Program-made: the position numbers and the translations under genes
Shown here: piece by piece, positions 1 to 52,711 of the stretch
How positions within the stretch are numbered: the first letter of the stretch is position 1
Layout: every line of letters starts with the position of its first letter
Assembly: GCA_947585615.1 (NCBI GenBank)
Contig: CANPXD010000004.1
Span: 1 to 52,711 of the forward strand
Length of the DNA stretch: 52,711 nt
Origin: an uncultured Clostridia bacterium
GTDB taxonomy: Bacteria > Bacillota > Clostridia > Oscillospirales > Acutalibacteraceae
Reading direction: 5' to 3'
Notes under the pieces: generated by a model
Database searches by the model: none
The model's input: the letters and a program-made list of their open reading frames with translations, nothing else
What the model was told of the DNA's origin: nothing

Positions 1-75
1 GGAGCGGATTACGAGACTCGAACTCGCCACCTCCACCTTGGCAAGGTGGCGCTCTACCGGATGAGCTAAATCCGC
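1..75 (-). tRNA. tRNA-Gly (anticodon GCC)
   Basis: Read on the minus strand this is a complete cloverleaf. The acceptor stem GCGGATT pairs with AATCCGC, the D arm contains the AGCTCATCCGGTAGAGC pattern, and the anticodon stem CACCT/AGGTG holds loop TTGCCAA with anticodon GCC at 42-40. The T arm carries GTTCGAGTC. The window edge falls inside the 3' CCA: positions 2 and 1 give CC, so CCA appears to be encoded. It is preceded by a perfect consensus promoter. Confidence 0.96.
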
Positions 76-88
76 ATACCGCAATGAA

Positions 89-117
89 ATTATAATAAAA
101 GAAAATTCTTTTGTCAA
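89..117 (-). promoter_or_regulatory. Promoter of tRNA-Gly
   Basis: On the minus strand TTGACA (117-112) and TATAAT (94-89) are both perfect sigma-A hexamers, separated by 17 bases. The -10 ends 14 bases before the tRNA 5' end, as expected for a strong stable-RNA promoter. Confidence 0.9.
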
Positions 118-150
118 TAGCAAATTTAAAAAATCCGGCTGATTTATCTA

Positions 151-179
151 TTTACATTATATGTTCTTTTTGTTAAAAT
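151..179 (+). promoter_or_regulatory. Promoter of the dnaD-like/dnaC-like pair
   Basis: TTTACA (151-156) and TAAAAT (174-179) lie 17 bases apart, a near-consensus sigma-A promoter. It would give a transcript with a leader of about 90 bases before the first start codon at 276. Confidence 0.75.
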
Positions 180-188
180 TAAATAGAA

Positions 189-251
189 CGCCGCAAGCGC
201 TGAAAATCGGTGCGCTTGCCGGCGATTGTCTAAAATGCGCGGCTCTGCCGC
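189..251 (+). promoter_or_regulatory. Structured 5' leader with two hairpins
   Basis: Positions 189-200 (CGCCGCAAGCGC) can pair with 212-224 with one bulged base. A second short hairpin, GCGGC/GCCGC, spans 239-251 just before the ribosome site at 263-268. Neither is followed by a T tract, so they are not simple terminators. They may affect RNA stability or translation; no known riboswitch pattern is recognised. Confidence 0.4.
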
Positions 252-275
252 AGGCGGTTTAAAGAGGAATTTTTA

Positions 276-1283
276 ATGGATTACAGTATTGCTCCCTTCG
301 GGGACATATGGAGAGACGGCGTTTTCAGCGTGCCGTGTGCAGTAAGCGATAAATACATAAAGCTTGCAAGCGAATATCAGCTCAAGGCGCTTATAATCAT
401 TCTCGGCGGCAGAGGAAAGGGGTCTTCCGCTCAAATCGCGAAAACGCTGGGAATCACTGCGGCAGATGCGGAGGAACTTATGGAGTTCTGGATTTCGGAG
501 GGCGTTGTTCTTAAGGGTCAAGCGGCGTTTGATCAGGAAAAAATCCCCGCCGAACCGGAAAAAACGGAGGAAAAGATCGGTAAAAAAAAGAAAGAACTGC
601 CGTTGCCCACGCTTTCTCCGAAGGATATTGCAAACGCCGCGCTTGAAAATCCGCAGATACGTGAGCTGCTCAACGAGGCGCAGATTGTCTGGGGCAGAAC
701 GATAAGCCACAGCGAAAGCGAAATGCTTGTGAATATGGTGAACTTTTACGGTATGAGCAGCGAAATTATTCTGATGATTCTTGAATACTGCCGCTCGCTT
801 AAGGAAAAGGGGCGCTCTCTCGGCACTGCGTTTATACTGAAAATCGCCAAAAGCTGGACTGATGAGGGAATCGAAACTGTCGCCGAGGCTGAAGAAAAGC
901 TTAAATCAATAGAGAAGAGCGACAGGCTTTGGAGTGAAATTGCCGCTCTTGCGGGAATCACATATAAAAATCCGACCGAAAGGCAGCGCGAAATGGTTTT
1001 GCGGTGGAGCAATGATTTCAGCTTTGAAATGATATGCGAAGCGATAGAGATAATGAAAGAAAACACGGACTCTCCACGGCTCGGCTATGCCGATAAGATT
1101 TTAAAGGACTGGAAAAGCAAGGGGATAAAAACACCTGCCGAGGCGGCTGCCGAAAGAGAACGTTTTTCAAGAAGCAAAAAAAGCGGCAGGGGCGAAAAAT
1201 CGGGAGAAATCAGCAGGAAGCCGACATATGATATTGAAAAAATCAGACAGGACGCCCTGAACAACACCGACATAAAATATTAA
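276..1283 (+). CDS. DnaD-domain replication initiation protein
   Basis: A 335-residue protein of the DnaD/DnaB-like (Firmicutes) replication family, which helps load the replicative helicase at origins and restart sites. Residues about 5-85 form a winged-helix-like N-terminal region, followed by a charged linker (about 88-112) rich in Lys and Glu. Two DnaD (DDBH2) domains then follow, at about 130-202 and 216-285. The second carries YADKILKDWKSKGI, close to the family signature that ends this domain. The ATG at 276 follows an AGAGGA ribosome site. A DnaC-like loader lies 10 bases downstream, in the same transcript, which fits a joint role in helicase loading. The family is clear, but which Bacillus protein (DnaD or DnaB) it replaces is inference. 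Confidence 0.88.
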   Translation: MDYSIAPFGDIWRDGVFSVPCAVSDKYIKLASEYQLKALIIILGGRGKGSSAQIAKTLGITAADAEELMEFWISEGVVLKGQAAFDQEKIPAEPEKTEEKIGKKKKELPLPTLSPKDIANAALENPQIRELLNEAQIVWGRTISHSESEMLVNMVNFYGMSSEIILMILEYCRSLKEKGRSLGTAFILKIAKSWTDEGIETVAEAEEKLKSIEKSDRLWSEIAALAGITYKNPTERQREMVLRWSNDFSFEMICEAIEIMKENTDSPRLGYADKILKDWKSKGIKTPAEAAAERERFSRSKKSGRGEKSGEISRKPTYDIEKIRQDALNNTDIKY

Positions 1284-1293
1284 AGGAGCAGCA

Positions 1294-2265
1294 ATGGCAT
1301 ACAAAAACACCGTTTATCAGAAGGCAATCAATACGCTTGAACGCAGGCGTGAAAAGGCAACACTTGAGGCAAATTCAAGAATGGAAGAAATTTTGCCGAA
1401 GCTGCCCGAGCTGGAGGAAATCCAGAAAAAGCTTTCGGCAATAGGAATATCCATATCAAAGCTGTTTTTTCACGAGGGAAACAGAGAAGAGGAACTGAAC
1501 CGTCTGCGTGGCGCAAGCCTTGCGCTTCAGAAGCAGAAAAAGGAGCTTCTCATAAAAAACGGCTATGATGAAAATGCACTTTCAATTCAATATTACTGCC
1601 CGGTCTGCAGCGATACGGGGTATTATAACGGTCGTATGTGCAGCTGCCACAGGGAACTGTTAAAGGAAATAGAGCGCGATTCGCTGAGAAAAATCGCGCC
1701 TCTTGACGATTGTACCTTTGAGACATTCGATACACGGTATTATCCGGAAAAGGCAATGGAAAACGGCGTTTCTCCGCGTGAAAAGGCACAGAGAATACTC
1801 AATTCCTGCCGCGGCTATGCGCAGACGTTCAACGCGCACTCGCCGAACCTTATGTTTATGGGAGGTACGGGACTCGGAAAGACGCATCTGAGTCTTGCGA
1901 TCGCGAACGTTGCGGTAAATAAAGGCTATTCGGTAATTTACGGCACGAGCCAGAATATCATTTCCGATTTGCAGAATGAAAATTTTGGCAGGACTGACGA
2001 TCTGCGATATGAGGAATATGATGTTCTGCACACCGATCTGCTGATACTTGACGACCTCGGTACGGAGTTTTCCAGCAAATTTTCAGAGGCTTGCATCTAC
2101 AATATAATCAACACAAGAATTCTGCAGAAAAAGCCGACGATTATCTGCACAAATTATGAACACGGCGATTTTGTGCGCGAGTACAACCAGAGAATAGTGA
2201 GCCGTATTGCAGGCGAGTATTCAACGCTGATTTTAGAGGGCAACGATATAAGATATATCAAATAA
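1294..2265 (+). CDS. DnaC/DnaI-like helicase loader ATPase
   Basis: A 323-residue AAA+ ATPase of the DnaC/IstB/DnaI family, expected to load the replicative helicase. The N-terminal half is helical and charged, followed by a four-cysteine zinc-binding motif (Cys102, Cys105, Cys116, Cys118) as in DnaI. The ATPase core has Walker A GGTGLGKT (190-197), Walker B LLILDDLG (Asp253, Asp254) and a later Arg-rich segment (NQRIVSRI) that fits sensor 2 or an arginine finger. It sits 10 bases after the DnaD-domain gene, with ribosome site AAAGGAG, and the two are probably cotranscribed. IstB-type transposition helpers share the fold, but no transposase is present, so a replication role is preferred. Confidence 0.9.
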   Translation: MAYKNTVYQKAINTLERRREKATLEANSRMEEILPKLPELEEIQKKLSAIGISISKLFFHEGNREEELNRLRGASLALQKQKKELLIKNGYDENALSIQYYCPVCSDTGYYNGRMCSCHRELLKEIERDSLRKIAPLDDCTFETFDTRYYPEKAMENGVSPREKAQRILNSCRGYAQTFNAHSPNLMFMGGTGLGKTHLSLAIANVAVNKGYSVIYGTSQNIISDLQNENFGRTDDLRYEEYDVLHTDLLILDDLGTEFSSKFSEACIYNIINTRILQKKPTIICTNYEHGDFVREYNQRIVSRIAGEYSTLILEGNDIRYIK

Positions 2266-2280
2266 CGCTTCAGGCATCAA

Positions 2281-2320
2281 AAAATCCCCCCGATTGATTT
2301 CTCAATCGGGGGATTTTTAT
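2281..2320. terminator. Bidirectional terminator between dnaC-like and cysK
   Basis: An inverted repeat (2281-2297 with 2302-2317, one bulged C, 4-base loop) is flanked by A-rich sequence on the left and T-rich on the right. It can act as an intrinsic terminator for both convergent units. Confidence 0.92.
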
Positions 2321-2340
2321 GAAAAGAGAGGGTTAATTTT

Positions 2341-3267
2341 TTAAGAAAAGAGAGCCGTTGAAAGATAACGGTCGCCTGTATCGGGCAAAAGCACAACGAT
2401 GTTTTTTCCCTTGTATTCTTCTTTTGAAGCAAGTTGCTTTGCCGCAAAGACGGCCGCGCCGCTTGAAATGCCGACGAGTATGCCCTCTGTTTTAGCGATT
2501 TTGTTGCCTGTTTCAAAAGCGTCCTCGTTTGAAACGGCGATAATCCCATCGTAAATATTGGTGTCGAGCGTATCGGGAACAAAACCTGCGCCTATGCCCT
2601 GAATTTTGTGAGCGCCTGCTCGGCCTTCCGAAAGAACGGGAGATGTTGCCGGCTCAACGGCGTATATCTTAATATTCGGATTCTTCTCCTTCAGATATTT
2701 TCCGACTCCCGAAACAGTGCCGCCGGTGCCGACTCCCGCAACGAAGACATCCACCTTTCCGTCTGTGTCCTGCCAGATTTCGGGGCCTGTTGTTTCATAG
2801 TGCGCCTGCGGATTCGCAGGATTTACGAACTGACCGAGAATAACCGCGCCGTCTGTTGATTTCTTAAGCTCCTCCGCCTTTGCGATAGCGCCCTTCATTC
2901 CGAGCGCACCGTCGGTGAGCACAACCTCCGCTCCGTATGCCTTAACAAGATTCCTTCTTTCAACACTCATCGTTTCGGGCATTGTGAGGATAACACGATA
3001 TCCCTTTGCGGTGCCGACAGCGGCAAGACCGATTCCCGTGTTGCCCGAGGTGGGTTCAATAATCGTTGCGCCGCTCTTTAAAGCGCCGCTCTTTTCCGCG
3101 TCGGCGATCATCGCGTAAGCGATTCTGTCCTTAACAGAACCTGCCGGGTTGAAATATTCCAGCTTTGCGATCAGATTTGCCTCGACGCCCTGATTCTTTG
3201 AATAATTGTTGAGCTTCAGAAGAGGTGTCTTTCCGATAAGCTCCGTAACATTACCGTATACTGCCAT
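2341..3267 (-). CDS. cysK: Cysteine synthase (O-acetylserine sulfhydrylase)
   Basis: A 308-residue PLP enzyme that makes cysteine from O-acetylserine and sulfide in the cytoplasm. Its length matches CysK. The PLP lysine is Lys46 in NPAGSVKDR, the substrate/phosphate loop is PTSGNTG, and the C-terminal half has the glycine-rich [16 protein letters not shown] segment and a GISSGAA motif. It is the second gene after metY (26-base gap) and appears to share its promoter and leader. The ATG at 3267 has an AAAGGA ribosome site. No CysE-type acetyltransferase is visible in the window. Confidence 0.95.
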
Positions 3268-3293
3268 AGTGATTTTCCTTTCTTAATAATAAA

Positions 3294-4580
3294 TTATCGG
3301 ATTGCCTCAAAGGCGCGTTGCAGATCGTAAATAAGGTCGTCTGCGTGTTCCGTGCCTATTGAAAGGCGAATCGTGTTGTCGTGAATATTCTGCTCCTCAA
3401 ATTCCTGCTGTGAAAGCTGAGAATGCGTGGTGGTTTTCGGATGAATAACAAGCGATTTAACGTCTGCGACGTTTGCAAGAAGAGAGAAAATTTCAAGTGT
3501 GTCTATGAATTTCTTGGCTTCTTTTTCGCCGCCTTTTATGTCAAAGGTGAAAATGGAGCCTGCTCCGTTCGGGAAATATCGGTCGTAAAGCGGCTTGTAT
3601 TTTTCGTTGAGCGACGGGTGGTTGATTTTTTCCACAAGCGGATTGCCGGCAAGATACGCAAGCACCTTTTTCGTGTTTTCCACATGGCGCTCAACACGGA
3701 GAGAAAGTGTTTCAAGGCCCTGCAGAAGAAGAAAAGCATTGAACGGTGATATTGCCGCGCCGGTATCTCTGAGCAGAATTGCGCGTATGTATGTTATAAA
3801 TGCCGCCGCGCCGGCTGCGGTTGTAAAGCTTATTCCGTGATAGCTTTCGTTCGGAGAGGTAAACTGCGGGAATTTTCCGCTTGCCTCCCAGTCAAATTTT
3901 CCGCTGTCAACAATTATTCCGCCAAGCGTTGTTCCGTGTCCGCCGATAAATTTCGTTGCGCTGTGCACAACGATGTCCGCTCCGTATTCAAACGGTCTGA
4001 GAAGATACGGCGTTGTGAAAGTTGCGTCAACAACAAGCGGAATGCCGTGGCTGTGCGCGATTTCGGCAATTCGCTCAATATCCGCTATGTTCGAGTTGGG
4101 ATTTCCGAGCGTCTCAATGAAAACAGCCCTTGTGTTCTCCTGAATGGCGCTTTCAAAATTTGACGGCTCGTCGGGATCAACGAAGGTGGTTTTTACGCCG
4201 TGCTCGGGAAAGGTGTGCGCGAGGTAGTTGTATGTTCCGCCGTAAATTGTTTTTGCGCTTACAATGTGATCCCCCGCCTTTGCGAGAGCCTGAAAGGTGT
4301 AGGAAAGCGCCGCCGCACCGGATGCCGTTGCAAGCGCTCCGACGCCTCCCTCAAGCGCCGCCATTCTCTTTTCAAGCACATCCTGCGTTGAGTTGGTCAG
4401 TCTGCCGTAGATGTTTCCCGCGTCTGTGAGATTAAAGCGCGCCTGCGCGTGGTCGCTGTTGTGAAAAACATATGATGTTGTCTGATAAATCGGAACCGCC
4501 CTTGAATCGGTCGCGGGATCTGCCTGTTCCTGTCCGACGTGAAGCTGTAATGTTTCAAAATGATATTTGTAATTCGACAT
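3294..4580 (-). CDS. metY: O-acetylhomoserine sulfhydrylase
   Basis: A 428-residue PLP enzyme of the Cys/Met metabolism family. It converts O-acetylhomoserine and sulfide to homocysteine, or with methanethiol to methionine. The PLP-binding lysine is Lys210 in VVHSATKFIGGHGTTLGG. The N-terminal FETLQLHVGQ and the DSRAVPIYQTTSYVF segment are typical of the MetY subgroup, as is the length of about 425-430 residues; MetB/MetC-type enzymes are usually 380-400. The ATG at 4580 has an AGGAGA site 8 bases upstream. It is the first full-length gene of a unit that continues into cysK, and follows a leader with a small ORF and a candidate Rrf2-type operator. Confidence 0.94.
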   Translation of the reverse strand: MSNYKYHFETLQLHVGQEQADPATDSRAVPIYQTTSYVFHNSDHAQARFNLTDAGNIYGRLTNSTQDVLEKRMAALEGGVGALATASGAAALSYTFQALAKAGDHIVSAKTIYGGTYNYLAHTFPEHGVKTTFVDPDEPSNFESAIQENTRAVFIETLGNPNSNIADIERIAEIAHSHGIPLVVDATFTTPYLLRPFEYGADIVVHSATKFIGGHGTTLGGIIVDSGKFDWEASGKFPQFTSPNESYHGISFTTAAGAAAFITYIRAILLRDTGAAISPFNAFLLLQGLETLSLRVERHVENTKKVLAYLAGNPLVEKINHPSLNEKYKPLYDRYFPNGAGSIFTFDIKGGEKEAKKFIDTLEIFSLLANVADVKSLVIHPKTTTHSQLSQQEFEEQNIHDNTIRLSIGTEHADDLIYDLQRAFEAIR

Positions 4581-4629
4581 GGTTCATTTCTCCTAAACTT
4601 AATAGTATATTTTTATTTGAATAGCGGCT

Positions 4630-4695
4630 TCAACATCGGCACATTCGGTTAAATGACGCGTATAGGATTTTCGACGTTTTTGTTACCGATTTCAT
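4630..4695 (-). CDS. 21-residue leader peptide ORF ending in MCRC
   Basis: On the minus strand an ATG at 4695 opens a 21-codon frame ending in TGA at 4632-4630. The peptide is basic and ends in NRMCRC, so two Cys codons and a Met codon fall in the last four codons. A strong ribosome site GGAGGG (4712-4707) lies 11 bases upstream. The ORF lies wholly within the metY-cysK leader and ends 49 bases before metY. By analogy with amino-acid-rich leader peptides, it could make downstream expression sensitive to Cys or Met tRNA charging. That function is inference, and no clear attenuator hairpin is seen after it. Confidence 0.6.
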   Translation of the reverse strand: MKSVTKTSKILYASFNRMCRC

Positions 4696-4717
4696 ATACT
4701 TTGTATCCCTCCATATA

Positions 4718-4746
4718 AATACTATAAATCCTACAGACTTTGTAGG
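4718..4746 (-). promoter_or_regulatory. Candidate Rrf2-type operator in the metY-cysK leader
   Basis: On the plus strand CCTACA and TGTAGG form a 17-base inverted repeat (4730-4746, 5-base spacer). Directly beside it is AATACTATAAA (4718-4728). The same 11-mer occurs upstream of the Rrf2 gene and of the gene at 5438. It lies 12 or more bases downstream of the likely transcription start, a position suited to a repressor roadblock. Confidence 0.55.
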
Positions 4747-4764
4747 TTTTATTCTGTTGATAAA

Positions 4765-4793
4765 AGAATAGCACTTAACATTTGAATTGTCAA
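4765..4793 (-). promoter_or_regulatory. Promoter of metY-cysK
   Basis: On the minus strand TTGACA (4793-4788) and TATTCT (4770-4765) are separated by 17 bases. The leader from the expected start near 4758 to metY is about 180 bases and contains the palindrome and the small ORF. Confidence 0.8.
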
Positions 4794-4848
4794 GCGCTTT
4801 ACGGAAAATATTTCAAAAAATTTTTATTGCCTGAAACGCGTTCTTTTT

Positions 4849-5274
4849 TCAGTCGGCATTTTTCACCTTGTACTCGTCAACAAGGTCCGCAAGGGTAATA
4901 TTGTCTATAACCTCATTAACAGCGTCGTTAATTTTTTCCCAGATGCCTACCGTTGCGCATTCATGATATTTCGGGCAGGCGTTTTCGTTGTCGTTCACGC
5001 AGTCGGTCGGTGCAAGGCTGCCTTCTGTCAGGCGCAGAATCATTCCCACCGTATATTCTTCAGGCTTTTTTGTGAGCCTGTAGCCGCCGGACGAGCCGCG
5101 CTCGCTCCTGACATAGCCCGCGCGGTTGAGCATGGATATGATCTGTTCAAGATATTTGGTGCTGATGCCCTGCCGCTCAGCTATTGATTTTATGGAAATA
5201 TTTCCACCCGTGCCGTTCACCGCAAGGTCAAGCATAAGCGTAAGAGCATATCTTCCTTTTGTTGAAACCCTCAA
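4849..5274 (-). CDS. Rrf2-family transcriptional regulator (IscR/CymR-like)
   Basis: A 141-residue winged-helix repressor. From the TTG at 5274 the product begins MRVSTKGRYALTLML, the classic Rrf2 N-terminus, with GAGGTG (5286-5281) as ribosome site. An upstream ATG at 5322 would add unconserved residues and overlap the promoter, so it is rejected. The recognition-helix region (about 28-52) has SIKSIAERQGISTKYLEQI. Three cysteines (Cys92, Cys100, Cys106) sit where IscR binds its iron-sulfur cluster, so cluster sensing is possible. Its place beside metY-cysK instead suggests CymR-like control of sulfur genes. An inverted repeat overlaps its own promoter, which fits autoregulation. Which ligand it senses cannot be told from sequence. 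Confidence 0.88.
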   Translation of the reverse strand: MRVSTKGRYALTLMLDLAVNGTGGNISIKSIAERQGISTKYLEQIISMLNRAGYVRSERGSSGGYRLTKKPEEYTVGMILRLTEGSLAPTDCVNDNENACPKYHECATVGIWEKINDAVNEVIDNITLADLVDEYKVKNAD

Positions 5275-5286
5275 AATTTTCACCTC

Positions 5287-5322
5287 AATTCCTATAATAC
5301 TATAAAAATAGTAGGAATTCAA
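5287..5322 (-). promoter_or_regulatory. Autoregulatory operator and promoter of the rrf2 gene
   Basis: A 33-base inverted repeat (5287-5319) has outer arms AATTCCTA/TAGGAATT and inner arms ACTAT/ATAGT. It overlaps a minus-strand promoter, TTGAAT (5322-5317), 17 bases, TATTAT (5299-5294). It contains the 11-mer AATACTATAAA on the plus strand at 5296-5306. A repressor bound here would block the polymerase directly. Confidence 0.65.
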
Positions 5323-5383
5323 GCACTATTTGCATAGGCGCGCCTTATTAAAATCAATAAAAAAGTTTTGAAAGTTTTGCCTT

Positions 5384-5411
5384 TTGTGCAAAAACAGGGT
5401 AATACTATAAA
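5384..5411 (+). promoter_or_regulatory. Promoter and operator candidate for the gene at 5438
   Basis: TTGTGC (5384-5389), a 16-base spacer and TATAAA (5406-5411) form a moderate promoter. The -10 region is overlapped by a third copy of AATACTATAAA (5401-5411), so the gene may belong to the same Rrf2 regulon. Confidence 0.5.
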
Positions 5412-5437
5412 TGAAATTAATAAAGGAGAGATTGTTA

Positions 5438-5872
5438 ATGATTGAACAGGATACAATCAAGCTCCTGCGCGAATGCGACGCGGGAATAAAAATGGGTGCC
5501 TCGTCGATTGAGGAAGTACTCGACGATGTTGAGAGCGATAAGCTTGAACAGCTTTTAACAGACTGCAAGGACGAACACGAAAAGCTGAAGGATGAGATAC
5601 AGATTTATCTTGATAAATATCAGGATGACGGAAAAAATCCCAATCCTATGGCAAAAGGTATGTCGTGGATAAAAACGAACGCAATGCTCGCTATGGACAG
5701 GTCCGACGCCACAGTTGCGGATCTGATGACAGACGGCTGCAATATGGGCGTTAAATCACTGAGCAGGTATCTGAATCAGTATGCCGCGGCAGATGAAAGC
5801 TCCAAGGACATCACAAAAAGACTGATCAATATTGAAGAACAGCTTGTAAAGGATATGAGAGGATTTCTGTAA
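5438..5872 (+). CDS. Small helical-bundle protein (DUF2383-like), function unknown
   Basis: A 144-residue, soluble, strongly helical and acidic protein with no signal peptide. Its pattern of four amphipathic helices with regular Glu/His/Asp positions resembles ferritin-like DUF2383 proteins. No complete ferritin metal centre can be pointed to. The ATG at 5438 follows AAAGGAGAG. An in-frame ATG at 5411 lacks a ribosome site and lies inside the promoter, so it is not used. The gene is divergent from the Rrf2 regulator, and its promoter shares that gene's 11-mer. A role in redox, iron or sulfur homeostasis is inference from position only. Confidence 0.7.
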   Translation: MIEQDTIKLLRECDAGIKMGASSIEEVLDDVESDKLEQLLTDCKDEHEKLKDEIQIYLDKYQDDGKNPNPMAKGMSWIKTNAMLAMDRSDATVADLMTDGCNMGVKSLSRYLNQYAAADESSKDITKRLINIEEQLVKDMRGFL

Positions 5873-5915
5873 AGAAACGCGCGCCTCGCGGGCATTGACT
5901 TCCGAAAGCACCCCC

Positions 5916-5945
5916 TTGCAAAGTGCATCTTCCGTATGCTATATT
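5916..5945 (+). promoter_or_regulatory. Candidate promoter of the GH95 gene
   Basis: TTGCAA (5916-5921), an 18-base spacer and TATATT (5940-5945) precede the start codon at 5974 by 28 bases. Confidence 0.5.
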
Positions 5946-5973
5946 ATAGAAAACGGACAAACGAGGTTGCTTT

Positions 5974-8067
5974 ATGAAAAATATGCTTTATTACAAAAAG
6001 GCGGCAAGCGTTTTTGAGGAGGCTCTGCCTCTCGGAAACGGGAGGCTGGGCGCGATGGTTTTCGGAAATCTTAAAAAGGAGAGGATCGCTCTCAACGAGG
6101 ACACGCTGTGGAGCGGTTTTCCGAAAGATTTGAACACCAAGGATGCCCACAAGCATCTTGATGATTTGCGGAATGCGGTTTTCAGCGGCGATTTTGCACT
6201 TGCCGAAAAGCTCGGAAACACCGTTTTTCACGGTCACTGGACGGAAAGCTATCTTCCGTTCGGCGATCTCATAATCCGGTTTAAGTCCCCCGTTTCGGAA
6301 AAGGATTACAGCAGGACGCTTGATCTTTCAAAGGGTATTGCGCGCGCATCATGCGACGGTATGCGCGAAACCGTTTTTGTCAGCAGACCTGCCGAGCTTA
6401 TCGTTGTCAATCTTAAATCGGAAAAACCTTTTTCGTGCGATATAACGTTCAAGAGCCGTCTGAAAAACAAGGTTTACGCAGACAACGAGACGCTTGTGAT
6501 GGAGGGCAGCGCGCCCGAAACCTGCCAGCCGCCGTACTACAATGTTTCAAAGCCTGTTGTTTACGGAGACAGGGCAATGAAATTCGCAGGTATCGCGAAA
6601 ATCCTCGGGGAAGCAGAGTTCAAGAAAAAATCAATTTCCGTGAAAAATCAGAAAGAAATAACAATACTGATTAGCCTTGCAACCTCATTTGTTGATTTTA
6701 AAAGTATGCCTGTTGCGGACGCGCTCGGAAGAGCAAAGGATAAGCTCTCAAATATAAAGAGCTTTGAGGATATGCTGAGCGAACACACCGCCGATTTTTC
6801 GGCACTTTTCGACAGGGTTGACTTTACGCTTGAGGGCGGTTCGGATCTGCCCACCGACGAAAGACTTGAGGCGGTGAAAAACGGAGCGCGCGACGACGCG
6901 CTTATCGCTCTTCTTTTTCAGTATGGCAGATACCTGACAATCAGTGCGTCAAGACCGAAAACAACGGCTATGAATCTTCAGGGCATATGGAACGAGCATA
7001 TGCGCGCGCCTTGGAGCTCGAACTACACGACGAACATAAACACCGAAATGAATTACTGGTGTACGGACGTCTGCAATCTTTCTGAATGTTTTGAACCGCT
7101 TTTTGATTTTGTTAATAAGCTTGCGGAAAACGGAAAAGTAACGGCAAAAGATTATTACGGCTGCGGCGGCTTCTGCGCCCACCACAATTCAGACATCTGG
7201 GGCAACACAAATCCTGCCGGCTATCCGAAGGGCAACGGCGACGCGTCCTCCTATTCCATATGGCAGTCAAGCGCTCCTTGGCTTTTGAATATGATGTATG
7301 AGCATTATCTCTACACGGGAGATGAGGACTTCAAAAAAAAGCTTATTCCTCTGTTTGAAAGCTGCCTTGCGTTTTATAAGGATTTTCTTGTTGAAAGAAA
7401 CGGTGAGCCTGTGACCTGCCCGTCGCTGTCTCCCGAAAATACGTATTTAATCGGGTCAAAAGGGCACAGCCTTACATATATGCCGTCTATGGACAGGGAA
7501 ATTCTATATGACTTTTTCAGAATATGCAGGGAATTCGGATTAGACGCTCCCGAAATCAGGCAGGTGGAGCCTGCATCTGACGGCAGAATCCCCGAATGGA
7601 TCGAGGAATATCCCGAAAAGGATGAGCAACACCGCCACGTAAGTCATTTGTACTGCATTTATCCCTCGCCGTTTGAATGCTCGGAGGAACTGAAAAAAGC
7701 GGCGGAAAAATCGCTTTATAGGAGAGGCTTCGGCGGAACGGGCTGGAGTCTCGGCTGGAAGGTCTGTCTCTGGGCGCGGCTCGGAAACGGAGACAACGCA
7801 TACAGGCTGATCATAAACCAGCTGAATCCGATAAATCCGCACAAAAAATCAGTTTCCATGAGCGGGGGCGGCTCATATCCGAATCTGTTTGACGCGCATC
7901 CGCCGTTTCAGATAGACGGCAATTTCGGCGTCACCGCGGGCATTGCCGAGATGATTCAAAATCATGCAATGCCGGAACACTGGAACGGCAGAATAAGGGG
8001 ACTGAAGCGCAGAGGAGGCGGCGAGCTGAACGCCGAAATCGTAAACGGGAAGCTGGTAACGGAATAA
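5974..8067 (+). CDS. GH95 alpha-L-fucosidase-like glycoside hydrolase
   Basis: A 697-residue GH95-family protein, a family of inverting fucosidases (some members act on L-galactose) that release alpha-1,2-linked residues from host-type glycans. The N-terminal [14 protein letters not shown] and LNEDTLWSG segments are family signatures. The (alpha/alpha)6 barrel carries NLQGIWNE, then NINTEMNYW with Asn354 and Asn356. Glu488 (SLSPEN) and Asp648 (IDGNFG) match the family's catalytic acid and Asn-activating Asp by position (family knowledge). There is no signal peptide, so it probably acts inside the cell on imported oligosaccharides. At 697 residues it is shorter than the usual 750-800; the final beta domain looks trimmed. 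It is transcribed alone, with its own promoter and terminator, and no transporter is adjacent. Confidence 0.9.
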
Positions 8068-8074
8068 AATAGAT

Positions 8075-8110
8075 CAGGGACCGACGTTTTTTGCGCCGGT
8101 CCCTGTTTTT
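8075..8110 (+). terminator. Terminator of the GH95 gene
   Basis: CAGGGACCG (8075-8083) pairs with CGGTCCCTG (8097-8105), followed by TTTTT. It reaches the stop codon of the convergent polysaccharide operon and may also slow that transcript. Confidence 0.88.
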
Positions 8111-9275
8111 ATTGTGATTTCATTATATATTCAACAAGCTCGGCTGTGCTTTTTGGAATATAAACCATATTGGAAAAAGCTTTTTCAAAATTTGAAAATT
8201 CGTTTTTTACGGAATTTTCAAGGCTGCTGCGGGGAAGCAGCCTGTTTGCGGAAATTCCGCGGACTTCGCAGAACACACGCGCCGTTATAAGTCCCGTTGA
8301 AGTAAAGCTGATAACGGCAGCGGGCTTTTTTTCAAGACAGCCGAAAATGCTCTCCTGTGACGCAGTGGATTTTTTTTCTACAAAGCAGCCGAGTGAATCG
8401 TAGCGCTGAATCCTGTTGTCTCTTGGATGCGGCTTGATGATAACCGTTTTTCCCTCCTTTTTAAGCAGGGAAATGATTTCGGAATAAAGCTTGAGGTCAC
8501 AATCGTTTTTTATCTGACCCGTATTGTGGTACGGCTGGGTGCTTATGACAACAGCGCCCTCATAACGCGCAAAGTCGGCAGGATCGAGCTTCTCTCCGCC
8601 GACCGCTTTTCTGTAAAACGCAGTCATCTGAGCGTTCTCCTCAAAGCCGAAGCCTTTGTCCTCGGTCAGCATACGGCAGTCGATAAGCTCGTCTCTTTTA
8701 AGAAGCGTTTTCTGATAAAATTTGTTTACGGGATTATTTATAAATGTTCTGAGAAAAGCGGATTTACTGTTCGTCAGCTTGTACTGATCCACTGCCCAGT
8801 TGAAAACGGATCGCATATACGCGCCGATTCCCTCATCGGTGATAACGCTGATAACGCGCGCGTCGGGTATACTTTTTTTAACCTCGCAGACAAAAAGGCT
8901 GTTTACGGACAGGGGATTCAAAATGTAAACCGTTCTGCCGCTGCCGCAGGGCTTCATAAAATCCCGAAAGTCTTTCATTCGTCTTTTGAGGTTGCTGATT
9001 TTCCCGTGAGGGAATTCCGCTCCGGCAAAATAATCGGTTTTATAATCAATGCCGTTCAGAATCGAAAAGGAATCAAGATCTATCAGGGGCGAGGGATTTT
9101 CAAAATCCCTTTTGTCGGCAAGGATGATTCCTTTCAGTTTAACGCCGTTGCTCTGCAGCTTCATAAGAGCGGCGCGTATGCTTATGGCGTGCCATGGCGT
9201 TACGCAGAAAGCGACAAAGTTAATTTCTCTGTCTGCTTTTAAAATATCTGTAAGATCCTTATGCGTCAATGGCAA
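8109..9275 (-). CDS. Sialyltransferase/polysialyltransferase-like glycosyltransferase
   Basis: A 388-residue soluble protein at the promoter-distal end of the polysaccharide locus. An N-terminal segment FVAFCVTPWHAISI, the mid-region GRTVYILNPLSV and a C-terminal KPHPRD (HP motif) followed by ISFTSTGLITA resemble GT52 and bacterial polysialyltransferases, which use CMP-sialic acid at a His of the HP motif and a Ser/Thr-rich loop. The TTG at 9275 lies 8 bases after GGAGG (9288-9284); a GTG at 9284 falls inside that ribosome site and is rejected. No neu/CMP-sialate genes are in the window, so the actual sugar is unknown. The call is family-level. Confidence 0.6.
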   Translation of the reverse strand: MPLTHKDLTDILKADREINFVAFCVTPWHAISIRAALMKLQSNGVKLKGIILADKRDFENPSPLIDLDSFSILNGIDYKTDYFAGAEFPHGKISNLKRRMKDFRDFMKPCGSGRTVYILNPLSVNSLFVCEVKKSIPDARVISVITDEGIGAYMRSVFNWAVDQYKLTNSKSAFLRTFINNPVNKFYQKTLLKRDELIDCRMLTEDKGFGFEENAQMTAFYRKAVGGEKLDPADFARYEGAVVISTQPYHNTGQIKNDCDLKLYSEIISLLKKEGKTVIIKPHPRDNRIQRYDSLGCFVEKKSTASQESIFGCLEKKPAAVISFTSTGLITARVFCEVRGISANRLLPRSSLENSVKNEFSNFEKAFSNMVYIPKSTAELVEYIMKSQ

Positions 9276-9305
9276 AGCTTCCACCTCCGGTCTGGAAAGC
9301 AGGGT

Positions 9306-10838
9306 TCATCTTTTGATTTTGCTTTTAATAAGGCTGATGGTGCTTCTGAATTCATTTTTATCAAACAGAAGCAGGAAGGAAATGGCATAACCTATCAGTC
9401 CGCTGACTCCGATTGCGAATATGAATCCGAACCAGCTTTCCATACGGAAAAAGCTTTTGAAGCAGCTGAAAAAGATATAGACTACGCCGAAAACAACACA
9501 GTTTCTGAATATGGATTTAAAAAATACGGACACCTTTATATTCAGAAGCTTTGCCGTGTAGAACGGCTGGAAAAAGATAAGACGGAGCACGGTTAAGACG
9601 GAGCCGAAAACATTGAGCGTTATCAGAGTCAGTTTGCCTGAGAAGCCGAAGGGAAGAACAATCAGTATATTTATAAAGCCGATAATTAACGTGACTATCG
9701 CAGGTGTTTTAACCTTATTGAGCGCGAAATTCACCTGAATCAGAGGATAAACGTACGCATTGAGCAGATACGGCAGGGTAATAATTACGGAAAGCGTCTG
9801 GACAAGGGCGATTTCATCGGGCGTATAGTTTTCAAGCCAGAGCGCGTAAAAATTGCTTCCGAATGCGATAAAGCCCGCAATGGGGACGGTCAGGATAAAA
9901 GAAACGATATTGATGGATTTTTTCAGCTCGGTGATAAGCTGGTCGGATTCTCCGCGTGAAAACAGCTGTGTAAAGCGCGGCGAAAAGGTTTGGCTGAGCT
10001 GTTCGCTGAGCATATTTATGTAGCGCGGAATTGTTTTTGCGGCGGAGAGATACCCTGTTGAGATAACGCTGATTAATTTATTCGCAAGAAAGCTGTTCAA
10101 GCCGGAAAGAAGAAGGTTTGAAAGACTGAGAATAGACATCCATATTCCGCCGGACAGAATGTTTTTTACTGCTTCCCAGCTGAAATCCCTCAGACTGAAA
10201 TGAATTTCGGGCATAAGCTTTTTCGTGATGATATAGCTTGCCACACCCATATATACGGTGCAAATCACCGAGGTGAGACTGATAAAGAAGATTTTTATAT
10301 CAAACGCCGTGATCAGCGCGATTGTGATTATCAGCTTGAGGATATAGGATATTGCGTTTCGGACATATGTTTTGTCAACTCTGTTTTTAACATATGCGGC
10401 GCAGTTCAAAACGGAAATGCAGATGCCGAGGATGTAGTTTATAAAAACGAGGGAGAAGGTTATTTTAACATCGGTTGTCAGCTCCGGCGGAATGTTTACC
10501 ACATATTCGAGCTTCCAGATTAAAAATATGGCGACAACACAGAGAATCCCTGAAAGAAAAAGGTTTGAAATCAGAATGGAATTGATATAAGTTTGTGCCT
10601 TTTTTTTGTTTCCGCGGTGATATTCAACAGAAATAAATCTGCCCGTCATGGTGTTAAGCGCCAGCGTCAGGATTCCGGCATAATTAACAAAGTCAAAGGC
10701 AAGACCGATAAAGCCGTAAGCCTCTGTTCCGAGACGGTCGATTATGTACGGTGTGAGTTTGAAATTTATGCCTGCGTTAATGATAAACGCGAGCATACTT
10801 GTGCTCAGATTTACTGCGGTTTGTTTTTTATTTCCCAA
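9306..10838 (-). CDS. Wzx-like oligosaccharide flippase
   Basis: A 510-residue membrane protein of the polysaccharide-transport branch of the MOP superfamily, with about 14 predicted hydrophobic segments. It should flip lipid-linked repeat units across the membrane for Wzy-dependent polymerisation. The N-terminal NKKQTAVNLSTSMLAFIINA and the ILSGGIWMSILSLSNLLLS segment are typical. It starts with TTG at 10838 after AGAGG. It lies between the Wzy-like gene and the sialyltransferase-like gene in the same transcript. Confidence 0.9.
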   Translation of the reverse strand: MGNKKQTAVNLSTSMLAFIINAGINFKLTPYIIDRLGTEAYGFIGLAFDFVNYAGILTLALNTMTGRFISVEYHRGNKKKAQTYINSILISNLFLSGILCVVAIFLIWKLEYVVNIPPELTTDVKITFSLVFINYILGICISVLNCAAYVKNRVDKTYVRNAISYILKLIITIALITAFDIKIFFISLTSVICTVYMGVASYIITKKLMPEIHFSLRDFSWEAVKNILSGGIWMSILSLSNLLLSGLNSFLANKLISVISTGYLSAAKTIPRYINMLSEQLSQTFSPRFTQLFSRGESDQLITELKKSINIVSFILTVPIAGFIAFGSNFYALWLENYTPDEIALVQTLSVIITLPYLLNAYVYPLIQVNFALNKVKTPAIVTLIIGFINILIVLPFGFSGKLTLITLNVFGSVLTVLRLIFFQPFYTAKLLNIKVSVFFKSIFRNCVVFGVVYIFFSCFKSFFRMESWFGFIFAIGVSGLIGYAISFLLLFDKNEFRSTISLIKSKIKR

Positions 10839-10857
10839 TGAATTTAACCTCTTTAGC

Positions 10858-12147
10858 TTATTCCGAGACGTCTGTAGCGTGGACGGAAAACACTTTATGC
10901 TTTCGTTTCACGCTGACATAGTATTCATATTCAAAAATTGCCCAGTATAGCGGAAGAGCGAGGATGCGCTGTTCGTCAAATGTGCAGAGTGTTATGTTCG
11001 CAACAGTAAGAAAAACGAGCATTCCGACGATAAATGTCGACCTTTCGGATTTTGCGGCAAGCGCCGTAACAGCGCAGTAAAGGATTCTTCCGAAAACGAG
11101 AACGGCGAGAATCACACCCGAAATTCCGTAATGGAAATACATATTGATTATTCCTATATCGTCAAGGTGGGCATTTCCGTTTGAAGAAAAGAAAAGATCA
11201 TATCTTATCGGTGTATTGGGAACAAGAAAGCTCAGACCGAGCAAAGGCTTTTTGTTTGCGATCTGTGAAAAGTATGATATGGCGTACGACCTTGCAACCG
11301 TTGAGGAGCCAAGCTCCTCGTCTGATTCGGAAAAGGTTGCGAGAAATGAACTTATCGTTCCCGTTGCCGCAAGAAGGAAGAGGACAATCGCAACCAGAAA
11401 GACTAAAAACAGCTTTTTGCCCTTCGGCCGCCTCTTGACAAGCAGCATAGCGGTAAACGTGAGAAAATACGCGATTATATACATTCTCGTCATATTGATA
11501 TATATATTGTAGAATATGATGGCAACAATCATTGCGAGATAAAAATAATATTCCCTTGTTTTTTTGGAAATCTCAAGAAGCTTGTAAACGCAGAAAATGA
11601 AAACAATTCCTCCGAACGCGCCGAGGGCCATTCGCATTCTGTCGTGCCTGGTGGTGTAATCCATATAGTACATTACAGTGCGTCCCGTAAAGTTATAAAT
11701 AAGGGCGCGCAGCGTTTTGAACACCAGCAACACAAAGGTCATTACGGTAATGTCCTTCATAAGTCTGTCGTAACCGCCGCAGGAATGTAATACATAGATG
11801 ATTGGCAGAAAATAGAGGAGATTGACAACCTGCCGCACTGTTGCAAACAAATCGCGCAGACCTTCATCATAAACCGCGTAGGAATAGATGCAGTGAATAA
11901 CGGTGAATACGGCGAGATAAAGAACCGTTATGTAAAAAAAACGGGAATACACCGCTGTTTTCATTCTCAGCGGCCGGTTTACCATTATATTAAAAAAAAG
12001 TCCGAGTGCAATAATAAATACTACAGCGTTCTGAAACATATTGCTTCTCAGAACGGGAACAGCTATAATGTTGAGCATTTCCGTATAGACAAATACAGCG
12101 GCGAGTATTAAATTGTAAATCGGACTCGGATTGTACTTTATTTTCAT
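10858..12147 (-). CDS. Wzy-like polysaccharide polymerase (O-antigen ligase family)
   Basis: A 429-residue protein with roughly 11-12 hydrophobic segments and a large outer loop (around 280-340) that starts after SFLATFSESDEELGSS. This matches O-antigen polymerases/ligases, which join lipid-linked repeat units outside the membrane. Sequence conservation in this family is low, so the call rests on topology and on its place between a glycosyltransferase and the flippase. The ATG at 12147 directly abuts the previous stop, with AAAGGA inside the upstream gene, suggesting coupled translation. Confidence 0.8.
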   Translation of the reverse strand: MKIKYNPSPIYNLILAAVFVYTEMLNIIAVPVLRSNMFQNAVVFIIALGLFFNIMVNRPLRMKTAVYSRFFYITVLYLAVFTVIHCIYSYAVYDEGLRDLFATVRQVVNLLYFLPIIYVLHSCGGYDRLMKDITVMTFVLLVFKTLRALIYNFTGRTVMYYMDYTTRHDRMRMALGAFGGIVFIFCVYKLLEISKKTREYYFYLAMIVAIIFYNIYINMTRMYIIAYFLTFTAMLLVKRRPKGKKLFLVFLVAIVLFLLAATGTISSFLATFSESDEELGSSTVARSYAISYFSQIANKKPLLGLSFLVPNTPIRYDLFFSSNGNAHLDDIGIINMYFHYGISGVILAVLVFGRILYCAVTALAAKSERSTFIVGMLVFLTVANITLCTFDEQRILALPLYWAIFEYEYYVSVKRKHKVFSVHATDVSE

Positions 12148-13050
12148 TTATTTTTCCTTTAAAACCTTTTTTGTGTTTTTTATAAATCTGAAGGCGTCCT
12201 TGATTTTATGCTCCTTTGTAAAGGTGAAAAGCACTTCAAGACACCTTATGAAGCGTATTTTTCTGAGTCTTGCTTTCGGCGCGTAAAGATAGTTTTTGAA
12301 AAAGTAGATCTCGGATCTGAAATTTTCAAATCTCGTGATATAATTGGCGTTTCCGCCCATAGAAGCGCCGTGATAGTGAAGCGCGCGGGCAGCAGGCTCA
12401 AAGCCGAGCTTCAGTCCTGCCTTTTGCGCTTTTTCGGAAATGATGTATTCCTCAAAATAGAGAAAGGTTGAAGGGTCGAAAAAGCCGATTTTTTCAAATA
12501 ATTTAATATCGGCAATAAAAACAGCGCCCGAAACCCAGTAAACGTCCGTGAATTCAGAAGGCAGGGTACGGCTGTTGTATTTGTTCTTTTTGTCGAAATT
12601 GCGGAGATATGTTTCGCTCATCATATATTTTTTGAACGAGGGGGCGGAAAGCTTTATGTTCATCTGGTGAGCGCCCGACGGCTTTCGGAGAGAAGGCCCT
12701 ATCAGAAGATAATCGAGCTTCGTAATATCATTGTAAAGAATATTTATTGCGTCCCTGTCAAATCGTATATCATTGTTTGAAATAAGGATATAATCGCAGT
12801 TGTCGGCGAGCGCCTTTTCAATGCAGAGGTTATTGCCCTTTGCGTAGCCGAGGTTTTTTTCGGACTCAAAGCAGTCCACAAGGGGATTATCCCTGTATTG
12901 GCGGCTGAGAAAATCAAATGAGCCGTCGCCTGAGCAGTTGTCGAGCAGATAGATTTTATATTTAATATCCCGCACCGTTTCAAAAACAGAATGGATGCAG
13001 TCTATCGTTTTTTCATATTGTCTGTAATTAATAATAGCGATTCCAAGCAT
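12148..13050 (-). CDS. GT2-family glycosyltransferase
   Basis: A 300-residue GT-A-fold transferase. The N-terminal IAIINYRQYEKTIDCI strand, LLDNCSGDGS, the NLGYAKGNN loop and the metal-binding Asp pair in SNNDIRFD are hallmarks of the GT2 rhamnosyltransferase-like subgroup. A VYWVSGAVFIADIKLFEKIGF acceptor-site segment follows. It has no membrane anchor. It presumably adds one sugar to the lipid-linked repeat unit; donor and linkage cannot be read from sequence. Confidence 0.9.
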   Translation of the reverse strand: MLGIAIINYRQYEKTIDCIHSVFETVRDIKYKIYLLDNCSGDGSFDFLSRQYRDNPLVDCFESEKNLGYAKGNNLCIEKALADNCDYILISNNDIRFDRDAINILYNDITKLDYLLIGPSLRKPSGAHQMNIKLSAPSFKKYMMSETYLRNFDKKNKYNSRTLPSEFTDVYWVSGAVFIADIKLFEKIGFFDPSTFLYFEEYIISEKAQKAGLKLGFEPAARALHYHGASMGGNANYITRFENFRSEIYFFKNYLYAPKARLRKIRFIRCLEVLFTFTKEHKIKDAFRFIKNTKKVLKEK

Positions 13051-13061
13051 ACCGCAAAACC

Positions 13062-14192
13062 TTAATTGTATAAGCTTTCAAGCTGATTTTTTGTTTCTTC
13101 AATGCTGAATTTAACGGCTGTTTCACGCGCGGCGGCACACATTTTCATATACTTCCCGAAATCACCGTCCCAGATTTCATAGAGCTTTTTTATGTACTGA
13201 GCAAGGCATTCCGCCGTCGCGTCCTCGGCAATGAATCCGTTTTTGCCGTTTTCAATTATTTCGCGCATTGCGCCTTTATCAAAGGCAAGGCAGGGAACGC
13301 CGCACGCCATTGCCTCGGCAAGCGTTATGCCGAAGCCCTCCTGCAAAATCGCAGGATGAACGAAAAGACTGCTTTTCGCAAGCCATTCTTCAACATTTGT
13401 CTGCGCGCCGCAGAGGGATATTTTATTTTCAAGCCTGTATTTTTCAACAAGCTCTTTAAGCCTTTTTCCGTATTCATCGCTGTTTTCATCTGTAATATTG
13501 CCTCTGGGAGACACGCTGCTGCCGACTATATCAAGATGGACTTTGTACGCATCAGACAAAAAAGACATTGCCTTTATCAGCAGATGAACGCCCTTTTTCG
13601 GGAAAAGCCTGCCGACATATATTATGTTAAACACATCGTGCTCTTTTCGAGGGGAAAATGAAAATTTATCTAAATCAATTCCGTTATAGATAACGGTGAT
13701 TTTGTTTTTATCAAAGCCGCACAGGTCGGCAAAGCTGTCGCGTACGGTGCAGGAGATGGCAACCGCCGAATCGGCTGTTTTGAAAGCTGTTTTTTCAATA
13801 TATTTTTGAATGATGTTTTTGATTTTGTTTTTTTTGTAAAAGAAATCATAGCCGTTTGAATGCCAGTAAAGGATAAATTTTACCTTTTTTCCGAGCGCCT
13901 TTTTCGCAAACGTGCAGAGGAAGCGGACGATCGGCGCACCCGAATGGGAGATCATCACATCTGCGTTGTGCTTTTTGCAGAATTCCGTGAATTTAACGGC
14001 TTCGCCTATAAAATCAAAATGTCGTCCGTTCTGAATATGAACAGTGTTGTCCTTTGCGATTTCATCTGAAATGCAGCCTCTTTCAAAAACGAAATAAAAA
14101 ATATTGTTGTGTTCTGAAATTTTTGCAATTTCCTTTGTTAAAACGGAAATTCCGCCTATTTCTCCTGAGAGTTGGAGATGTACGATGTTCAT
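13062..14192 (-). CDS. GT4-family glycosyltransferase
   Basis: A 376-residue GT-B-fold transferase. The N-terminal acceptor domain has HLQLSGEIGGI. The C-terminal donor domain has NIIYVGRLFPKKGVHLLIKA, GAQTNVEEWL and the EGFGITLAEAMACGVPCLA loop with the family's EX7E pattern, which binds the nucleotide sugar. The ATG at 14192 follows AAGGTGG. It begins just downstream of the remnant described at 14220-14347, which may mark an old insertion point. Confidence 0.92.
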   Translation of the reverse strand: MNIVHLQLSGEIGGISVLTKEIAKISEHNNIFYFVFERGCISDEIAKDNTVHIQNGRHFDFIGEAVKFTEFCKKHNADVMISHSGAPIVRFLCTFAKKALGKKVKFILYWHSNGYDFFYKKNKIKNIIQKYIEKTAFKTADSAVAISCTVRDSFADLCGFDKNKITVIYNGIDLDKFSFSPRKEHDVFNIIYVGRLFPKKGVHLLIKAMSFLSDAYKVHLDIVGSSVSPRGNITDENSDEYGKRLKELVEKYRLENKISLCGAQTNVEEWLAKSSLFVHPAILQEGFGITLAEAMACGVPCLAFDKGAMREIIENGKNGFIAEDATAECLAQYIKKLYEIWDGDFGKYMKMCAAARETAVKFSIEETKNQLESLYN

Positions 14193-14219
14193 ATGAGTAC
14201 CACCTTCGGTTAAGAAATA

Positions 14220-14347
14220 ACAGCCGCCGCAAGCTGTTCGCCCGTTTTATCCGTCCGCGCCGCCTTTGATTTTCCGGAAGACCCGCCGCTTGCGGCGCAG
14301 TCTGCCTTGTGGGTCTTTTTATTTAAAACACGCCGAAACGGTGCGGT
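14220..14347 (-). pseudogene. Decayed duplicate of the 3' end of the radical SAM gene
   Basis: On the minus strand, about 95 bases after the licD stop are a diverged copy of the last part of the radical SAM gene at 15222-16391. The matching frame still reads KADCAAS then KSKAARTDKTGEQL, against EADCAAS then KSKAALTDKTGEQL in the intact gene, and ends at a TAA. The frame has no start and continues in phase from the licD stop. This looks like the scar of a duplication or of an insertion that brought licD in. Confidence 0.75.
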
Positions 14348-15172
14348 TCATTCGTTTATATAATACGCCTCCATACAGTGGGACGCACGCTTTTCCACGG
14401 GAGGAAGCGTCATATAATCACCGTACATCTTCGTAAGATATTCATTCCAGCAGACAGGATTGTTTACCTCTTTTCCCTCGAAAAAGCCTTTGACAGGCGC
14501 TTCAAACAGCCTTTTTTCAAAATACATCAGGTGAAAGCCCCACACAATGTTTCCCACATATTTGCTGTTTATTTTCTGTGTCTTTCTTCCGATTGAATCG
14601 ATTCTCTTTGTTATGTATTCCGGTGAAAGCTTTTTTGCGATAGGTCTTTGCAGTGCGCGGAGAAAATTTTTTGCGTGGTATTTAAAGGAATCTTCACGAC
14701 TTAAATTAACCTGATTTGTTGAAGTCTCAAGCATACTCTCAAGCAGCTTTGACCTTACGTATAAAAGATAATTGAAAGCCGTATTGTTATAAAAATTATC
14801 GAGAGGGAATAGGTCAATAAACACGCCCAGCGCGTATTTTTTGTCGGAAACATTCTGTTCGTAAACGAGCGTTTTTTCGCTGCACGCCTTGGCAAACGGA
14901 TAGATATAATCCCTGTCTCCCGGTTTTTTAAAGGTAATGTATCCGTCAAGCAGGATTCCGTCGGTCAGTTCAAGCATACGGTCATAATCTTTTCGGGGCA
15001 GAAAAAGGTCTATGTCATCGTCCCACGGGATAAAGCCCTGATGGCGGACAGAACCAAGCGTTGTTCCGCCGCTTGTAAAATACCTAATGGCGTTTTTGTC
15101 AAAAAAATCAATTACGGCGGACATGATTTCAAATTCTGTCCGCTGAATTTCAGCAAGCTCAAGCCTTCTCAT
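14348..15172 (-). CDS. LicD-family phosphotransferase
   Basis: A 274-residue LicD protein. The family is known for transferring phosphocholine, and in some members other alcohol-phosphate groups, onto cell-surface glycans. The signature runs from about residue 35: SGGTTLGSVRHQGFIPWDDD, with Asp51-Asp53 and Asp55 as the nucleotidyltransferase-type metal ligands. No choline uptake or activation genes (licABC) are nearby, so the donor is unknown. It starts at ATG 15172, 49 bases after the radical SAM gene, with a CGGAG ribosome site. Confidence 0.9.
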   Translation of the reverse strand: MRRLELAEIQRTEFEIMSAVIDFFDKNAIRYFTSGGTTLGSVRHQGFIPWDDDIDLFLPRKDYDRMLELTDGILLDGYITFKKPGDRDYIYPFAKACSEKTLVYEQNVSDKKYALGVFIDLFPLDNFYNNTAFNYLLYVRSKLLESMLETSTNQVNLSREDSFKYHAKNFLRALQRPIAKKLSPEYITKRIDSIGRKTQKINSKYVGNIVWGFHLMYFEKRLFEAPVKGFFEGKEVNNPVCWNEYLTKMYGDYMTLPPVEKRASHCMEAYYINE

Positions 15173-15221
15173 TTATAACGCTCCGTTGGGTTGTCTTTCC
15201 ATTGTTTAAATACAGACGAAA

Positions 15222-16391
15222 TTATTTCATCTGTTCCGCGATGTCCTCCGCCACAAGCTGTTCGCCCGTTTTATCCGTCAGCGCCGCCTTGGATTTTTCG
15301 GAAAGTCCGTCGCTTGCGGCGCAGTCTGCCTCGCAGGTCGAAAGCGCGTCAAGCTCCTCCTTTGTCACCTTTCCGTTTTCAAGGGCGCGCACGATCGGCA
15401 GCTCGTACATACTGTACTTTTTATCTTTGAAAAAACGCAGGAATTTATGCTTGATTACCCACGCCGCGGGAACATGGATATATTTGTGCATCGCGGGTGA
15501 AACCGAGCCGATCATCCAGCAGTTTCGGCCGCAGTGCCTGACCTCGGCGCGCACCTTTTCCGCCTGTTCGCTGTTCCACAGTTCCTCCCACGTTTGGGAA
15601 TTCAAATTTCCCATAACGAGCTTTTCTTTTGTGCCGTTGCAAGGCATAACGTCGCCGTAGGGGTCTATAAAAAACGTGTCAAACGCCATATCGCAGGGCA
15701 AAAGCCTTTTCTGACCGTAAATATAATTTATAAGACCGTGATTGAAATACGCTCTGAACCATTTTTTGGGGTTGTTGCTCCTGAGCAGCTCGTTGATGAG
15801 ATTTTCAAAATTCGCCGCGACCGCCGCTCTGTCCTTTATGATGTTTTTTGATTCAACAAAGTAAAAGGAATTGTGAAGCGACGCGGTGGCAAATTCCATA
15901 TTCATTTCGTCCGACAGTTTATATAAAGGAACGAGATCCGCTGCGTTTGCGTCTTGAACGGTCATACCGAAGCCAACGTCGGGATGCTTCATCTCAACGA
16001 GTTTTCTGAGCGTTTCAAGACCGCGGTTAAAGCCGTTTTCAAGACCGCGGATGGCGTTGTTCGTCTCTTCAAGTCCTTCTATTGAGACGCGAATCCCGAT
16101 TTTTGGAAACGCTTTGCACAAATCAAGAATTCTGTCCGTAAAAAAACCGTTTGTGGATATAACGATGCGGTCGCTCTTTTTGTAAAGCTCGCGGACAATA
16201 TCCTTTAAATCCGTTCTTATGAACGGCTCGCCGCCTGTGATGTTTGTAAAATACATCTCCGGCAGCTTTTTTATTGTTTCAATGCCGATTTCCTCATCCG
16301 GCGAGGAGGGGCGTTTGTATCTGCTGCACATCGTGCAGCGCGCGTTGCAGCGGTAAGTAACGATAACAGTTCCATTTAATTTTTTTGACAT
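15222..16391 (-). CDS. Radical SAM/SPASM-domain protein
   Basis: A 389-residue radical SAM enzyme. The cluster motif CX3CX2C is Cys15, Cys19, Cys22, followed by NITGGEPFIR (SAM-binding GGE). The C-terminal half has SPASM-type cysteines: LLPCDMAF, DVMPCNGT and HCGRNC. A tail of about 40 residues with STCEADC and an acidic helix is unusual, and it is this tail that is duplicated at 14220-14347. Similar enzymes lie in bacterial polysaccharide loci, where they may dehydrate, epimerise or otherwise modify sugars. Peptide modification is the other known SPASM role, but no precursor peptide is visible. It overlaps the upstream acyltransferase by 16 bases. Confidence 0.88.
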   Translation of the reverse strand: MSKKLNGTVIVTYRCNARCTMCSRYKRPSSPDEEIGIETIKKLPEMYFTNITGGEPFIRTDLKDIVRELYKKSDRIVISTNGFFTDRILDLCKAFPKIGIRVSIEGLEETNNAIRGLENGFNRGLETLRKLVEMKHPDVGFGMTVQDANAADLVPLYKLSDEMNMEFATASLHNSFYFVESKNIIKDRAAVAANFENLINELLRSNNPKKWFRAYFNHGLINYIYGQKRLLPCDMAFDTFFIDPYGDVMPCNGTKEKLVMGNLNSQTWEELWNSEQAEKVRAEVRHCGRNCWMIGSVSPAMHKYIHVPAAWVIKHKFLRFFKDKKYSMYELPIVRALENGKVTKEELDALSTCEADCAASDGLSEKSKAALTDKTGEQLVAEDIAEQMK

Positions 16392-17389
16392 TTATTAACC
16401 TTTCCTTTGTTTCCGAGGAATAAGAAATTTACAACGGGAATTTTTCTGAGTATATATTTGCTTGCAAAATAAGGAACGATAAGACCCAGCACAAACATTG
16501 CGGCATACAATATATTAACGGGAATCGGGAACATGGATTTGAATACCACTCTTAACGGAACCTGAACAAAATAGCTTACGAGATAAATGTCATAGCTGTA
16601 TAATCCAAATTCGTTAAGCACCAAATAAAGACGTCTCGGTTTTTCGTTCTGTGAAATACAGTTCGCCGCAAAAATAATAAATATGCTTGCTGAGATACAG
16701 GTAAAAATATAGATGTTTATCGAATAACCGATAATATGAAGAACAATGAAAACGCACATTGCCGCCAAAGCGGAATAAATGCTGAAAACATACTTTTTAA
16801 AAAATCCGTAATACTTATAAACGATTATACCTATTGCATAAAATACCGCGTATTTTAAAACAGTTGATAGAAACGTTGAAGGGACAAACATATTCAGTAT
16901 ATGTGCGCCTGCGGAGAAAACTAAAAATAGTATGTAATTGTATTTTATTTTACCGAGTAAAATAAAAATAACGCTGATAACAAACAGAGTCCAGAGATAC
17001 CATAGACCTCCGTTCGGATTTATACCGATAAAGATTTTATAAAAATCCTTCAGCGCAAACGGATTGTTCGTGTATTTTTCCATAAACAGCTTAGGGATAA
17101 GAGAGATAACCGAAAAGGAAAAATACGGAATCATCAGCCGCAAAAATTTGCTTTTAAGTTGCTCACCGATTTTGTAATTTCTGCTGAGAAGCCTTCTTGC
17201 GGAGACGAAGCCGGACAAGATGACAAAAAGCCCCATATGAAAGCTGTAGCATACGGTGTTTATCATTGAAAGTGGCGGTGCGGCGTCGGGAAACGAATGA
17301 CCCAGCACAACAAAAATCATTGCTATTGCACGCGCGATATTGATTTCCTTATAGTATGTCTTTGAAATATCTGTTGTATTATTCTGCAT
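16376..17389 (-). CDS. Acyltransferase-3 family membrane protein (sugar O-acetyltransferase-like)
   Basis: A 337-residue integral membrane protein with about ten hydrophobic segments. The N-terminal EINIARAIAMIFVVLGHSFP contains the family's conserved His in the first helix, and a later Arg-rich loop (SARRLLSRNYK) matches the acyltransferase-3 pattern. Members acylate surface sugars using cytoplasmic acyl-CoA. It overlaps its neighbours by 11 and 16 bases. It is one of two such enzymes in the locus, so the polymer may carry two acyl decorations. Confidence 0.87.
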   Translation of the reverse strand: MQNNTTDISKTYYKEINIARAIAMIFVVLGHSFPDAAPPLSMINTVCYSFHMGLFVILSGFVSARRLLSRNYKIGEQLKSKFLRLMIPYFSFSVISLIPKLFMEKYTNNPFALKDFYKIFIGINPNGGLWYLWTLFVISVIFILLGKIKYNYILFLVFSAGAHILNMFVPSTFLSTVLKYAVFYAIGIIVYKYYGFFKKYVFSIYSALAAMCVFIVLHIIGYSINIYIFTCISASIFIIFAANCISQNEKPRRLYLVLNEFGLYSYDIYLVSYFVQVPLRVVFKSMFPIPVNILYAAMFVLGLIVPYFASKYILRKIPVVNFLFLGNKGKVNKCQKN

Positions 17390-18566
17390 ATATTTTTAAA
17401 AGCCTTTCGCAATAACGGTTCACATTGTCAAATTCAGTATTAAGGCAGTTCTGTGCCATTTGCATTGCTTTTTTATCGTCTTTAATGATCCTGTTTACGG
17501 CATTCTCAAACGCCTGCGTGTTTCCGCTTTCAAAGAGGAGTCCCGTTTCACCGTCACGGATAAGCTCGGGAATTCCGCCAATATCCGCGCCGACAACGGG
17601 CGTGCCGTACACAATGCTCTCCATAACGGAAAACGGGCAGTTTTCATACCATATGCTCGGATAAACGGTACACTTTGCGCGCCGTATCAGCATTTCAAGC
17701 TCCTCTCCCGTTTTGAAGCCGAGATTTTTTACATTCGGCAGGCTGTTCACATAGTCCTCCATAGGACCTGCGCCGGCGCATACAAAATCAATTCCTTTTG
17801 CTCCGGCGATTGTTTCAATCCCTTTTTCACGGTTGTAACGCCCGAAGTAGAGAACATAATTCTCTTTTCGGACATCTTTTTTTTCGGGCTTATCTATAAA
17901 ATTGCGCAGTGTGACCGTTTTTCCTGAGAAAATATCGTTTTTGTCCAGTCTTGACTTCATAAATTCGCTGCAGCATATAACGGCGTCTATGTGTTTGTAT
18001 GTTCCGAGAGCGGAATAAAGCGCTGCCTCGGCGGCGCCGACGGCGCTTTTTGCAAAACTGCCGTGGATACATCTGCCCTTTATGCAGGCGGTATGGCTGC
18101 CCTCGGCACATTTTTCGCATAGATTGCCCGACGTGTCATACATCATATGATTCGGGCAGACGAGCTGGTAATCATGCGCCGTGTAGACAAGCTTTATGGT
18201 TTTACGCGCCTTTTTTTCGTATTTTTTTACGGCGTATATAATGCTCGGCGTAAGCTGATAGTTAAAGTTGTTCAAATGGACAACATCGGGACGGAAAGCC
18301 TCCAGAACGGCAAGCATTTTTCTTTTTGCATCCGAAGAATAAATCGTTTTGAACGGATACGTGAGCTTTGAAAGGCGATTGCCCCCGTGAAAATCCATAT
18401 TTTCCGTATACAGCTCCTCACGGTTGCCGACAATCCTGTCGGGGTGTTCCATCCCGAAATACTGAACTTCGTGCCCGAGCGACTGCAAATGCTCTCCGAG
18501 CCTGAAGATATAAGTTTCGGAGCCGCCGTTCGGATAGAGGAATTTATTGACCATCAGTATTTTCAT
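17379..18566 (-). CDS. GT4-family glycosyltransferase
   Basis: A 395-residue GT-B transferase. The N-terminus reads MKILMVNKFLYPNGGSETYI, a typical GT4 acceptor-domain opening, and is followed by a Cys-rich insertion (CEKCAEGSHTACIKGRC, about 150-166) seen in a subgroup of GT4 enzymes. The donor domain has YVLYFGRYNREKGIETI and SVMESIVYGTPVV with the EX7E spacing. It overlaps the acyltransferase genes on both sides, so translation is coupled. The donor sugar is unknown. Confidence 0.92.
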   Translation of the reverse strand: MKILMVNKFLYPNGGSETYIFRLGEHLQSLGHEVQYFGMEHPDRIVGNREELYTENMDFHGGNRLSKLTYPFKTIYSSDAKRKMLAVLEAFRPDVVHLNNFNYQLTPSIIYAVKKYEKKARKTIKLVYTAHDYQLVCPNHMMYDTSGNLCEKCAEGSHTACIKGRCIHGSFAKSAVGAAEAALYSALGTYKHIDAVICCSEFMKSRLDKNDIFSGKTVTLRNFIDKPEKKDVRKENYVLYFGRYNREKGIETIAGAKGIDFVCAGAGPMEDYVNSLPNVKNLGFKTGEELEMLIRRAKCTVYPSIWYENCPFSVMESIVYGTPVVGADIGGIPELIRDGETGLLFESGNTQAFENAVNRIIKDDKKAMQMAQNCLNTEFDNVNRYCERLLKIYAE

Positions 18567-19576
18567 TGTAGCGCTCTTTTCTGCTTTGGTTTTATATATC
18601 GTAACGGATAAACGAGAAAATCAAGATGAATCCTGTCCATTACCATCTCCGCAAGGACAGGCAGGGCAAAGGACGCCGCTATTCCCGCAATTATGTGAAG
18701 CACCGGATTGGTTATGCCGATTACAAAAAGGAGCGTTCTCATCCCTGCCGCAAATATCGTGTGCATAAGAAAGACGGGCATCATGTATTTGGCGGCAAAG
18801 CCCATAAACGGCGTCTGCTTTCTTCCGGCGTATATTTTTCCGACAACGCCGATTATTCCGAAGCAGGCGGAAAATCCGCAGACAAACCTGAGTATCCATT
18901 CCGGAATGGGTAAACGATTGCCGAGCAGAGCAAGTGCGAAAGACACTGCAAACAGCGCCGACGAACCGTAGGAAAACAGCTTTTTGAAATCTAAAAAGGC
19001 AAGCGTTACTCCGAGAACGAACCAGAATTCATAGAGCATAACGGAGGAAACCGTTTCCGGAAAGTCAGCAAAGTGCTGAACGCTGCAGAATATGTAAACG
19101 GCGAAAGAAACGGCAAGCACCGCGTAAAGAGGTTTTTTGCTTGTAAAAGTAGGGGTGATTACGAAAATCAGGAACAGCGTCATTAGAAACCAGAAAGGAG
19201 GCAAAGGCGCTGTAAAAAGATTGCGGAAAAGGCTTTCGGTCTGATTGTTTACATAATCGGAAAAAGCCGTTTTAAAAATATATGAAATAATATTGAATAC
19301 AAAGTAAGGGACGGAAAAGGCGATAAACTTCTTAAGCACATTGCGCCCCCACTGTGAAATTGAGCGCACCTGCGAATATTTCTGATACAGAAATCCCGAG
19401 CAGATAAAAAGCAGCGGAACGTGAAAATAATAAATGAAAGTCTCAAAAAAGGAAAACGCCGTGCCGCTGCCGATAATGCCCGAGGCAGTCATACTCTGGA
19501 AAAAATGCCCGAGCACAACAAGCGCAATCGCGATAACCTTGACATTGTCTATCCATACGATTCTTTCTCTGCTCAT
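18563..19576 (-). CDS. Acyltransferase-3 family membrane protein
   Basis: A 337-residue membrane protein with about ten hydrophobic segments. It opens with VWIDNVKVIAIALVVLGHFF, carrying the first-helix His of acyltransferase-3 enzymes, and has FHVPLLFICSGFLYQKY near residue 60. It probably transfers an acetyl or other acyl group to the repeat unit. It overlaps genes on both sides by 4 bases. It is the same length as the gene at 16376-17389 but clearly diverged in sequence, so it is probably not a recent duplicate. Confidence 0.87.
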   Translation of the reverse strand: MSRERIVWIDNVKVIAIALVVLGHFFQSMTASGIIGSGTAFSFFETFIYYFHVPLLFICSGFLYQKYSQVRSISQWGRNVLKKFIAFSVPYFVFNIISYIFKTAFSDYVNNQTESLFRNLFTAPLPPFWFLMTLFLIFVITPTFTSKKPLYAVLAVSFAVYIFCSVQHFADFPETVSSVMLYEFWFVLGVTLAFLDFKKLFSYGSSALFAVSFALALLGNRLPIPEWILRFVCGFSACFGIIGVVGKIYAGRKQTPFMGFAAKYMMPVFLMHTIFAAGMRTLLFVIGITNPVLHIIAGIAASFALPVLAEMVMDRIHLDFLVYPLRYIKPKQKRALQ

Positions 19577-20697
19577 TTCGTATCACCGTAAAGCGCAAGC
19601 GTCTGTGCCGTTATTTCATCCCAGTTGTATTTTGAAACAACATATTCCGCCGCTTCCGACTTGTATTTTTCAATAAGTTTTCTGTCTCCGAGCAGCAGAC
19701 TGAGCCTGCTTTTTAAATCCTGTGCGTTCCCTTTTTTAAAGGAAAGCGCTTTGCCGCCGCAGACCTCCGTGCATTCCGGTATGTCTGAAGTAAGGCAGCA
19801 GCAGCCGTAGCTCATTGCCTCAAGAAGACTTATCGGCATCCCCTCAAGCTCGCTCGGCAGAACGTATATCAAAGCGTTTGAATAAAGCTCCTCCAACGTC
19901 CTGCCCTGAACAAAATCGGTGAAAATTATGTTTTCACAGCCTTCTGCCGATCTTTTCAAAAAACGCATATATTCTTCGGTGTGGCTTGAGCCTCCTGCTA
20001 TAACGAGAGGCAGAGCGCACCCAAGCTCTTTGTAAGCGTCTATAAGACAGTGGACGCCCTTTTCGGGCACAATCCTGCCGAGATAGAGGATATATCCGTC
20101 CTTTTCAAGACCGTATTTTTCTTTTATGACACACGCCTGCCTGATTTCGGGACGCATTACACCGTTGGGAATAAAGGTGGTTTCTCTGCCGTATGTGTCA
20201 ATAAAATATTTTTGAACCGATTTGGACAAAACGATTATTTCATCTGCGTATTTTACAGCAGTTCTTTCGCCAAAAAGCAAGAATTTTGTCGCAAAGCCGC
20301 CCCATTTTGCTCTTGCCCAGTCAAGACCGTGAATGGTTACGACCGTGCGTATTTTAAAAAGGCGCGGCAAAAAGCACATCGCCGCAGGACCCTCAGCGTG
20401 AAAATGTATAACATCATATCTGCCGAAAACGGCTCTGAGCGCGGCGAACGCACTGTAGACAACCGCATTCAGGCTGCTGCTTTTCGGAGTCGGAACGGTT
20501 ACGAGCTTTACTCCGCAGTATTCTTTAAGTTTTTTCCCGTCTGAAAAACGGCTTCCCGAAACGTGAGCGCCGCTGCGGTTGTAGGCGGTCACGCTGTTTC
20601 CTGCCGACGCCATCCTTTTGGACAGCTCGCCGACAACGATTTCTATTCCGCCCTCCCGAGAGGGGATTCTCTTGTGACCGATCATTGCGATTTTCAT
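19573..20697 (-). CDS. GT4 glycosyltransferase with DUF1972-type N-terminus
   Basis: A 374-residue GT-B enzyme. The opening MIGHKRIPSREGGIEIVVGE is the DUF1972 signature found in rhamnosyltransferases such as pneumococcal Cps2T, which add the second sugar of the repeat unit. The donor domain has YILYLGRIVPEKGVHCLI and the SELEGMPISLLEAMSYGCC loop. It directly follows the initiating transferase, which fits a second-sugar role. Rhamnose as donor is inference; no dTDP-rhamnose genes are present here. Confidence 0.9.
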   Translation of the reverse strand: MKIAMIGHKRIPSREGGIEIVVGELSKRMASAGNSVTAYNRSGAHVSGSRFSDGKKLKEYCGVKLVTVPTPKSSSLNAVVYSAFAALRAVFGRYDVIHFHAEGPAAMCFLPRLFKIRTVVTIHGLDWARAKWGGFATKFLLFGERTAVKYADEIIVLSKSVQKYFIDTYGRETTFIPNGVMRPEIRQACVIKEKYGLEKDGYILYLGRIVPEKGVHCLIDAYKELGCALPLVIAGGSSHTEEYMRFLKRSAEGCENIIFTDFVQGRTLEELYSNALIYVLPSELEGMPISLLEAMSYGCCCLTSDIPECTEVCGGKALSFKKGNAQDLKSRLSLLLGDRKLIEKYKSEAAEYVVSKYNWDEITAQTLALYGDTK

Positions 20698-20753
20698 TTG
20701 AAAAGCACACCCTTAACAGGTTTTCGTATGGAAGTCTGCGCGGCAGAGGTCTG

Positions 20754-22262
20754 TTATTCGGCGCCTTTGCCGGTAAGAACGACCTTGACCGTTTTTAAAA
20801 GTATTTTAAAATCAAGCCATATGGACCAGTTGTCTATGTATTTGCAGTCGAGCCTGACCACTTCTTCAAAATCCTGAATATCGGATCTGCCGCTTACCTG
20901 CCACATTCCCGTTATTCCCGGACTCATGGAAAGACGCCTTTTGTGGTGGCTTTCATACTGCACAAATTCGTCCACAGTCGGCGGACGCGTACCAACAAGG
21001 CTCATATCGCCTTTAAGCACGTTCCAGAACTGCGGAAGCTCGTCAATGCTTGTTTTTCTTATAAATCTGCCGACCTTGGTGATTCTCGGGTCGTCGTCCA
21101 TTTTGAACATAAGCCCGTTCATCTTGTTGTCGCGCATCAGGGCTTTCTTCTTTACTTCCGCGTCAACATACATTGAGCGGAGCTTGTAGATATTGAAAAC
21201 CCTGCCGTTTTTTCCTATGCGCGGCTGCTTGAAAATGACAGGACCTTTTGATTCGATGCGCAAAGGGATTGCGACAAGAAGTATGATCGGAAACGTGATG
21301 ATTGTTCCGAGCAGCGCCGCAAAAAAATCAAACGTTCTTTTCAGCAGAAGCATAGTCGGGCTGTGGTCGGCGGCGGCAAAGGTCATCATCGGAAAACCTG
21401 CCGTAATGCCGCAGCTTATGTTTCCGAAAGCGTTGTTTTCAGCCTCTTTTTCAAGCATTGAAATATTGACGTGAACCGTGATTCCCATACTTCTCAGTTC
21501 TTCGATATATTCATCGGTCGTCGGCCCCACACCGAAAGGAATGTTCAGAAAAACCTCGTCCAGCGAGGAGGATCGAATCCAGTCCATAAAATTGCTGTGA
21601 TTGGCAACGACGGGAACTCCGGCAACCTCTCGTACCGTTTCAAGCTCGTTTTCGTACGCGACATGAACCTTTCCGTTTTCGTCAACGGTTTTTGTGCTGT
21701 GCTGATATTTGTAAACGCCGTTTTCCTCAACAGCGTCAAGCAGGGCGAGACCTTCAATTCTTCTTACCCAATCGGTCTGAAGTTTTTCTATAAAATCCTC
21801 CGCTCTTTCGCCTACGGTGACAATTCCCGTGAGCGTTGCCATTTTTGTTCTGGAAAATCTATAGATCAGGATTCTTTTCAGAATATATCTTCCCACAGCC
21901 GAGCAGACGATATAAAGAAACAGAGAGATAAGGTACTGATACCTTGAATTCAGCAGTTCGTTTTTGGTGAGAACAAGCAGCACCGCAAACACCATATATC
22001 CGAGCAGGCAGTTTCTCAGAACGGAAAGCGTCTCAGCCTCCCTGCTTCGCAGAGAAAGGTTGAGCGAGGAAGCAAAGCCGATAAAAACAATGAGGTTCGA
22101 TATAACCGCAAGAAGAATATAGCGTATAAACGTATCCGGTGCAAGCGGAGGAATTTTGTTGATAACATCGCATAGGATCACCGCGATGAAGTTGGCGGCG
22201 AGCATTGCCGCGAGATCAACAAAATATTCAAACACAAGCTGAATTCTGATGCGTTTGGTCAT
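20754..22262 (-). CDS. Initiating sugar-phosphate transferase (polyprenyl glycosylphosphotransferase)
   Basis: A 502-residue membrane enzyme that should attach the first sugar-1-phosphate to undecaprenyl phosphate. The N-terminal half has four to five membrane helices and a Rossmann-like soluble region. The C-terminal bacterial sugar transferase domain has a membrane re-entrant helix, KRTFDFFAALLGTIITFP, then VIFKQPRIGKNGRVFNIYKL, DDPRITKVGRFIRKTSIDEL and DMSLVGTRPP. Its size and layout match WbaP/CpsE-type proteins. It lies directly downstream of the CpsD-like kinase, as in many Gram-positive capsule loci. Confidence 0.92.
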   Translation of the reverse strand: MTKRIRIQLVFEYFVDLAAMLAANFIAVILCDVINKIPPLAPDTFIRYILLAVISNLIVFIGFASSLNLSLRSREAETLSVLRNCLLGYMVFAVLLVLTKNELLNSRYQYLISLFLYIVCSAVGRYILKRILIYRFSRTKMATLTGIVTVGERAEDFIEKLQTDWVRRIEGLALLDAVEENGVYKYQHSTKTVDENGKVHVAYENELETVREVAGVPVVANHSNFMDWIRSSSLDEVFLNIPFGVGPTTDEYIEELRSMGITVHVNISMLEKEAENNAFGNISCGITAGFPMMTFAAADHSPTMLLLKRTFDFFAALLGTIITFPIILLVAIPLRIESKGPVIFKQPRIGKNGRVFNIYKLRSMYVDAEVKKKALMRDNKMNGLMFKMDDDPRITKVGRFIRKTSIDELPQFWNVLKGDMSLVGTRPPTVDEFVQYESHHKRRLSMSPGITGMWQVSGRSDIQDFEEVVRLDCKYIDNWSIWLDFKILLKTVKVVLTGKGAE

Positions 22263-22279
22263 AGTAAATCACTTCTGTA

Positions 22280-23050
22280 TTATTTGTAGCCGTAGCCGTA
22301 GCCATAGCCATAGCTGTACTTATATTTGTAATCGTATTTTCTGTAATAGGAATAATATTTGTGACGGCTGGAGGAAATGTCGTTGAGAATCACTCCGAGC
22401 ACATTCCCCTCAACGTGTTCAAGATTTGTAACGGCGGTTTTGAGGTCTGACGTGTCGTTTATGTTTGCCTTGACGATAAGAATGTATCCCGTTGACCTGC
22501 GCGCGAAAACAGTTGCATCGGTAACAAGGTTTACGGGCGGTGTGTCGATAAACACGCAGTCGTAATGCTCTTTGACGAATTCAAGCAGCTTATCCATTCT
22601 CGGAGAGGAGAGAAGCTCCGCGGGATTCGGAGGGATTTTTCCGGAGGTAAGCACCGAAAGATTTTCTATTTCGGTTTTTGAAACGGTAATATTGTCCGTC
22701 AGTCCGGCAAGAATTTCCGAAAGACCGTTTTTAACGGGAATGGAGAACATTCTGTGAATGGTAGGGTTTCTCATATCGCTGTCTATAAGAAGCGTGTTCT
22801 TGCCCATTTGAGCAAATGAAATGGCAAGATTTATACTGTTTATCGACTTGCCGTTGTTGGCGGTTGGACTTGTTACAACAAAAACGGGACATTTTTCGCC
22901 GTGCTGCGTGAACAACAGGTTTGTTCTGATAGAGGAATACGCCTCTTTTACAACGAAGGGAGATTCGGGGCCGAGCATTTTTTTGCTGTCTTCTCTTGTG
23001 AAACCGCGTTTTTTCTGAGCGTTTTTATCGTTTTTCTTAAAAAGCTTCAT
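22280..23050 (-). CDS. CpsD/CapB-like tyrosine kinase
   Basis: A 256-residue BY-kinase that, with its membrane partner, controls polymer length by autophosphorylation. It has a P-loop variant SPTANNGKS (61-69), Walker A' LLIDSDMRNP (Asp90, Asp92) and Walker B-like CVFIDTPPVN. The last 28 residues are very Tyr-rich, a cluster of phosphorylation sites, ending in repeated Gly-Tyr. Its start overlaps the CpsC-like stop by 4 bases. No matching phosphatase (CpsB or a low-molecular-weight type) is present in the locus. Confidence 0.93.
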   Translation of the reverse strand: MKLFKKNDKNAQKKRGFTREDSKKMLGPESPFVVKEAYSSIRTNLLFTQHGEKCPVFVVTSPTANNGKSINSINLAISFAQMGKNTLLIDSDMRNPTIHRMFSIPVKNGLSEILAGLTDNITVSKTEIENLSVLTSGKIPPNPAELLSSPRMDKLLEFVKEHYDCVFIDTPPVNLVTDATVFARRSTGYILIVKANINDTSDLKTAVTNLEHVEGNVLGVILNDISSSRHKYYSYYRKYDYKYKYSYGYGYGYGYK

Positions 23051-23796
23051 CTTCTGTTACCCCCATTTGCGTTTTCCTTCGGATTTGCGAATTCTTTTTC
23101 GGAGTGAGGCAAAAGCCGCGGTATAGTTCCGAGCAGCGGAATTTCAAAGTCGCGCTCAATATCCTTTTCGCTTGTAATCGTGGTGTCGAACATTTCATAG
23201 ATAAAGAAGCCTGCAAACGAGAAAACAAACCCGATCATCGCGCCGATGGTGATATTCTTTTTAAGACTCGGAGACGACGGCTCGCCGGGCACCTTGGCAT
23301 AGTCGATAACCTCAACGCCGCCTGCTTTTACAACACGCACGATTTCTTCGGGAACAACCTGCGCTATCGCGTTTGCGATATTTGCGGAAAGAACGGCATT
23401 TTTGCTCGTAACGGTAACGCTGAAGATCTCGGTTTCCTCAACCTGCGCGCAGGAAATAAGATTCCTGAGTGACTCGGTTGTCATGTCAAGGTCAAGCTCT
23501 TCAATAACCTTTTGGAGCACCTGGTCGCTTTCAAGCACGAAAATATACGTCTTAACAAGCTGCTGCGACGCGGCAAGCTCGCTTGAGCCGATTGAAGAAT
23601 CGGTGCTCACACGGTCGGTGTTGCTGTAAACGTACATCGTGCAGCTTGCGGAATATTTAGGATCAATCAGAAATTGTGTTATACAGCCGGATAAAACCGC
23701 AAGGATAACCGTTGCGAGAACTATATAAACCACTCTTCTGCGCATCATAAAGAATATTCTGCCGAAATCTATATCTATTTCTCTTTCTCTGTCCAA
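23047..23796 (-). CDS. CpsC/Wzz-like chain-length and kinase-activator protein
   Basis: A 249-residue protein with two membrane helices (about 19-40 and 172-192) bracketing an extracellular domain, the Wzz architecture. The N-terminal REIDIDFGRIFFMMRRR and the PGEPSSPSLKKN segment before the second helix are typical. The short cytoplasmic tail activates the CpsD-type kinase. It starts at TTG 23796 after GGAGGT. It is the first gene of the twelve-gene operon, downstream of a near-consensus promoter. Confidence 0.9.
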   Translation of the reverse strand: MDREREIDIDFGRIFFMMRRRVVYIVLATVILAVLSGCITQFLIDPKYSASCTMYVYSNTDRVSTDSSIGSSELAASQQLVKTYIFVLESDQVLQKVIEELDLDMTTESLRNLISCAQVEETEIFSVTVTSKNAVLSANIANAIAQVVPEEIVRVVKAGGVEVIDYAKVPGEPSSPSLKKNITIGAMIGFVFSFAGFFIYEMFDTTITSEKDIERDFEIPLLGTIPRLLPHSEKEFANPKENANGGNRR

Positions 23797-23866
23797 AATT
23801 TTTTACCTCCGTCTGTTTGTGTAAAGCCTCAATAGCAGTCTCTAATAATAACAAAGCATTATATAA

Positions 23867-23895
23867 ATAATACCATACAATTATAAAGAATTCAA
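23867..23895 (-). promoter_or_regulatory. Promoter of the polysaccharide operon
   Basis: On the minus strand TTGAAT (23895-23890), a 17-base spacer and TATTAT (23872-23867). It lies just downstream of the rny terminator, so the operon is insulated from upstream transcription. No other strong promoter is evident within the locus. Confidence 0.8.
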
Positions 23896-23910
23896 CAGTG
23901 GTGTTATATG

Positions 23911-23946
23911 AAAAAACAGGGATACGGAGAAAAATCTTCCGTATCC
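23911..23946 (-). terminator. Terminator downstream of rny
   Basis: GGATACGGA/TCCGTATCC (23946-23938 with 23928-23920) forms a 9-bp stem, followed on the minus strand by CTGTTTTTT. It separates rny from the polysaccharide operon. The rest of 23947-24080 holds nothing convincing. Confidence 0.85.
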
Positions 23947-24080
23947 TTGGTAAAACTATACAAATACAATGCGAAATTTGCAGATTTTACGGTGCTGTGT
24001 TCGTTAAAATTCATAATCAACGGCAACATAATTGAACGGAAATTCAAAGACATTTCATAACGTTGTCTTCATTTGCAGTC

Positions 24081-24106
24081 TGAGGCTGCTCAGCAGAGCA
24101 GCCTCA
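24081..24106 (-). terminator. Hairpin at the end of rny, possible first terminator
   Basis: An 11-bp perfect stem (24081-24091 with 24096-24106, loop AGCA) lies 15 bases after the rny stop. It lacks a clear T tract, so it may act as a 3' stabiliser with the real terminator at 23911-23946. Confidence 0.6.
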
Positions 24107-24120
24107 ATAATAATTATGCG

Positions 24121-25677
24121 TTATTTTGCAATGTCGTATGCGCGGGATTCGCGGATGATATTGACTTTTATCTGACCGGGATATTCCATATCGGATTCAA
24201 TTTTCTTCGCGATTTCGCGCGCGATAAGCGGCATCTTTTCGTCGCTGACCGCATCGGGCTTGACCATAACACGAACCTCTCTGCCTGCCTGGATTGCGTA
24301 TGCTCTTTCAACGCCGTCAAAGCTTGTTGAAATCTCCTCAAGCTGCTGGAGTCTCTTTATGTAGCTCTCGATATTTTCACGTCTCGCGCCGGGACGCGAC
24401 GCGGAAACTGCGTCCGCCGCCTGAACAAGGCAGGCAACGACTGTCTTGCACTCTATTTCGCCGTGGTGCGCGGCAATAGCATGGATAACCTGCTCGTTTT
24501 CCTTGTATTTGCGCGCGTACTCAACGCCGAGAGCAATATGCGAGCCTTCCATTTCGTGGTCGAGCGCCTTTCCTATATCGTGAAGAAGTCCCGCGCGGCG
24601 CGCAAGCTTTTCGTCCGCACCGATTTCGGCGGCCATAAGTCCCGCGATATAGCTTACTTCAAGGCTGTGCTTGAGCACGCTCTGACCGTAAGAAGTGCGG
24701 TATTTGAGCTTTCCGAGAAGCCTTACAAGCTCAGGATGAATGGAGCCGCAGTTTGCCGAAAGCACTGCCTTTTCTCCCTCCTGCTTGATTATGGCGTTTA
24801 CCTCACGTGTTGATTTTTCAAACATCTCCTCAATACGGGTGGGATGGATACGTCCGTCCTGAATAAGACGCTCCAGAGTAAGTCTGGCGATTTCGCGCCG
24901 TACAGGATCAAATGAACTGATTGTGATTGCCTCGGGCGTGTCGTCAATGATAAGCTCAACGCCCGTAATTGTTTCGAGAGAGCGGATGTTTCTACCCTCT
25001 CTGCCTATGATTCTGCCTTTCATCTCGTCATTCGGAAGAGATACGACGGAAACGGTTGTTTCGGCGGTGTGATCGGCGGCGCAGCGCTGAATGGCAGTGC
25101 CGATAATCTCCCTTGCAAGCACTTCGCTCTGATCCCGAATCATCTGCTCGTGCTCAAGGATTCTTTTGCTTTTTTCGGTGTCAAGCTCGTCCTCAAGAGC
25201 GCTCATAAGCTGAGCCTTTGCCTGCTCCTGCGAGAGTCCCGAAATGCGTTCCAACATATCAAACTGGCTTTTCTTGATGCTATCGATTTCGCGTAAACTT
25301 TCTTCAACTTCTTTAAGCTTTTCATTCAGACTTTCATTCTTTGCCTCAAGGGTATCCGCCTTTTTATCAAGGTGTTCCTCTCTCTGGTTGAGGCGGTTTT
25401 CCTGCTTCTGAACCTCCGAGCGTCTTTCTCGTATTTCCTTGTCCGCGTCGGAGCGAAGCTTGTGGATTTCATCCTTTGCCTCGATAAGGCTTGTTTTTTT
25501 GACAGTTTCAGCCTCGGATAATGCGTTGTTGATAATTTTTGTTGCTTCCTGCGTTGCAGAGCCTATTTCTTTTTCTCCTGTTTTCATTCTGACATAGGAG
25601 CCTGTGATAAAGCCCACTGTGCAGAACACTGCCGCGCAGACAACAGCAATAATAACTGCCACTGTAATTGTTACCAT
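24121..25677 (-). CDS. rny: Ribonuclease Y
   Basis: A 518-residue membrane-anchored endoribonuclease that starts mRNA decay in many Firmicutes. It has an N-terminal membrane helix, a long charged coiled coil (about 40-185), a KH RNA-binding domain with [13 protein letters not shown], and an HD domain with [14 protein letters not shown]. The length matches Bacillus RNase Y (520). The start is ATG 25677, with TTG 25683 as an alternative nearer GGAGG; a GTG at 25689 lies in the ribosome site. The leader from the promoter at 25849-25877 is about 165 bases, long enough for RNA-level control. Confidence 0.96.
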
Positions 25678-25848
25678 AATCAATAGCACCTCCTTCTGTT
25701 TAAAATTTAAGCACGTCTGCCGTTACTGGGCGGCGCGCCGTTTCGTTAATAATCATCAGAAAAGGTACAGTTCAAATGTAAATCAAAGTGAAATTCTTTT
25801 ATCGTGTAATCTTATCGGGTGTAAGTCGATATGCAGAACTTCTCACAT

Positions 25849-25877
25849 ATAATACACCTATATGTTGTATCTGTCAA
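25849..25877 (-). promoter_or_regulatory. Promoter of rny
   Basis: On the minus strand TTGACA (25877-25872), 17 bases, TATTAT (25854-25849). It is divergent from the thrS promoter, with about 55 bases between the two -35 boxes. Confidence 0.82.
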
Positions 25878-25932
25878 GTTTTTATATGTTTCTTATTAAA
25901 AGAAAGAAAGGCGGATTTTATCGTATTTCCGA

Positions 25933-25960
25933 TTGACAGACCGCAAAAAAATGATATAAT
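25933..25960 (+). promoter_or_regulatory. Promoter of T-box/thrS
   Basis: Perfect hexamers TTGACA (25933-25938) and TATAAT (25955-25960) with a 16-base spacer. Transcription should begin near 25966 and enter the T-box leader. Confidence 0.88.
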
Positions 25961-25965
25961 AATAA

Positions 25966-26187
25966 CAAGCTGAATGAAATCGTTGACGGAAACAAGACTG
26001 CGCACAGTCCTTATTTCAGAGAGCGCCTGCCTGCTGAAAGGGCGCATAAGGACACGCAAGCCACCATTCCCGAGAGCTGCCAACCACAGCCGTTTTGCCT
26101 GCGTTAAAGGCCTTGAGCGGCGCGTTCGCGCAATTCAGGTGGAACCGTGTACCATGCACCCTGATTTTTCGGGGTGCTTTATTTTTT
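25966..26187 (+). promoter_or_regulatory. T-box riboswitch controlling thrS
   Basis: The leader contains the conserved T-box element, here AATTCAGGTGGAACCGTGT (26132-26150), whose TGGA bulge reads the free tRNA 3' end. It is followed by a terminator of 9 bp (26156-26164 with 26169-26177, loop TTTT) and a T-rich run. Stem I is visible: GTCCTTAT (26007-26014) pairs with ATAAGGAC (26046-26053). A threonine codon ACC (26063-26065), followed by A, sits just before the basal helix (TTCC 26067-26070 pairing with GGAA 25988-25991) and is the likely specifier. Uncharged tRNA-Thr would prevent termination. Confidence 0.9.
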
Positions 26188-26204
26188 ATTTTGGAGGTAA
26201 GTTT

Positions 26205-28145
26205 ATGAAAATCACACTTAAAGACGGAACAGTTAAGGAATATGTAAATGCCCTCACCGCCGCCGAAATCGCGGAAAATATCTCTGCAGGTCTGTTCAGA
26301 AACGCCTGCTGCTGCAGAATCAACGGCGAGGTAAAGGATCTGAGAACAGAAGTCAGCACCGACTGCGCGCTTGAAATCGTGACCTTTGACGATGAGGACG
26401 GCAGGCGCACGTTCAATCATACGGCGTCGCACATTATGGCACAGGCTGTTAAAAGGCTTTATCCCGAGGTGAAGCTCACGATAGGTCCATCCGTTGACGG
26501 GGGCTTTTATTACGATTTTGACGTTGACGAGCCGTTTACGCCCGAGGATCTTGAAAAAATCGAGGCAGAAATGAAAAAAATCGTTAAAGAGGGGCTTGAA
26601 ATCGAAAAATTTGAGCTTTCACCATCAGACGCAATTGCGCTTATGGAGGAAAAGGGCGAACCGTACAAGGTCGAGCTGATTCACGAGCACACGGAAAAAG
26701 GCGAACCGATAAGCTTTTACAGACAGGGCGAATTTACGGAGCTGTGCGCCGGCCCTCATCTTATGAACGTTAAGCCCGTAAAGGCATTTAAACTCACGCA
26801 AACAACAGGCGCTTACTGGCGCGGCGACGCCAAAAATAAAATGCTTTGCCGTGTTTACGGCACGGCGTTCCCCAAGGCGTCTATGCTTGAGGAGCATCTG
26901 CAAATGCTTGAGGAGGCAAAGAAAAGAGATCACAACAAACTCGGGCGTGAGCTTGAGCTTTTCACAACGGTTGATTATATCGGGCAGGGACTTCCGATTC
27001 TGCTGCCGAAAGGAACAAAAATTATTCAGATCCTTCAAAGATGGGTGGAAGATGAGGAGGCAAAGCGCGGCTGGCAGCTTACAAAAACGCCTCTTATGGC
27101 AAAATCCGATCTCTATAAGATTTCAGGTCACTGGGATCATTACAAGGAGGGTATGTTCGTACTCGGCGACGAGGAAAAGGATAAAGAGGTTTTCGCGCTG
27201 CGCCCGATGACCTGCCCGTTCCAGTATCAGGCTTATCTCAACAAGCCGCGTTCTTACAGGGATCTGCCGCTGCGCTATGATGAGACCTCAACGCTGTTCA
27301 GAAATGAGGCGTCAGGCGAAATGCACGGGCTTATCCGCGTTCGTCAGTTCACGATTTCGGAGGGTCATCTGATGTGTACTCCCGAACAGCTTGAAGATGA
27401 ATTCAGAGGCTGTTTAGAGCTCTGCGAATATATGCTTAAAACTATCGGTCTTTACGAAGACGTTTCGTTCCGGTTCAGCCAGTGGGATCCTAACGACAGG
27501 GAAAAGTATATAGGAACAGAAGAACAGTGGAACGAGGCGCAGAGCGTGATGCAGAAAATCCTCGATGATTTGGGACTTGATTATAAAATCGGTATCGGCG
27601 AGGCAGCGTTCTACGGACCTAAGCTGGATATTCAGATTAAGAATGTGTTCGGCAAAGAGGATACGCTCATAACGATTCAGATTGACCAGATGCTTGCGGA
27701 AAAATTCGGTATGGAATATACAGACCGCGACGGGTCAAAGAAAAATCCCTATATCATTCACAGAACGTCTATCGGATGTTATGAGAGAACGCTTGCTCTG
27801 CTTATTGAAAAGTACGCAGGAGCGTTTCCGACTTGGCTCGCGCCCGTTCAGGTTAAGCTGCTGCCGATTGCCGACAGACATCTTGATTACCTCAGGGAAG
27901 TTAAAAACCGCCTTGAGGAGCGCGGTATTCGCTGCGAGCTTGACGACAGAAGCGAGAAAATCGGCTTCAAAATCCGCGCGGCGCAGCTGGAAAAGGTACC
28001 GTATATGCTGATTGCAGGCGACAAGGATGTTGAGTCGGGAGTCGTTTCGGTGCGTTCGAGAAAAGACGGCGAACAGGGAGCAATGAGCGTTGAGGCATTC
28101 CTTTCAAACATCGACGAGGAAATCAAAACGAAGGCACTCGGCTGA
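26205..28145 (+). CDS. thrS: Threonyl-tRNA synthetase
   Basis: A 646-residue class II synthetase. It has an N-terminal TGS domain (about 1-60), an editing domain with HTASHIMAQAVKRLYP (the HxxxH zinc-type motif) and GGFYYDFD, and a catalytic domain with LRPMTCPF, RNEASGEMHGLIRVRQF (motif 2) and HRTSIGCYERTLALLIE (motif 3). A C-terminal anticodon-binding domain begins at LAPVQVKLLPI. The ATG at 26205 has GGAGGT 6 bases upstream. The reading frame stays open further back to 25974, but that part is the T-box RNA. Length and domains match the family. Confidence 0.98.
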   Translation: MKITLKDGTVKEYVNALTAAEIAENISAGLFRNACCCRINGEVKDLRTEVSTDCALEIVTFDDEDGRRTFNHTASHIMAQAVKRLYPEVKLTIGPSVDGGFYYDFDVDEPFTPEDLEKIEAEMKKIVKEGLEIEKFELSPSDAIALMEEKGEPYKVELIHEHTEKGEPISFYRQGEFTELCAGPHLMNVKPVKAFKLTQTTGAYWRGDAKNKMLCRVYGTAFPKASMLEEHLQMLEEAKKRDHNKLGRELELFTTVDYIGQGLPILLPKGTKIIQILQRWVEDEEAKRGWQLTKTPLMAKSDLYKISGHWDHYKEGMFVLGDEEKDKEVFALRPMTCPFQYQAYLNKPRSYRDLPLRYDETSTLFRNEASGEMHGLIRVRQFTISEGHLMCTPEQLEDEFRGCLELCEYMLKTIGLYEDVSFRFSQWDPNDREKYIGTEEQWNEAQSVMQKILDDLGLDYKIGIGEAAFYGPKLDIQIKNVFGKEDTLITIQIDQMLAEKFGMEYTDRDGSKKNPYIIHRTSIGCYERTLALLIEKYAGAFPTWLAPVQVKLLPIADRHLDYLREVKNRLEERGIRCELDDRSEKIGFKIRAAQLEKVPYMLIAGDKDVESGVVSVRSRKDGEQGAMSVEAFLSNIDEEIKTKALG

Positions 28146-28174
28146 TTTCGGATCATTTTAACAGGTGAAGCATT

Positions 28175-28963
28175 ATGATTGATTTCGGTATGCCTACGCT
28201 GATCGAGACAAAAACGCTCGATGAATGCGCGGCGCTTTGCGGCAGGCTCGGACTGAGCTTTGTTGAATTAAATATGAATCTTCCGCAGTATCAGCTCGGG
28301 AAGATAGACATTGAGCATTTCAAACACACGGCGAAGGAACGCGGTATTTACTACACGATTCATCTTGACGAGAATCTGAATGTCAGTGATTTCAACCCCT
28401 ACGTTGCCGCGGCTTACCGCAGGACGGTGAAGGAAACCGTAAAAACCGCAAAGAAGCTTGGTGCTCCCGTGCTGAATATGCACCTGCCGCGCGGAGTGTA
28501 TTTCACCCTCCCTGACAGAAAGGTTTTCCTTTTTGACGAATATAAGGAGCAGTATCTCCGAAGCATTGAGACTTTCCGTGATGAATGCGAAAGCGCGGTC
28601 GGCGGCGCGGATATAAAAATCTGCGTGGAAAACACCGACGGTTTTACGGATTTTCAGACGGAAGCAGTGGATTTGCTGCTGAAAAGTTCGGTTTTCGGTC
28701 TTACGTTCGATATTGGGCATAATCACGGAATAGGCGGCACTGACGAACGGATTATTTTGGCGCGATCGGAGAGACTCCGTCATCTTCATATGCACGATGC
28801 GCTCGGCGGGAAAAATCATCTTGCGCTCGGAACAGGAGAGCTTGACCTGAAAAAATATCTGTCCCTTGCCGATAAGCACAACTGCCGCGTTGTTCTCGAA
28901 ACAAAGACGGTTGAAGGACTCAGGCAGTCGGTTGATTGGCTCGGCACTATAGCGAAAAGCTGA
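28175..28963 (+). CDS. Sugar-phosphate isomerase/epimerase-like TIM barrel
   Basis: A 262-residue protein of the xylose-isomerase-like/AP-endonuclease-2 fold. Likely metal ligands are the Glu in IKICVENTD, Asp/His in LTFDIGHNHG, His in LRHLHMHDA and Glu in RVVLETKT. The family includes sugar and hydroxy-acid isomerases and endonuclease IV. The DNA-repair subgroup has more metal-binding His residues, so an isomerase or epimerase is more likely. The substrate is unknown. It is 29 bases after thrS and probably shares its transcript, ending at a strong terminator. Confidence 0.82.
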   Translation: MIDFGMPTLIETKTLDECAALCGRLGLSFVELNMNLPQYQLGKIDIEHFKHTAKERGIYYTIHLDENLNVSDFNPYVAAAYRRTVKETVKTAKKLGAPVLNMHLPRGVYFTLPDRKVFLFDEYKEQYLRSIETFRDECESAVGGADIKICVENTDGFTDFQTEAVDLLLKSSVFGLTFDIGHNHGIGGTDERIILARSERLRHLHMHDALGGKNHLALGTGELDLKKYLSLADKHNCRVVLETKTVEGLRQSVDWLGTIAKS

Positions 28964-28982
28964 ATAAAAGAATAATTTCAAG

Positions 28983-29022
28983 GCAAAAACCTGAAAAATA
29001 TTCGGGTTTTTGCTATTTTTTT
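28983..29022 (+). terminator. Terminator of the thrS transcript
   Basis: A 13-bp stem (28983-28995 with 29001-29013) is followed by TATTTTTTT. It insulates the phage-derived cluster from thrS transcription. No clear promoter is seen in the 62 bases between it and the first phage gene. Confidence 0.92.
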
Positions 29023-29084
29023 GTGCTTTTTTAACTTTTAACGGAGGGAAGTTTCCGCCATAAAAATGAAACGGACGGTGAAAT

Positions 29085-29417
29085 ATGGGACGAAAAAAGA
29101 AAACCGTTGAGGAAGAGGTACGCGACGGCTTAAGGCGCCTTGCTTTCGGAGAAATACATGACGCTGTGCTTCTTCTTTTCGCGGACGAAAACAGAATAAT
29201 CAATGAACTGCCGAAATTCAATCTATTCAATATAAGCGAAATCAAGCGGCCGAAGGGCGGCGGAATGGAAATCAAGTTTTTCGACAGGATAAAGGCGCTT
29301 GAAAAACTGAGGGACTCGGAAAACGGCGTTTCCGCACAGCCGCTTGCGTTTTACAGAGCGCTTGAGGAAAGTGCCAAGCGCGCGGGCACAGCCTTTGACG
29401 GAGCGGAAGATGAATAA
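29085..29417 (+). CDS. Short small-terminase-like protein
   Basis: A 110-residue protein directly before the large terminase, overlapping it by 8 bases. The segment VEEEVRDGLRRLAFGEIHDAV and the later GGGMEIKFFDRIKALEKL match the central and C-terminal parts of PBSX-type small terminases, which end with a similar KxxDKxKALE pattern. The N-terminal helix-turn-helix that recognises pac DNA is absent; family members are usually 150-270 residues. If functional, packaging may not be sequence-specific. The ATG at 29085 has GGTGAAA upstream. Confidence 0.75.
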   Translation: MGRKKKTVEEEVRDGLRRLAFGEIHDAVLLLFADENRIINELPKFNLFNISEIKRPKGGGMEIKFFDRIKALEKLRDSENGVSAQPLAFYRALEESAKRAGTAFDGAEDE

Positions 29418-30669
29418 AATCACTTCCTTTTCCGAAAAGCAGCTTGCCGCGCTTACCTGGTGGTGCGATACAAGTCCGGTAAAGGACAGAAACGGTATAA
29501 TATGCGATGGCGCGATAAGGTCGGGGAAAACGATCTGCATGACGATTTCGTTCATAAGCTGGGCATTTTATAATTTCAGCGGCACATCCTTTGCCATATG
29601 CGGAAAAACGGTCGCGTCAATCAAGCGCAACGTTGTCAGTCCGATGACGGCGCTTCTGCCTTCGCTCGGCTTCAGGTGCGATTACAAAATCAGCCGTAAT
29701 CTGCTTGAACTTGAGCGCGGCGGAATCAGGAACCGTTTTTATCTTTTCGGAGGCAGAGACGAATCCTCGGCGTCGCTCATTCAGGGAATGACGCTCGGCG
29801 GCGTTCTGCTTGACGAGGTTGCCCTTATGCCGCGTTCCTTTGTTGAGCAGGCGCTTGCGAGATGTTCGCTTGAAAACGCTAAATTCTGGTTCAACTGCAA
29901 CCCTGAGCATCCCTTTCATTGGTTTTACACCGAATGGATAAAAAAGCACGACGCAAAAAATATGCTTTATCTTCATTTCAAAATGGAGGACAATCCCTCT
30001 TTATCCCCCGCTGTTATCAACAGGTATAAAAGCCTTTACAGCGGCGCGTTTTACGAGCGGTTCATCGACGGGAAATGGGTGGCGGCAGACGGACTTGTCT
30101 ACCCGATGTTCAGCAGCGAACGCCACATAAAAAGATGCGAGAACGAAGAGTTTACGCAGTTTTATATGTCCTGCGACTATGGAACGGTCAATCCGTTTTC
30201 CCTCGGTCTGTGGGGCAGAGCGGCGGACGGCTGGTACAGGATAGATGAGTTCTATCACAGCGGCAGAGACAAAGGGATACAGCTTACCGACGAGGAATAT
30301 TATTCCGAGCTGAAAAAACTTGCAAAAGACAGAAAAATAGAGGCGGTCGTTATCGACCCCTCGGCAGCAAGCTTTATCGAAACGGTAAAGCGTCACGGCG
30401 AGTACAGAGTTGTAAGGGCGGACAACGATGTTCTGAGGGGAATAAATCTCGTGTGTCAGGCGCTGAAAAACGACGAAATTTTTATTTATCCCCACTGCCG
30501 TGACTGTATCCGTGAATTTTCCGTTTATCGCTGGGATAACGGCATAAAAAGAGATGCGCCGAAAAAAGAAAACGATCATGCAATGGACGACATAAGATAT
30601 TTCGTCGCAACTGTCCTGAACGGCAGCGGCGACGGCGATATGTATTCCTTTGCAGTTGAAAGGATGTGA
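29410..30669 (+). CDS. Large terminase subunit
   Basis: A 419-residue DNA-packaging motor of the PBSX/XtmB type. The ATPase has Walker A GAIRSGKT (34-41) and Walker B GVLLDE (Asp135, Glu136). The RNase H-like nuclease retains its acidic residues: Asp256 in SCDYGT, Asp316 in VVIDPS and Asp393/Asp394 in HAMDDIRY. All key residues are present, so there is no sign of decay. The start is the ATG at 29410 inside the end of the preceding gene. Confidence 0.94.
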   Translation: MNKITSFSEKQLAALTWWCDTSPVKDRNGIICDGAIRSGKTICMTISFISWAFYNFSGTSFAICGKTVASIKRNVVSPMTALLPSLGFRCDYKISRNLLELERGGIRNRFYLFGGRDESSASLIQGMTLGGVLLDEVALMPRSFVEQALARCSLENAKFWFNCNPEHPFHWFYTEWIKKHDAKNMLYLHFKMEDNPSLSPAVINRYKSLYSGAFYERFIDGKWVAADGLVYPMFSSERHIKRCENEEFTQFYMSCDYGTVNPFSLGLWGRAADGWYRIDEFYHSGRDKGIQLTDEEYYSELKKLAKDRKIEAVVIDPSAASFIETVKRHGEYRVVRADNDVLRGINLVCQALKNDEIFIYPHCRDCIREFSVYRWDNGIKRDAPKKENDHAMDDIRYFVATVLNGSGDGDMYSFAVERM

Positions 30670-30670
30670 G

Positions 30671-31795
30671 ATTCTGGGCTTGTTTCACACGAAAAGGGCA
30701 CAGCAGAAAACGCAGGAAACGGCGGTACAGACAAGCGTAAGCTCAGGGAGAAACCGCAGCCGCTTCAACAGTCTTGTGCCGATGAGCTTCAACAGGCGGA
30801 TATATGCCGCTCTGCGCGAGAGCGTGCCCATAATCGACGCCGCAATTTCAAAAATCGTCAGGCTCTGCGGAGATTTTCGCTTTGAGACGGGAAACGCCGC
30901 GCTTGACGCTGAGATGAACGGCTTTTTCGCCTCCGTCAGCGTCGGCGGAAATCAGACGGGAATACACTCGTTTCTCTCCGTTTATCTTTCGGAACTGCTC
31001 ACCTACGGCTCTGCGGTCGGCGAGATCATCGCCGATTCATACGGCTTTTACGCGCTCTATAACGGTGAGCTTGACGCGCTTGAGGTAAAAAGAGCGGCAA
31101 ACAATTACAATATTGAATTTTACAACGGCAGCGAAAAGCTGCCGCATCAGGAGCTGATACTTTTTTCCGCTCTCAATCCGGAGCCGGGAAAAATTCTGGG
31201 CACAAGCCTGCTGAGAGGTCTGCCCTTTGTGTGCGATGTGCTGCTTACCATTTATAACACAATCGGTGAAAATTGGGAGCACGCCGGAAATATCCGCTAT
31301 GCCGTAACCTATAAACCTCAGGGTGAGGCCTCCGACGGCAACGCGAGAGAGCGCGCCTCGCAGATGGCAAACGCATGGCGCGACGCCATGAGCAGCCGCG
31401 ACACAATAAAGGATTTCGTTGCTGTGGGAGATGTTTCCGTCAAGGTCATCGGTGCAGACAACAACGTGCTGAGCAGTGAAATTCCCGTAAGGCAGCTTCT
31501 TGAGCAGATTGTTGCCAAAACAGGTCTGCCGCCGTATCTTTTCGGTCTTGCATGGTCAACGACGGAGCGTATGAGCATACAGCAGGCAGACATTCTGACA
31601 AGCGAACTGGAAGCGTACAGAAGAACACTGACGCCGGTGCTGATCAAGATAGGAAAAAAATATCTTGAAACGCGCGGCTCGGCGGAGTCGGTAAACGTTG
31701 TGTGGGATAATATCACGCTCCAGGACGAAACAGAGCTTGCCAGAGCGCGGCTTTACAATGCGCAGGCGGACAGGCTGCTCGGCAGCTCCGAATGA
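30671..31795 (+). CDS. Phage portal protein
   Basis: A 374-residue portal protein (PBSX XkdE-like) forming the ring through which DNA enters the capsid. A helical core with YLSELLTYGSAVGEII, SLLRGLPFVCDVLLTIYNTI and IPVRQLLEQIVAKTGLPPYLFGL is typical. The start is uncertain. ATT at 30671 lies 6 bases after AAGGA and gives the usual portal opening MLGLF. TTG at 30680 is too far from the ribosome site, and TTG at 30650 has none and overlaps terL by 20 bases. The stop precedes the protease by 40 bases. Confidence 0.88.
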   Translation: MLGLFHTKRAQQKTQETAVQTSVSSGRNRSRFNSLVPMSFNRRIYAALRESVPIIDAAISKIVRLCGDFRFETGNAALDAEMNGFFASVSVGGNQTGIHSFLSVYLSELLTYGSAVGEIIADSYGFYALYNGELDALEVKRAANNYNIEFYNGSEKLPHQELILFSALNPEPGKILGTSLLRGLPFVCDVLLTIYNTIGENWEHAGNIRYAVTYKPQGEASDGNARERASQMANAWRDAMSSRDTIKDFVAVGDVSVKVIGADNNVLSSEIPVRQLLEQIVAKTGLPPYLFGLAWSTTERMSIQQADILTSELEAYRRTLTPVLIKIGKKYLETRGSAESVNVVWDNITLQDETELARARLYNAQADRLLGSSE

Positions 31796-31835
31796 GCGGC
31801 AAAACAGGAATTATCGGCTCAAAGGAGGTTACTTA

Positions 31836-32804
31836 TTGAAAGACGGATATATAGAAAAGGGCTATTCGCCTTCCCATGAGGATTTTGAAAAAATCAAACA
31901 GTTTACACGAAAGGATATTGCCGAGGAGGAACTGTATGTTTTCAGTCTCACGCTCTGCAGCAACGACATAGACAGGGATTTTGAAAAATTTTCGGTTCAG
32001 GCGCTCGGCGAACTTGCTGGACTTTTTATCGGCAAAACCGGAATACGAGACCATTCAATGAAATCCGCCGATCAAACGGCGCGCATTTTTGATACGTGGG
32101 TAGAGAAAATTCCGGGCAGAAAAACCGCCGACGGAGAAGATTACTATCTTCTTAGGGCGAAAGCGTATATGGTGAGAAACGACGATAATAAATCGCTGAT
32201 AACAGATATAGACGCGGGTATCAAAAAAGAAGTTTCCGTGTCCTGTTCAATGGGCAGTTCGGTCTGTTCCGTGTGCAAAAAGGATATGAAAAGCGCACAG
32301 TGCTCCCACATAAAGGGCCGCAAGTATGGCGCTCGGCTCTGCTACGGTATTCTCGGCGACGCAGCTGACGCATACGAATGGAGTTTTGTTGCCGTTCCTG
32401 CCCAGAGGGAGGCGGGAGTCACAAAATCTTTTAACACCGAAAGGAGCGGTCAGTCAATGATACAGATAACAAAAAAACTCAGCTCAGCAACAGGCGAAAT
32501 AACGCTTTCAGAAAGCGAGGCAAGGGAAATCTGCTCGTATATTCAGGAAAAAGAAGGACTTGCGGAACTGGGCGAGGAATATAAAAAAAGTCTTGTTAAG
32601 CAGCTTGTTTCACTTTGCGCACGTGAAATTCCGCAGATGGATTTAAAGGTCTTTGAGGGCGTTGCACGGGTGATGACCGCAAAGGAGCTGCTCAGTTTCA
32701 GGGATGGTTTTGAGAAAAAACAGGCGGCGGCGAAAATGCCGTCTCCGCAGCTTTCAAAAACGGGTAAGAAAACCGAAGAAGGCTTTAACGAATTTAAAAT
32801 TTAG
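31836..32804 (+). CDS. Prohead protease with C-terminal scaffold-like region
   Basis: A 322-residue XkdF-like protein. The N-terminal two thirds match head-maturation serine proteases: His73 in GIRDHSMKS, Ser134/Ser136 in KEVSVSCSMG and EWSFVAVPAQREA near 182-194, a typical ending of these domains. Four Cys and a His (Cys144, Cys147, Cys156, His158, plus Cys137) form a probable zinc site. Residues 208-322 are a charged helical region like a scaffold. An in-frame ATG at 32457 with AAGGAG upstream may allow separate translation of this part. The TTG start at 31836 follows AAAGGAGG. Confidence 0.82.
   Translation: MKDGYIEKGYSPSHEDFEKIKQFTRKDIAEEELYVFSLTLCSNDIDRDFEKFSVQALGELAGLFIGKTGIRDHSMKSADQTARIFDTWVEKIPGRKTADGEDYYLLRAKAYMVRNDDNKSLITDIDAGIKKEVSVSCSMGSSVCSVCKKDMKSAQCSHIKGRKYGARLCYGILGDAADAYEWSFVAVPAQREAGVTKSFNTERSGQSMIQITKKLSSATGEITLSESEAREICSYIQEKEGLAELGEEYKKSLVKQLVSLCAREIPQMDLKVFEGVARVMTAKELLSFRDGFEKKQAAAKMPSPQLSKTGKKTEEGFNEFKI
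32457..32804 (+). CDS. Possible internal-start scaffold protein
   Basis: ATG at 32457 lies in frame within the protease gene, 9-10 bases after a strong AAGGAG. It would give a 115-residue charged helical product identical to the protease C-terminus, as in the nested lambda C/Nu3 pair. It is supported by the ribosome site and by the domain boundary just upstream, but no expression can be inferred. Confidence 0.4.
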   Translation: MIQITKKLSSATGEITLSESEAREICSYIQEKEGLAELGEEYKKSLVKQLVSLCAREIPQMDLKVFEGVARVMTAKELLSFRDGFEKKQAAAKMPSPQLSKTGKKTEEGFNEFKI

Positions 32805-32815
32805 GAGGTAAAATT

Positions 32816-33157
32816 ATGTCAGTTTCATTCAAGGGCTATGGCGAAAACGTTTTGACCTTTAAGAGTATCCTTAAGGATAAGAATACTCTCGTAAAAATAA
32901 ACAGCGATTCAAGCGTAAGCAAGGCTCTCGCCGATGAGGATTTTATAGGCATCACTGTCTATGCCGACGGTAAATACGCAGGCGTTGTTGTTGACGGCTA
33001 TGTTGAGATGAAATACTCGGGAACAAAACCCGCGGAGGGCTTCGGCGCGCTTGTAAGCGACGGCGCGAACGCGGTCAAAAGCTCGACAACATCGAAGCAT
33101 ATTGTAAGAATAATCAAGGTCGACAGCGACAACGGAATCGTCGGCTTTATACTTTAA
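32816..33157 (+). CDS. Capsid decoration (cement) protein, DUF2190-like
   Basis: A 113-residue beta-rich protein between protease and capsid genes. The segments DEDFIGITVYADGKYAGVVV and VDGYVEMKYSGTKPAEGFGA match phage head decoration proteins that bind the outside of the shell. A strong AGGAGG site lies 8 bases before the ATG. Its presence suggests the shell itself is fully assembled. Confidence 0.78.
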   Translation: MSVSFKGYGENVLTFKSILKDKNTLVKINSDSSVSKALADEDFIGITVYADGKYAGVVVDGYVEMKYSGTKPAEGFGALVSDGANAVKSSTTSKHIVRIIKVDSDNGIVGFIL

Positions 33158-33175
33158 TACAGGAGGAAAAGGCTT

Positions 33176-34165
33176 ATGGCATTTGATAATATAAGACTTG
33201 AAAAAGGACTCTATTCATCGGCAAAGGGCTTTACGGCTTCACTTGAGGAGCTTGATCCGTCGGAAAACTACACAGGCACGGAATATGAAGGACTTGACGC
33301 GTATCAGCGCCAGCTTAAAAGATTTGACATCAAGGTTTCAGGACCGTCGTCAGACAGCATTTCAAAGTTTTTCCAAACGACCGATTCCGCGGCGCTCTTT
33401 CCCGAATACATTTCAAGAGCGGTTCAGCAGGGGCTTGACGGAGAAAATCTTCTTCCCAAAATCATTGCGACCACCACGAACATCGACTCACTTGATTACC
33501 GCGCGATTGAAAGCGTGCCGACCAACGAAGATAAAGAGCTTGCCGTTGTGGTGGAAGGCGCAAAAATCCCGGAAACGGTTGTCAGAACAAAGGAAAAGCT
33601 CACAAAGTTGTATAAAAGAGGCAGAATGCTTGTGGCTTCCTATGAGGCGGTTAAGTTTCAGAAGCTTGATTTGTTTACCGTAACGCTCAGACAAATAGGC
33701 GCGTATATAGCGAGATGTCAGTTTTCTGACGCCGTTCTGGCGATTACGGATTCCGATGTTGCAACAGTAGAGGGCGGCGGCGAAACCGTAACCTACGCGG
33801 ATCTTGTAAAGGTATGGAACGAGCTTTCTCCATATAGGCTCACGACGCTTATCGCCTCTCATGATGATATAGCCGATATGCTTAATATAACGGAATTCAA
33901 GGACTCTAACGCGGGTCAGGACTTTCATGGCACAGGCAGAATGATTACTCCGCTCGGCGCCGAAATCCTTAAATTCCCTGATTTGGGCAAGGGAATAATC
34001 GTTGCTCTTGACAACACGGCCGCGCTTGAAAAGGTGCAGGCAGGCGGAATAACTACGGAATACGACAAGCTTATAGACCGTCAGCTTGAGCGCGCCGCCA
34101 TTACTGCGACAGCAGGTTTTTCAACCATTTTCACCGACGCCGCAAAGGTTGTTACATTCAGCTGA
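33176..34165 (+). CDS. Major capsid protein (HK97 fold)
   Basis: A 329-residue XkdG-like capsid protein. The N-terminal 60 residues look like a scaffold or N-arm; SAALFPEYISRAV and the TNIDSLDYRAIE region begin the HK97 core. The long segment ETVVRTKEKLTKLYKRGRML followed by ASYEAVKFQKLDLF fits the E-loop/P-domain helix. The sequence ends in an A-domain rich in Ala and Thr. AGGAGG precedes the ATG by 11 bases. It is intact and of family length. Confidence 0.9.
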   Translation: MAFDNIRLEKGLYSSAKGFTASLEELDPSENYTGTEYEGLDAYQRQLKRFDIKVSGPSSDSISKFFQTTDSAALFPEYISRAVQQGLDGENLLPKIIATTTNIDSLDYRAIESVPTNEDKELAVVVEGAKIPETVVRTKEKLTKLYKRGRMLVASYEAVKFQKLDLFTVTLRQIGAYIARCQFSDAVLAITDSDVATVEGGGETVTYADLVKVWNELSPYRLTTLIASHDDIADMLNITEFKDSNAGQDFHGTGRMITPLGAEILKFPDLGKGIIVALDNTAALEKVQAGGITTEYDKLIDRQLERAAITATAGFSTIFTDAAKVVTFS

Positions 34166-34186
34166 TAACGGCAAAGGAAAAAGAAA

Positions 34187-34534
34187 ATGATTGACGAAAA
34201 TCTTGTTGCCGAAAGCCTTAAACTGCTTGGCGGCTTTGATGATGAGGCGGTACGCAGGTACAAACCGATTATTGACGCCGTGCTCGCGGAGGTTTCGGAC
34301 GCAGCCGTCGATGACGCGCAGGAAAACGATCCCCGTCTGGCGCAGCTTGCCGCCGCAAAGGCGTACGCTGTTATCTGCGCGGCGGAAAATGACGATGTAA
34401 CGTCCTTTTCGGCAGGCGATGTTTCTCTGACAGTGAGATCCGCGTCTGAAAACGCGAAAGCATATCTCGACGCCGCGCTTTCGGGCTGTACCGGGCTTCT
34501 TAAGGACTCCGGCTTTGCATTTATGAGCGTTTAA
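34187..34534 (+). CDS. Head-tail connector/adaptor-like protein
   Basis: A 115-residue helical protein in the position of PBSX XkdH, between capsid and downstream connector genes. The pattern VAESLKLLGG, RLAQLAAAKAYAVICAAEN and a C-terminal NAKAYLDAAL resembles gp6-type adaptors that bind under the portal. The call rests mostly on size, helix pattern and position. Confidence 0.6.
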   Translation: MIDENLVAESLKLLGGFDDEAVRRYKPIIDAVLAEVSDAAVDDAQENDPRLAQLAAAKAYAVICAAENDDVTSFSAGDVSLTVRSASENAKAYLDAALSGCTGLLKDSGFAFMSV

Positions 34535-34545
34535 AAGGGTGTGCC

Positions 34546-34571
34546 AAGGGCGGATATTTTTATCCGCCCTT
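34546..34571 (+). repeat. Perfect 11-bp hairpin between connector genes
   Basis: AAGGGCGGATA (34546-34556) pairs perfectly with TATCCGCCCTT (34561-34571) over a TTTT loop. No T tract follows, so it is not a standard terminator. It sits between capsid/adaptor genes and the remaining genes and could act in RNA processing or set their relative expression. Confidence 0.6.
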
Positions 34572-34607
34572 ATAAGGCGGCGCTCCCTGCGCTCGGGAAG
34601 GTATGGT

Positions 34608-34967
34608 ATGCAAATGGACAACAAAGCATATAAAATAAAAAAAGGTCTTGAAAGGACAGGCAGAGAGGTGTTCCTCGCGGACGGAGAGTGGCGTTCACAG
34701 CCCTTTTATGCCGTTCTTGAGCCTAAATGGAGAAGTTATAAAACGGATTTTGAGTCTGTCAGAACGGAAATCGGCAGAGTGAACGCCGATTATTACACAT
34801 ATACCGGTCCTTTCAATCACAATATTATGACGCTTTCCGACAGCGCTTGTCTTTATTCGGACGGCGTTAAGTATATCTTTAAAAAGAAAGAAACAGTCAG
34901 GGTTAAAAACGAGGTGCTCTATTATACGGGAATACTGAGGAGAGTGTGGGAGGACAGCGATGATTAA
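34608..34967 (+). CDS. Head-closure (stopper)-like phage protein
   Basis: A 119-residue protein with a beta-rich central part, from FYAVLEPKWRSYKTDF to KYIFKKKETVRVKNEVLYYT. This is similar in size and layout to small head-completion proteins of PBSX-type phages (XkdI region). The chosen ATG at 34608 follows GGGAAGG; an upstream GTG at 34539 lies before the hairpin and lacks a ribosome site. It overlaps the next gene by 8 bases. Confidence 0.55.
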   Translation: MQMDNKAYKIKKGLERTGREVFLADGEWRSQPFYAVLEPKWRSYKTDFESVRTEIGRVNADYYTYTGPFNHNIMTLSDSACLYSDGVKYIFKKKETVRVKNEVLYYTGILRRVWEDSDD

Positions 34968-35355
34968 AGCGGCAAATATCGTCTCCGATTTTCTGGACAG
35001 GCTCAGGGCGGACGACTTTTTTGACGGCATAAAGCTGACCCGTGCGCTCCCTGACCTTATCAAGGCGTCGCCTGCCGTCAGAGAGACTGTTGCGGCAGGT
35101 ATAAAGGAGATCAACGTTGAGGAATATGCGCTCGGACAGAATGAAACGGCAGGCACAGCCGTCGTTTTTGCCGATATATATGTACCCTTTTCCTCTGAAA
35201 AGGCGCGCCTTGAGGAAATCGTGATGCACATCTGCGGATGTACTGCGGAACTGAACATAATTTCGCTGGAAATTTCGGGAATTACCGTCAGCAACGCGGC
35301 GGAATGTTATATGATGAGGGCGGTTTTTACGTTCAGCGGCAGTATAGAATTTTAA
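34960..35355 (+). CDS. Tail-completion-like phage protein
   Basis: A 131-residue alpha/beta protein in the position where PBSX-type phages encode XkdJ or a tail terminator, the ring that caps the tube. It starts within the previous gene. The segment GTAVVFADIYVPFSSEKARL followed by a helix and two strands is compatible with that fold, but identity is low-confidence. If correct, it is the last gene before the missing sheath and tube genes. Confidence 0.5.
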   Translation: MIKAANIVSDFLDRLRADDFFDGIKLTRALPDLIKASPAVRETVAAGIKEINVEEYALGQNETAGTAVVFADIYVPFSSEKARLEEIVMHICGCTAELNIISLEISGITVSNAAECYMMRAVFTFSGSIEF

Positions 35356-35365
35356 GGAGGCGGAA

Positions 35366-35461
35366 ATGGAAAACGAAAAGAATTACGAGGAAATGAAAGA
35401 AATTTCCGAATATCTGCGCCTGGATTCAAAAAGATACGACAGTTGTATCGGAGGCGACTGA
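35366..35461 (+). CDS. 31-residue ORF at the missing sheath-tube-tape site
   Basis: ATG at 35366 follows a very strong AAGGAGG site and opens a 31-codon frame that is acidic and helical (it includes YEEMKEISEYLRLDSKRYD) and ends two bases before the next ATG. It lies exactly where PBSX-type clusters carry sheath, tube, chaperone and tape-measure genes. It may be a vestige of one of these or a new short linker. It is too short to assign. Confidence 0.55.
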   Translation: MENEKNYEEMKEISEYLRLDSKRYDSCIGGD

Positions 35462-35463
35462 TT

Positions 35464-35973
35464 ATGACGAAAATGAGATATAAAAATTTCGAATTCGACG
35501 TTAATCCCTCAACGGTAAAGACGGAGCTTTCAAGCAGCATAAGCGAAAATGCGCTTATAGGATCTGACAGCGCCGTTTCCTGCGTTTCGCGCCGCGCTTC
35601 GGTAATAAGCGGCGAGGGAAGTTTCTGGGGAGAAAATGCCGTGCGGCTTTCCCGAGAGCTTAAAAGCGTGCGTGAGCAGCCGCAGTCCGGATGGCTTTTT
35701 TTGCCGGACGGAAGCTGTTTCAACGCTTTTTTCAGCTATCTTTCGATAACCGAAGATGTAAAAAAAGGCTGCGTCAGCTATAGCTTTAAATTTGTGGAAA
35801 ACTGCAACCACAGAAAAAGCTTTTTTGATTTCGGCTTCACATATGTAAAAAACGGTGAAAATATGTTTGACGTTGCTTACCGAAGCGCTGTTGATGTTGA
35901 AAAGCTTATGGAACTTAACGATTACAAATCACCCTTTGCCTTAAAAGAGGGAGACAGGGTGGTGCTGAAATGA
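35464..35973 (+). CDS. LysM-domain baseplate/hub protein (XkdP-like)
   Basis: A 169-residue protein. The N-terminal 110 residues match the first domain of XkdP-like proteins, with YKNFEFDVNPSTVKTELS and FLPDGSCFNAFFSYLSI. The C-terminal NGENMFDVAYRSAVDVEKLM and PFALKEGDRVVL form a LysM-like motif, used in contractile particles to join hub parts. It starts at ATG 35464 with GGAGGC upstream and overlaps the next gene by 4 bases. Confidence 0.78.
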   Translation: MTKMRYKNFEFDVNPSTVKTELSSSISENALIGSDSAVSCVSRRASVISGEGSFWGENAVRLSRELKSVREQPQSGWLFLPDGSCFNAFFSYLSITEDVKKGCVSYSFKFVENCNHRKSFFDFGFTYVKNGENMFDVAYRSAVDVEKLMELNDYKSPFALKEGDRVVLK

Positions 35974-36917
35974 GATTTGAACTTTACGGCACGGACGGAG
36001 CCGCTGTTTTCCCTGAGATGATAACCTCCTATGAGCTTGTCAGCGAGACGGACTCGGCGTGCGACGGACTCCGTCTGAACTTCTGCTCCGAGGAACTGCC
36101 GCCGGAAATCTGTATTCTTAAAGCGTTTTCCGACAGGGAAATTGTTTTCAACGGATTTTGCGATATGCAGAAAATAACGGCAGGCGGCGGCTTTTATACC
36201 TGTTTTATATATGCGCGCAGCAGTGCCGCTCTTCTTGTTGACAACGAGGCGCTGCCCAGTCAGTACAACTGTCCCACGGCAAGACAGCTCTGGTTTACAA
36301 ATGCGAGGGAGCTTGGCTTCGGCTGCGATCTTCCCGAAATCTATTCCGAAAACAGCTATCTTGTTTCAAAGGGAACAAGCTGTTACGGAGCGATAAACGA
36401 TTTTGTGCGCGCCGTTTACGGCGCTCCCGTTTACGCGACTCCCGAAAATGTGCTTGATGTTTACAGGGAGAGCAGCAGCGTGAAAAGGCTTAAAAATTAT
36501 CCTCTGCTCTCGCTTTCCTGCGTTATAAACAGGAGCGAGCTTATCAGCGATATTGATTACAAAATCAATTCCTCTGATAATTACCGGTATCATTTTAAAA
36601 GCGAATTCGTGCGCGCAAGAGGAATACGGCGCAAAAGGCTTTACAATCTTTCCGCGCTTCCGCTGTGGCAGAGGGAAATCACCGCCGCGGAGAAAATCAC
36701 AAACTCGCTTTCCGAATACTGCTCGGTGATCGCCGAGCTTTCGGGTGACTGCGATTTCAGGCTCTGTGACAAAGTCAGCGTGGATTTTGACGGACAGGAT
36801 TACTCCGGAACGTATTTCGTCAGCGAAATGGTGAAAAGCATGGGAAAAAACGGCGAAAAAACAACACTTGTGCTCAAAAAGAAAATAGACGGGGAGCTGG
36901 TGAACTATGTGGCTTAG
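35970..36917 (+). CDS. Baseplate hub protein (gpD/gp27-like, XkdQ)
   Basis: A 315-residue late-control-D-type hub protein, which in contractile tails closes the tube and holds the spike. It opens with short beta domains (MRFELYGTDGA, SYELVSETDSACDGLRLNF) and has a central helical domain around GTSCYGAINDFVRAVYGAP. The late FRLCDKVSVDFDGQDYSGTY and SMGKNGEKTTLVLKKK are close to the XkdQ C-terminus. It overlaps both neighbours. Confidence 0.82.
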   Translation: MRFELYGTDGAAVFPEMITSYELVSETDSACDGLRLNFCSEELPPEICILKAFSDREIVFNGFCDMQKITAGGGFYTCFIYARSSAALLVDNEALPSQYNCPTARQLWFTNARELGFGCDLPEIYSENSYLVSKGTSCYGAINDFVRAVYGAPVYATPENVLDVYRESSSVKRLKNYPLLSLSCVINRSELISDIDYKINSSDNYRYHFKSEFVRARGIRRKRLYNLSALPLWQREITAAEKITNSLSEYCSVIAELSGDCDFRLCDKVSVDFDGQDYSGTYFVSEMVKSMGKNGEKTTLVLKKKIDGELVNYVA

Positions 36918-37278
36918 CAAAAAATTCGGATACAAATATGAAACTGCGGCGGAAACGGGAACGGTTGCAATCGGCGGAAATGACGCGGTTAAAACGGTTT
37001 CAACCGTGCAGTCGGAAAGGGTGGTTAATTATGCACCCTACGGTTATTCGTCATCGCCGCCGAAGGGAGAGGACATTCTCATTATTAACGGCACGGGAGG
37101 CTCGGTCAGTGCAGGCACAAAAATGGCAAACGAGTATCTCAGAGAGGGCGAGGTATCCGTAAAATCTAAGGGAGGAGCAAAAATACTCCTCAGAAATGAC
37201 GGCGTTGTGCAGATAAACACACTTCTTATATCTGCCGACGGAAAGGTCTTCAATTCCGGGAAAGAGGTGGTTTTATGA
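36907..37278 (+). CDS. Short spike/baseplate assembly V-like protein
   Basis: A 123-residue protein in the XkdR/gpV position. SERVVNYAPYGYSSSPPKGE and the later GEVSVKSKGGAKILLRNDGV plus VQIN resemble the OB-fold-to-beta-helix part of puncturing spikes. It is shorter than typical gpV (about 200), so the tip may be reduced. It overlaps the hub gene by 11 bases and the next by 4. Confidence 0.72.
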   Translation: MWLSKKFGYKYETAAETGTVAIGGNDAVKTVSTVQSERVVNYAPYGYSSSPPKGEDILIINGTGGSVSAGTKMANEYLREGEVSVKSKGGAKILLRNDGVVQINTLLISADGKVFNSGKEVVL

Positions 37279-37595
37279 ACACTGCCGTATTAAACAGCGA
37301 TTTTACGGGATATGGCGCTCCACCGGTCAAAACAGAGCAGACAGAGGCGCTTTTGCAGAATATCGCTTGCGCGTTTTTTACCGAAAGGGGCAAATTTTAT
37401 CCCGACAAGGATTTCGGTTCGCGGCTTCGCGAGGCTGTGATTTCGGGTGACTGCGCGCTTGCCGCCGCGTGCGCCGCTCAATCTTTATACGGGATAGACG
37501 GCGTTTATGTAAAATCGGCTGAGCCTGAGAACGGAGAATATAAGATAACGGTTGGCATAAATGACGAAGAAAGGCAGGTGACCGTTCGGATATGA
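37275..37595 (+). CDS. Baseplate wedge protein gp25/W-like
   Basis: A 106-residue protein of the T4 gp25/P2 gpW type (XkdS position), the initiator of sheath polymerisation in contractile particles. FTERGKFYPDKDFGSRL matches the family's conserved central region (usually ...RxxxPxFGSxL), and YKITVGINDEERQVTV closes the fold. Its retention without any sheath gene is notable. Four-base overlaps on both sides. Confidence 0.85.
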   Translation: MNTAVLNSDFTGYGAPPVKTEQTEALLQNIACAFFTERGKFYPDKDFGSRLREAVISGDCALAAACAAQSLYGIDGVYVKSAEPENGEYKITVGINDEERQVTVRI

Positions 37596-38659
37596 GCTTA
37601 ACTTATAATGAGATACTCAATAATATGAAAACGGCTTTTTTCAGTGAAAAGGGCGAATCTGTAGAGGAATTTTCGGATCTTGAAATGAGATTCAAGGCTG
37701 TGGCATCGGAGATTTATGCGGTTTCGGCATACGGCAGCTTTATTCTGCGGCAGGGATTTCCGCAGACGGCGACGGGAGAATATCTTGACAGGCACGCGGC
37801 GCTCAGGAGCATAACAAGAAAAAAGGCGTCCTGCGCCACGGGAAGTCTGACTTTTTCGCTTGCCGAACCGATAAGAGACAGTGTTGCGGTACCGAAAGGA
37901 ACCATCTGCTCCGTTGAGGGAAGCCCCTATATTCAGTTTTCAACGGATTCGGAGGCGGTTATTCCTTACGAGGAATCGTCGGTAACGGTGCGCGCGACAG
38001 CCGTGAAATCAGGCGAGGAATACAATGTCGGCGCAGGACAGGTCACGGTGATGGTCAATCCTCCCGACTGCGTTGTCTCGGTAACAAACGCCTCTCCTTT
38101 TATGGGCGGAAACTACGACGAGAGCGACGAGGCGCTGCGCGAGAGAATCCTCAGCTCCTACCGCAGTGTAAAATCCGGCGTGAACGCCGCGTCCCTCAGA
38201 GAGACGATCCTTACGCTTGACGGCGTTTCGGACGCTTTTGTTTCCGCAGGCGGAGAGGGAATAATGAACGTCTGCCTTAAAACGCTCAGCGCGGATATTC
38301 CGCAGGAACTGAAGGATAAAGTCAGCGATCTGCTCGGCTTTGCGTCTCTGTGCGGAATTGAGCTGAATTTTATTCAGGCGTCCGAACAGCCGTTTGACGT
38401 TATCGCGGAGGTCAAGGCGCTCAGCGGCTATGATACCGAAAAAATAAAAGGGCAGACAGAGAAAAAAATAAGGGAATTTTGCAGCAGCGGAAAAATAGGG
38501 CAGAGCTATACCGCTTCCGCCATAGCGGCGGCGTGCCGCGATATTGAGGGCATCGAATATATTGATGTTTTCATAAGCAGCGATGAATCGGGCGTTGTTT
38601 CGTGCAAAAGCACGCAGTATCTCAGGCTGAAAAAAACAGAGGTAGGCGTGCATGAATAA
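37592..38659 (+). CDS. Baseplate J-like protein (gp47/XkdT)
   Basis: A 355-residue wedge protein. GFPQTATGEYLDRHAALRSI and the NVGAGQVTVMVNPPDCVVSV then FMGGNYDESDEALRERIL segments are the PF04865 signatures. It forms the baseplate arms that connect the hub to fibres. Intact and of family length. It overlaps the next gene by 8 bases. Confidence 0.93.
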   Translation: MSLTYNEILNNMKTAFFSEKGESVEEFSDLEMRFKAVASEIYAVSAYGSFILRQGFPQTATGEYLDRHAALRSITRKKASCATGSLTFSLAEPIRDSVAVPKGTICSVEGSPYIQFSTDSEAVIPYEESSVTVRATAVKSGEEYNVGAGQVTVMVNPPDCVVSVTNASPFMGGNYDESDEALRERILSSYRSVKSGVNAASLRETILTLDGVSDAFVSAGGEGIMNVCLKTLSADIPQELKDKVSDLLGFASLCGIELNFIQASEQPFDVIAEVKALSGYDTEKIKGQTEKKIREFCSSGKIGQSYTASAIAAACRDIEGIEYIDVFISSDESGVVSCKSTQYLRLKKTEVGVHE

Positions 38660-39209
38660 TGAAATCTTCAGCCGCCTCATAAATCTTTTTTCAATGCTCG
38701 GTCTTTCTGTAGAAGAAGGCGCATATGCGCGTGCGGAGGCGGCGGCATATGCTTGCGCCGCGCAAGCGGTGCTGGCGGAAATGGAAAACACGGAGAAAAA
38801 TCTTTTCATAGATTCCGCGGGCACGCAGGGACTTGCTCTTTTCCTGAATCTTATCGGAAAAAATCACGGTGAAAGCGATGAAAAAACAAGGGAACTTGTT
38901 GTCGACAGCGTATCAAAGGGATTCTCAACAGGAAGTATGGCGGCGTTTGAGCATGCGCTGCGCGGTCTCGGGGAAGGAACGGAATATGAGGCGGACGGCA
39001 GCAGGCTTGTCCTAAAACCCGATACGTCATCGGCTGATGAGGGTTTTGCCGAAAAGCTCAGCGATTTTCTGAGGGATTACGCGCCCGCATTCAGCCGTGT
39101 CGAAATTGATGGCGGCGGCAGCGATTTTGCCGCGAGAGACGCAGCGGGACGGCGCTGGTTTGAGCTTGATGGCTACAATATGCCGTTTTCCGTGATAGAT
39201 AGTTTATAA
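38652..39209 (+). CDS. Tail protein I-like baseplate component (XkdU)
   Basis: A 185-residue helical protein directly after J, the invariable position of gpI/DUF2313 wedge proteins. The N-terminal helices, TEKNLFIDSAGTQGLALFL, and a later EGFAEKLSDFLRDYAPAFSR are consistent with XkdU. The call rests on context together with helix pattern. Confidence 0.78.
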   Translation: MNNEIFSRLINLFSMLGLSVEEGAYARAEAAAYACAAQAVLAEMENTEKNLFIDSAGTQGLALFLNLIGKNHGESDEKTRELVVDSVSKGFSTGSMAAFEHALRGLGEGTEYEADGSRLVLKPDTSSADEGFAEKLSDFLRDYAPAFSRVEIDGGGSDFAARDAAGRRWFELDGYNMPFSVIDSL

Positions 39210-39232
39210 AATAGATCTATAGGAGAAAAAAT

Positions 39233-39709
39233 ATGAGTTCTACTAATAAAACAGAATATCTGGGACTTAACAGCTGGGTCAGCACCGATATGCCCAAGCG
39301 CGTTGACTTTAACGACGACAACAGCAAGATTGATCAGGCGATGAAAACGCATTGCGGCGATAAACAGATGCACGTCACCGACGCAGACAGGCAGCGCTGG
39401 GACTGTCCGTATTTTATGGGATATTATCACGGAGACGGCCAGACCTCAAGGGTGGTTGAGACGGAATGCCCGTTTTTGCCGTCCTTCGGAATCGTTCTTG
39501 CGGGCGGAATGCCGCCGTCGGCAGTTAATTTTTCCATGTCGATGAAGAACAATTACTTCGCTTTTATCGGCATAAGAACAGGTACGTCAGGCGTTTCCTT
39601 TTCGGGTACGTCCATTAAAATCAGCAGCAACGGGTCGCCCGTTATATACAATGAATATATGAATCTGAATATTTCGGGAGTAACCTACTGTTATATTTTC
39701 TTCAGATAA
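39233..39709 (+). CDS. Tail-fibre/receptor-binding protein
   Basis: A 158-residue protein that closes the cluster, in the XkdV position. TEYLGLNSWVSTDMPKRVDF followed by NDDNSKIDQAMK is the usual baseplate-attachment motif of Firmicutes tail fibres. The last 90 residues form a beta-rich, Gly/Ser-rich tip. It is short for a fibre, so host range may be narrow. A strong terminator follows at 39734. Confidence 0.82.
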   Translation: MSSTNKTEYLGLNSWVSTDMPKRVDFNDDNSKIDQAMKTHCGDKQMHVTDADRQRWDCPYFMGYYHGDGQTSRVVETECPFLPSFGIVLAGGMPPSAVNFSMSMKNNYFAFIGIRTGTSGVSFSGTSIKISSNGSPVIYNEYMNLNISGVTYCYIFFR

Positions 39710-39733
39710 AATAAAAATTTTTAACAAATTTTG

Positions 39734-39770
39734 AAAACACGTCTTAGATGAGGCGTGTTTTTATTTATTT
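39734..39770 (+). terminator. Terminator of the phage-derived cluster
   Basis: A 12-bp stem with G-T pairs (39734-39745 with 39750-39761, loop AGAT) is followed by a T-rich tract to 39770. It marks a clean 3' boundary before the coaX promoter. Confidence 0.88.
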
Positions 39771-39776
39771 TAATTG

Positions 39777-39805
39777 TTTACATTGTAAAAAATTTGTAAT
39801 ATAAT
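39777..39805 (+). promoter_or_regulatory. Promoter of coaX
   Basis: TTTACA (39777-39782), 17 bases, TATAAT (39800-39805), a near-consensus sigma-A promoter, 36 bases before the start codon. Confidence 0.85.
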
Positions 39806-39841
39806 AGCATATATCGTCTTTCGGAAAGGAATGGGCTTTAG

Positions 39842-40612
39842 ATGCTGCTTGCAGTTGACGCGGGAAACACAAATATCGTTCTGGGAGTGCTGGACGGAAG
39901 TAAGCTTGTAAGCTCGGGCAGACTGTCTACTCATATAGAGGAAACGGAAATCGAATATTCAATAAAGCTGAAATCGTTTTTTGAGGTGAGCAAAACAGAA
40001 AATATCGACGGCGCGGTGATTTCAAGCGTTGTGCCTGCTCTCGTGAGAACGCTTATAAAAAGCATAGAGCTGGTTTGCGGAGTAACGCCGCTCGTAGTGG
40101 GCCCCGGAATTAAAACGGGGCTTAATATCAGGCTTGACAATCCCGCCGAAACAGGCGCGGATATAGTTGCGGGTGACGTTGCGGCAGTCAGCAAATATCC
40201 ATTGCCCGTCATCGTTTTTAACCTTGGAACAGCAACAACGGCGTCGGTTATAGATAAAACGGGCGCTCATCTCGGCGGCGCGATTATGTGCGGAGTCAGA
40301 ACGGGTATAAACTCTGTTGTGAGCGAAACGGCTCAGCTTCCGCAGATTGATATTTCCGCTCCGTCAAGACTGATCGCTTCAAACACGGTTGATGCTATGA
40401 AATGCGGCAGCGTTATCGGCACGGCGGCTATGATTGAAGGTCTTGCCGCAAAATTTGAAAAGGAGCTGGGAGAAAGCGCGACTGTTATACTGACAGGGGA
40501 TTTCGGCAAAACAATCGCAAAAGAAGTCGGCAGAGAGGTTATTTACGATGAGAATCTGCTGATAGACGGTCTTAGAATAATTTACGAAAAGAACAGACAG
40601 ATAAAAGCGTAA
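39842..40612 (+). CDS. coaX: Type III pantothenate kinase
   Basis: A 256-residue ASKHA kinase that phosphorylates pantothenate in the first step of coenzyme A synthesis. The phosphate loop is DAGNTN with Asp6, and TGAD with Asp107 is the second conserved motif. In the third motif, usually DxGTAT, the first residue is Asn127 (FNLGTATT). That Asp is known to matter for metal or monovalent cation binding in studied enzymes, so activity may be altered or compensated. An ATG at 39842 follows AAAGGA by 11 bases. Confidence 0.93.
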   Translation: MLLAVDAGNTNIVLGVLDGSKLVSSGRLSTHIEETEIEYSIKLKSFFEVSKTENIDGAVISSVVPALVRTLIKSIELVCGVTPLVVGPGIKTGLNIRLDNPAETGADIVAGDVAAVSKYPLPVIVFNLGTATTASVIDKTGAHLGGAIMCGVRTGINSVVSETAQLPQIDISAPSRLIASNTVDAMKCGSVIGTAAMIEGLAAKFEKELGESATVILTGDFGKTIAKEVGREVIYDENLLIDGLRIIYEKNRQIKA

Positions 40613-40683
40613 TACGTTTTTAATAACCGCGTTTGACAAGGTGCGGTATAACTCATATTTACAGAAAGGCAATTTTAATCAAT

Positions 40684-41922
40684 ATGGCAACTTTCAGAGC
40701 ATTCAGGGCTTTCCGTCCGTCAAAACAGAATCAGGCGCTTATTCCGGCACTGCCTTATGATGTTATGAGCAGTGAGGAGGCAAGAAGGGCCGTAAAGGGC
40801 AATTCCCTTTCGTTTCTCCATGTTGACAAGGCGGAGATAGATCTTCCGCACGATGTTGACCTTTATGCGGACGAGGTGTACGAAAAGGCAAAGGAAAATC
40901 TTGACGCGCTTGAAAACACGGGCGCGCTGATACAGGATAAAACACCTTGCTTTTATATCTACAGGCAGATTATGAACGGAAGGGCGCAGACGGGTCTTGT
41001 GGGCTGCGCGTCAATAGATGATTATACAAACAACGTTATAAAAAAACATGAAAAAACGCTTGCGAAAAAGGAAAAGGACCGTATTCGCCATGTCAGCATA
41101 ACGAATGCCAACACAGGGCCCATTTTCCTGACCTACAGAAAAAACGCATCGGTCAATATGACTGTTTCGCTGTGGATGAACGAAAACGATCCTGTCTATA
41201 ATTTTGAAACGGACGGCGTTCTTCAGACCGTCTGGGTCGTGGACGATCCCGAGACGATAAACCGTTTAAGCTCTCTTTTTAAAAACATTCAGTCTCTTTA
41301 TATCGCGGACGGACACCACCGCTGTGCCTCGGCTGTGAGAGTCGGTCAGATGAAAAGGGAGGAAAACCCCGATTACACGGGAGATGAGGAGTTCAACTAT
41401 TTCCTTGCGGTGGCTTTCCCTGATGAAGAGCTTGAAATTATGGACTACAACCGCGTTGTCAAAGATTTGAACGGTATGACGGCGGATGAATTTCTCAGCA
41501 GACTCTTTGAGCGCTTTGAAATAACAAAGGAGGACGCTCCATATCATCCGATAGAAAAGCACACTTTCGGAATGTACCTTGAAAAGGAATGGTATTCTCT
41601 CAGGGCAAAAAAAGCAATCATTGATGAAAGCGATCCTGTGGCAAGGCTTGATGTTTCCGTTCTTCAGAACAATCTGCTCGATCCGATTCTCGGAATAAAA
41701 GATCCCAAAAATGATGACAGAATTGATTTTATCGGCGGAATAAGAGGACTTACGGAACTTGAAAAAAGAGCAAAAACCGATATGTGCCTCGCCTTTTCGA
41801 TGTATCCCACAACCGTGGAGGATTTAATGGCGATAGCCGACGCCGGGCAGATAATGCCTCCCAAATCAACATGGTTTGAGCCGAAACTGCTTTCGGGACT
41901 TTTTATACATCATCTTTCATAA
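40684..41922 (+). CDS. DUF1015 (SerK-like) family protein
   Basis: A 412-residue protein of the DUF1015 family. It opens with MATFRAFRAFRPSKQ and LIPALPYDVMSSEEARRA, and has SIDDYTNNVIKKHEKTLAKK (His of the family's KHE motif) and IADGHHRCASAVR. The family is related to ParB/sulfiredoxin-like SerK serine kinases. Some members sit with serine biosynthesis genes, but none is adjacent here. Its biochemical role in this organism is unknown. It follows coaX by 71 bases and may be cotranscribed. ATG 40684 is used; earlier codons have no ribosome site. Confidence 0.85.
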   Translation: MATFRAFRAFRPSKQNQALIPALPYDVMSSEEARRAVKGNSLSFLHVDKAEIDLPHDVDLYADEVYEKAKENLDALENTGALIQDKTPCFYIYRQIMNGRAQTGLVGCASIDDYTNNVIKKHEKTLAKKEKDRIRHVSITNANTGPIFLTYRKNASVNMTVSLWMNENDPVYNFETDGVLQTVWVVDDPETINRLSSLFKNIQSLYIADGHHRCASAVRVGQMKREENPDYTGDEEFNYFLAVAFPDEELEIMDYNRVVKDLNGMTADEFLSRLFERFEITKEDAPYHPIEKHTFGMYLEKEWYSLRAKKAIIDESDPVARLDVSVLQNNLLDPILGIKDPKNDDRIDFIGGIRGLTELEKRAKTDMCLAFSMYPTTVEDLMAIADAGQIMPPKSTWFEPKLLSGLFIHHLS

Positions 41923-41968
41923 AACCGAATCAGTCGGGCGCGGACCTTTTTTACAAAGTAAAAAGGAA

Positions 41969-41997
41969 TTGTCAAACACTTTCCGTTATGATACAAT
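41969..41997 (+). promoter_or_regulatory. Promoter of the M28 peptidase gene
   Basis: TTGTCA (41969-41974), 17 bases, TACAAT (41992-41997). An imperfect hairpin at 41945-41966 just upstream may end the DUF1015 transcript, though it lacks a following T tract. Confidence 0.8.
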
Positions 41998-42033
41998 AGA
42001 AACACAAAACATTATTAATAAGGAGTTGCACTG

Positions 42034-43308
42034 ATGAAAATTGCACTTGAGTACAGCGATAAGTTTGATATTAAGCGTCAGACGGAATACGCTGTAAAGG
42101 GAATCACAAAGGTAGTGAACAAAATCGGACCGAGAAAACCCGGCTCGCCGGAGGAGTACCGCGCGCAGCAGTGGTTTGAAAAGGATATGAAAAACTACTG
42201 CGATGAAACGGAAATTGAGGAATTTAAGCTTCACCGTCAAGGATTTATGGGATTTATCCCGTTTACGGTTGTCTGCGGCGTAGCAAGCGTTTTTGTAAAC
42301 TGGTTCGCAAGCCCTGTCGCGGCGCTTGTTCTCTGCGTGCTCGCGTTTATTCCTCTCATTTTTGAATTCCTTATGTATAAACAATTTGACGATTTCATTT
42401 TCCCGAAACAGACCTCCCATAATATGATTGCAAATCGCAAACCGACGGGCGAAATCAAAAAGCGCATTATAATGATCGGCCATTCCGATTCGCAGTTTGA
42501 GTGGACGCTCAATTATCTTATCGGCGGTCTTCAGGCAAAGCTGTTTGTTGAAATTCCTGCCGTTGTGGGACTGATTGTTCAGACCGCGATAGCCGTTATA
42601 AGCATTATCGTCGGCGCGGTAAAGGGCGGAGTTGTTGCAGCAGGCAAAATTCCCGAGGTACATACTCTTTTTGTAATTTTCTTTGTTGTTTCGATTGTGT
42701 TTATTCCGTTTGAACTGTGCTTTTTGTTCTTCCAGAGCTGGACAAAGTCTGTTCCAGGCGCGTCCGATAATCTTTCGGGCTGCTATGTGGGTATGGGCGC
42801 GATAAAGGCTCTCGGCGAAGCAGGCGTACGCTTTGAAAACACAGAGGTTGTTATGATTTGCTCAGGCTCGGAGGAAGCGGGTCTGCGCGGAGCGAAAGCA
42901 TACGCAAAGGCACACGAAAAGGAACTCAAGGAGATACCGACCGCCGTTGTTGCGATGGACACATTCCGCGATCTGGAGACAATGGCTGTTTACGACCGTG
43001 ACCTTTCGGGAACGCTCAAGCACCACAAGGGCGTAAAAGAGCTTGTTCACGATGCGTGCGCAAACTGCGGTTATGACGTTAAGTACGAATCAATCTATAT
43101 CGGCGCTTCCGACGCCGCCGCGTTCACACAACGCGGAATTCCGGCAACAGGCTTTGCCGCAATGGATCCCGCTCCGCCGAGATATTACCACACACGCCTT
43201 GACAATGTTGAAAATCTCCGCCCGGACGCCATTGAGGTCGGAATTGAGGTTATGGTGGAGACGCTTTGTATGTTTGATAAAAACGGTGCAGAGGGCGTAA
43301 CGGAATAA
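42034..43308 (+). CDS. Membrane-associated M28-family zinc peptidase
   Basis: A 424-residue aminopeptidase-like protein. The M28 metal ligands are in place: His150 (IGHSDS), Asp245 (GASDNLSG), catalytic/ligand Glu280-Glu281 (SGSEEAG), Asp309 (AMDTF) and His386 (YYHTRLDN). Four hydrophobic segments (about 72-90, 95-114, 173-195, 211-234) are inserted between the first ligand region and the core, which is unusual and suggests membrane attachment. There is no cleavable signal. An AAGGAG site precedes the ATG. The substrate is unknown. Confidence 0.86.
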   Translation: MKIALEYSDKFDIKRQTEYAVKGITKVVNKIGPRKPGSPEEYRAQQWFEKDMKNYCDETEIEEFKLHRQGFMGFIPFTVVCGVASVFVNWFASPVAALVLCVLAFIPLIFEFLMYKQFDDFIFPKQTSHNMIANRKPTGEIKKRIIMIGHSDSQFEWTLNYLIGGLQAKLFVEIPAVVGLIVQTAIAVISIIVGAVKGGVVAAGKIPEVHTLFVIFFVVSIVFIPFELCFLFFQSWTKSVPGASDNLSGCYVGMGAIKALGEAGVRFENTEVVMICSGSEEAGLRGAKAYAKAHEKELKEIPTAVVAMDTFRDLETMAVYDRDLSGTLKHHKGVKELVHDACANCGYDVKYESIYIGASDAAAFTQRGIPATGFAAMDPAPPRYYHTRLDNVENLRPDAIEVGIEVMVETLCMFDKNGAEGVTE

Positions 43309-43346
43309 TTCAATTTCAAGCGGGATGAAGAAGGAGAAAATTCTTT

Positions 43347-44345
43347 ATGAAAATTTGTAAACTTTGCGGCACAAAGCTTGAAGACGACGTGAGATTTTGC
43401 TTTAACTGCGGGGCGGACACAACACACAAAGGTGCGGTCGAAACGGTTGACAGCGATTCTTACAAGGAGGCAGACGCGCGGCAAACGCGGCAGACCAATA
43501 CAGTCCCTCGGCAGCCATCCTTTCAGTCGAACACCATACCTCCTCAGCAGGAAAACGTATATTATCAGCCGTCAGACAGCAATTCGGCGCAGGGAGGCGA
43601 CGCGCCGTACCGGCTTCCTTATTCAGCCCATGTTTATACGGAGAAAAAGAAAAGAAAGCTCCCTGCGTGGGCAATAATCCTTATTGTGCTTGCCTGTCTC
43701 TTTGTTCTTTTCATAGCAGGAATCATTGCGCTTGGCAGTTTTGGCTTTAATCAGGTAATGAAAGAAAATCCGAATTTCTTAACAAATATCAAGGAATATA
43801 TTAGCGATGAAGCGTCGGACGGGGAGAGCATAACAGGCGGCGTTGTAAACGGAGATACATATACGAACGACTCTGTCGGTCTTGCAATTGATGTAACGGG
43901 AAGCAGATACCGTTTTCTTAACTCCGATGAGGTAAAGGACGTGATGGAGGAGCAGGCTGATTATACAGAGTTCATCTTTTTCGATGAAACCTCACAGGAA
44001 AATATAATGGGGCTGATAGTTGAAGGCAGTATTTCCGACGTGATTAAAGATGAAAAAGTTCTTGTCCGCGAAATGGCGGAATATATCTTTGAAGATTCCG
44101 ACTATCCTTACGAAATCGGTGATGCGTACACAATGACGATTTCAGGAAAGGAATTCAGTTGTATCGACATATCACAAACGATTGACGATGACGAAATCGA
44201 AGTGCCGTTCACAACTGTAATGACATTATGTATTTACAAAGAAGGTTCGTCATTCTATGAATTGCAGTTTACCCTGTATCCCGAGGAGACAGGAGCAGAT
44301 GCAGAATCTATCGTTAAAGAGTATTTCAGCCAGCCGACAGAATAA
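43347..44345 (+). CDS. Zinc-ribbon single-pass membrane protein
   Basis: A 332-residue protein. The N-terminal zinc ribbon has CKLCG (Cys4, Cys7) and CFNCG (Cys18, Cys21 region). A low-complexity Gln/Pro/Ser linker and one membrane helix (LPAWAIILIVLACLFVLFIA, about 110-132) follow. The outer C-terminal domain of about 190 residues is acidic, with no catalytic motif recognised. Such proteins are common in Clostridia and may sense or scaffold at the membrane; function is unknown. It lies 38 bases after the peptidase gene, in the same probable operon. Confidence 0.75.
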   Translation: MKICKLCGTKLEDDVRFCFNCGADTTHKGAVETVDSDSYKEADARQTRQTNTVPRQPSFQSNTIPPQQENVYYQPSDSNSAQGGDAPYRLPYSAHVYTEKKKRKLPAWAIILIVLACLFVLFIAGIIALGSFGFNQVMKENPNFLTNIKEYISDEASDGESITGGVVNGDTYTNDSVGLAIDVTGSRYRFLNSDEVKDVMEEQADYTEFIFFDETSQENIMGLIVEGSISDVIKDEKVLVREMAEYIFEDSDYPYEIGDAYTMTISGKEFSCIDISQTIDDDEIEVPFTTVMTLCIYKEGSSFYELQFTLYPEETGADAESIVKEYFSQPTE

Positions 44346-44358
44346 AAGAATAAAATGA

Positions 44359-44395
44359 TGCCGCCGTGCGTTATTCGCAGGGCGGCAATTTGTAT
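44359..44395 (+). terminator. Weak terminator after the zinc-ribbon gene
   Basis: TGCCGCC (44359-44365) pairs with GGCGGCA (44381-44387), followed by ATTTGT. The T tract is poor. A TGG-TATACT extended -10 follows at 44405-44413 and may start transcription of the next gene. Confidence 0.5.
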
Positions 44396-44479
44396 GGCAA
44401 TATGGTATACTATTTATCGCGGCGAGTCCTTTGAAATAGAATAAAGTCGTTAAATAAAATAAAAGGCGGGGAACGAAAA

Positions 44480-46393
44480 TTGAAAAAGAAATTTAAAATC
44501 GTTTTCTTAACAACGTTAGTGCTGATTCTTTCGTTATGCACTAACGCGTATGCGTCAACACCGTATTTTACGGGGGAAAAATCAGACCATGCGAGGAAAG
44601 AAATATATCTCCACGGAATTACCGCCGAGATGTGCACCGCAAACTATTGGAAAGACAAAACTTTTTATGGTTTGGATAAAATTATAATGGACAATTCTCA
44701 AATAGACACGTTAAACAGGCGGATTGTAGACGGCAGCGGCACAATGGTTTTTGATTTGGAAGAGTTAAATAAAACCTTTGACGCGGACGCAAGAAGGCAA
44801 AGGCTTGCGAATTCGGAAATTCCTGCGAGAGATCTTTACATAAACGGCGTAAAAATCAACAACGAGGAATATTTCACATCATTATTGACCGCGATTATGA
44901 ATACCGGGTATACCGGAAAACAGCAAACCAAGCTCGGAATATGCACAAACCGTGCGGATATGAAAGCATGGCCTACCAACGATATTATAGGCTACAGCGC
45001 CTCGGATACCGATGACGAAATGCAAAGCTCGGCGTTGAATCTGAACGAGCCTATGATAATTCAGGCAAAATGCGAAGTCGGCGGAGAGCTATTCTATTGG
45101 GGCTACTCCAATAACTGCACGGGCTGGGTCAGCGGAAAAAACGTGGCGGTTTGCCAAACAGAGTCCGAATGGCTGGATTATTGGAAAATCAGTTCAGATT
45201 CCGATGATTTCGTGACGGTTACAGGAAGCAGAATCGTTTTAAACGACGGAACTTCCGAAACGGTAAACGCTATGCTGGGAACCTATTTGAAATTCGTGCC
45301 CGAAGAGCTTATACCATTTGATTTAACTTCTAAAAAGGCGGATAACTATATTGTGTATTTTGCCGGAAGCGACGAAAACGGAAACGCTGTTAAAAAATAT
45401 GCCGTTTTGAGTAAAAGCTTGGAGCTTTGCCGCGGATTTTTGCCGTTGACGGAAGAAAACGTGTTGGAAGTTGCATTTTCATGTATCGGCGATCCTTACG
45501 GCTGGGCGGGCATGAATGGTTATATGGACTGCTCGCTTTATACAAGAAGTATATATAAATGCTTTGGTGTTGAACTTCCGAGAAACACAACGTGGCAGGA
45601 AAAAACGCCCGATAAATATAAAAACGTTTCCGCTATGAGCGACGAGCAGAAAATCCAGTATATTTCAACACTTCCCGCAGGCTCTTTGCTCTATTTTTCG
45701 GGGCATACAATGGTTTATTTGGGAATGGACGGAAACAAAAACTTTGTAGTAAGCGATTTGGGTTCTGTTGTAGACGAAACAGGCGATCTTACGGTGCGCT
45801 ATGTAAACGCCGTAACGGTAAACTCTTTGGATGTCAGACGCGGCGCCGCTTATGGCGGAACAACATGGCTGCATAATATTACGGGCGTGATTTTGTTTGC
45901 CGCTCCGATAGATATAAAGGATTGTTCGGTGGAAATGGAAAGCGATGAATTTGAATATGACGGTTTTGAAAAGAAGCCTAAGGTGATTGTTAAATACAAC
46001 AATAAGCCCGTTTACGAAGGCGTAAACTATACCGTTGAATATGCAAACAACATTGAAACGGGAGAGGCCGCCGTATGCGTTGAGGGCATAAATAATTTCA
46101 CAGGGAAAGTAATGAAAACTTTTGAAATAAAAGAAATTCCCGAAAAGAAAAACGATAAGGAAAACGGCGGAAATACGGGAAAAGAGGAGAGCGATTCCCC
46201 AACTCGCCTCGAACAGGCAAAGCCCGTTGAAAGCAACAGCAAAAATGACAGCTCAACAAATTTAAAATCACCGTATACAGGCGCCGATCCTTTCGACTAT
46301 GTTTTAACGCCGTGTTTTTGGATAAGTATAGCGGCTTTATTATCTGCTGCCGACTTTTATGCGATAAAAAGCAGGAAAAGAAAAAAGAATTAA
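44480..46393 (+). CDS. Secreted NlpC/P60 peptidoglycan hydrolase with C-terminal membrane segment
   Basis: A 637-residue exported protein. It has a signal peptide (about 1-26, ending NAYAS) and an N-terminal domain with SH3b-like repeats (WGYSNNCTGWVSGKNVAVC). An NlpC/P60 cysteine peptidase follows, with Cys351 in GYMDCSLYTRSIY and His409 in YFSGHTMVYLG. An Ig-like domain (about 475-550), a Lys/Asp/Ser-rich linker and a C-terminal hydrophobic helix ending in KSRKRKKN close the protein. It should cut cell-wall peptides outside the membrane while staying attached. The start is TTG 44480 after GGGGAA. The frame continues after the stop into a second membrane-helix-like stretch (46394-46483). Confidence 0.88.
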   Translation: MKKKFKIVFLTTLVLILSLCTNAYASTPYFTGEKSDHARKEIYLHGITAEMCTANYWKDKTFYGLDKIIMDNSQIDTLNRRIVDGSGTMVFDLEELNKTFDADARRQRLANSEIPARDLYINGVKINNEEYFTSLLTAIMNTGYTGKQQTKLGICTNRADMKAWPTNDIIGYSASDTDDEMQSSALNLNEPMIIQAKCEVGGELFYWGYSNNCTGWVSGKNVAVCQTESEWLDYWKISSDSDDFVTVTGSRIVLNDGTSETVNAMLGTYLKFVPEELIPFDLTSKKADNYIVYFAGSDENGNAVKKYAVLSKSLELCRGFLPLTEENVLEVAFSCIGDPYGWAGMNGYMDCSLYTRSIYKCFGVELPRNTTWQEKTPDKYKNVSAMSDEQKIQYISTLPAGSLLYFSGHTMVYLGMDGNKNFVVSDLGSVVDETGDLTVRYVNAVTVNSLDVRRGAAYGGTTWLHNITGVILFAAPIDIKDCSVEMESDEFEYDGFEKKPKVIVKYNNKPVYEGVNYTVEYANNIETGEAAVCVEGINNFTGKVMKTFEIKEIPEKKNDKENGGNTGKEESDSPTRLEQAKPVESNSKNDSSTNLKSPYTGADPFDYVLTPCFWISIAALLSAADFYAIKSRKRKKN

Positions 46394-46483
46394 TTGATTT
46401 TATGTATCTTGCTGTTTGCAAACCTTGCCGTTGCTGCTTATAGAAAAGGCACAGCGCTTCGCAAAACGGATAATCAAAGTTAA
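46394..46483 (+). pseudogene. In-frame 3' scar encoding a membrane-anchor-like tail
   Basis: Directly after the TAA of the preceding gene, and in the same frame, 29 codons read LILCILLFANLAVAAYRKG and onward to a second stop. A hydrophobic helix followed by basic residues is the usual end of a wall-anchored surface protein. It duplicates the role of the upstream gene's own C-terminus, so it is probably the remnant of a deleted or fused neighbour. No start or ribosome site is present. Function is not expected. Confidence 0.5.
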
Positions 46484-46526
46484 ATACCCCGTATGCCGCT
46501 TACCCGGCGTACGGGGTATTTTAAAT
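46482..46526 (+). terminator. Terminator after the NlpC/P60 gene
   Basis: A long stem (46482-46497 with about 46504-46521, containing AAATACCCCGTA/TACGGGGTATTT) is followed by a T/A-rich run. The rest of the 335-base gap to 46728 is AT-rich and holds a small palindrome (AATGAT/ATCATT, 46642-46656) and the promoter at 46670. Confidence 0.8.
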
Positions 46527-46669
46527 ACAGAACGGTACTGTCAATTATACTGGCAGTATTACACAAAAATACGGTGAACTTTTTCGACAATTTGTAAAGA
46601 ATGTAGATTATTATTTTTATCTGTTGATTTATTTTATTTTAAATGATAAAATCATTAAAAAGTGGGGTT

Positions 46670-46699
46670 TTATACACTTCTTAGTTTAAAGATTATAAT
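46670..46699 (+). promoter_or_regulatory. Candidate promoter of the surface adhesin
   Basis: TTATAC (46670-46675), an 18-base spacer and a perfect TATAAT (46694-46699) precede the start codon by 29 bases. Confidence 0.6.
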
Positions 46700-46728
46700 A
46701 AAAATATCTGTATCGGAGGGGAAACTTT

Positions 46729-49700
46729 ATGACAGATAATTTTATCGGAATTGAAAATCAATATATAAACCTCTATTTTTGCCGTCGGAGAAAAATTTGG
46801 CGCAGTGTTATCTGCATTTTAATGGCGGTTACCATTGTTTTAACATCCCTGTTGCTGCTTCGGCCGATCAGAGCTCTTGAAAGCGCGAAGATGGTCTCTG
46901 CGGACAGAATGGCTGATCCAAGCACCATGGATAATTATACAGACTCTTTAAATATTGCAAACGACTCAATGTACGCAGGCAGAGTTTGGGCGGATAAATC
47001 TGTTTTTGCTTACGGGAAAAACAGCGGTCGTTTTACAAGTAATGTATTTAATCTTGATCCTGATTTGGACGGAACAACAGGCAAAGTTGCGCTTGAAGAT
47101 GATTTTCTTCATGTTTTTTCTGTGTTGAGTTCAAGTCAAGCGTGGATTGGGCTTCCTCCGACGAAAACGGTTATTGTTATAGATAATTCGGGATCTATGT
47201 ACACTGACAAAACCAATTGGGGAGATACCCGTATGGGTAAATTGCTTTCTGCTGTAAACAGTGCTGTTGACAGTCTCATGAGAGCGGGCTCATATAATGA
47301 GGTAGCGGTTATTTCGTTCGGAAACGGAACAAAAAACGGCGTGACTTACACAGCTTCAAATACGGCTGATGTTATTATTCCTATGGGTCACTATCCCGTA
47401 AGCGCGGATCATTCAAATCCTTATAAATATCTTAACGGCGGTTGGACACAGAAAGACGTGTCCGATCTTCCAAAAGAACCTATGCAGACAAGAGCAGATG
47501 CCTCAACCGGCGGCGGATACATATTTGTTGATAAACAGTATGTTAATGAAGACTGCAAGATAGATAGCAGCATGAGCGGCAAAAACGGCTTGGAACGCTA
47601 CAACCTTTTTCGCAACGGAACCACGAATATCCAAGCCGGAATCTATGTGGGCTGTCAGACTTTGCTTGAAGAGGAAACAAGTATAAATGTAGGCGGGTAT
47701 AAATTTGATTATATTCCCAACCTTGTTGTTCTGACAGACGGTGAAATCACAGACGCGCTTGATAATAATTGGAAGATTTCCGGAGAAAGTCTTGCGCCTT
47801 CCGGATTTGTAAATGATTTTAGCGATAAGAGCGATAGCTTTATCAGTATTGATCCGGAGGATAACGCGTGTTCTTGGGATCAATTTGTTGAAGAATATAA
47901 CGTTGGTAAATATAAATGGAGAACAATCGGCGGCGCGGCGAGCAGCGATGTTGCGGGAACGGCGAATAGGCGGCTTCCGACAGCCGAAGGATTAAAAAAA
48001 CTGAGAGAATTATATGAGTATTTTATCAACGGTAAATCCTATCTCTTGTTTTCCACGCTTATGACGGCTGCTTACGGCAAATCTGCTATAAATAATACAT
48101 ATGCGCAGGATTGCAAAATGTATACCGTTTCGCTTGATATGACTGATCCCGGTAAACCCGAGGACGCAAAACTATATTCTTCTACCAAGGATATAACGAT
48201 GAACGGACCGTCAATGAATCCGGGCGCTTATTTCAATAGGCAATGGCTTGATCTTGCCGATTTTAACCATAAACCTTATTATGAAGACGGAACAGTCGGA
48301 AGAGGTACAAACAGTGCGATTTACAGAGCGCTTGATTGGTTTGATTCATGGAAAAAAGGCGAGAATATCACAACGACTTACAGAGAAATTTTAAGCGGTA
48401 GTACCACTTTCTATGGAGGCGATAAAACCGTTATTGAAAATGTCAACACGGCAGGCGCCGGGCACTCAAGCTTTTTCCGTGTAAGTCAACCTAAAACATT
48501 TACGATAAATCAGCTTGATCCAAACGACAAATACAGTGTAACAAAGGAGCAAATTGAAGAAAATATCTACTATTCCTATAAATCTTATTATGCAACCTCA
48601 ACTGAATCGGCAGTAGAAACCATGGCGGATATTGAAAAGGTATTTAACGAAATTACGGATGACATCAACCAGCACGCTTTTACTCCTGTTCAGGGCACAA
48701 ACTCCGCAGGCGTTCAGGATTCAATGACTTATATGGATCCTATGGGTCAGTATATGGAAGTAAAAGATGTTAAGAGTCTTTCACTTTTTGGAAATGTTTT
48801 CGGTATCACAAAAACAGGTGTGTACGATTATGATATTTGCGGAATCGGAAGTGACTTTGCCGAAGGTTGGTATAAATATAACGAAGAGGGAAAACTCGTC
48901 TTTTATGGCACCGACGTTCCGTCAGATTGTGCAGACAACAAAGCTGCTTGGAAAGCCGGATATGTATACTATGTCAGTGCGGCAACCGCGCGTATGTTTG
49001 TTTCCACGCTTCCCGAGGACGGAATGACGGAGCAGCAGAGGGCAACCACATACACGCTGTATAGATTTGATCTTGATCCGGATCAGCGTGCAATGGATAG
49101 AATCAATCCCTGTTATGGATTTAAGGACGAAAATAAAGACGGAAAGATTTCCGAAGATGAAAAAACAGTTAAAAACGCCGTTCAAAAATATCAGCTCAAC
49201 AGCATACGTATTTGGGTTGAAAACAGCGGTGATTATCAGTGGGACAGCGACGGCGGAGAAATGATGGTTGACCCCGGATTTGACCAGGCATTGTATGTAA
49301 ATATACCTACCGAAGCAATTCCGATTCAGGTTGCAACGATAAGTCTCGGCAACAACGGAAATGAAGTTGATTATTCCACTAATTTAGATGACAAAGCGGC
49401 GTCTACGCCATTGCGTGTGTTTTACACCGTTGGCGTGCAAAGCGATATAATGTTTGATAACGGCAGTATAGATATAGCCGCGCTTGATGAGAAATATCTT
49501 GAATCTCATAAAGACGATAAATCGGGAAAGGTTTGGTTCTTGTCAAACTATTACAGCGGAAACACCTATGACGGATATATTTCGGGTTCAATCAGCGCAA
49601 CCAGAGGTAATCCCGTTGTAACATTTTCTCCCGGAGAAGCAAACAGATACTATATATATCAACAAACGAGAAAAATTTATTGGGCAGCGCCGGGAACGGC

Positions 49701-52700
49701 GGAACGCCCCAAGAATTTGGTAATTGGTGATTTTGACGGCGCGGATTACAGTTCAATTGATCAATTTGAAAACGAGTACAAATACGTTAATGCGGTTGAT
49801 CCCTCATCATCTGCGCATCAGCTTAATTCAGACGATTGGTATTATGTTCCGCTTAATTACTATAAATCAACAGGCGAAGGAACACTGGGCGCATCGGCAC
49901 ACATCGCGGTAGCCAGAAAAGGTTCTGAATTCGGTTCAGGCTTTGGGGATGAAGTCGGTGAAGGAGCTTATGTTTGTTGGTACAACACAAAAACGGAAGA
50001 AATTGCTGAATTCAGTAATACGCCTCCATCAACAGGGAACCGTGAAGATTGGATACTTGCCACAAAGCCTCAAGGCTTACGCGTGGGTGATTTATCTCGC
50101 CAAATCGGTTTAAAGGGGAAAACGATAGGTGATGACAGCAATCCGAGCGTTCGTCCCGCCGATAATCCCACAAGCTCTGCGGACAGTTATTTTATGCCTA
50201 CAATAGGCAGTTCAACAAGTGAAGATACAAAGGGAAACATTCTTGTAAACATTTTTCTCGGAAACAACGGCAGACTTGAAGTCAACGATACGATGCTGCT
50301 TGTAACCAAGGAAGTGGATTTGCGCGATTTGCCGTATTCAAACAAGGAATTCCATTATCAAGGGTATATTCAGGGCTTTACAGGCACAATGAACGCCATT
50401 GTGATAACCAAAAACGAATATACAGGCTATTGGCAAAGACGTATTTCGACTGTTGACCTGCTTACGGATAATAATGAGTTTTTGGCAAGCAGGGATAATA
50501 ATATTATTCGTGCAAATGCCGACGGAACAATAAATCCAAATGGCGATTACTATATTTATGTAGGTCATAACACCGAAAGCGGAGATACAGGAAGCGATTA
50601 TTCGTTGAGAATTTACGATTCCGATTTAAATGCGGATGGTGTTACTTTGCTGCGCGGCGGCAGAACAATATATGTTCCCGAAGGATACGATACAACAGAA
50701 AATCCGGACAATGTAATGTCAGGCGATATTTATAAGCAAGAAGAGCCCGGAAAATATGCTGCCGGAACATTAGTGCTTTGGGTGCGTGATGTTTATGTTG
50801 TTCCGATAGCCGATGTTGAAAACGGCACATTCAACAAAGACAATTATAACCCTGACGGGGCAGACAGTTCATTCGGCGGATATTTAAAATTAACGCAGTT
50901 CCCCATTGCTGTGATCGATTCAACGCAGGATGATAGCAGTTTCACAGACATTGAATCGGATTATTCCGTAAGAGTTGAATATTTAACAAGAGAATTGGAA
51001 TTTGGGCCAAGTGATTTGACTCTGTATGACACCAATTCGTTTAAACCGGGATCCACGAATATAACTTCTGAAAATGCTAAGTTGAACACTGCGGAATTTA
51101 CACTTAAAAATGGTGAAGGACTACTGTTCAGAGGAATTAATCTCGGTGCCGATTATCGTTTCACCGAAAAAATGAAGGATTATGAAATAGATTCGGGCTG
51201 GGCGCTCAATCATGTGGATCACAACATCGAAGAGGGCAGCTGCACAACGTATTCGCGCGACGGCTCGATTTTGGAAGCCTATCAAACAGGTTCTGACGGA
51301 GAACGCGAGTATCTCTATAAAGACGGCAAGCAGCTCGGTGCGGACAGCGTTACGGCTTTGAATGAATTTAACGATACGAATCGCACGTATTCGGTATTCG
51401 GCGAAACCTCGTCATACGAGGAGGCTGTTCACTATTTCAATGAATTCGCTCCCGTTCAGATGACTGTGAGCAAGGACATCATAAGCTCTAAGGGTACGCA
51501 AATCAAAGACGATGATTACAAAAAAGCCTTCGATTTCACCATAACAATCTCTTATGCGGACGGAACGCCCATAGACGGATTTTATTGGTTCCGCACATAT
51601 GATAGTAAGAGCGGCAATCTGGTGAACGAAGAAGAGAAAGAGCTTGATTCAAGCGGAAAGACAACGTTCCAACTTAACGGCGGTCAGCGTGTCACGATTT
51701 ACGGACTGCCTGTCGGAGCAAAATATACGTATTCCGTTCACGAAGCAGACCAGCTCGGATGGAATCCCGAGGTGGAAGCGGACGGCGGCGATATTATTGA
51801 ATCCGGCGAATACAGCGGTTCCATTCTGCAGGACGCGGACGGCATTATCGGCGGCGAGCTTGAATTTATAAACGTTAAACAGCCGCCTGCACCGGCGGTG
51901 GCAAGTCTTAATGCCGAAAAGAGAATGGAAGGCGACAGCTTTACGCTCAGCGCCGGAGCGTTTTCATTCAGAATCACACCGGATGAAAGCAATCCCGAGG
52001 GTGATCCGATAGGCGCGCGCACGGTTTCTAACGATGAAAAGGGCGTAATCGTGCTGTTTGAAAACGAACGGTTTGCTTTACAGGGCGTATATAAATACAC
52101 GGTTGAAGAACTTTCGGGCGATCCGGTTCCGGGAGTAACCTACGACAGCAAGGTTTATACCGTAACGGTCAATGTAATCGAAGATCTGGCTGATGAAGGT
52201 GTTCTTGATGGGTACTACGGTCAGCTGAAGGCGGATATTTCGGTAACGCAGGACGGCGCACCTGTCAGCGACGGAATCGTATTTACAAATGTGTTTGAAG
52301 AAGAACCGGAATTCGGCTATCTGACCGTTTCCAAACAGGTTGATAACGCCGGAGAAAAAGAGAGCACGCCATTCACCTTTACGGTGAAATTTACACCGCC
52401 GGCTGAAAAACCGTTCGGCGGAAGCATACCTGCCGTTCACGCCGACAAAGACGGTAAGGGAGTAAATGAAACGGTTGCCGTTACGCCAAACGGCGACGGC
52501 AGCTACACCGCAACATTCACCTTAAAGCACAGCGAAACAATGACGTTTACAGATTTGCCGAACGGAACGGAATATTCCGTAACCGAGGCGTCGTGCAAAG
52601 GCTACAAGCTGAAGAGCAGCAGCAACACGGAAAACAGTGTTGCAGCGGGGAACACGGCTCATGCGGACTTTGTAAACGAAATGTTTATTGAATTGCCCGA

Positions 52701-52711
52701 ACTCGGCGGAA
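46729..52711 (+). CDS. Giant VWA/pilin-domain surface adhesin (truncated by window edge)
   Basis: The ATG at 46729 follows GGAGGGG, and the frame stays open for 1994 codons to the window end. A signal/anchor helix (about 25-45) is followed by a VWA domain with MIDAS DNSGS (Asp152) and LTDGE (Asp337), interrupted by large inserts. An EF-hand-like loop is at 800-811 (DENKDGKISEDE). The C-terminal third holds several Ig-like SpaA/Cna-B-type repeats. One, at about 1725-1856, is a Spy0128/FctA-type pilin domain with a predicted isopeptide Lys1731-Asn1854 and Glu near 1793. The last residues, IELPELGG, look like the start of a wall-sorting tail, so the gene probably ends soon after the edge. Expected role: adhesion at the cell surface. 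Confidence 0.85.
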   Translation, partial: MTDNFIGIENQYINLYFCRRRKIWRSVICILMAVTIVLTSLLLLRPIRALESAKMVSADRMADPSTMDNYTDSLNIANDSMYAGRVWADKSVFAYGKNSGRFTSNVFNLDPDLDGTTGKVALEDDFLHVFSVLSSSQAWIGLPPTKTVIVIDNSGSMYTDKTNWGDTRMGKLLSAVNSAVDSLMRAGSYNEVAVISFGNGTKNGVTYTASNTADVIIPMGHYPVSADHSNPYKYLNGGWTQKDVSDLPKEPMQTRADASTGGGYIFVDKQYVNEDCKIDSSMSGKNGLERYNLFRNGTTNIQAGIYVGCQTLLEEETSINVGGYKFDYIPNLVVLTDGEITDALDNNWKISGESLAPSGFVNDFSDKSDSFISIDPEDNACSWDQFVEEYNVGKYKWRTIGGAASSDVAGTANRRLPTAEGLKKLRELYEYFINGKSYLLFSTLMTAAYGKSAINNTYAQDCKMYTVSLDMTDPGKPEDAKLYSSTKDITMNGPSMNPGAYFNRQWLDLADFNHKPYYEDGTVGRGTNSAIYRALDWFDSWKKGENITTTYREILSGSTTFYGGDKTVIENVNTAGAGHSSFFRVSQPKTFTINQLDPNDKYSVTKEQIEENIYYSYKSYYATSTESAVETMADIEKVFNEITDDINQHAFTPVQGTNSAGVQDSMTYMDPMGQYMEVKDVKSLSLFGNVFGITKTGVYDYDICGIGSDFAEGWYKYNEEGKLVFYGTDVPSDCADNKAAWKAGYVYYVSAATARMFVSTLPEDGMTEQQRATTYTLYRFDLDPDQRAMDRINPCYGFKDENKDGKISEDEKTVKNAVQKYQLNSIRIWVENSGDYQWDSDGGEMMVDPGFDQALYVNIPTEAIPIQVATISLGNNGNEVDYSTNLDDKAASTPLRVFYTVGVQSDIMFDNGSIDIAALDEKYLESHKDDKSGKVWFLSNYYSGNTYDGYISGSISATRGNPVVTFSPGEANRYYIYQQTRKIYWAAPGTAERPKNLVIGDFDGADYSSIDQFENEYKYVNAVDPSSSAHQLNSDDWYYVPLNYYKSTGEGTLGASAHIAVARKGSEFGSGFGDEVGEGAYVCWYNTKTEEIAEFSNTPPSTGNREDWILATKPQGLRVGDLSRQIGLKGKTIGDDSNPSVRPADNPTSSADSYFMPTIGSSTSEDTKGNILVNIFLGNNGRLEVNDTMLLVTKEVDLRDLPYSNKEFHYQGYIQGFTGTMNAIVITKNEYTGYWQRRISTVDLLTDNNEFLASRDNNIIRANADGTINPNGDYYIYVGHNTESGDTGSDYSLRIYDSDLNADGVTLLRGGRTIYVPEGYDTTENPDNVMSGDIYKQEEPGKYAAGTLVLWVRDVYVVPIADVENGTFNKDNYNPDGADSSFGGYLKLTQFPIAVIDSTQDDSSFTDIESDYSVRVEYLTRELEFGPSDLTLYDTNSFKPGSTNITSENAKLNTAEFTLKNGEGLLFRGINLGADYRFTEKMKDYEIDSGWALNHVDHNIEEGSCTTYSRDGSILEAYQTGSDGEREYLYKDGKQLGADSVTALNEFNDTNRTYSVFGETSSYEEAVHYFNEFAPVQMTVSKDIISSKGTQIKDDDYKKAFDFTITISYADGTPIDGFYWFRTYDSKSGNLVNEEEKELDSSGKTTFQLNGGQRVTIYGLPVGAKYTYSVHEADQLGWNPEVEADGGDIIESGEYSGSILQDADGIIGGELEFINVKQPPAPAVASLNAEKRMEGDSFTLSAGAFSFRITPDESNPEGDPIGARTVSNDEKGVIVLFENERFALQGVYKYTVEELSGDPVPGVTYDSKVYTVTVNVIEDLADEGVLDGYYGQLKADISVTQDGAPVSDGIVFTNVFEEEPEFGYLTVSKQVDNAGEKESTPFTFTVKFTPPAEKPFGGSIPAVHADKDGKGVNETVAVTPNGDGSYTATFTLKHSETMTFTDLPNGTEYSVTEASCKGYKLKSSSNTENSVAAGNTAHADFVNEMFIELPELGG

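Follow-up and report, generated by a model that had tools for sequence, protein, structure and literature searches.

A PBSX-like packaging locus without a detected tail tube, one stage in a graded series of tail states

Genes and borders of the locus

In the window (the whole stretch of 52,711 nucleotides that was analysed), positions 29085–39709 hold 16 intact ORFs, all on the + strand, with the baseplate genes following directly on those for head and neck (Table 1). The cluster is bordered by a TIM-barrel gene adjoining thrS on one side and by coaX on the other. According to ORFs and Pfam and PHROG profiles, it consists of phage-like structural and packaging genes without integration or replication genes; no integrase was found between thrS and coaX, and no lysis gene among the 16. 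The sole holin family searched, PF05105, had no match in the window genome; one sheath-bearing relative has a holin at most 20 bases after gpI. A search of 28100–41000 for att-like direct repeats of at least 16 bases gave only four weak, chance-like pairs. An earlier note on this DNA, which had reported that all frames were intact and that genes for integration, replication and lysis were absent, is upheld on these points. It had also placed a single terminator between thrS and coaX; we found instead two strong terminator-like hairpins, one on each side of the locus. Terminator-like sites numbered 17 in all vs a shuffled mean of 17.0, so only these two 14-bp stems carry weight.

Table 1. Features of the locus in window coordinates, with the evidence for each assignment
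Feature	Position	Strand	Evidence
Terminator-like hairpin before TerS	28982..29014	+	14-bp stem, T tract
TerS, 110 aa	29085..29417	+	PF03592 match below curated cut-off, covering profile positions 61-126 only
TerL	29344..30669	+	PF03237 1.1e-15; start more likely at a later ATG near 29410
Portal	30650..31795	+	phrog_30703 6.6e-118
Presumed head-maturation protease	31698..32804	+	phrog_16951 (function unknown); position only
Head decoration/structural protein ('cement')	32816..33157	+	phrog_4588 4.7e-17
Major capsid protein	33176..34165	+	PF25209 1.7e-12; phrog_3922 9.1e-83
Neck1, head-tail adaptor	34187..34534	+	position; weak phrog_541 0.09; profile
Neck2, stopper	34539..34967	+	profile; relatives fused to tube domain
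Tail terminator, 131 aa	34960..35355	+	profile
LysM baseplate protein, XkdP-like by position	35443..35973	+	PF01476 2.6e-6
Baseplate hub	35970..36917	+	weak phrog_10359 0.0026 and phrog_177 0.018; position
Spike	36907..37278	+	phrog_25991 5.3e-12 (function unknown); PF06890 below cut-off
gp25-like sheath initiator/wedge	37275..37595	+	weak PF10934 0.064 and phrog_120 0.047
Baseplate J	37592..38659	+	PF04865 2e-37
Baseplate I	38652..39209	+	position, profile; no Pfam or PHROG match
Short fibre	39233..39709	+	phrog_33092 1.2e-5 at N-terminus
Terminator-like hairpin after fibre	39732..39763	+	14-bp stem

Profiles identify TerL, portal, capsid, the LysM protein and baseplate J. Of the gene identities proposed earlier, the protease is assigned by position only and had no Pfam or NCBIfam match, the cement protein by phrog_4588 only, and the hub by weak profiles and position. 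Pfam matches of TerS, spike and gpW/gp25 were below the curated cut-offs only, and an NCBIfam search yielded nothing of use. Four stretches in IMG/VR fit the hub pattern, in a search that reaches close relatives only, and none encoded a relative. The gp25-like wedge gene is retained despite the absence of a sheath.

Putative catalytic residues of TerL, which we take to be the Walker A and Walker B motifs and the acidic residues of the nuclease, do not vary across an alignment of TerLs (14 of 14), in line with the earlier claim that the terminase keeps its ATPase and nuclease residues. TerS is truncated: alignment and an HTH profile show that it is without the N-terminal region that carries the HTH, a DNA-binding domain, in relatives.

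Between the end of neck2 (34967) and the start of the LysM gene (35443) there is space for the 131-aa terminator only, with open frames 4 bases apart; since the terminator takes this space, a sheath, tube or tape measure cannot fit there. Unlinked copies were also sought, and neither sheath PF04984 nor the tube profile had a match in the window genome (96.65% complete). The earlier statement that the locus has no sheath, tube and tape-measure genes stands. PF04984 matched 6 of 25 genomes, the window genome (G000) and G021 not being among them. Of 17 genomes searched with the tube profile, 2 gave a match, both positive controls at their own locus; there was no match genome-wide in the other 15, namely 14 with a typed tubeless locus and G034, whose locus is incomplete.

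Graded tail states across the order

We typed 132 of 167 loci; the 35 dropped were 28 with short flanks, six class-level or odd contigs, and one duplicate (L096/L114, the only such pair removed, and some of the 132 may be one genome in two collections). To define synteny, neighbour genes up to 3.5 kb away were clustered by single linkage, and the 'chap' and 'mini' profiles were built from four seeds each, with coordinates set by hand. Sheath and tube occurred together in 14 of the 132 loci (all three sheath-bearing loci tested gave sheath Pfam matches), a tube without sheath in 17, and a tube fused to a neck protein in 10. Another 39 had a baseplate with no tube detected, 19 of these being the window's clade. 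The terminator was fused to a fibre domain, with no baseplate, in 29. The last 23 ended either at the terminator, with no detected fibre or baseplate (20), or at the neck (3). Tail states were mostly clustered on the rpoB tree, and different states were found next to the same neighbour gene. Seen across the order, the tubeless state forms one step in a graded series, which goes beyond the earlier reader's view.

In these 39 loci the lack of a tube was judged by profile, and they vary in the room they leave. The 19 of the window's clade (the window, L033–L040, L042–L048, L126, L149 and L181) have a short terminator frame, a gap of no more than 130 bases to the frame that follows, and no room for a tube. 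Six (L089, L099, L121, L125, L198 and L277) have terminator frames of 244–296 residues, which may hide a diverged tube, and the remaining 14 have 97–1075 unassigned bases.

In L141, L143 and L186 the neck2 relative is fused to a tube domain, the predicted fold of the L143 fusion supporting this identification. In relatives, 39 ORFs (37 distinct) join the C-terminal domain of the short fibre to the terminator. The model of L110 gives its terminator-homologous domain a gpU-like fold; fold searches with this model barely covered residues past 159, the fibre-domain part.

Alignment and the HTH profile detected no HTH in TerS of the window's clade. The profile was positive in 83 related loci. By tail state, HTH was detected in 28 of 29 terminator–fibre loci and in 19 of 20 that end at the terminator, and random packaging may therefore not apply throughout. 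Half of the sheath-bearing loci (7 of 14) gave no HTH, and its loss is therefore not tied to tube loss alone. The profile misses diverged N-termini: L160, L162 and L163 were negative, and L160 and L162 still show an N-terminal segment in the alignment.

The series bears on whether the locus descends from a PBSX-like killing particle or tailocin, which would bind and damage rival cells and package DNA incidentally. PBSX gene order, the short sheath, tube and baseplate kept in 14 of 132 loci, and LysM and fibre domains that could bind cells all suit such a descent. We nonetheless regard it as unlikely: the puncturing parts, sheath and tube, are what was lost, the terminase and capsid are the most constrained proteins, and loci without a detected baseplate persist (29 and 23 of 132).

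Distribution, descent and selection

One copy of the capsid gene, without stops, was present in 63 of 120 genomes of the family and in 43 of 295 of the order; G019, G033 and G091 carry it. With this spread and no att pair, the locus departs from the pattern that the earlier note had set against domestication, a single strain with att repeats. DNase-treated particles from Mexican children have been described (PMC8361208); the origin of five GenBank faecal scaffolds from these particles is only suggestive, the accessible text of that paper showing no accession link.

Head-gene and rpoB trees of 55 genomes had 28 of 52 splits in common. Of the well-supported head clades, 23 of 33 recurred in the rpoB tree and 3 of 33 were in strong conflict; the rank correlation of distances was 0.638, above a permutation maximum of 0.248. 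Descent of the locus is largely vertical. The window genome is not in the tree because its rpoB is a fragment, and it is represented there by G021, a member of its genus. Median dN/dS was 0.08 for TerL, 0.08 for capsid and 0.11 for portal (14 hand-chosen close pairs each, stop-to-stop frames), and 0.12 for the terminator (10 pairs) and for the fibre domain (9 pairs), which for the most part belong to one fused gene, indicating purifying selection; baseplate genes were represented by 1–3 pairs and LysM by 3.

A decaying prophage, intact by chance in the window genome, would account for the locus missing from 57 of 120 family genomes and for split frames. Such premature stops, named in the earlier note as a sign against its reading, do occur in a small part of the set, 7 of 167 loci (L039, L041, L046, L083, L094, L152 and L173), through assembly error or decay. 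One stop-free copy across the order, largely vertical descent, dN/dS far below 1 and the lack of att-like repeats make decay very improbable. Taken with the failure to detect unlinked sheath or tube genes in the window genome, these results bear out the earlier preference for selection over decay; domestication of the locus and selection on it are well supported.

The same tree argues against a relic of a capsid-forming satellite (cf-PICI), which would package itself and borrow helper tails. A tailless set of genes for head, packaging and connector does fit cf-PICI content as given in the accessible text of PMC10690885, and HTH in 83 TerS sequences would suit it too. We consider it a poor candidate given the absence of an integrase between thrS and coaX and of att-like repeats, largely vertical descent across families, and baseplate genes kept in many loci; a fibre domain on the terminator would also be expected to hinder tail borrowing.

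Strong constraint on the head genes would equally suit a role inside the cell, in which DNA would be stored or protected within the head, or head components would disturb assembly of invading phages, as would the 20 of 132 loci with head and terminator and no detected fibre or baseplate, and the 3 that end at the neck. This too we hold to be doubtful, since fibre-domain and LysM genes are constrained in other lineages (for LysM, on 3 pairs), and 29 typed loci carry the fibre domain on the terminator, which points outward.

Interpretation and comparison with known systems

We think it fairly probable that the locus encodes a vertically inherited, host-maintained DNA-packaging particle of the GTA type, of PBSX-like contractile-phage origin with its tail dismantled. 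Portal and capsid would build a head, which TerL and a TerS without the site-recognition domain may fill with host DNA, using no pac site. The neck would be closed by neck1, neck2 and terminator, and hub, spike, wedge and fibre might dock straight on the terminator ring, giving a podovirus-like particle whose LysM and fibre domains could bind the cell surface. Released DNA would then enter recipients, perhaps by ComEC-type uptake, a route reported for known GTAs; since ComEC occurs in carriers and non-carriers of the locus alike (37 of 37 genomes), it does not discriminate. Judging from gene content, sister clades may reach a similar end with a tube domain on the neck protein or a fibre domain on the terminator. 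Delivery is hard to square with the 20 loci that end at the terminator without a detected fibre, unless fibres lie elsewhere. The chances are about even that an ancient, order-wide viriform lineage is involved, in which selection removed the contractile tail stepwise (sheath, free tube, baseplate) and kept DNA packaging, the end state being a head with a receptor-binding domain on the terminator ring, a tailless dsDNA delivery particle made from a myovirus.

Should the GTA-type reading, which the earlier note had favoured, prove right, gut bacteria of a large group would carry a DNA-packaging device by inheritance. The tail series offers natural intermediates for a problem not easily addressed, the amount of tail required for a particle to deliver DNA. 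Structural work and microscopy can address both kinds of tube fusion, as well as the terminator–fibre fusion, directly.

PBSX of Bacillus subtilis has the order terminase–portal–protease–capsid–neck–LysM–hub–spike–J–I–fibre. The window locus keeps that order from terminase to fibre; unlike PBSX, it is without sheath, tube, tape measure, regulator and lysis genes, and its TerS is shortened. In RcGTA and other GTAs of alphaproteobacteria, a siphovirus-like tail with its tape measure is retained, unlike in the window locus. These GTAs are further comparison systems (PMC6209664, accessible text). For capsid-forming PICIs the reference is reportedly Alqurainy 2023. As described in the accessible part of PMC10690885, cf-PICIs have their own head, packaging and connector genes and no tail, which the helper phage supplies. 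The window locus is alike in those genes; by contrast, it shows no integrase or att-like repeat and its descent is largely vertical.

Faecalibacterium and the fragment-packaging families treated in the 2026 paper on its FpGTA are, we assume, order-mates of the window bacterium (gut Clostridia). The accessible text of that paper (PMC12946183) describes tailless GTA-like particles of 40 nm with no identifiable tail, from a 10.5-kb head and packaging operon with no replication genes and a TerS with no obvious DNA-binding domain, and in several strains a second operon of baseplate, fibre and lysis genes. The window locus, known from its genes alone, likewise has head and packaging genes, a TerS without a detected HTH and no replication genes; its baseplate genes, unlike the second operon of FpGTA, lie within the same gene run and have no lysis gene. 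TerL and capsid profiles had no match in G339 and G398 (probable Faecalibacterium, assigned only by 51–53% identical MAM hits), and FpGTA is apparently another locus, not an orthologue. The same text reports GTA-like packaging of short host fragments, with a strong operon candidate in only one genome searched (PMC12946183); our locus, if it does encode a packaging device, might account for such packaging in related taxa that lack strong candidates. The earlier claim that a particle of this kind would be new is softened accordingly: the graded tail-loss lineage, of which we found no description in the literature searched (preprints and most subscription papers lying outside its scope), stands beside a tailless GTA-like kind that is already known in FpGTA.

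Gene content and distribution of the locus

The genome holding the window comprises 1.98 Mb in 125 contigs, the window being contig C4. A run of sixteen intact genes, all on one strand, is flanked by coaX on one side and, on the other, by a TIM-barrel gene that sits next to thrS; two terminator-like hairpins with 14-bp stems bracket the run. Encoded are terminase, portal, a presumed protease, decoration protein, capsid, three neck proteins, a LysM protein, hub, spike, wedge, J, I and a short fibre. No sheath, tube or tape measure gene would fit into the run, and neither the sheath profile nor the tube profile matched elsewhere in the genome. A candidate sheath initiator is retained though the sheath gene is gone (see table).

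Extent of the locus among bacteria was gauged with its capsid gene. Within the window's family, which we take to be Acutalibacteraceae in GTDB, 63 of 120 genomes had the gene, as a single match per genome and with no internal stops. Sampling of the order gave it in 43 of 295 genomes, and sampling of the class in 11 of 391, 8 of these 11 being members of the order. Scanning named genomes gave 164 relatives. The best 80 were kept, and these were mostly records of uncultured Clostridia, Ruminococcaceae, Oscillospiraceae or Eubacterium, many of them animal-gut records. The capsid matched only five of 50,697 phage records, all of them unannotated human faecal scaffolds. One of these five, a 46.7-kb scaffold, looks like bacterial chromosome, because it bears SecY, NQR2-type and fucosidase genes. 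IMG/VR had 17 matching loci.

Some relatives (L numbers denote loci in other genomes or contigs) were irregular. Split frames, in TerL, portal, gpJ or other genes, were found in L039, L041, L046, L083, L094, L152 and L173, and may reflect either assembly error or decay. In L155 the order of the head genes is rearranged, such that capsid precedes portal and protease; two further unusual arrangements are mapped in the table. Linked lysis genes were sought in 13 genomes using PF05105 only, and the one found was a holin in G285, a sheath-bearing relative, where the frame lies on the gpI strand and starts no more than 20 bases from that gene.

Positions of individual features in the window and in relative loci
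Locus	Positions	Strand	Feature
Window	37275-37595		gp25-like sheath initiator (weak match)
L150 (sheath-bearing relative G285)	1193-1636	-	PF05105 holin frame
L160 (family f26)	12719-14362		CobU-like then PilT-like gene after a head-plus-hub locus (names by reading the sequence)
L124 (IMG/VR contig)	9977-10969		Capsid gene without the remaining head cluster in its usual order

Descent, selection and tail loss

This is a real, selected head-and-packaging locus, inherited largely vertically, that is in the course of tail loss. Descent was followed by comparing a four-gene head tree with an rpoB tree for 55 genomes; the rpoB of the window genome is a fragment, so G021, a genome of the same genus, was used in its place. 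The two trees had 28 of 52 splits in common. Of 33 supported head clades, 23 recurred in the rpoB tree and 3 were in strong conflict with it. Head and rpoB distances were correlated at 0.638 over the 55 genomes, with a permutation maximum of 0.248; the corresponding values for the 38 genomes within the window's family were 0.589 and 0.271. Median dN/dS over 14 close pairs was lowest, at 0.08, for TerL and capsid and highest, at 0.32, for gpW, the latter from two pairs only.

Tail state varied beside shared neighbour genes. An MgtE gene lies upstream of 12 loci, two of which (L180 and L196) have tube and baseplate, while the others carry a fusion of terminator and fibre (L058, L075, L081, L100, L101, L103, L104, L108, L109 and L110). 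Likewise, one downstream gene is common to 11 loci that differ in tube state: the tube is free in L144, fused to neck2 in L141, L143 and L186, fused to the terminator in L175, and was not detected in L116, L140, L145, L148, L190 and L276. Judged from only a single neighbour gene in each case, the preferred reading of these differences is loss and fusion in place, not the arrival of different elements.

Flanks differ among close relatives. A 617-residue upstream neighbour is common to nine loci, including L039. Both L039 and the window have coaX downstream; upstream, the window instead has thrS and the TIM-barrel gene.

The N-terminus of TerS

The window TerS, of 110 residues, aligned only to positions 61-126 of PF03592. 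Alignment began at position 1-4 of this profile for TerS of L110, L058, L077, L157 and L177, was only partial for L150 and L160, and was not obtained for L156. By a profile for the N-terminal HTH, 83 loci were positive and 48 negative, with 6 at edges. Positives made up 28 of 29 loci with the terminator-fibre fusion and 19 of 20 loci whose last gene is the terminator. Among 39 loci with baseplate but no tube found by profile, the HTH was positive in 3, negative in 27 and undetermined in 9. Sheath-bearing loci were HTH-negative in 7 of 14 cases, and HTH loss is therefore not tied to tube loss alone. Some of the negatives are merely diverged N-termini.

Comparison with published GTA-like packaging

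For this locus, a function like that of a gene transfer agent (GTA) is the best inference. Its TerL and capsid found no match in two probable Faecalibacterium genomes, assigned as such by 51-53% MAM matches. One published study reports GTA-like packaging in Ruminococcaceae and Oscillospiraceae; the size was 8.4-8.9 kb for Faecalibacterium and Gemmiger, as against 4.6 kb for R. callidus (PMC12946183). Another paper gives ComEC and ComF as the entry route of GTA DNA (PMC6209664). The particles described for F. prausnitzii in the former study are tailless and 40 nm in size (PMC12946183).
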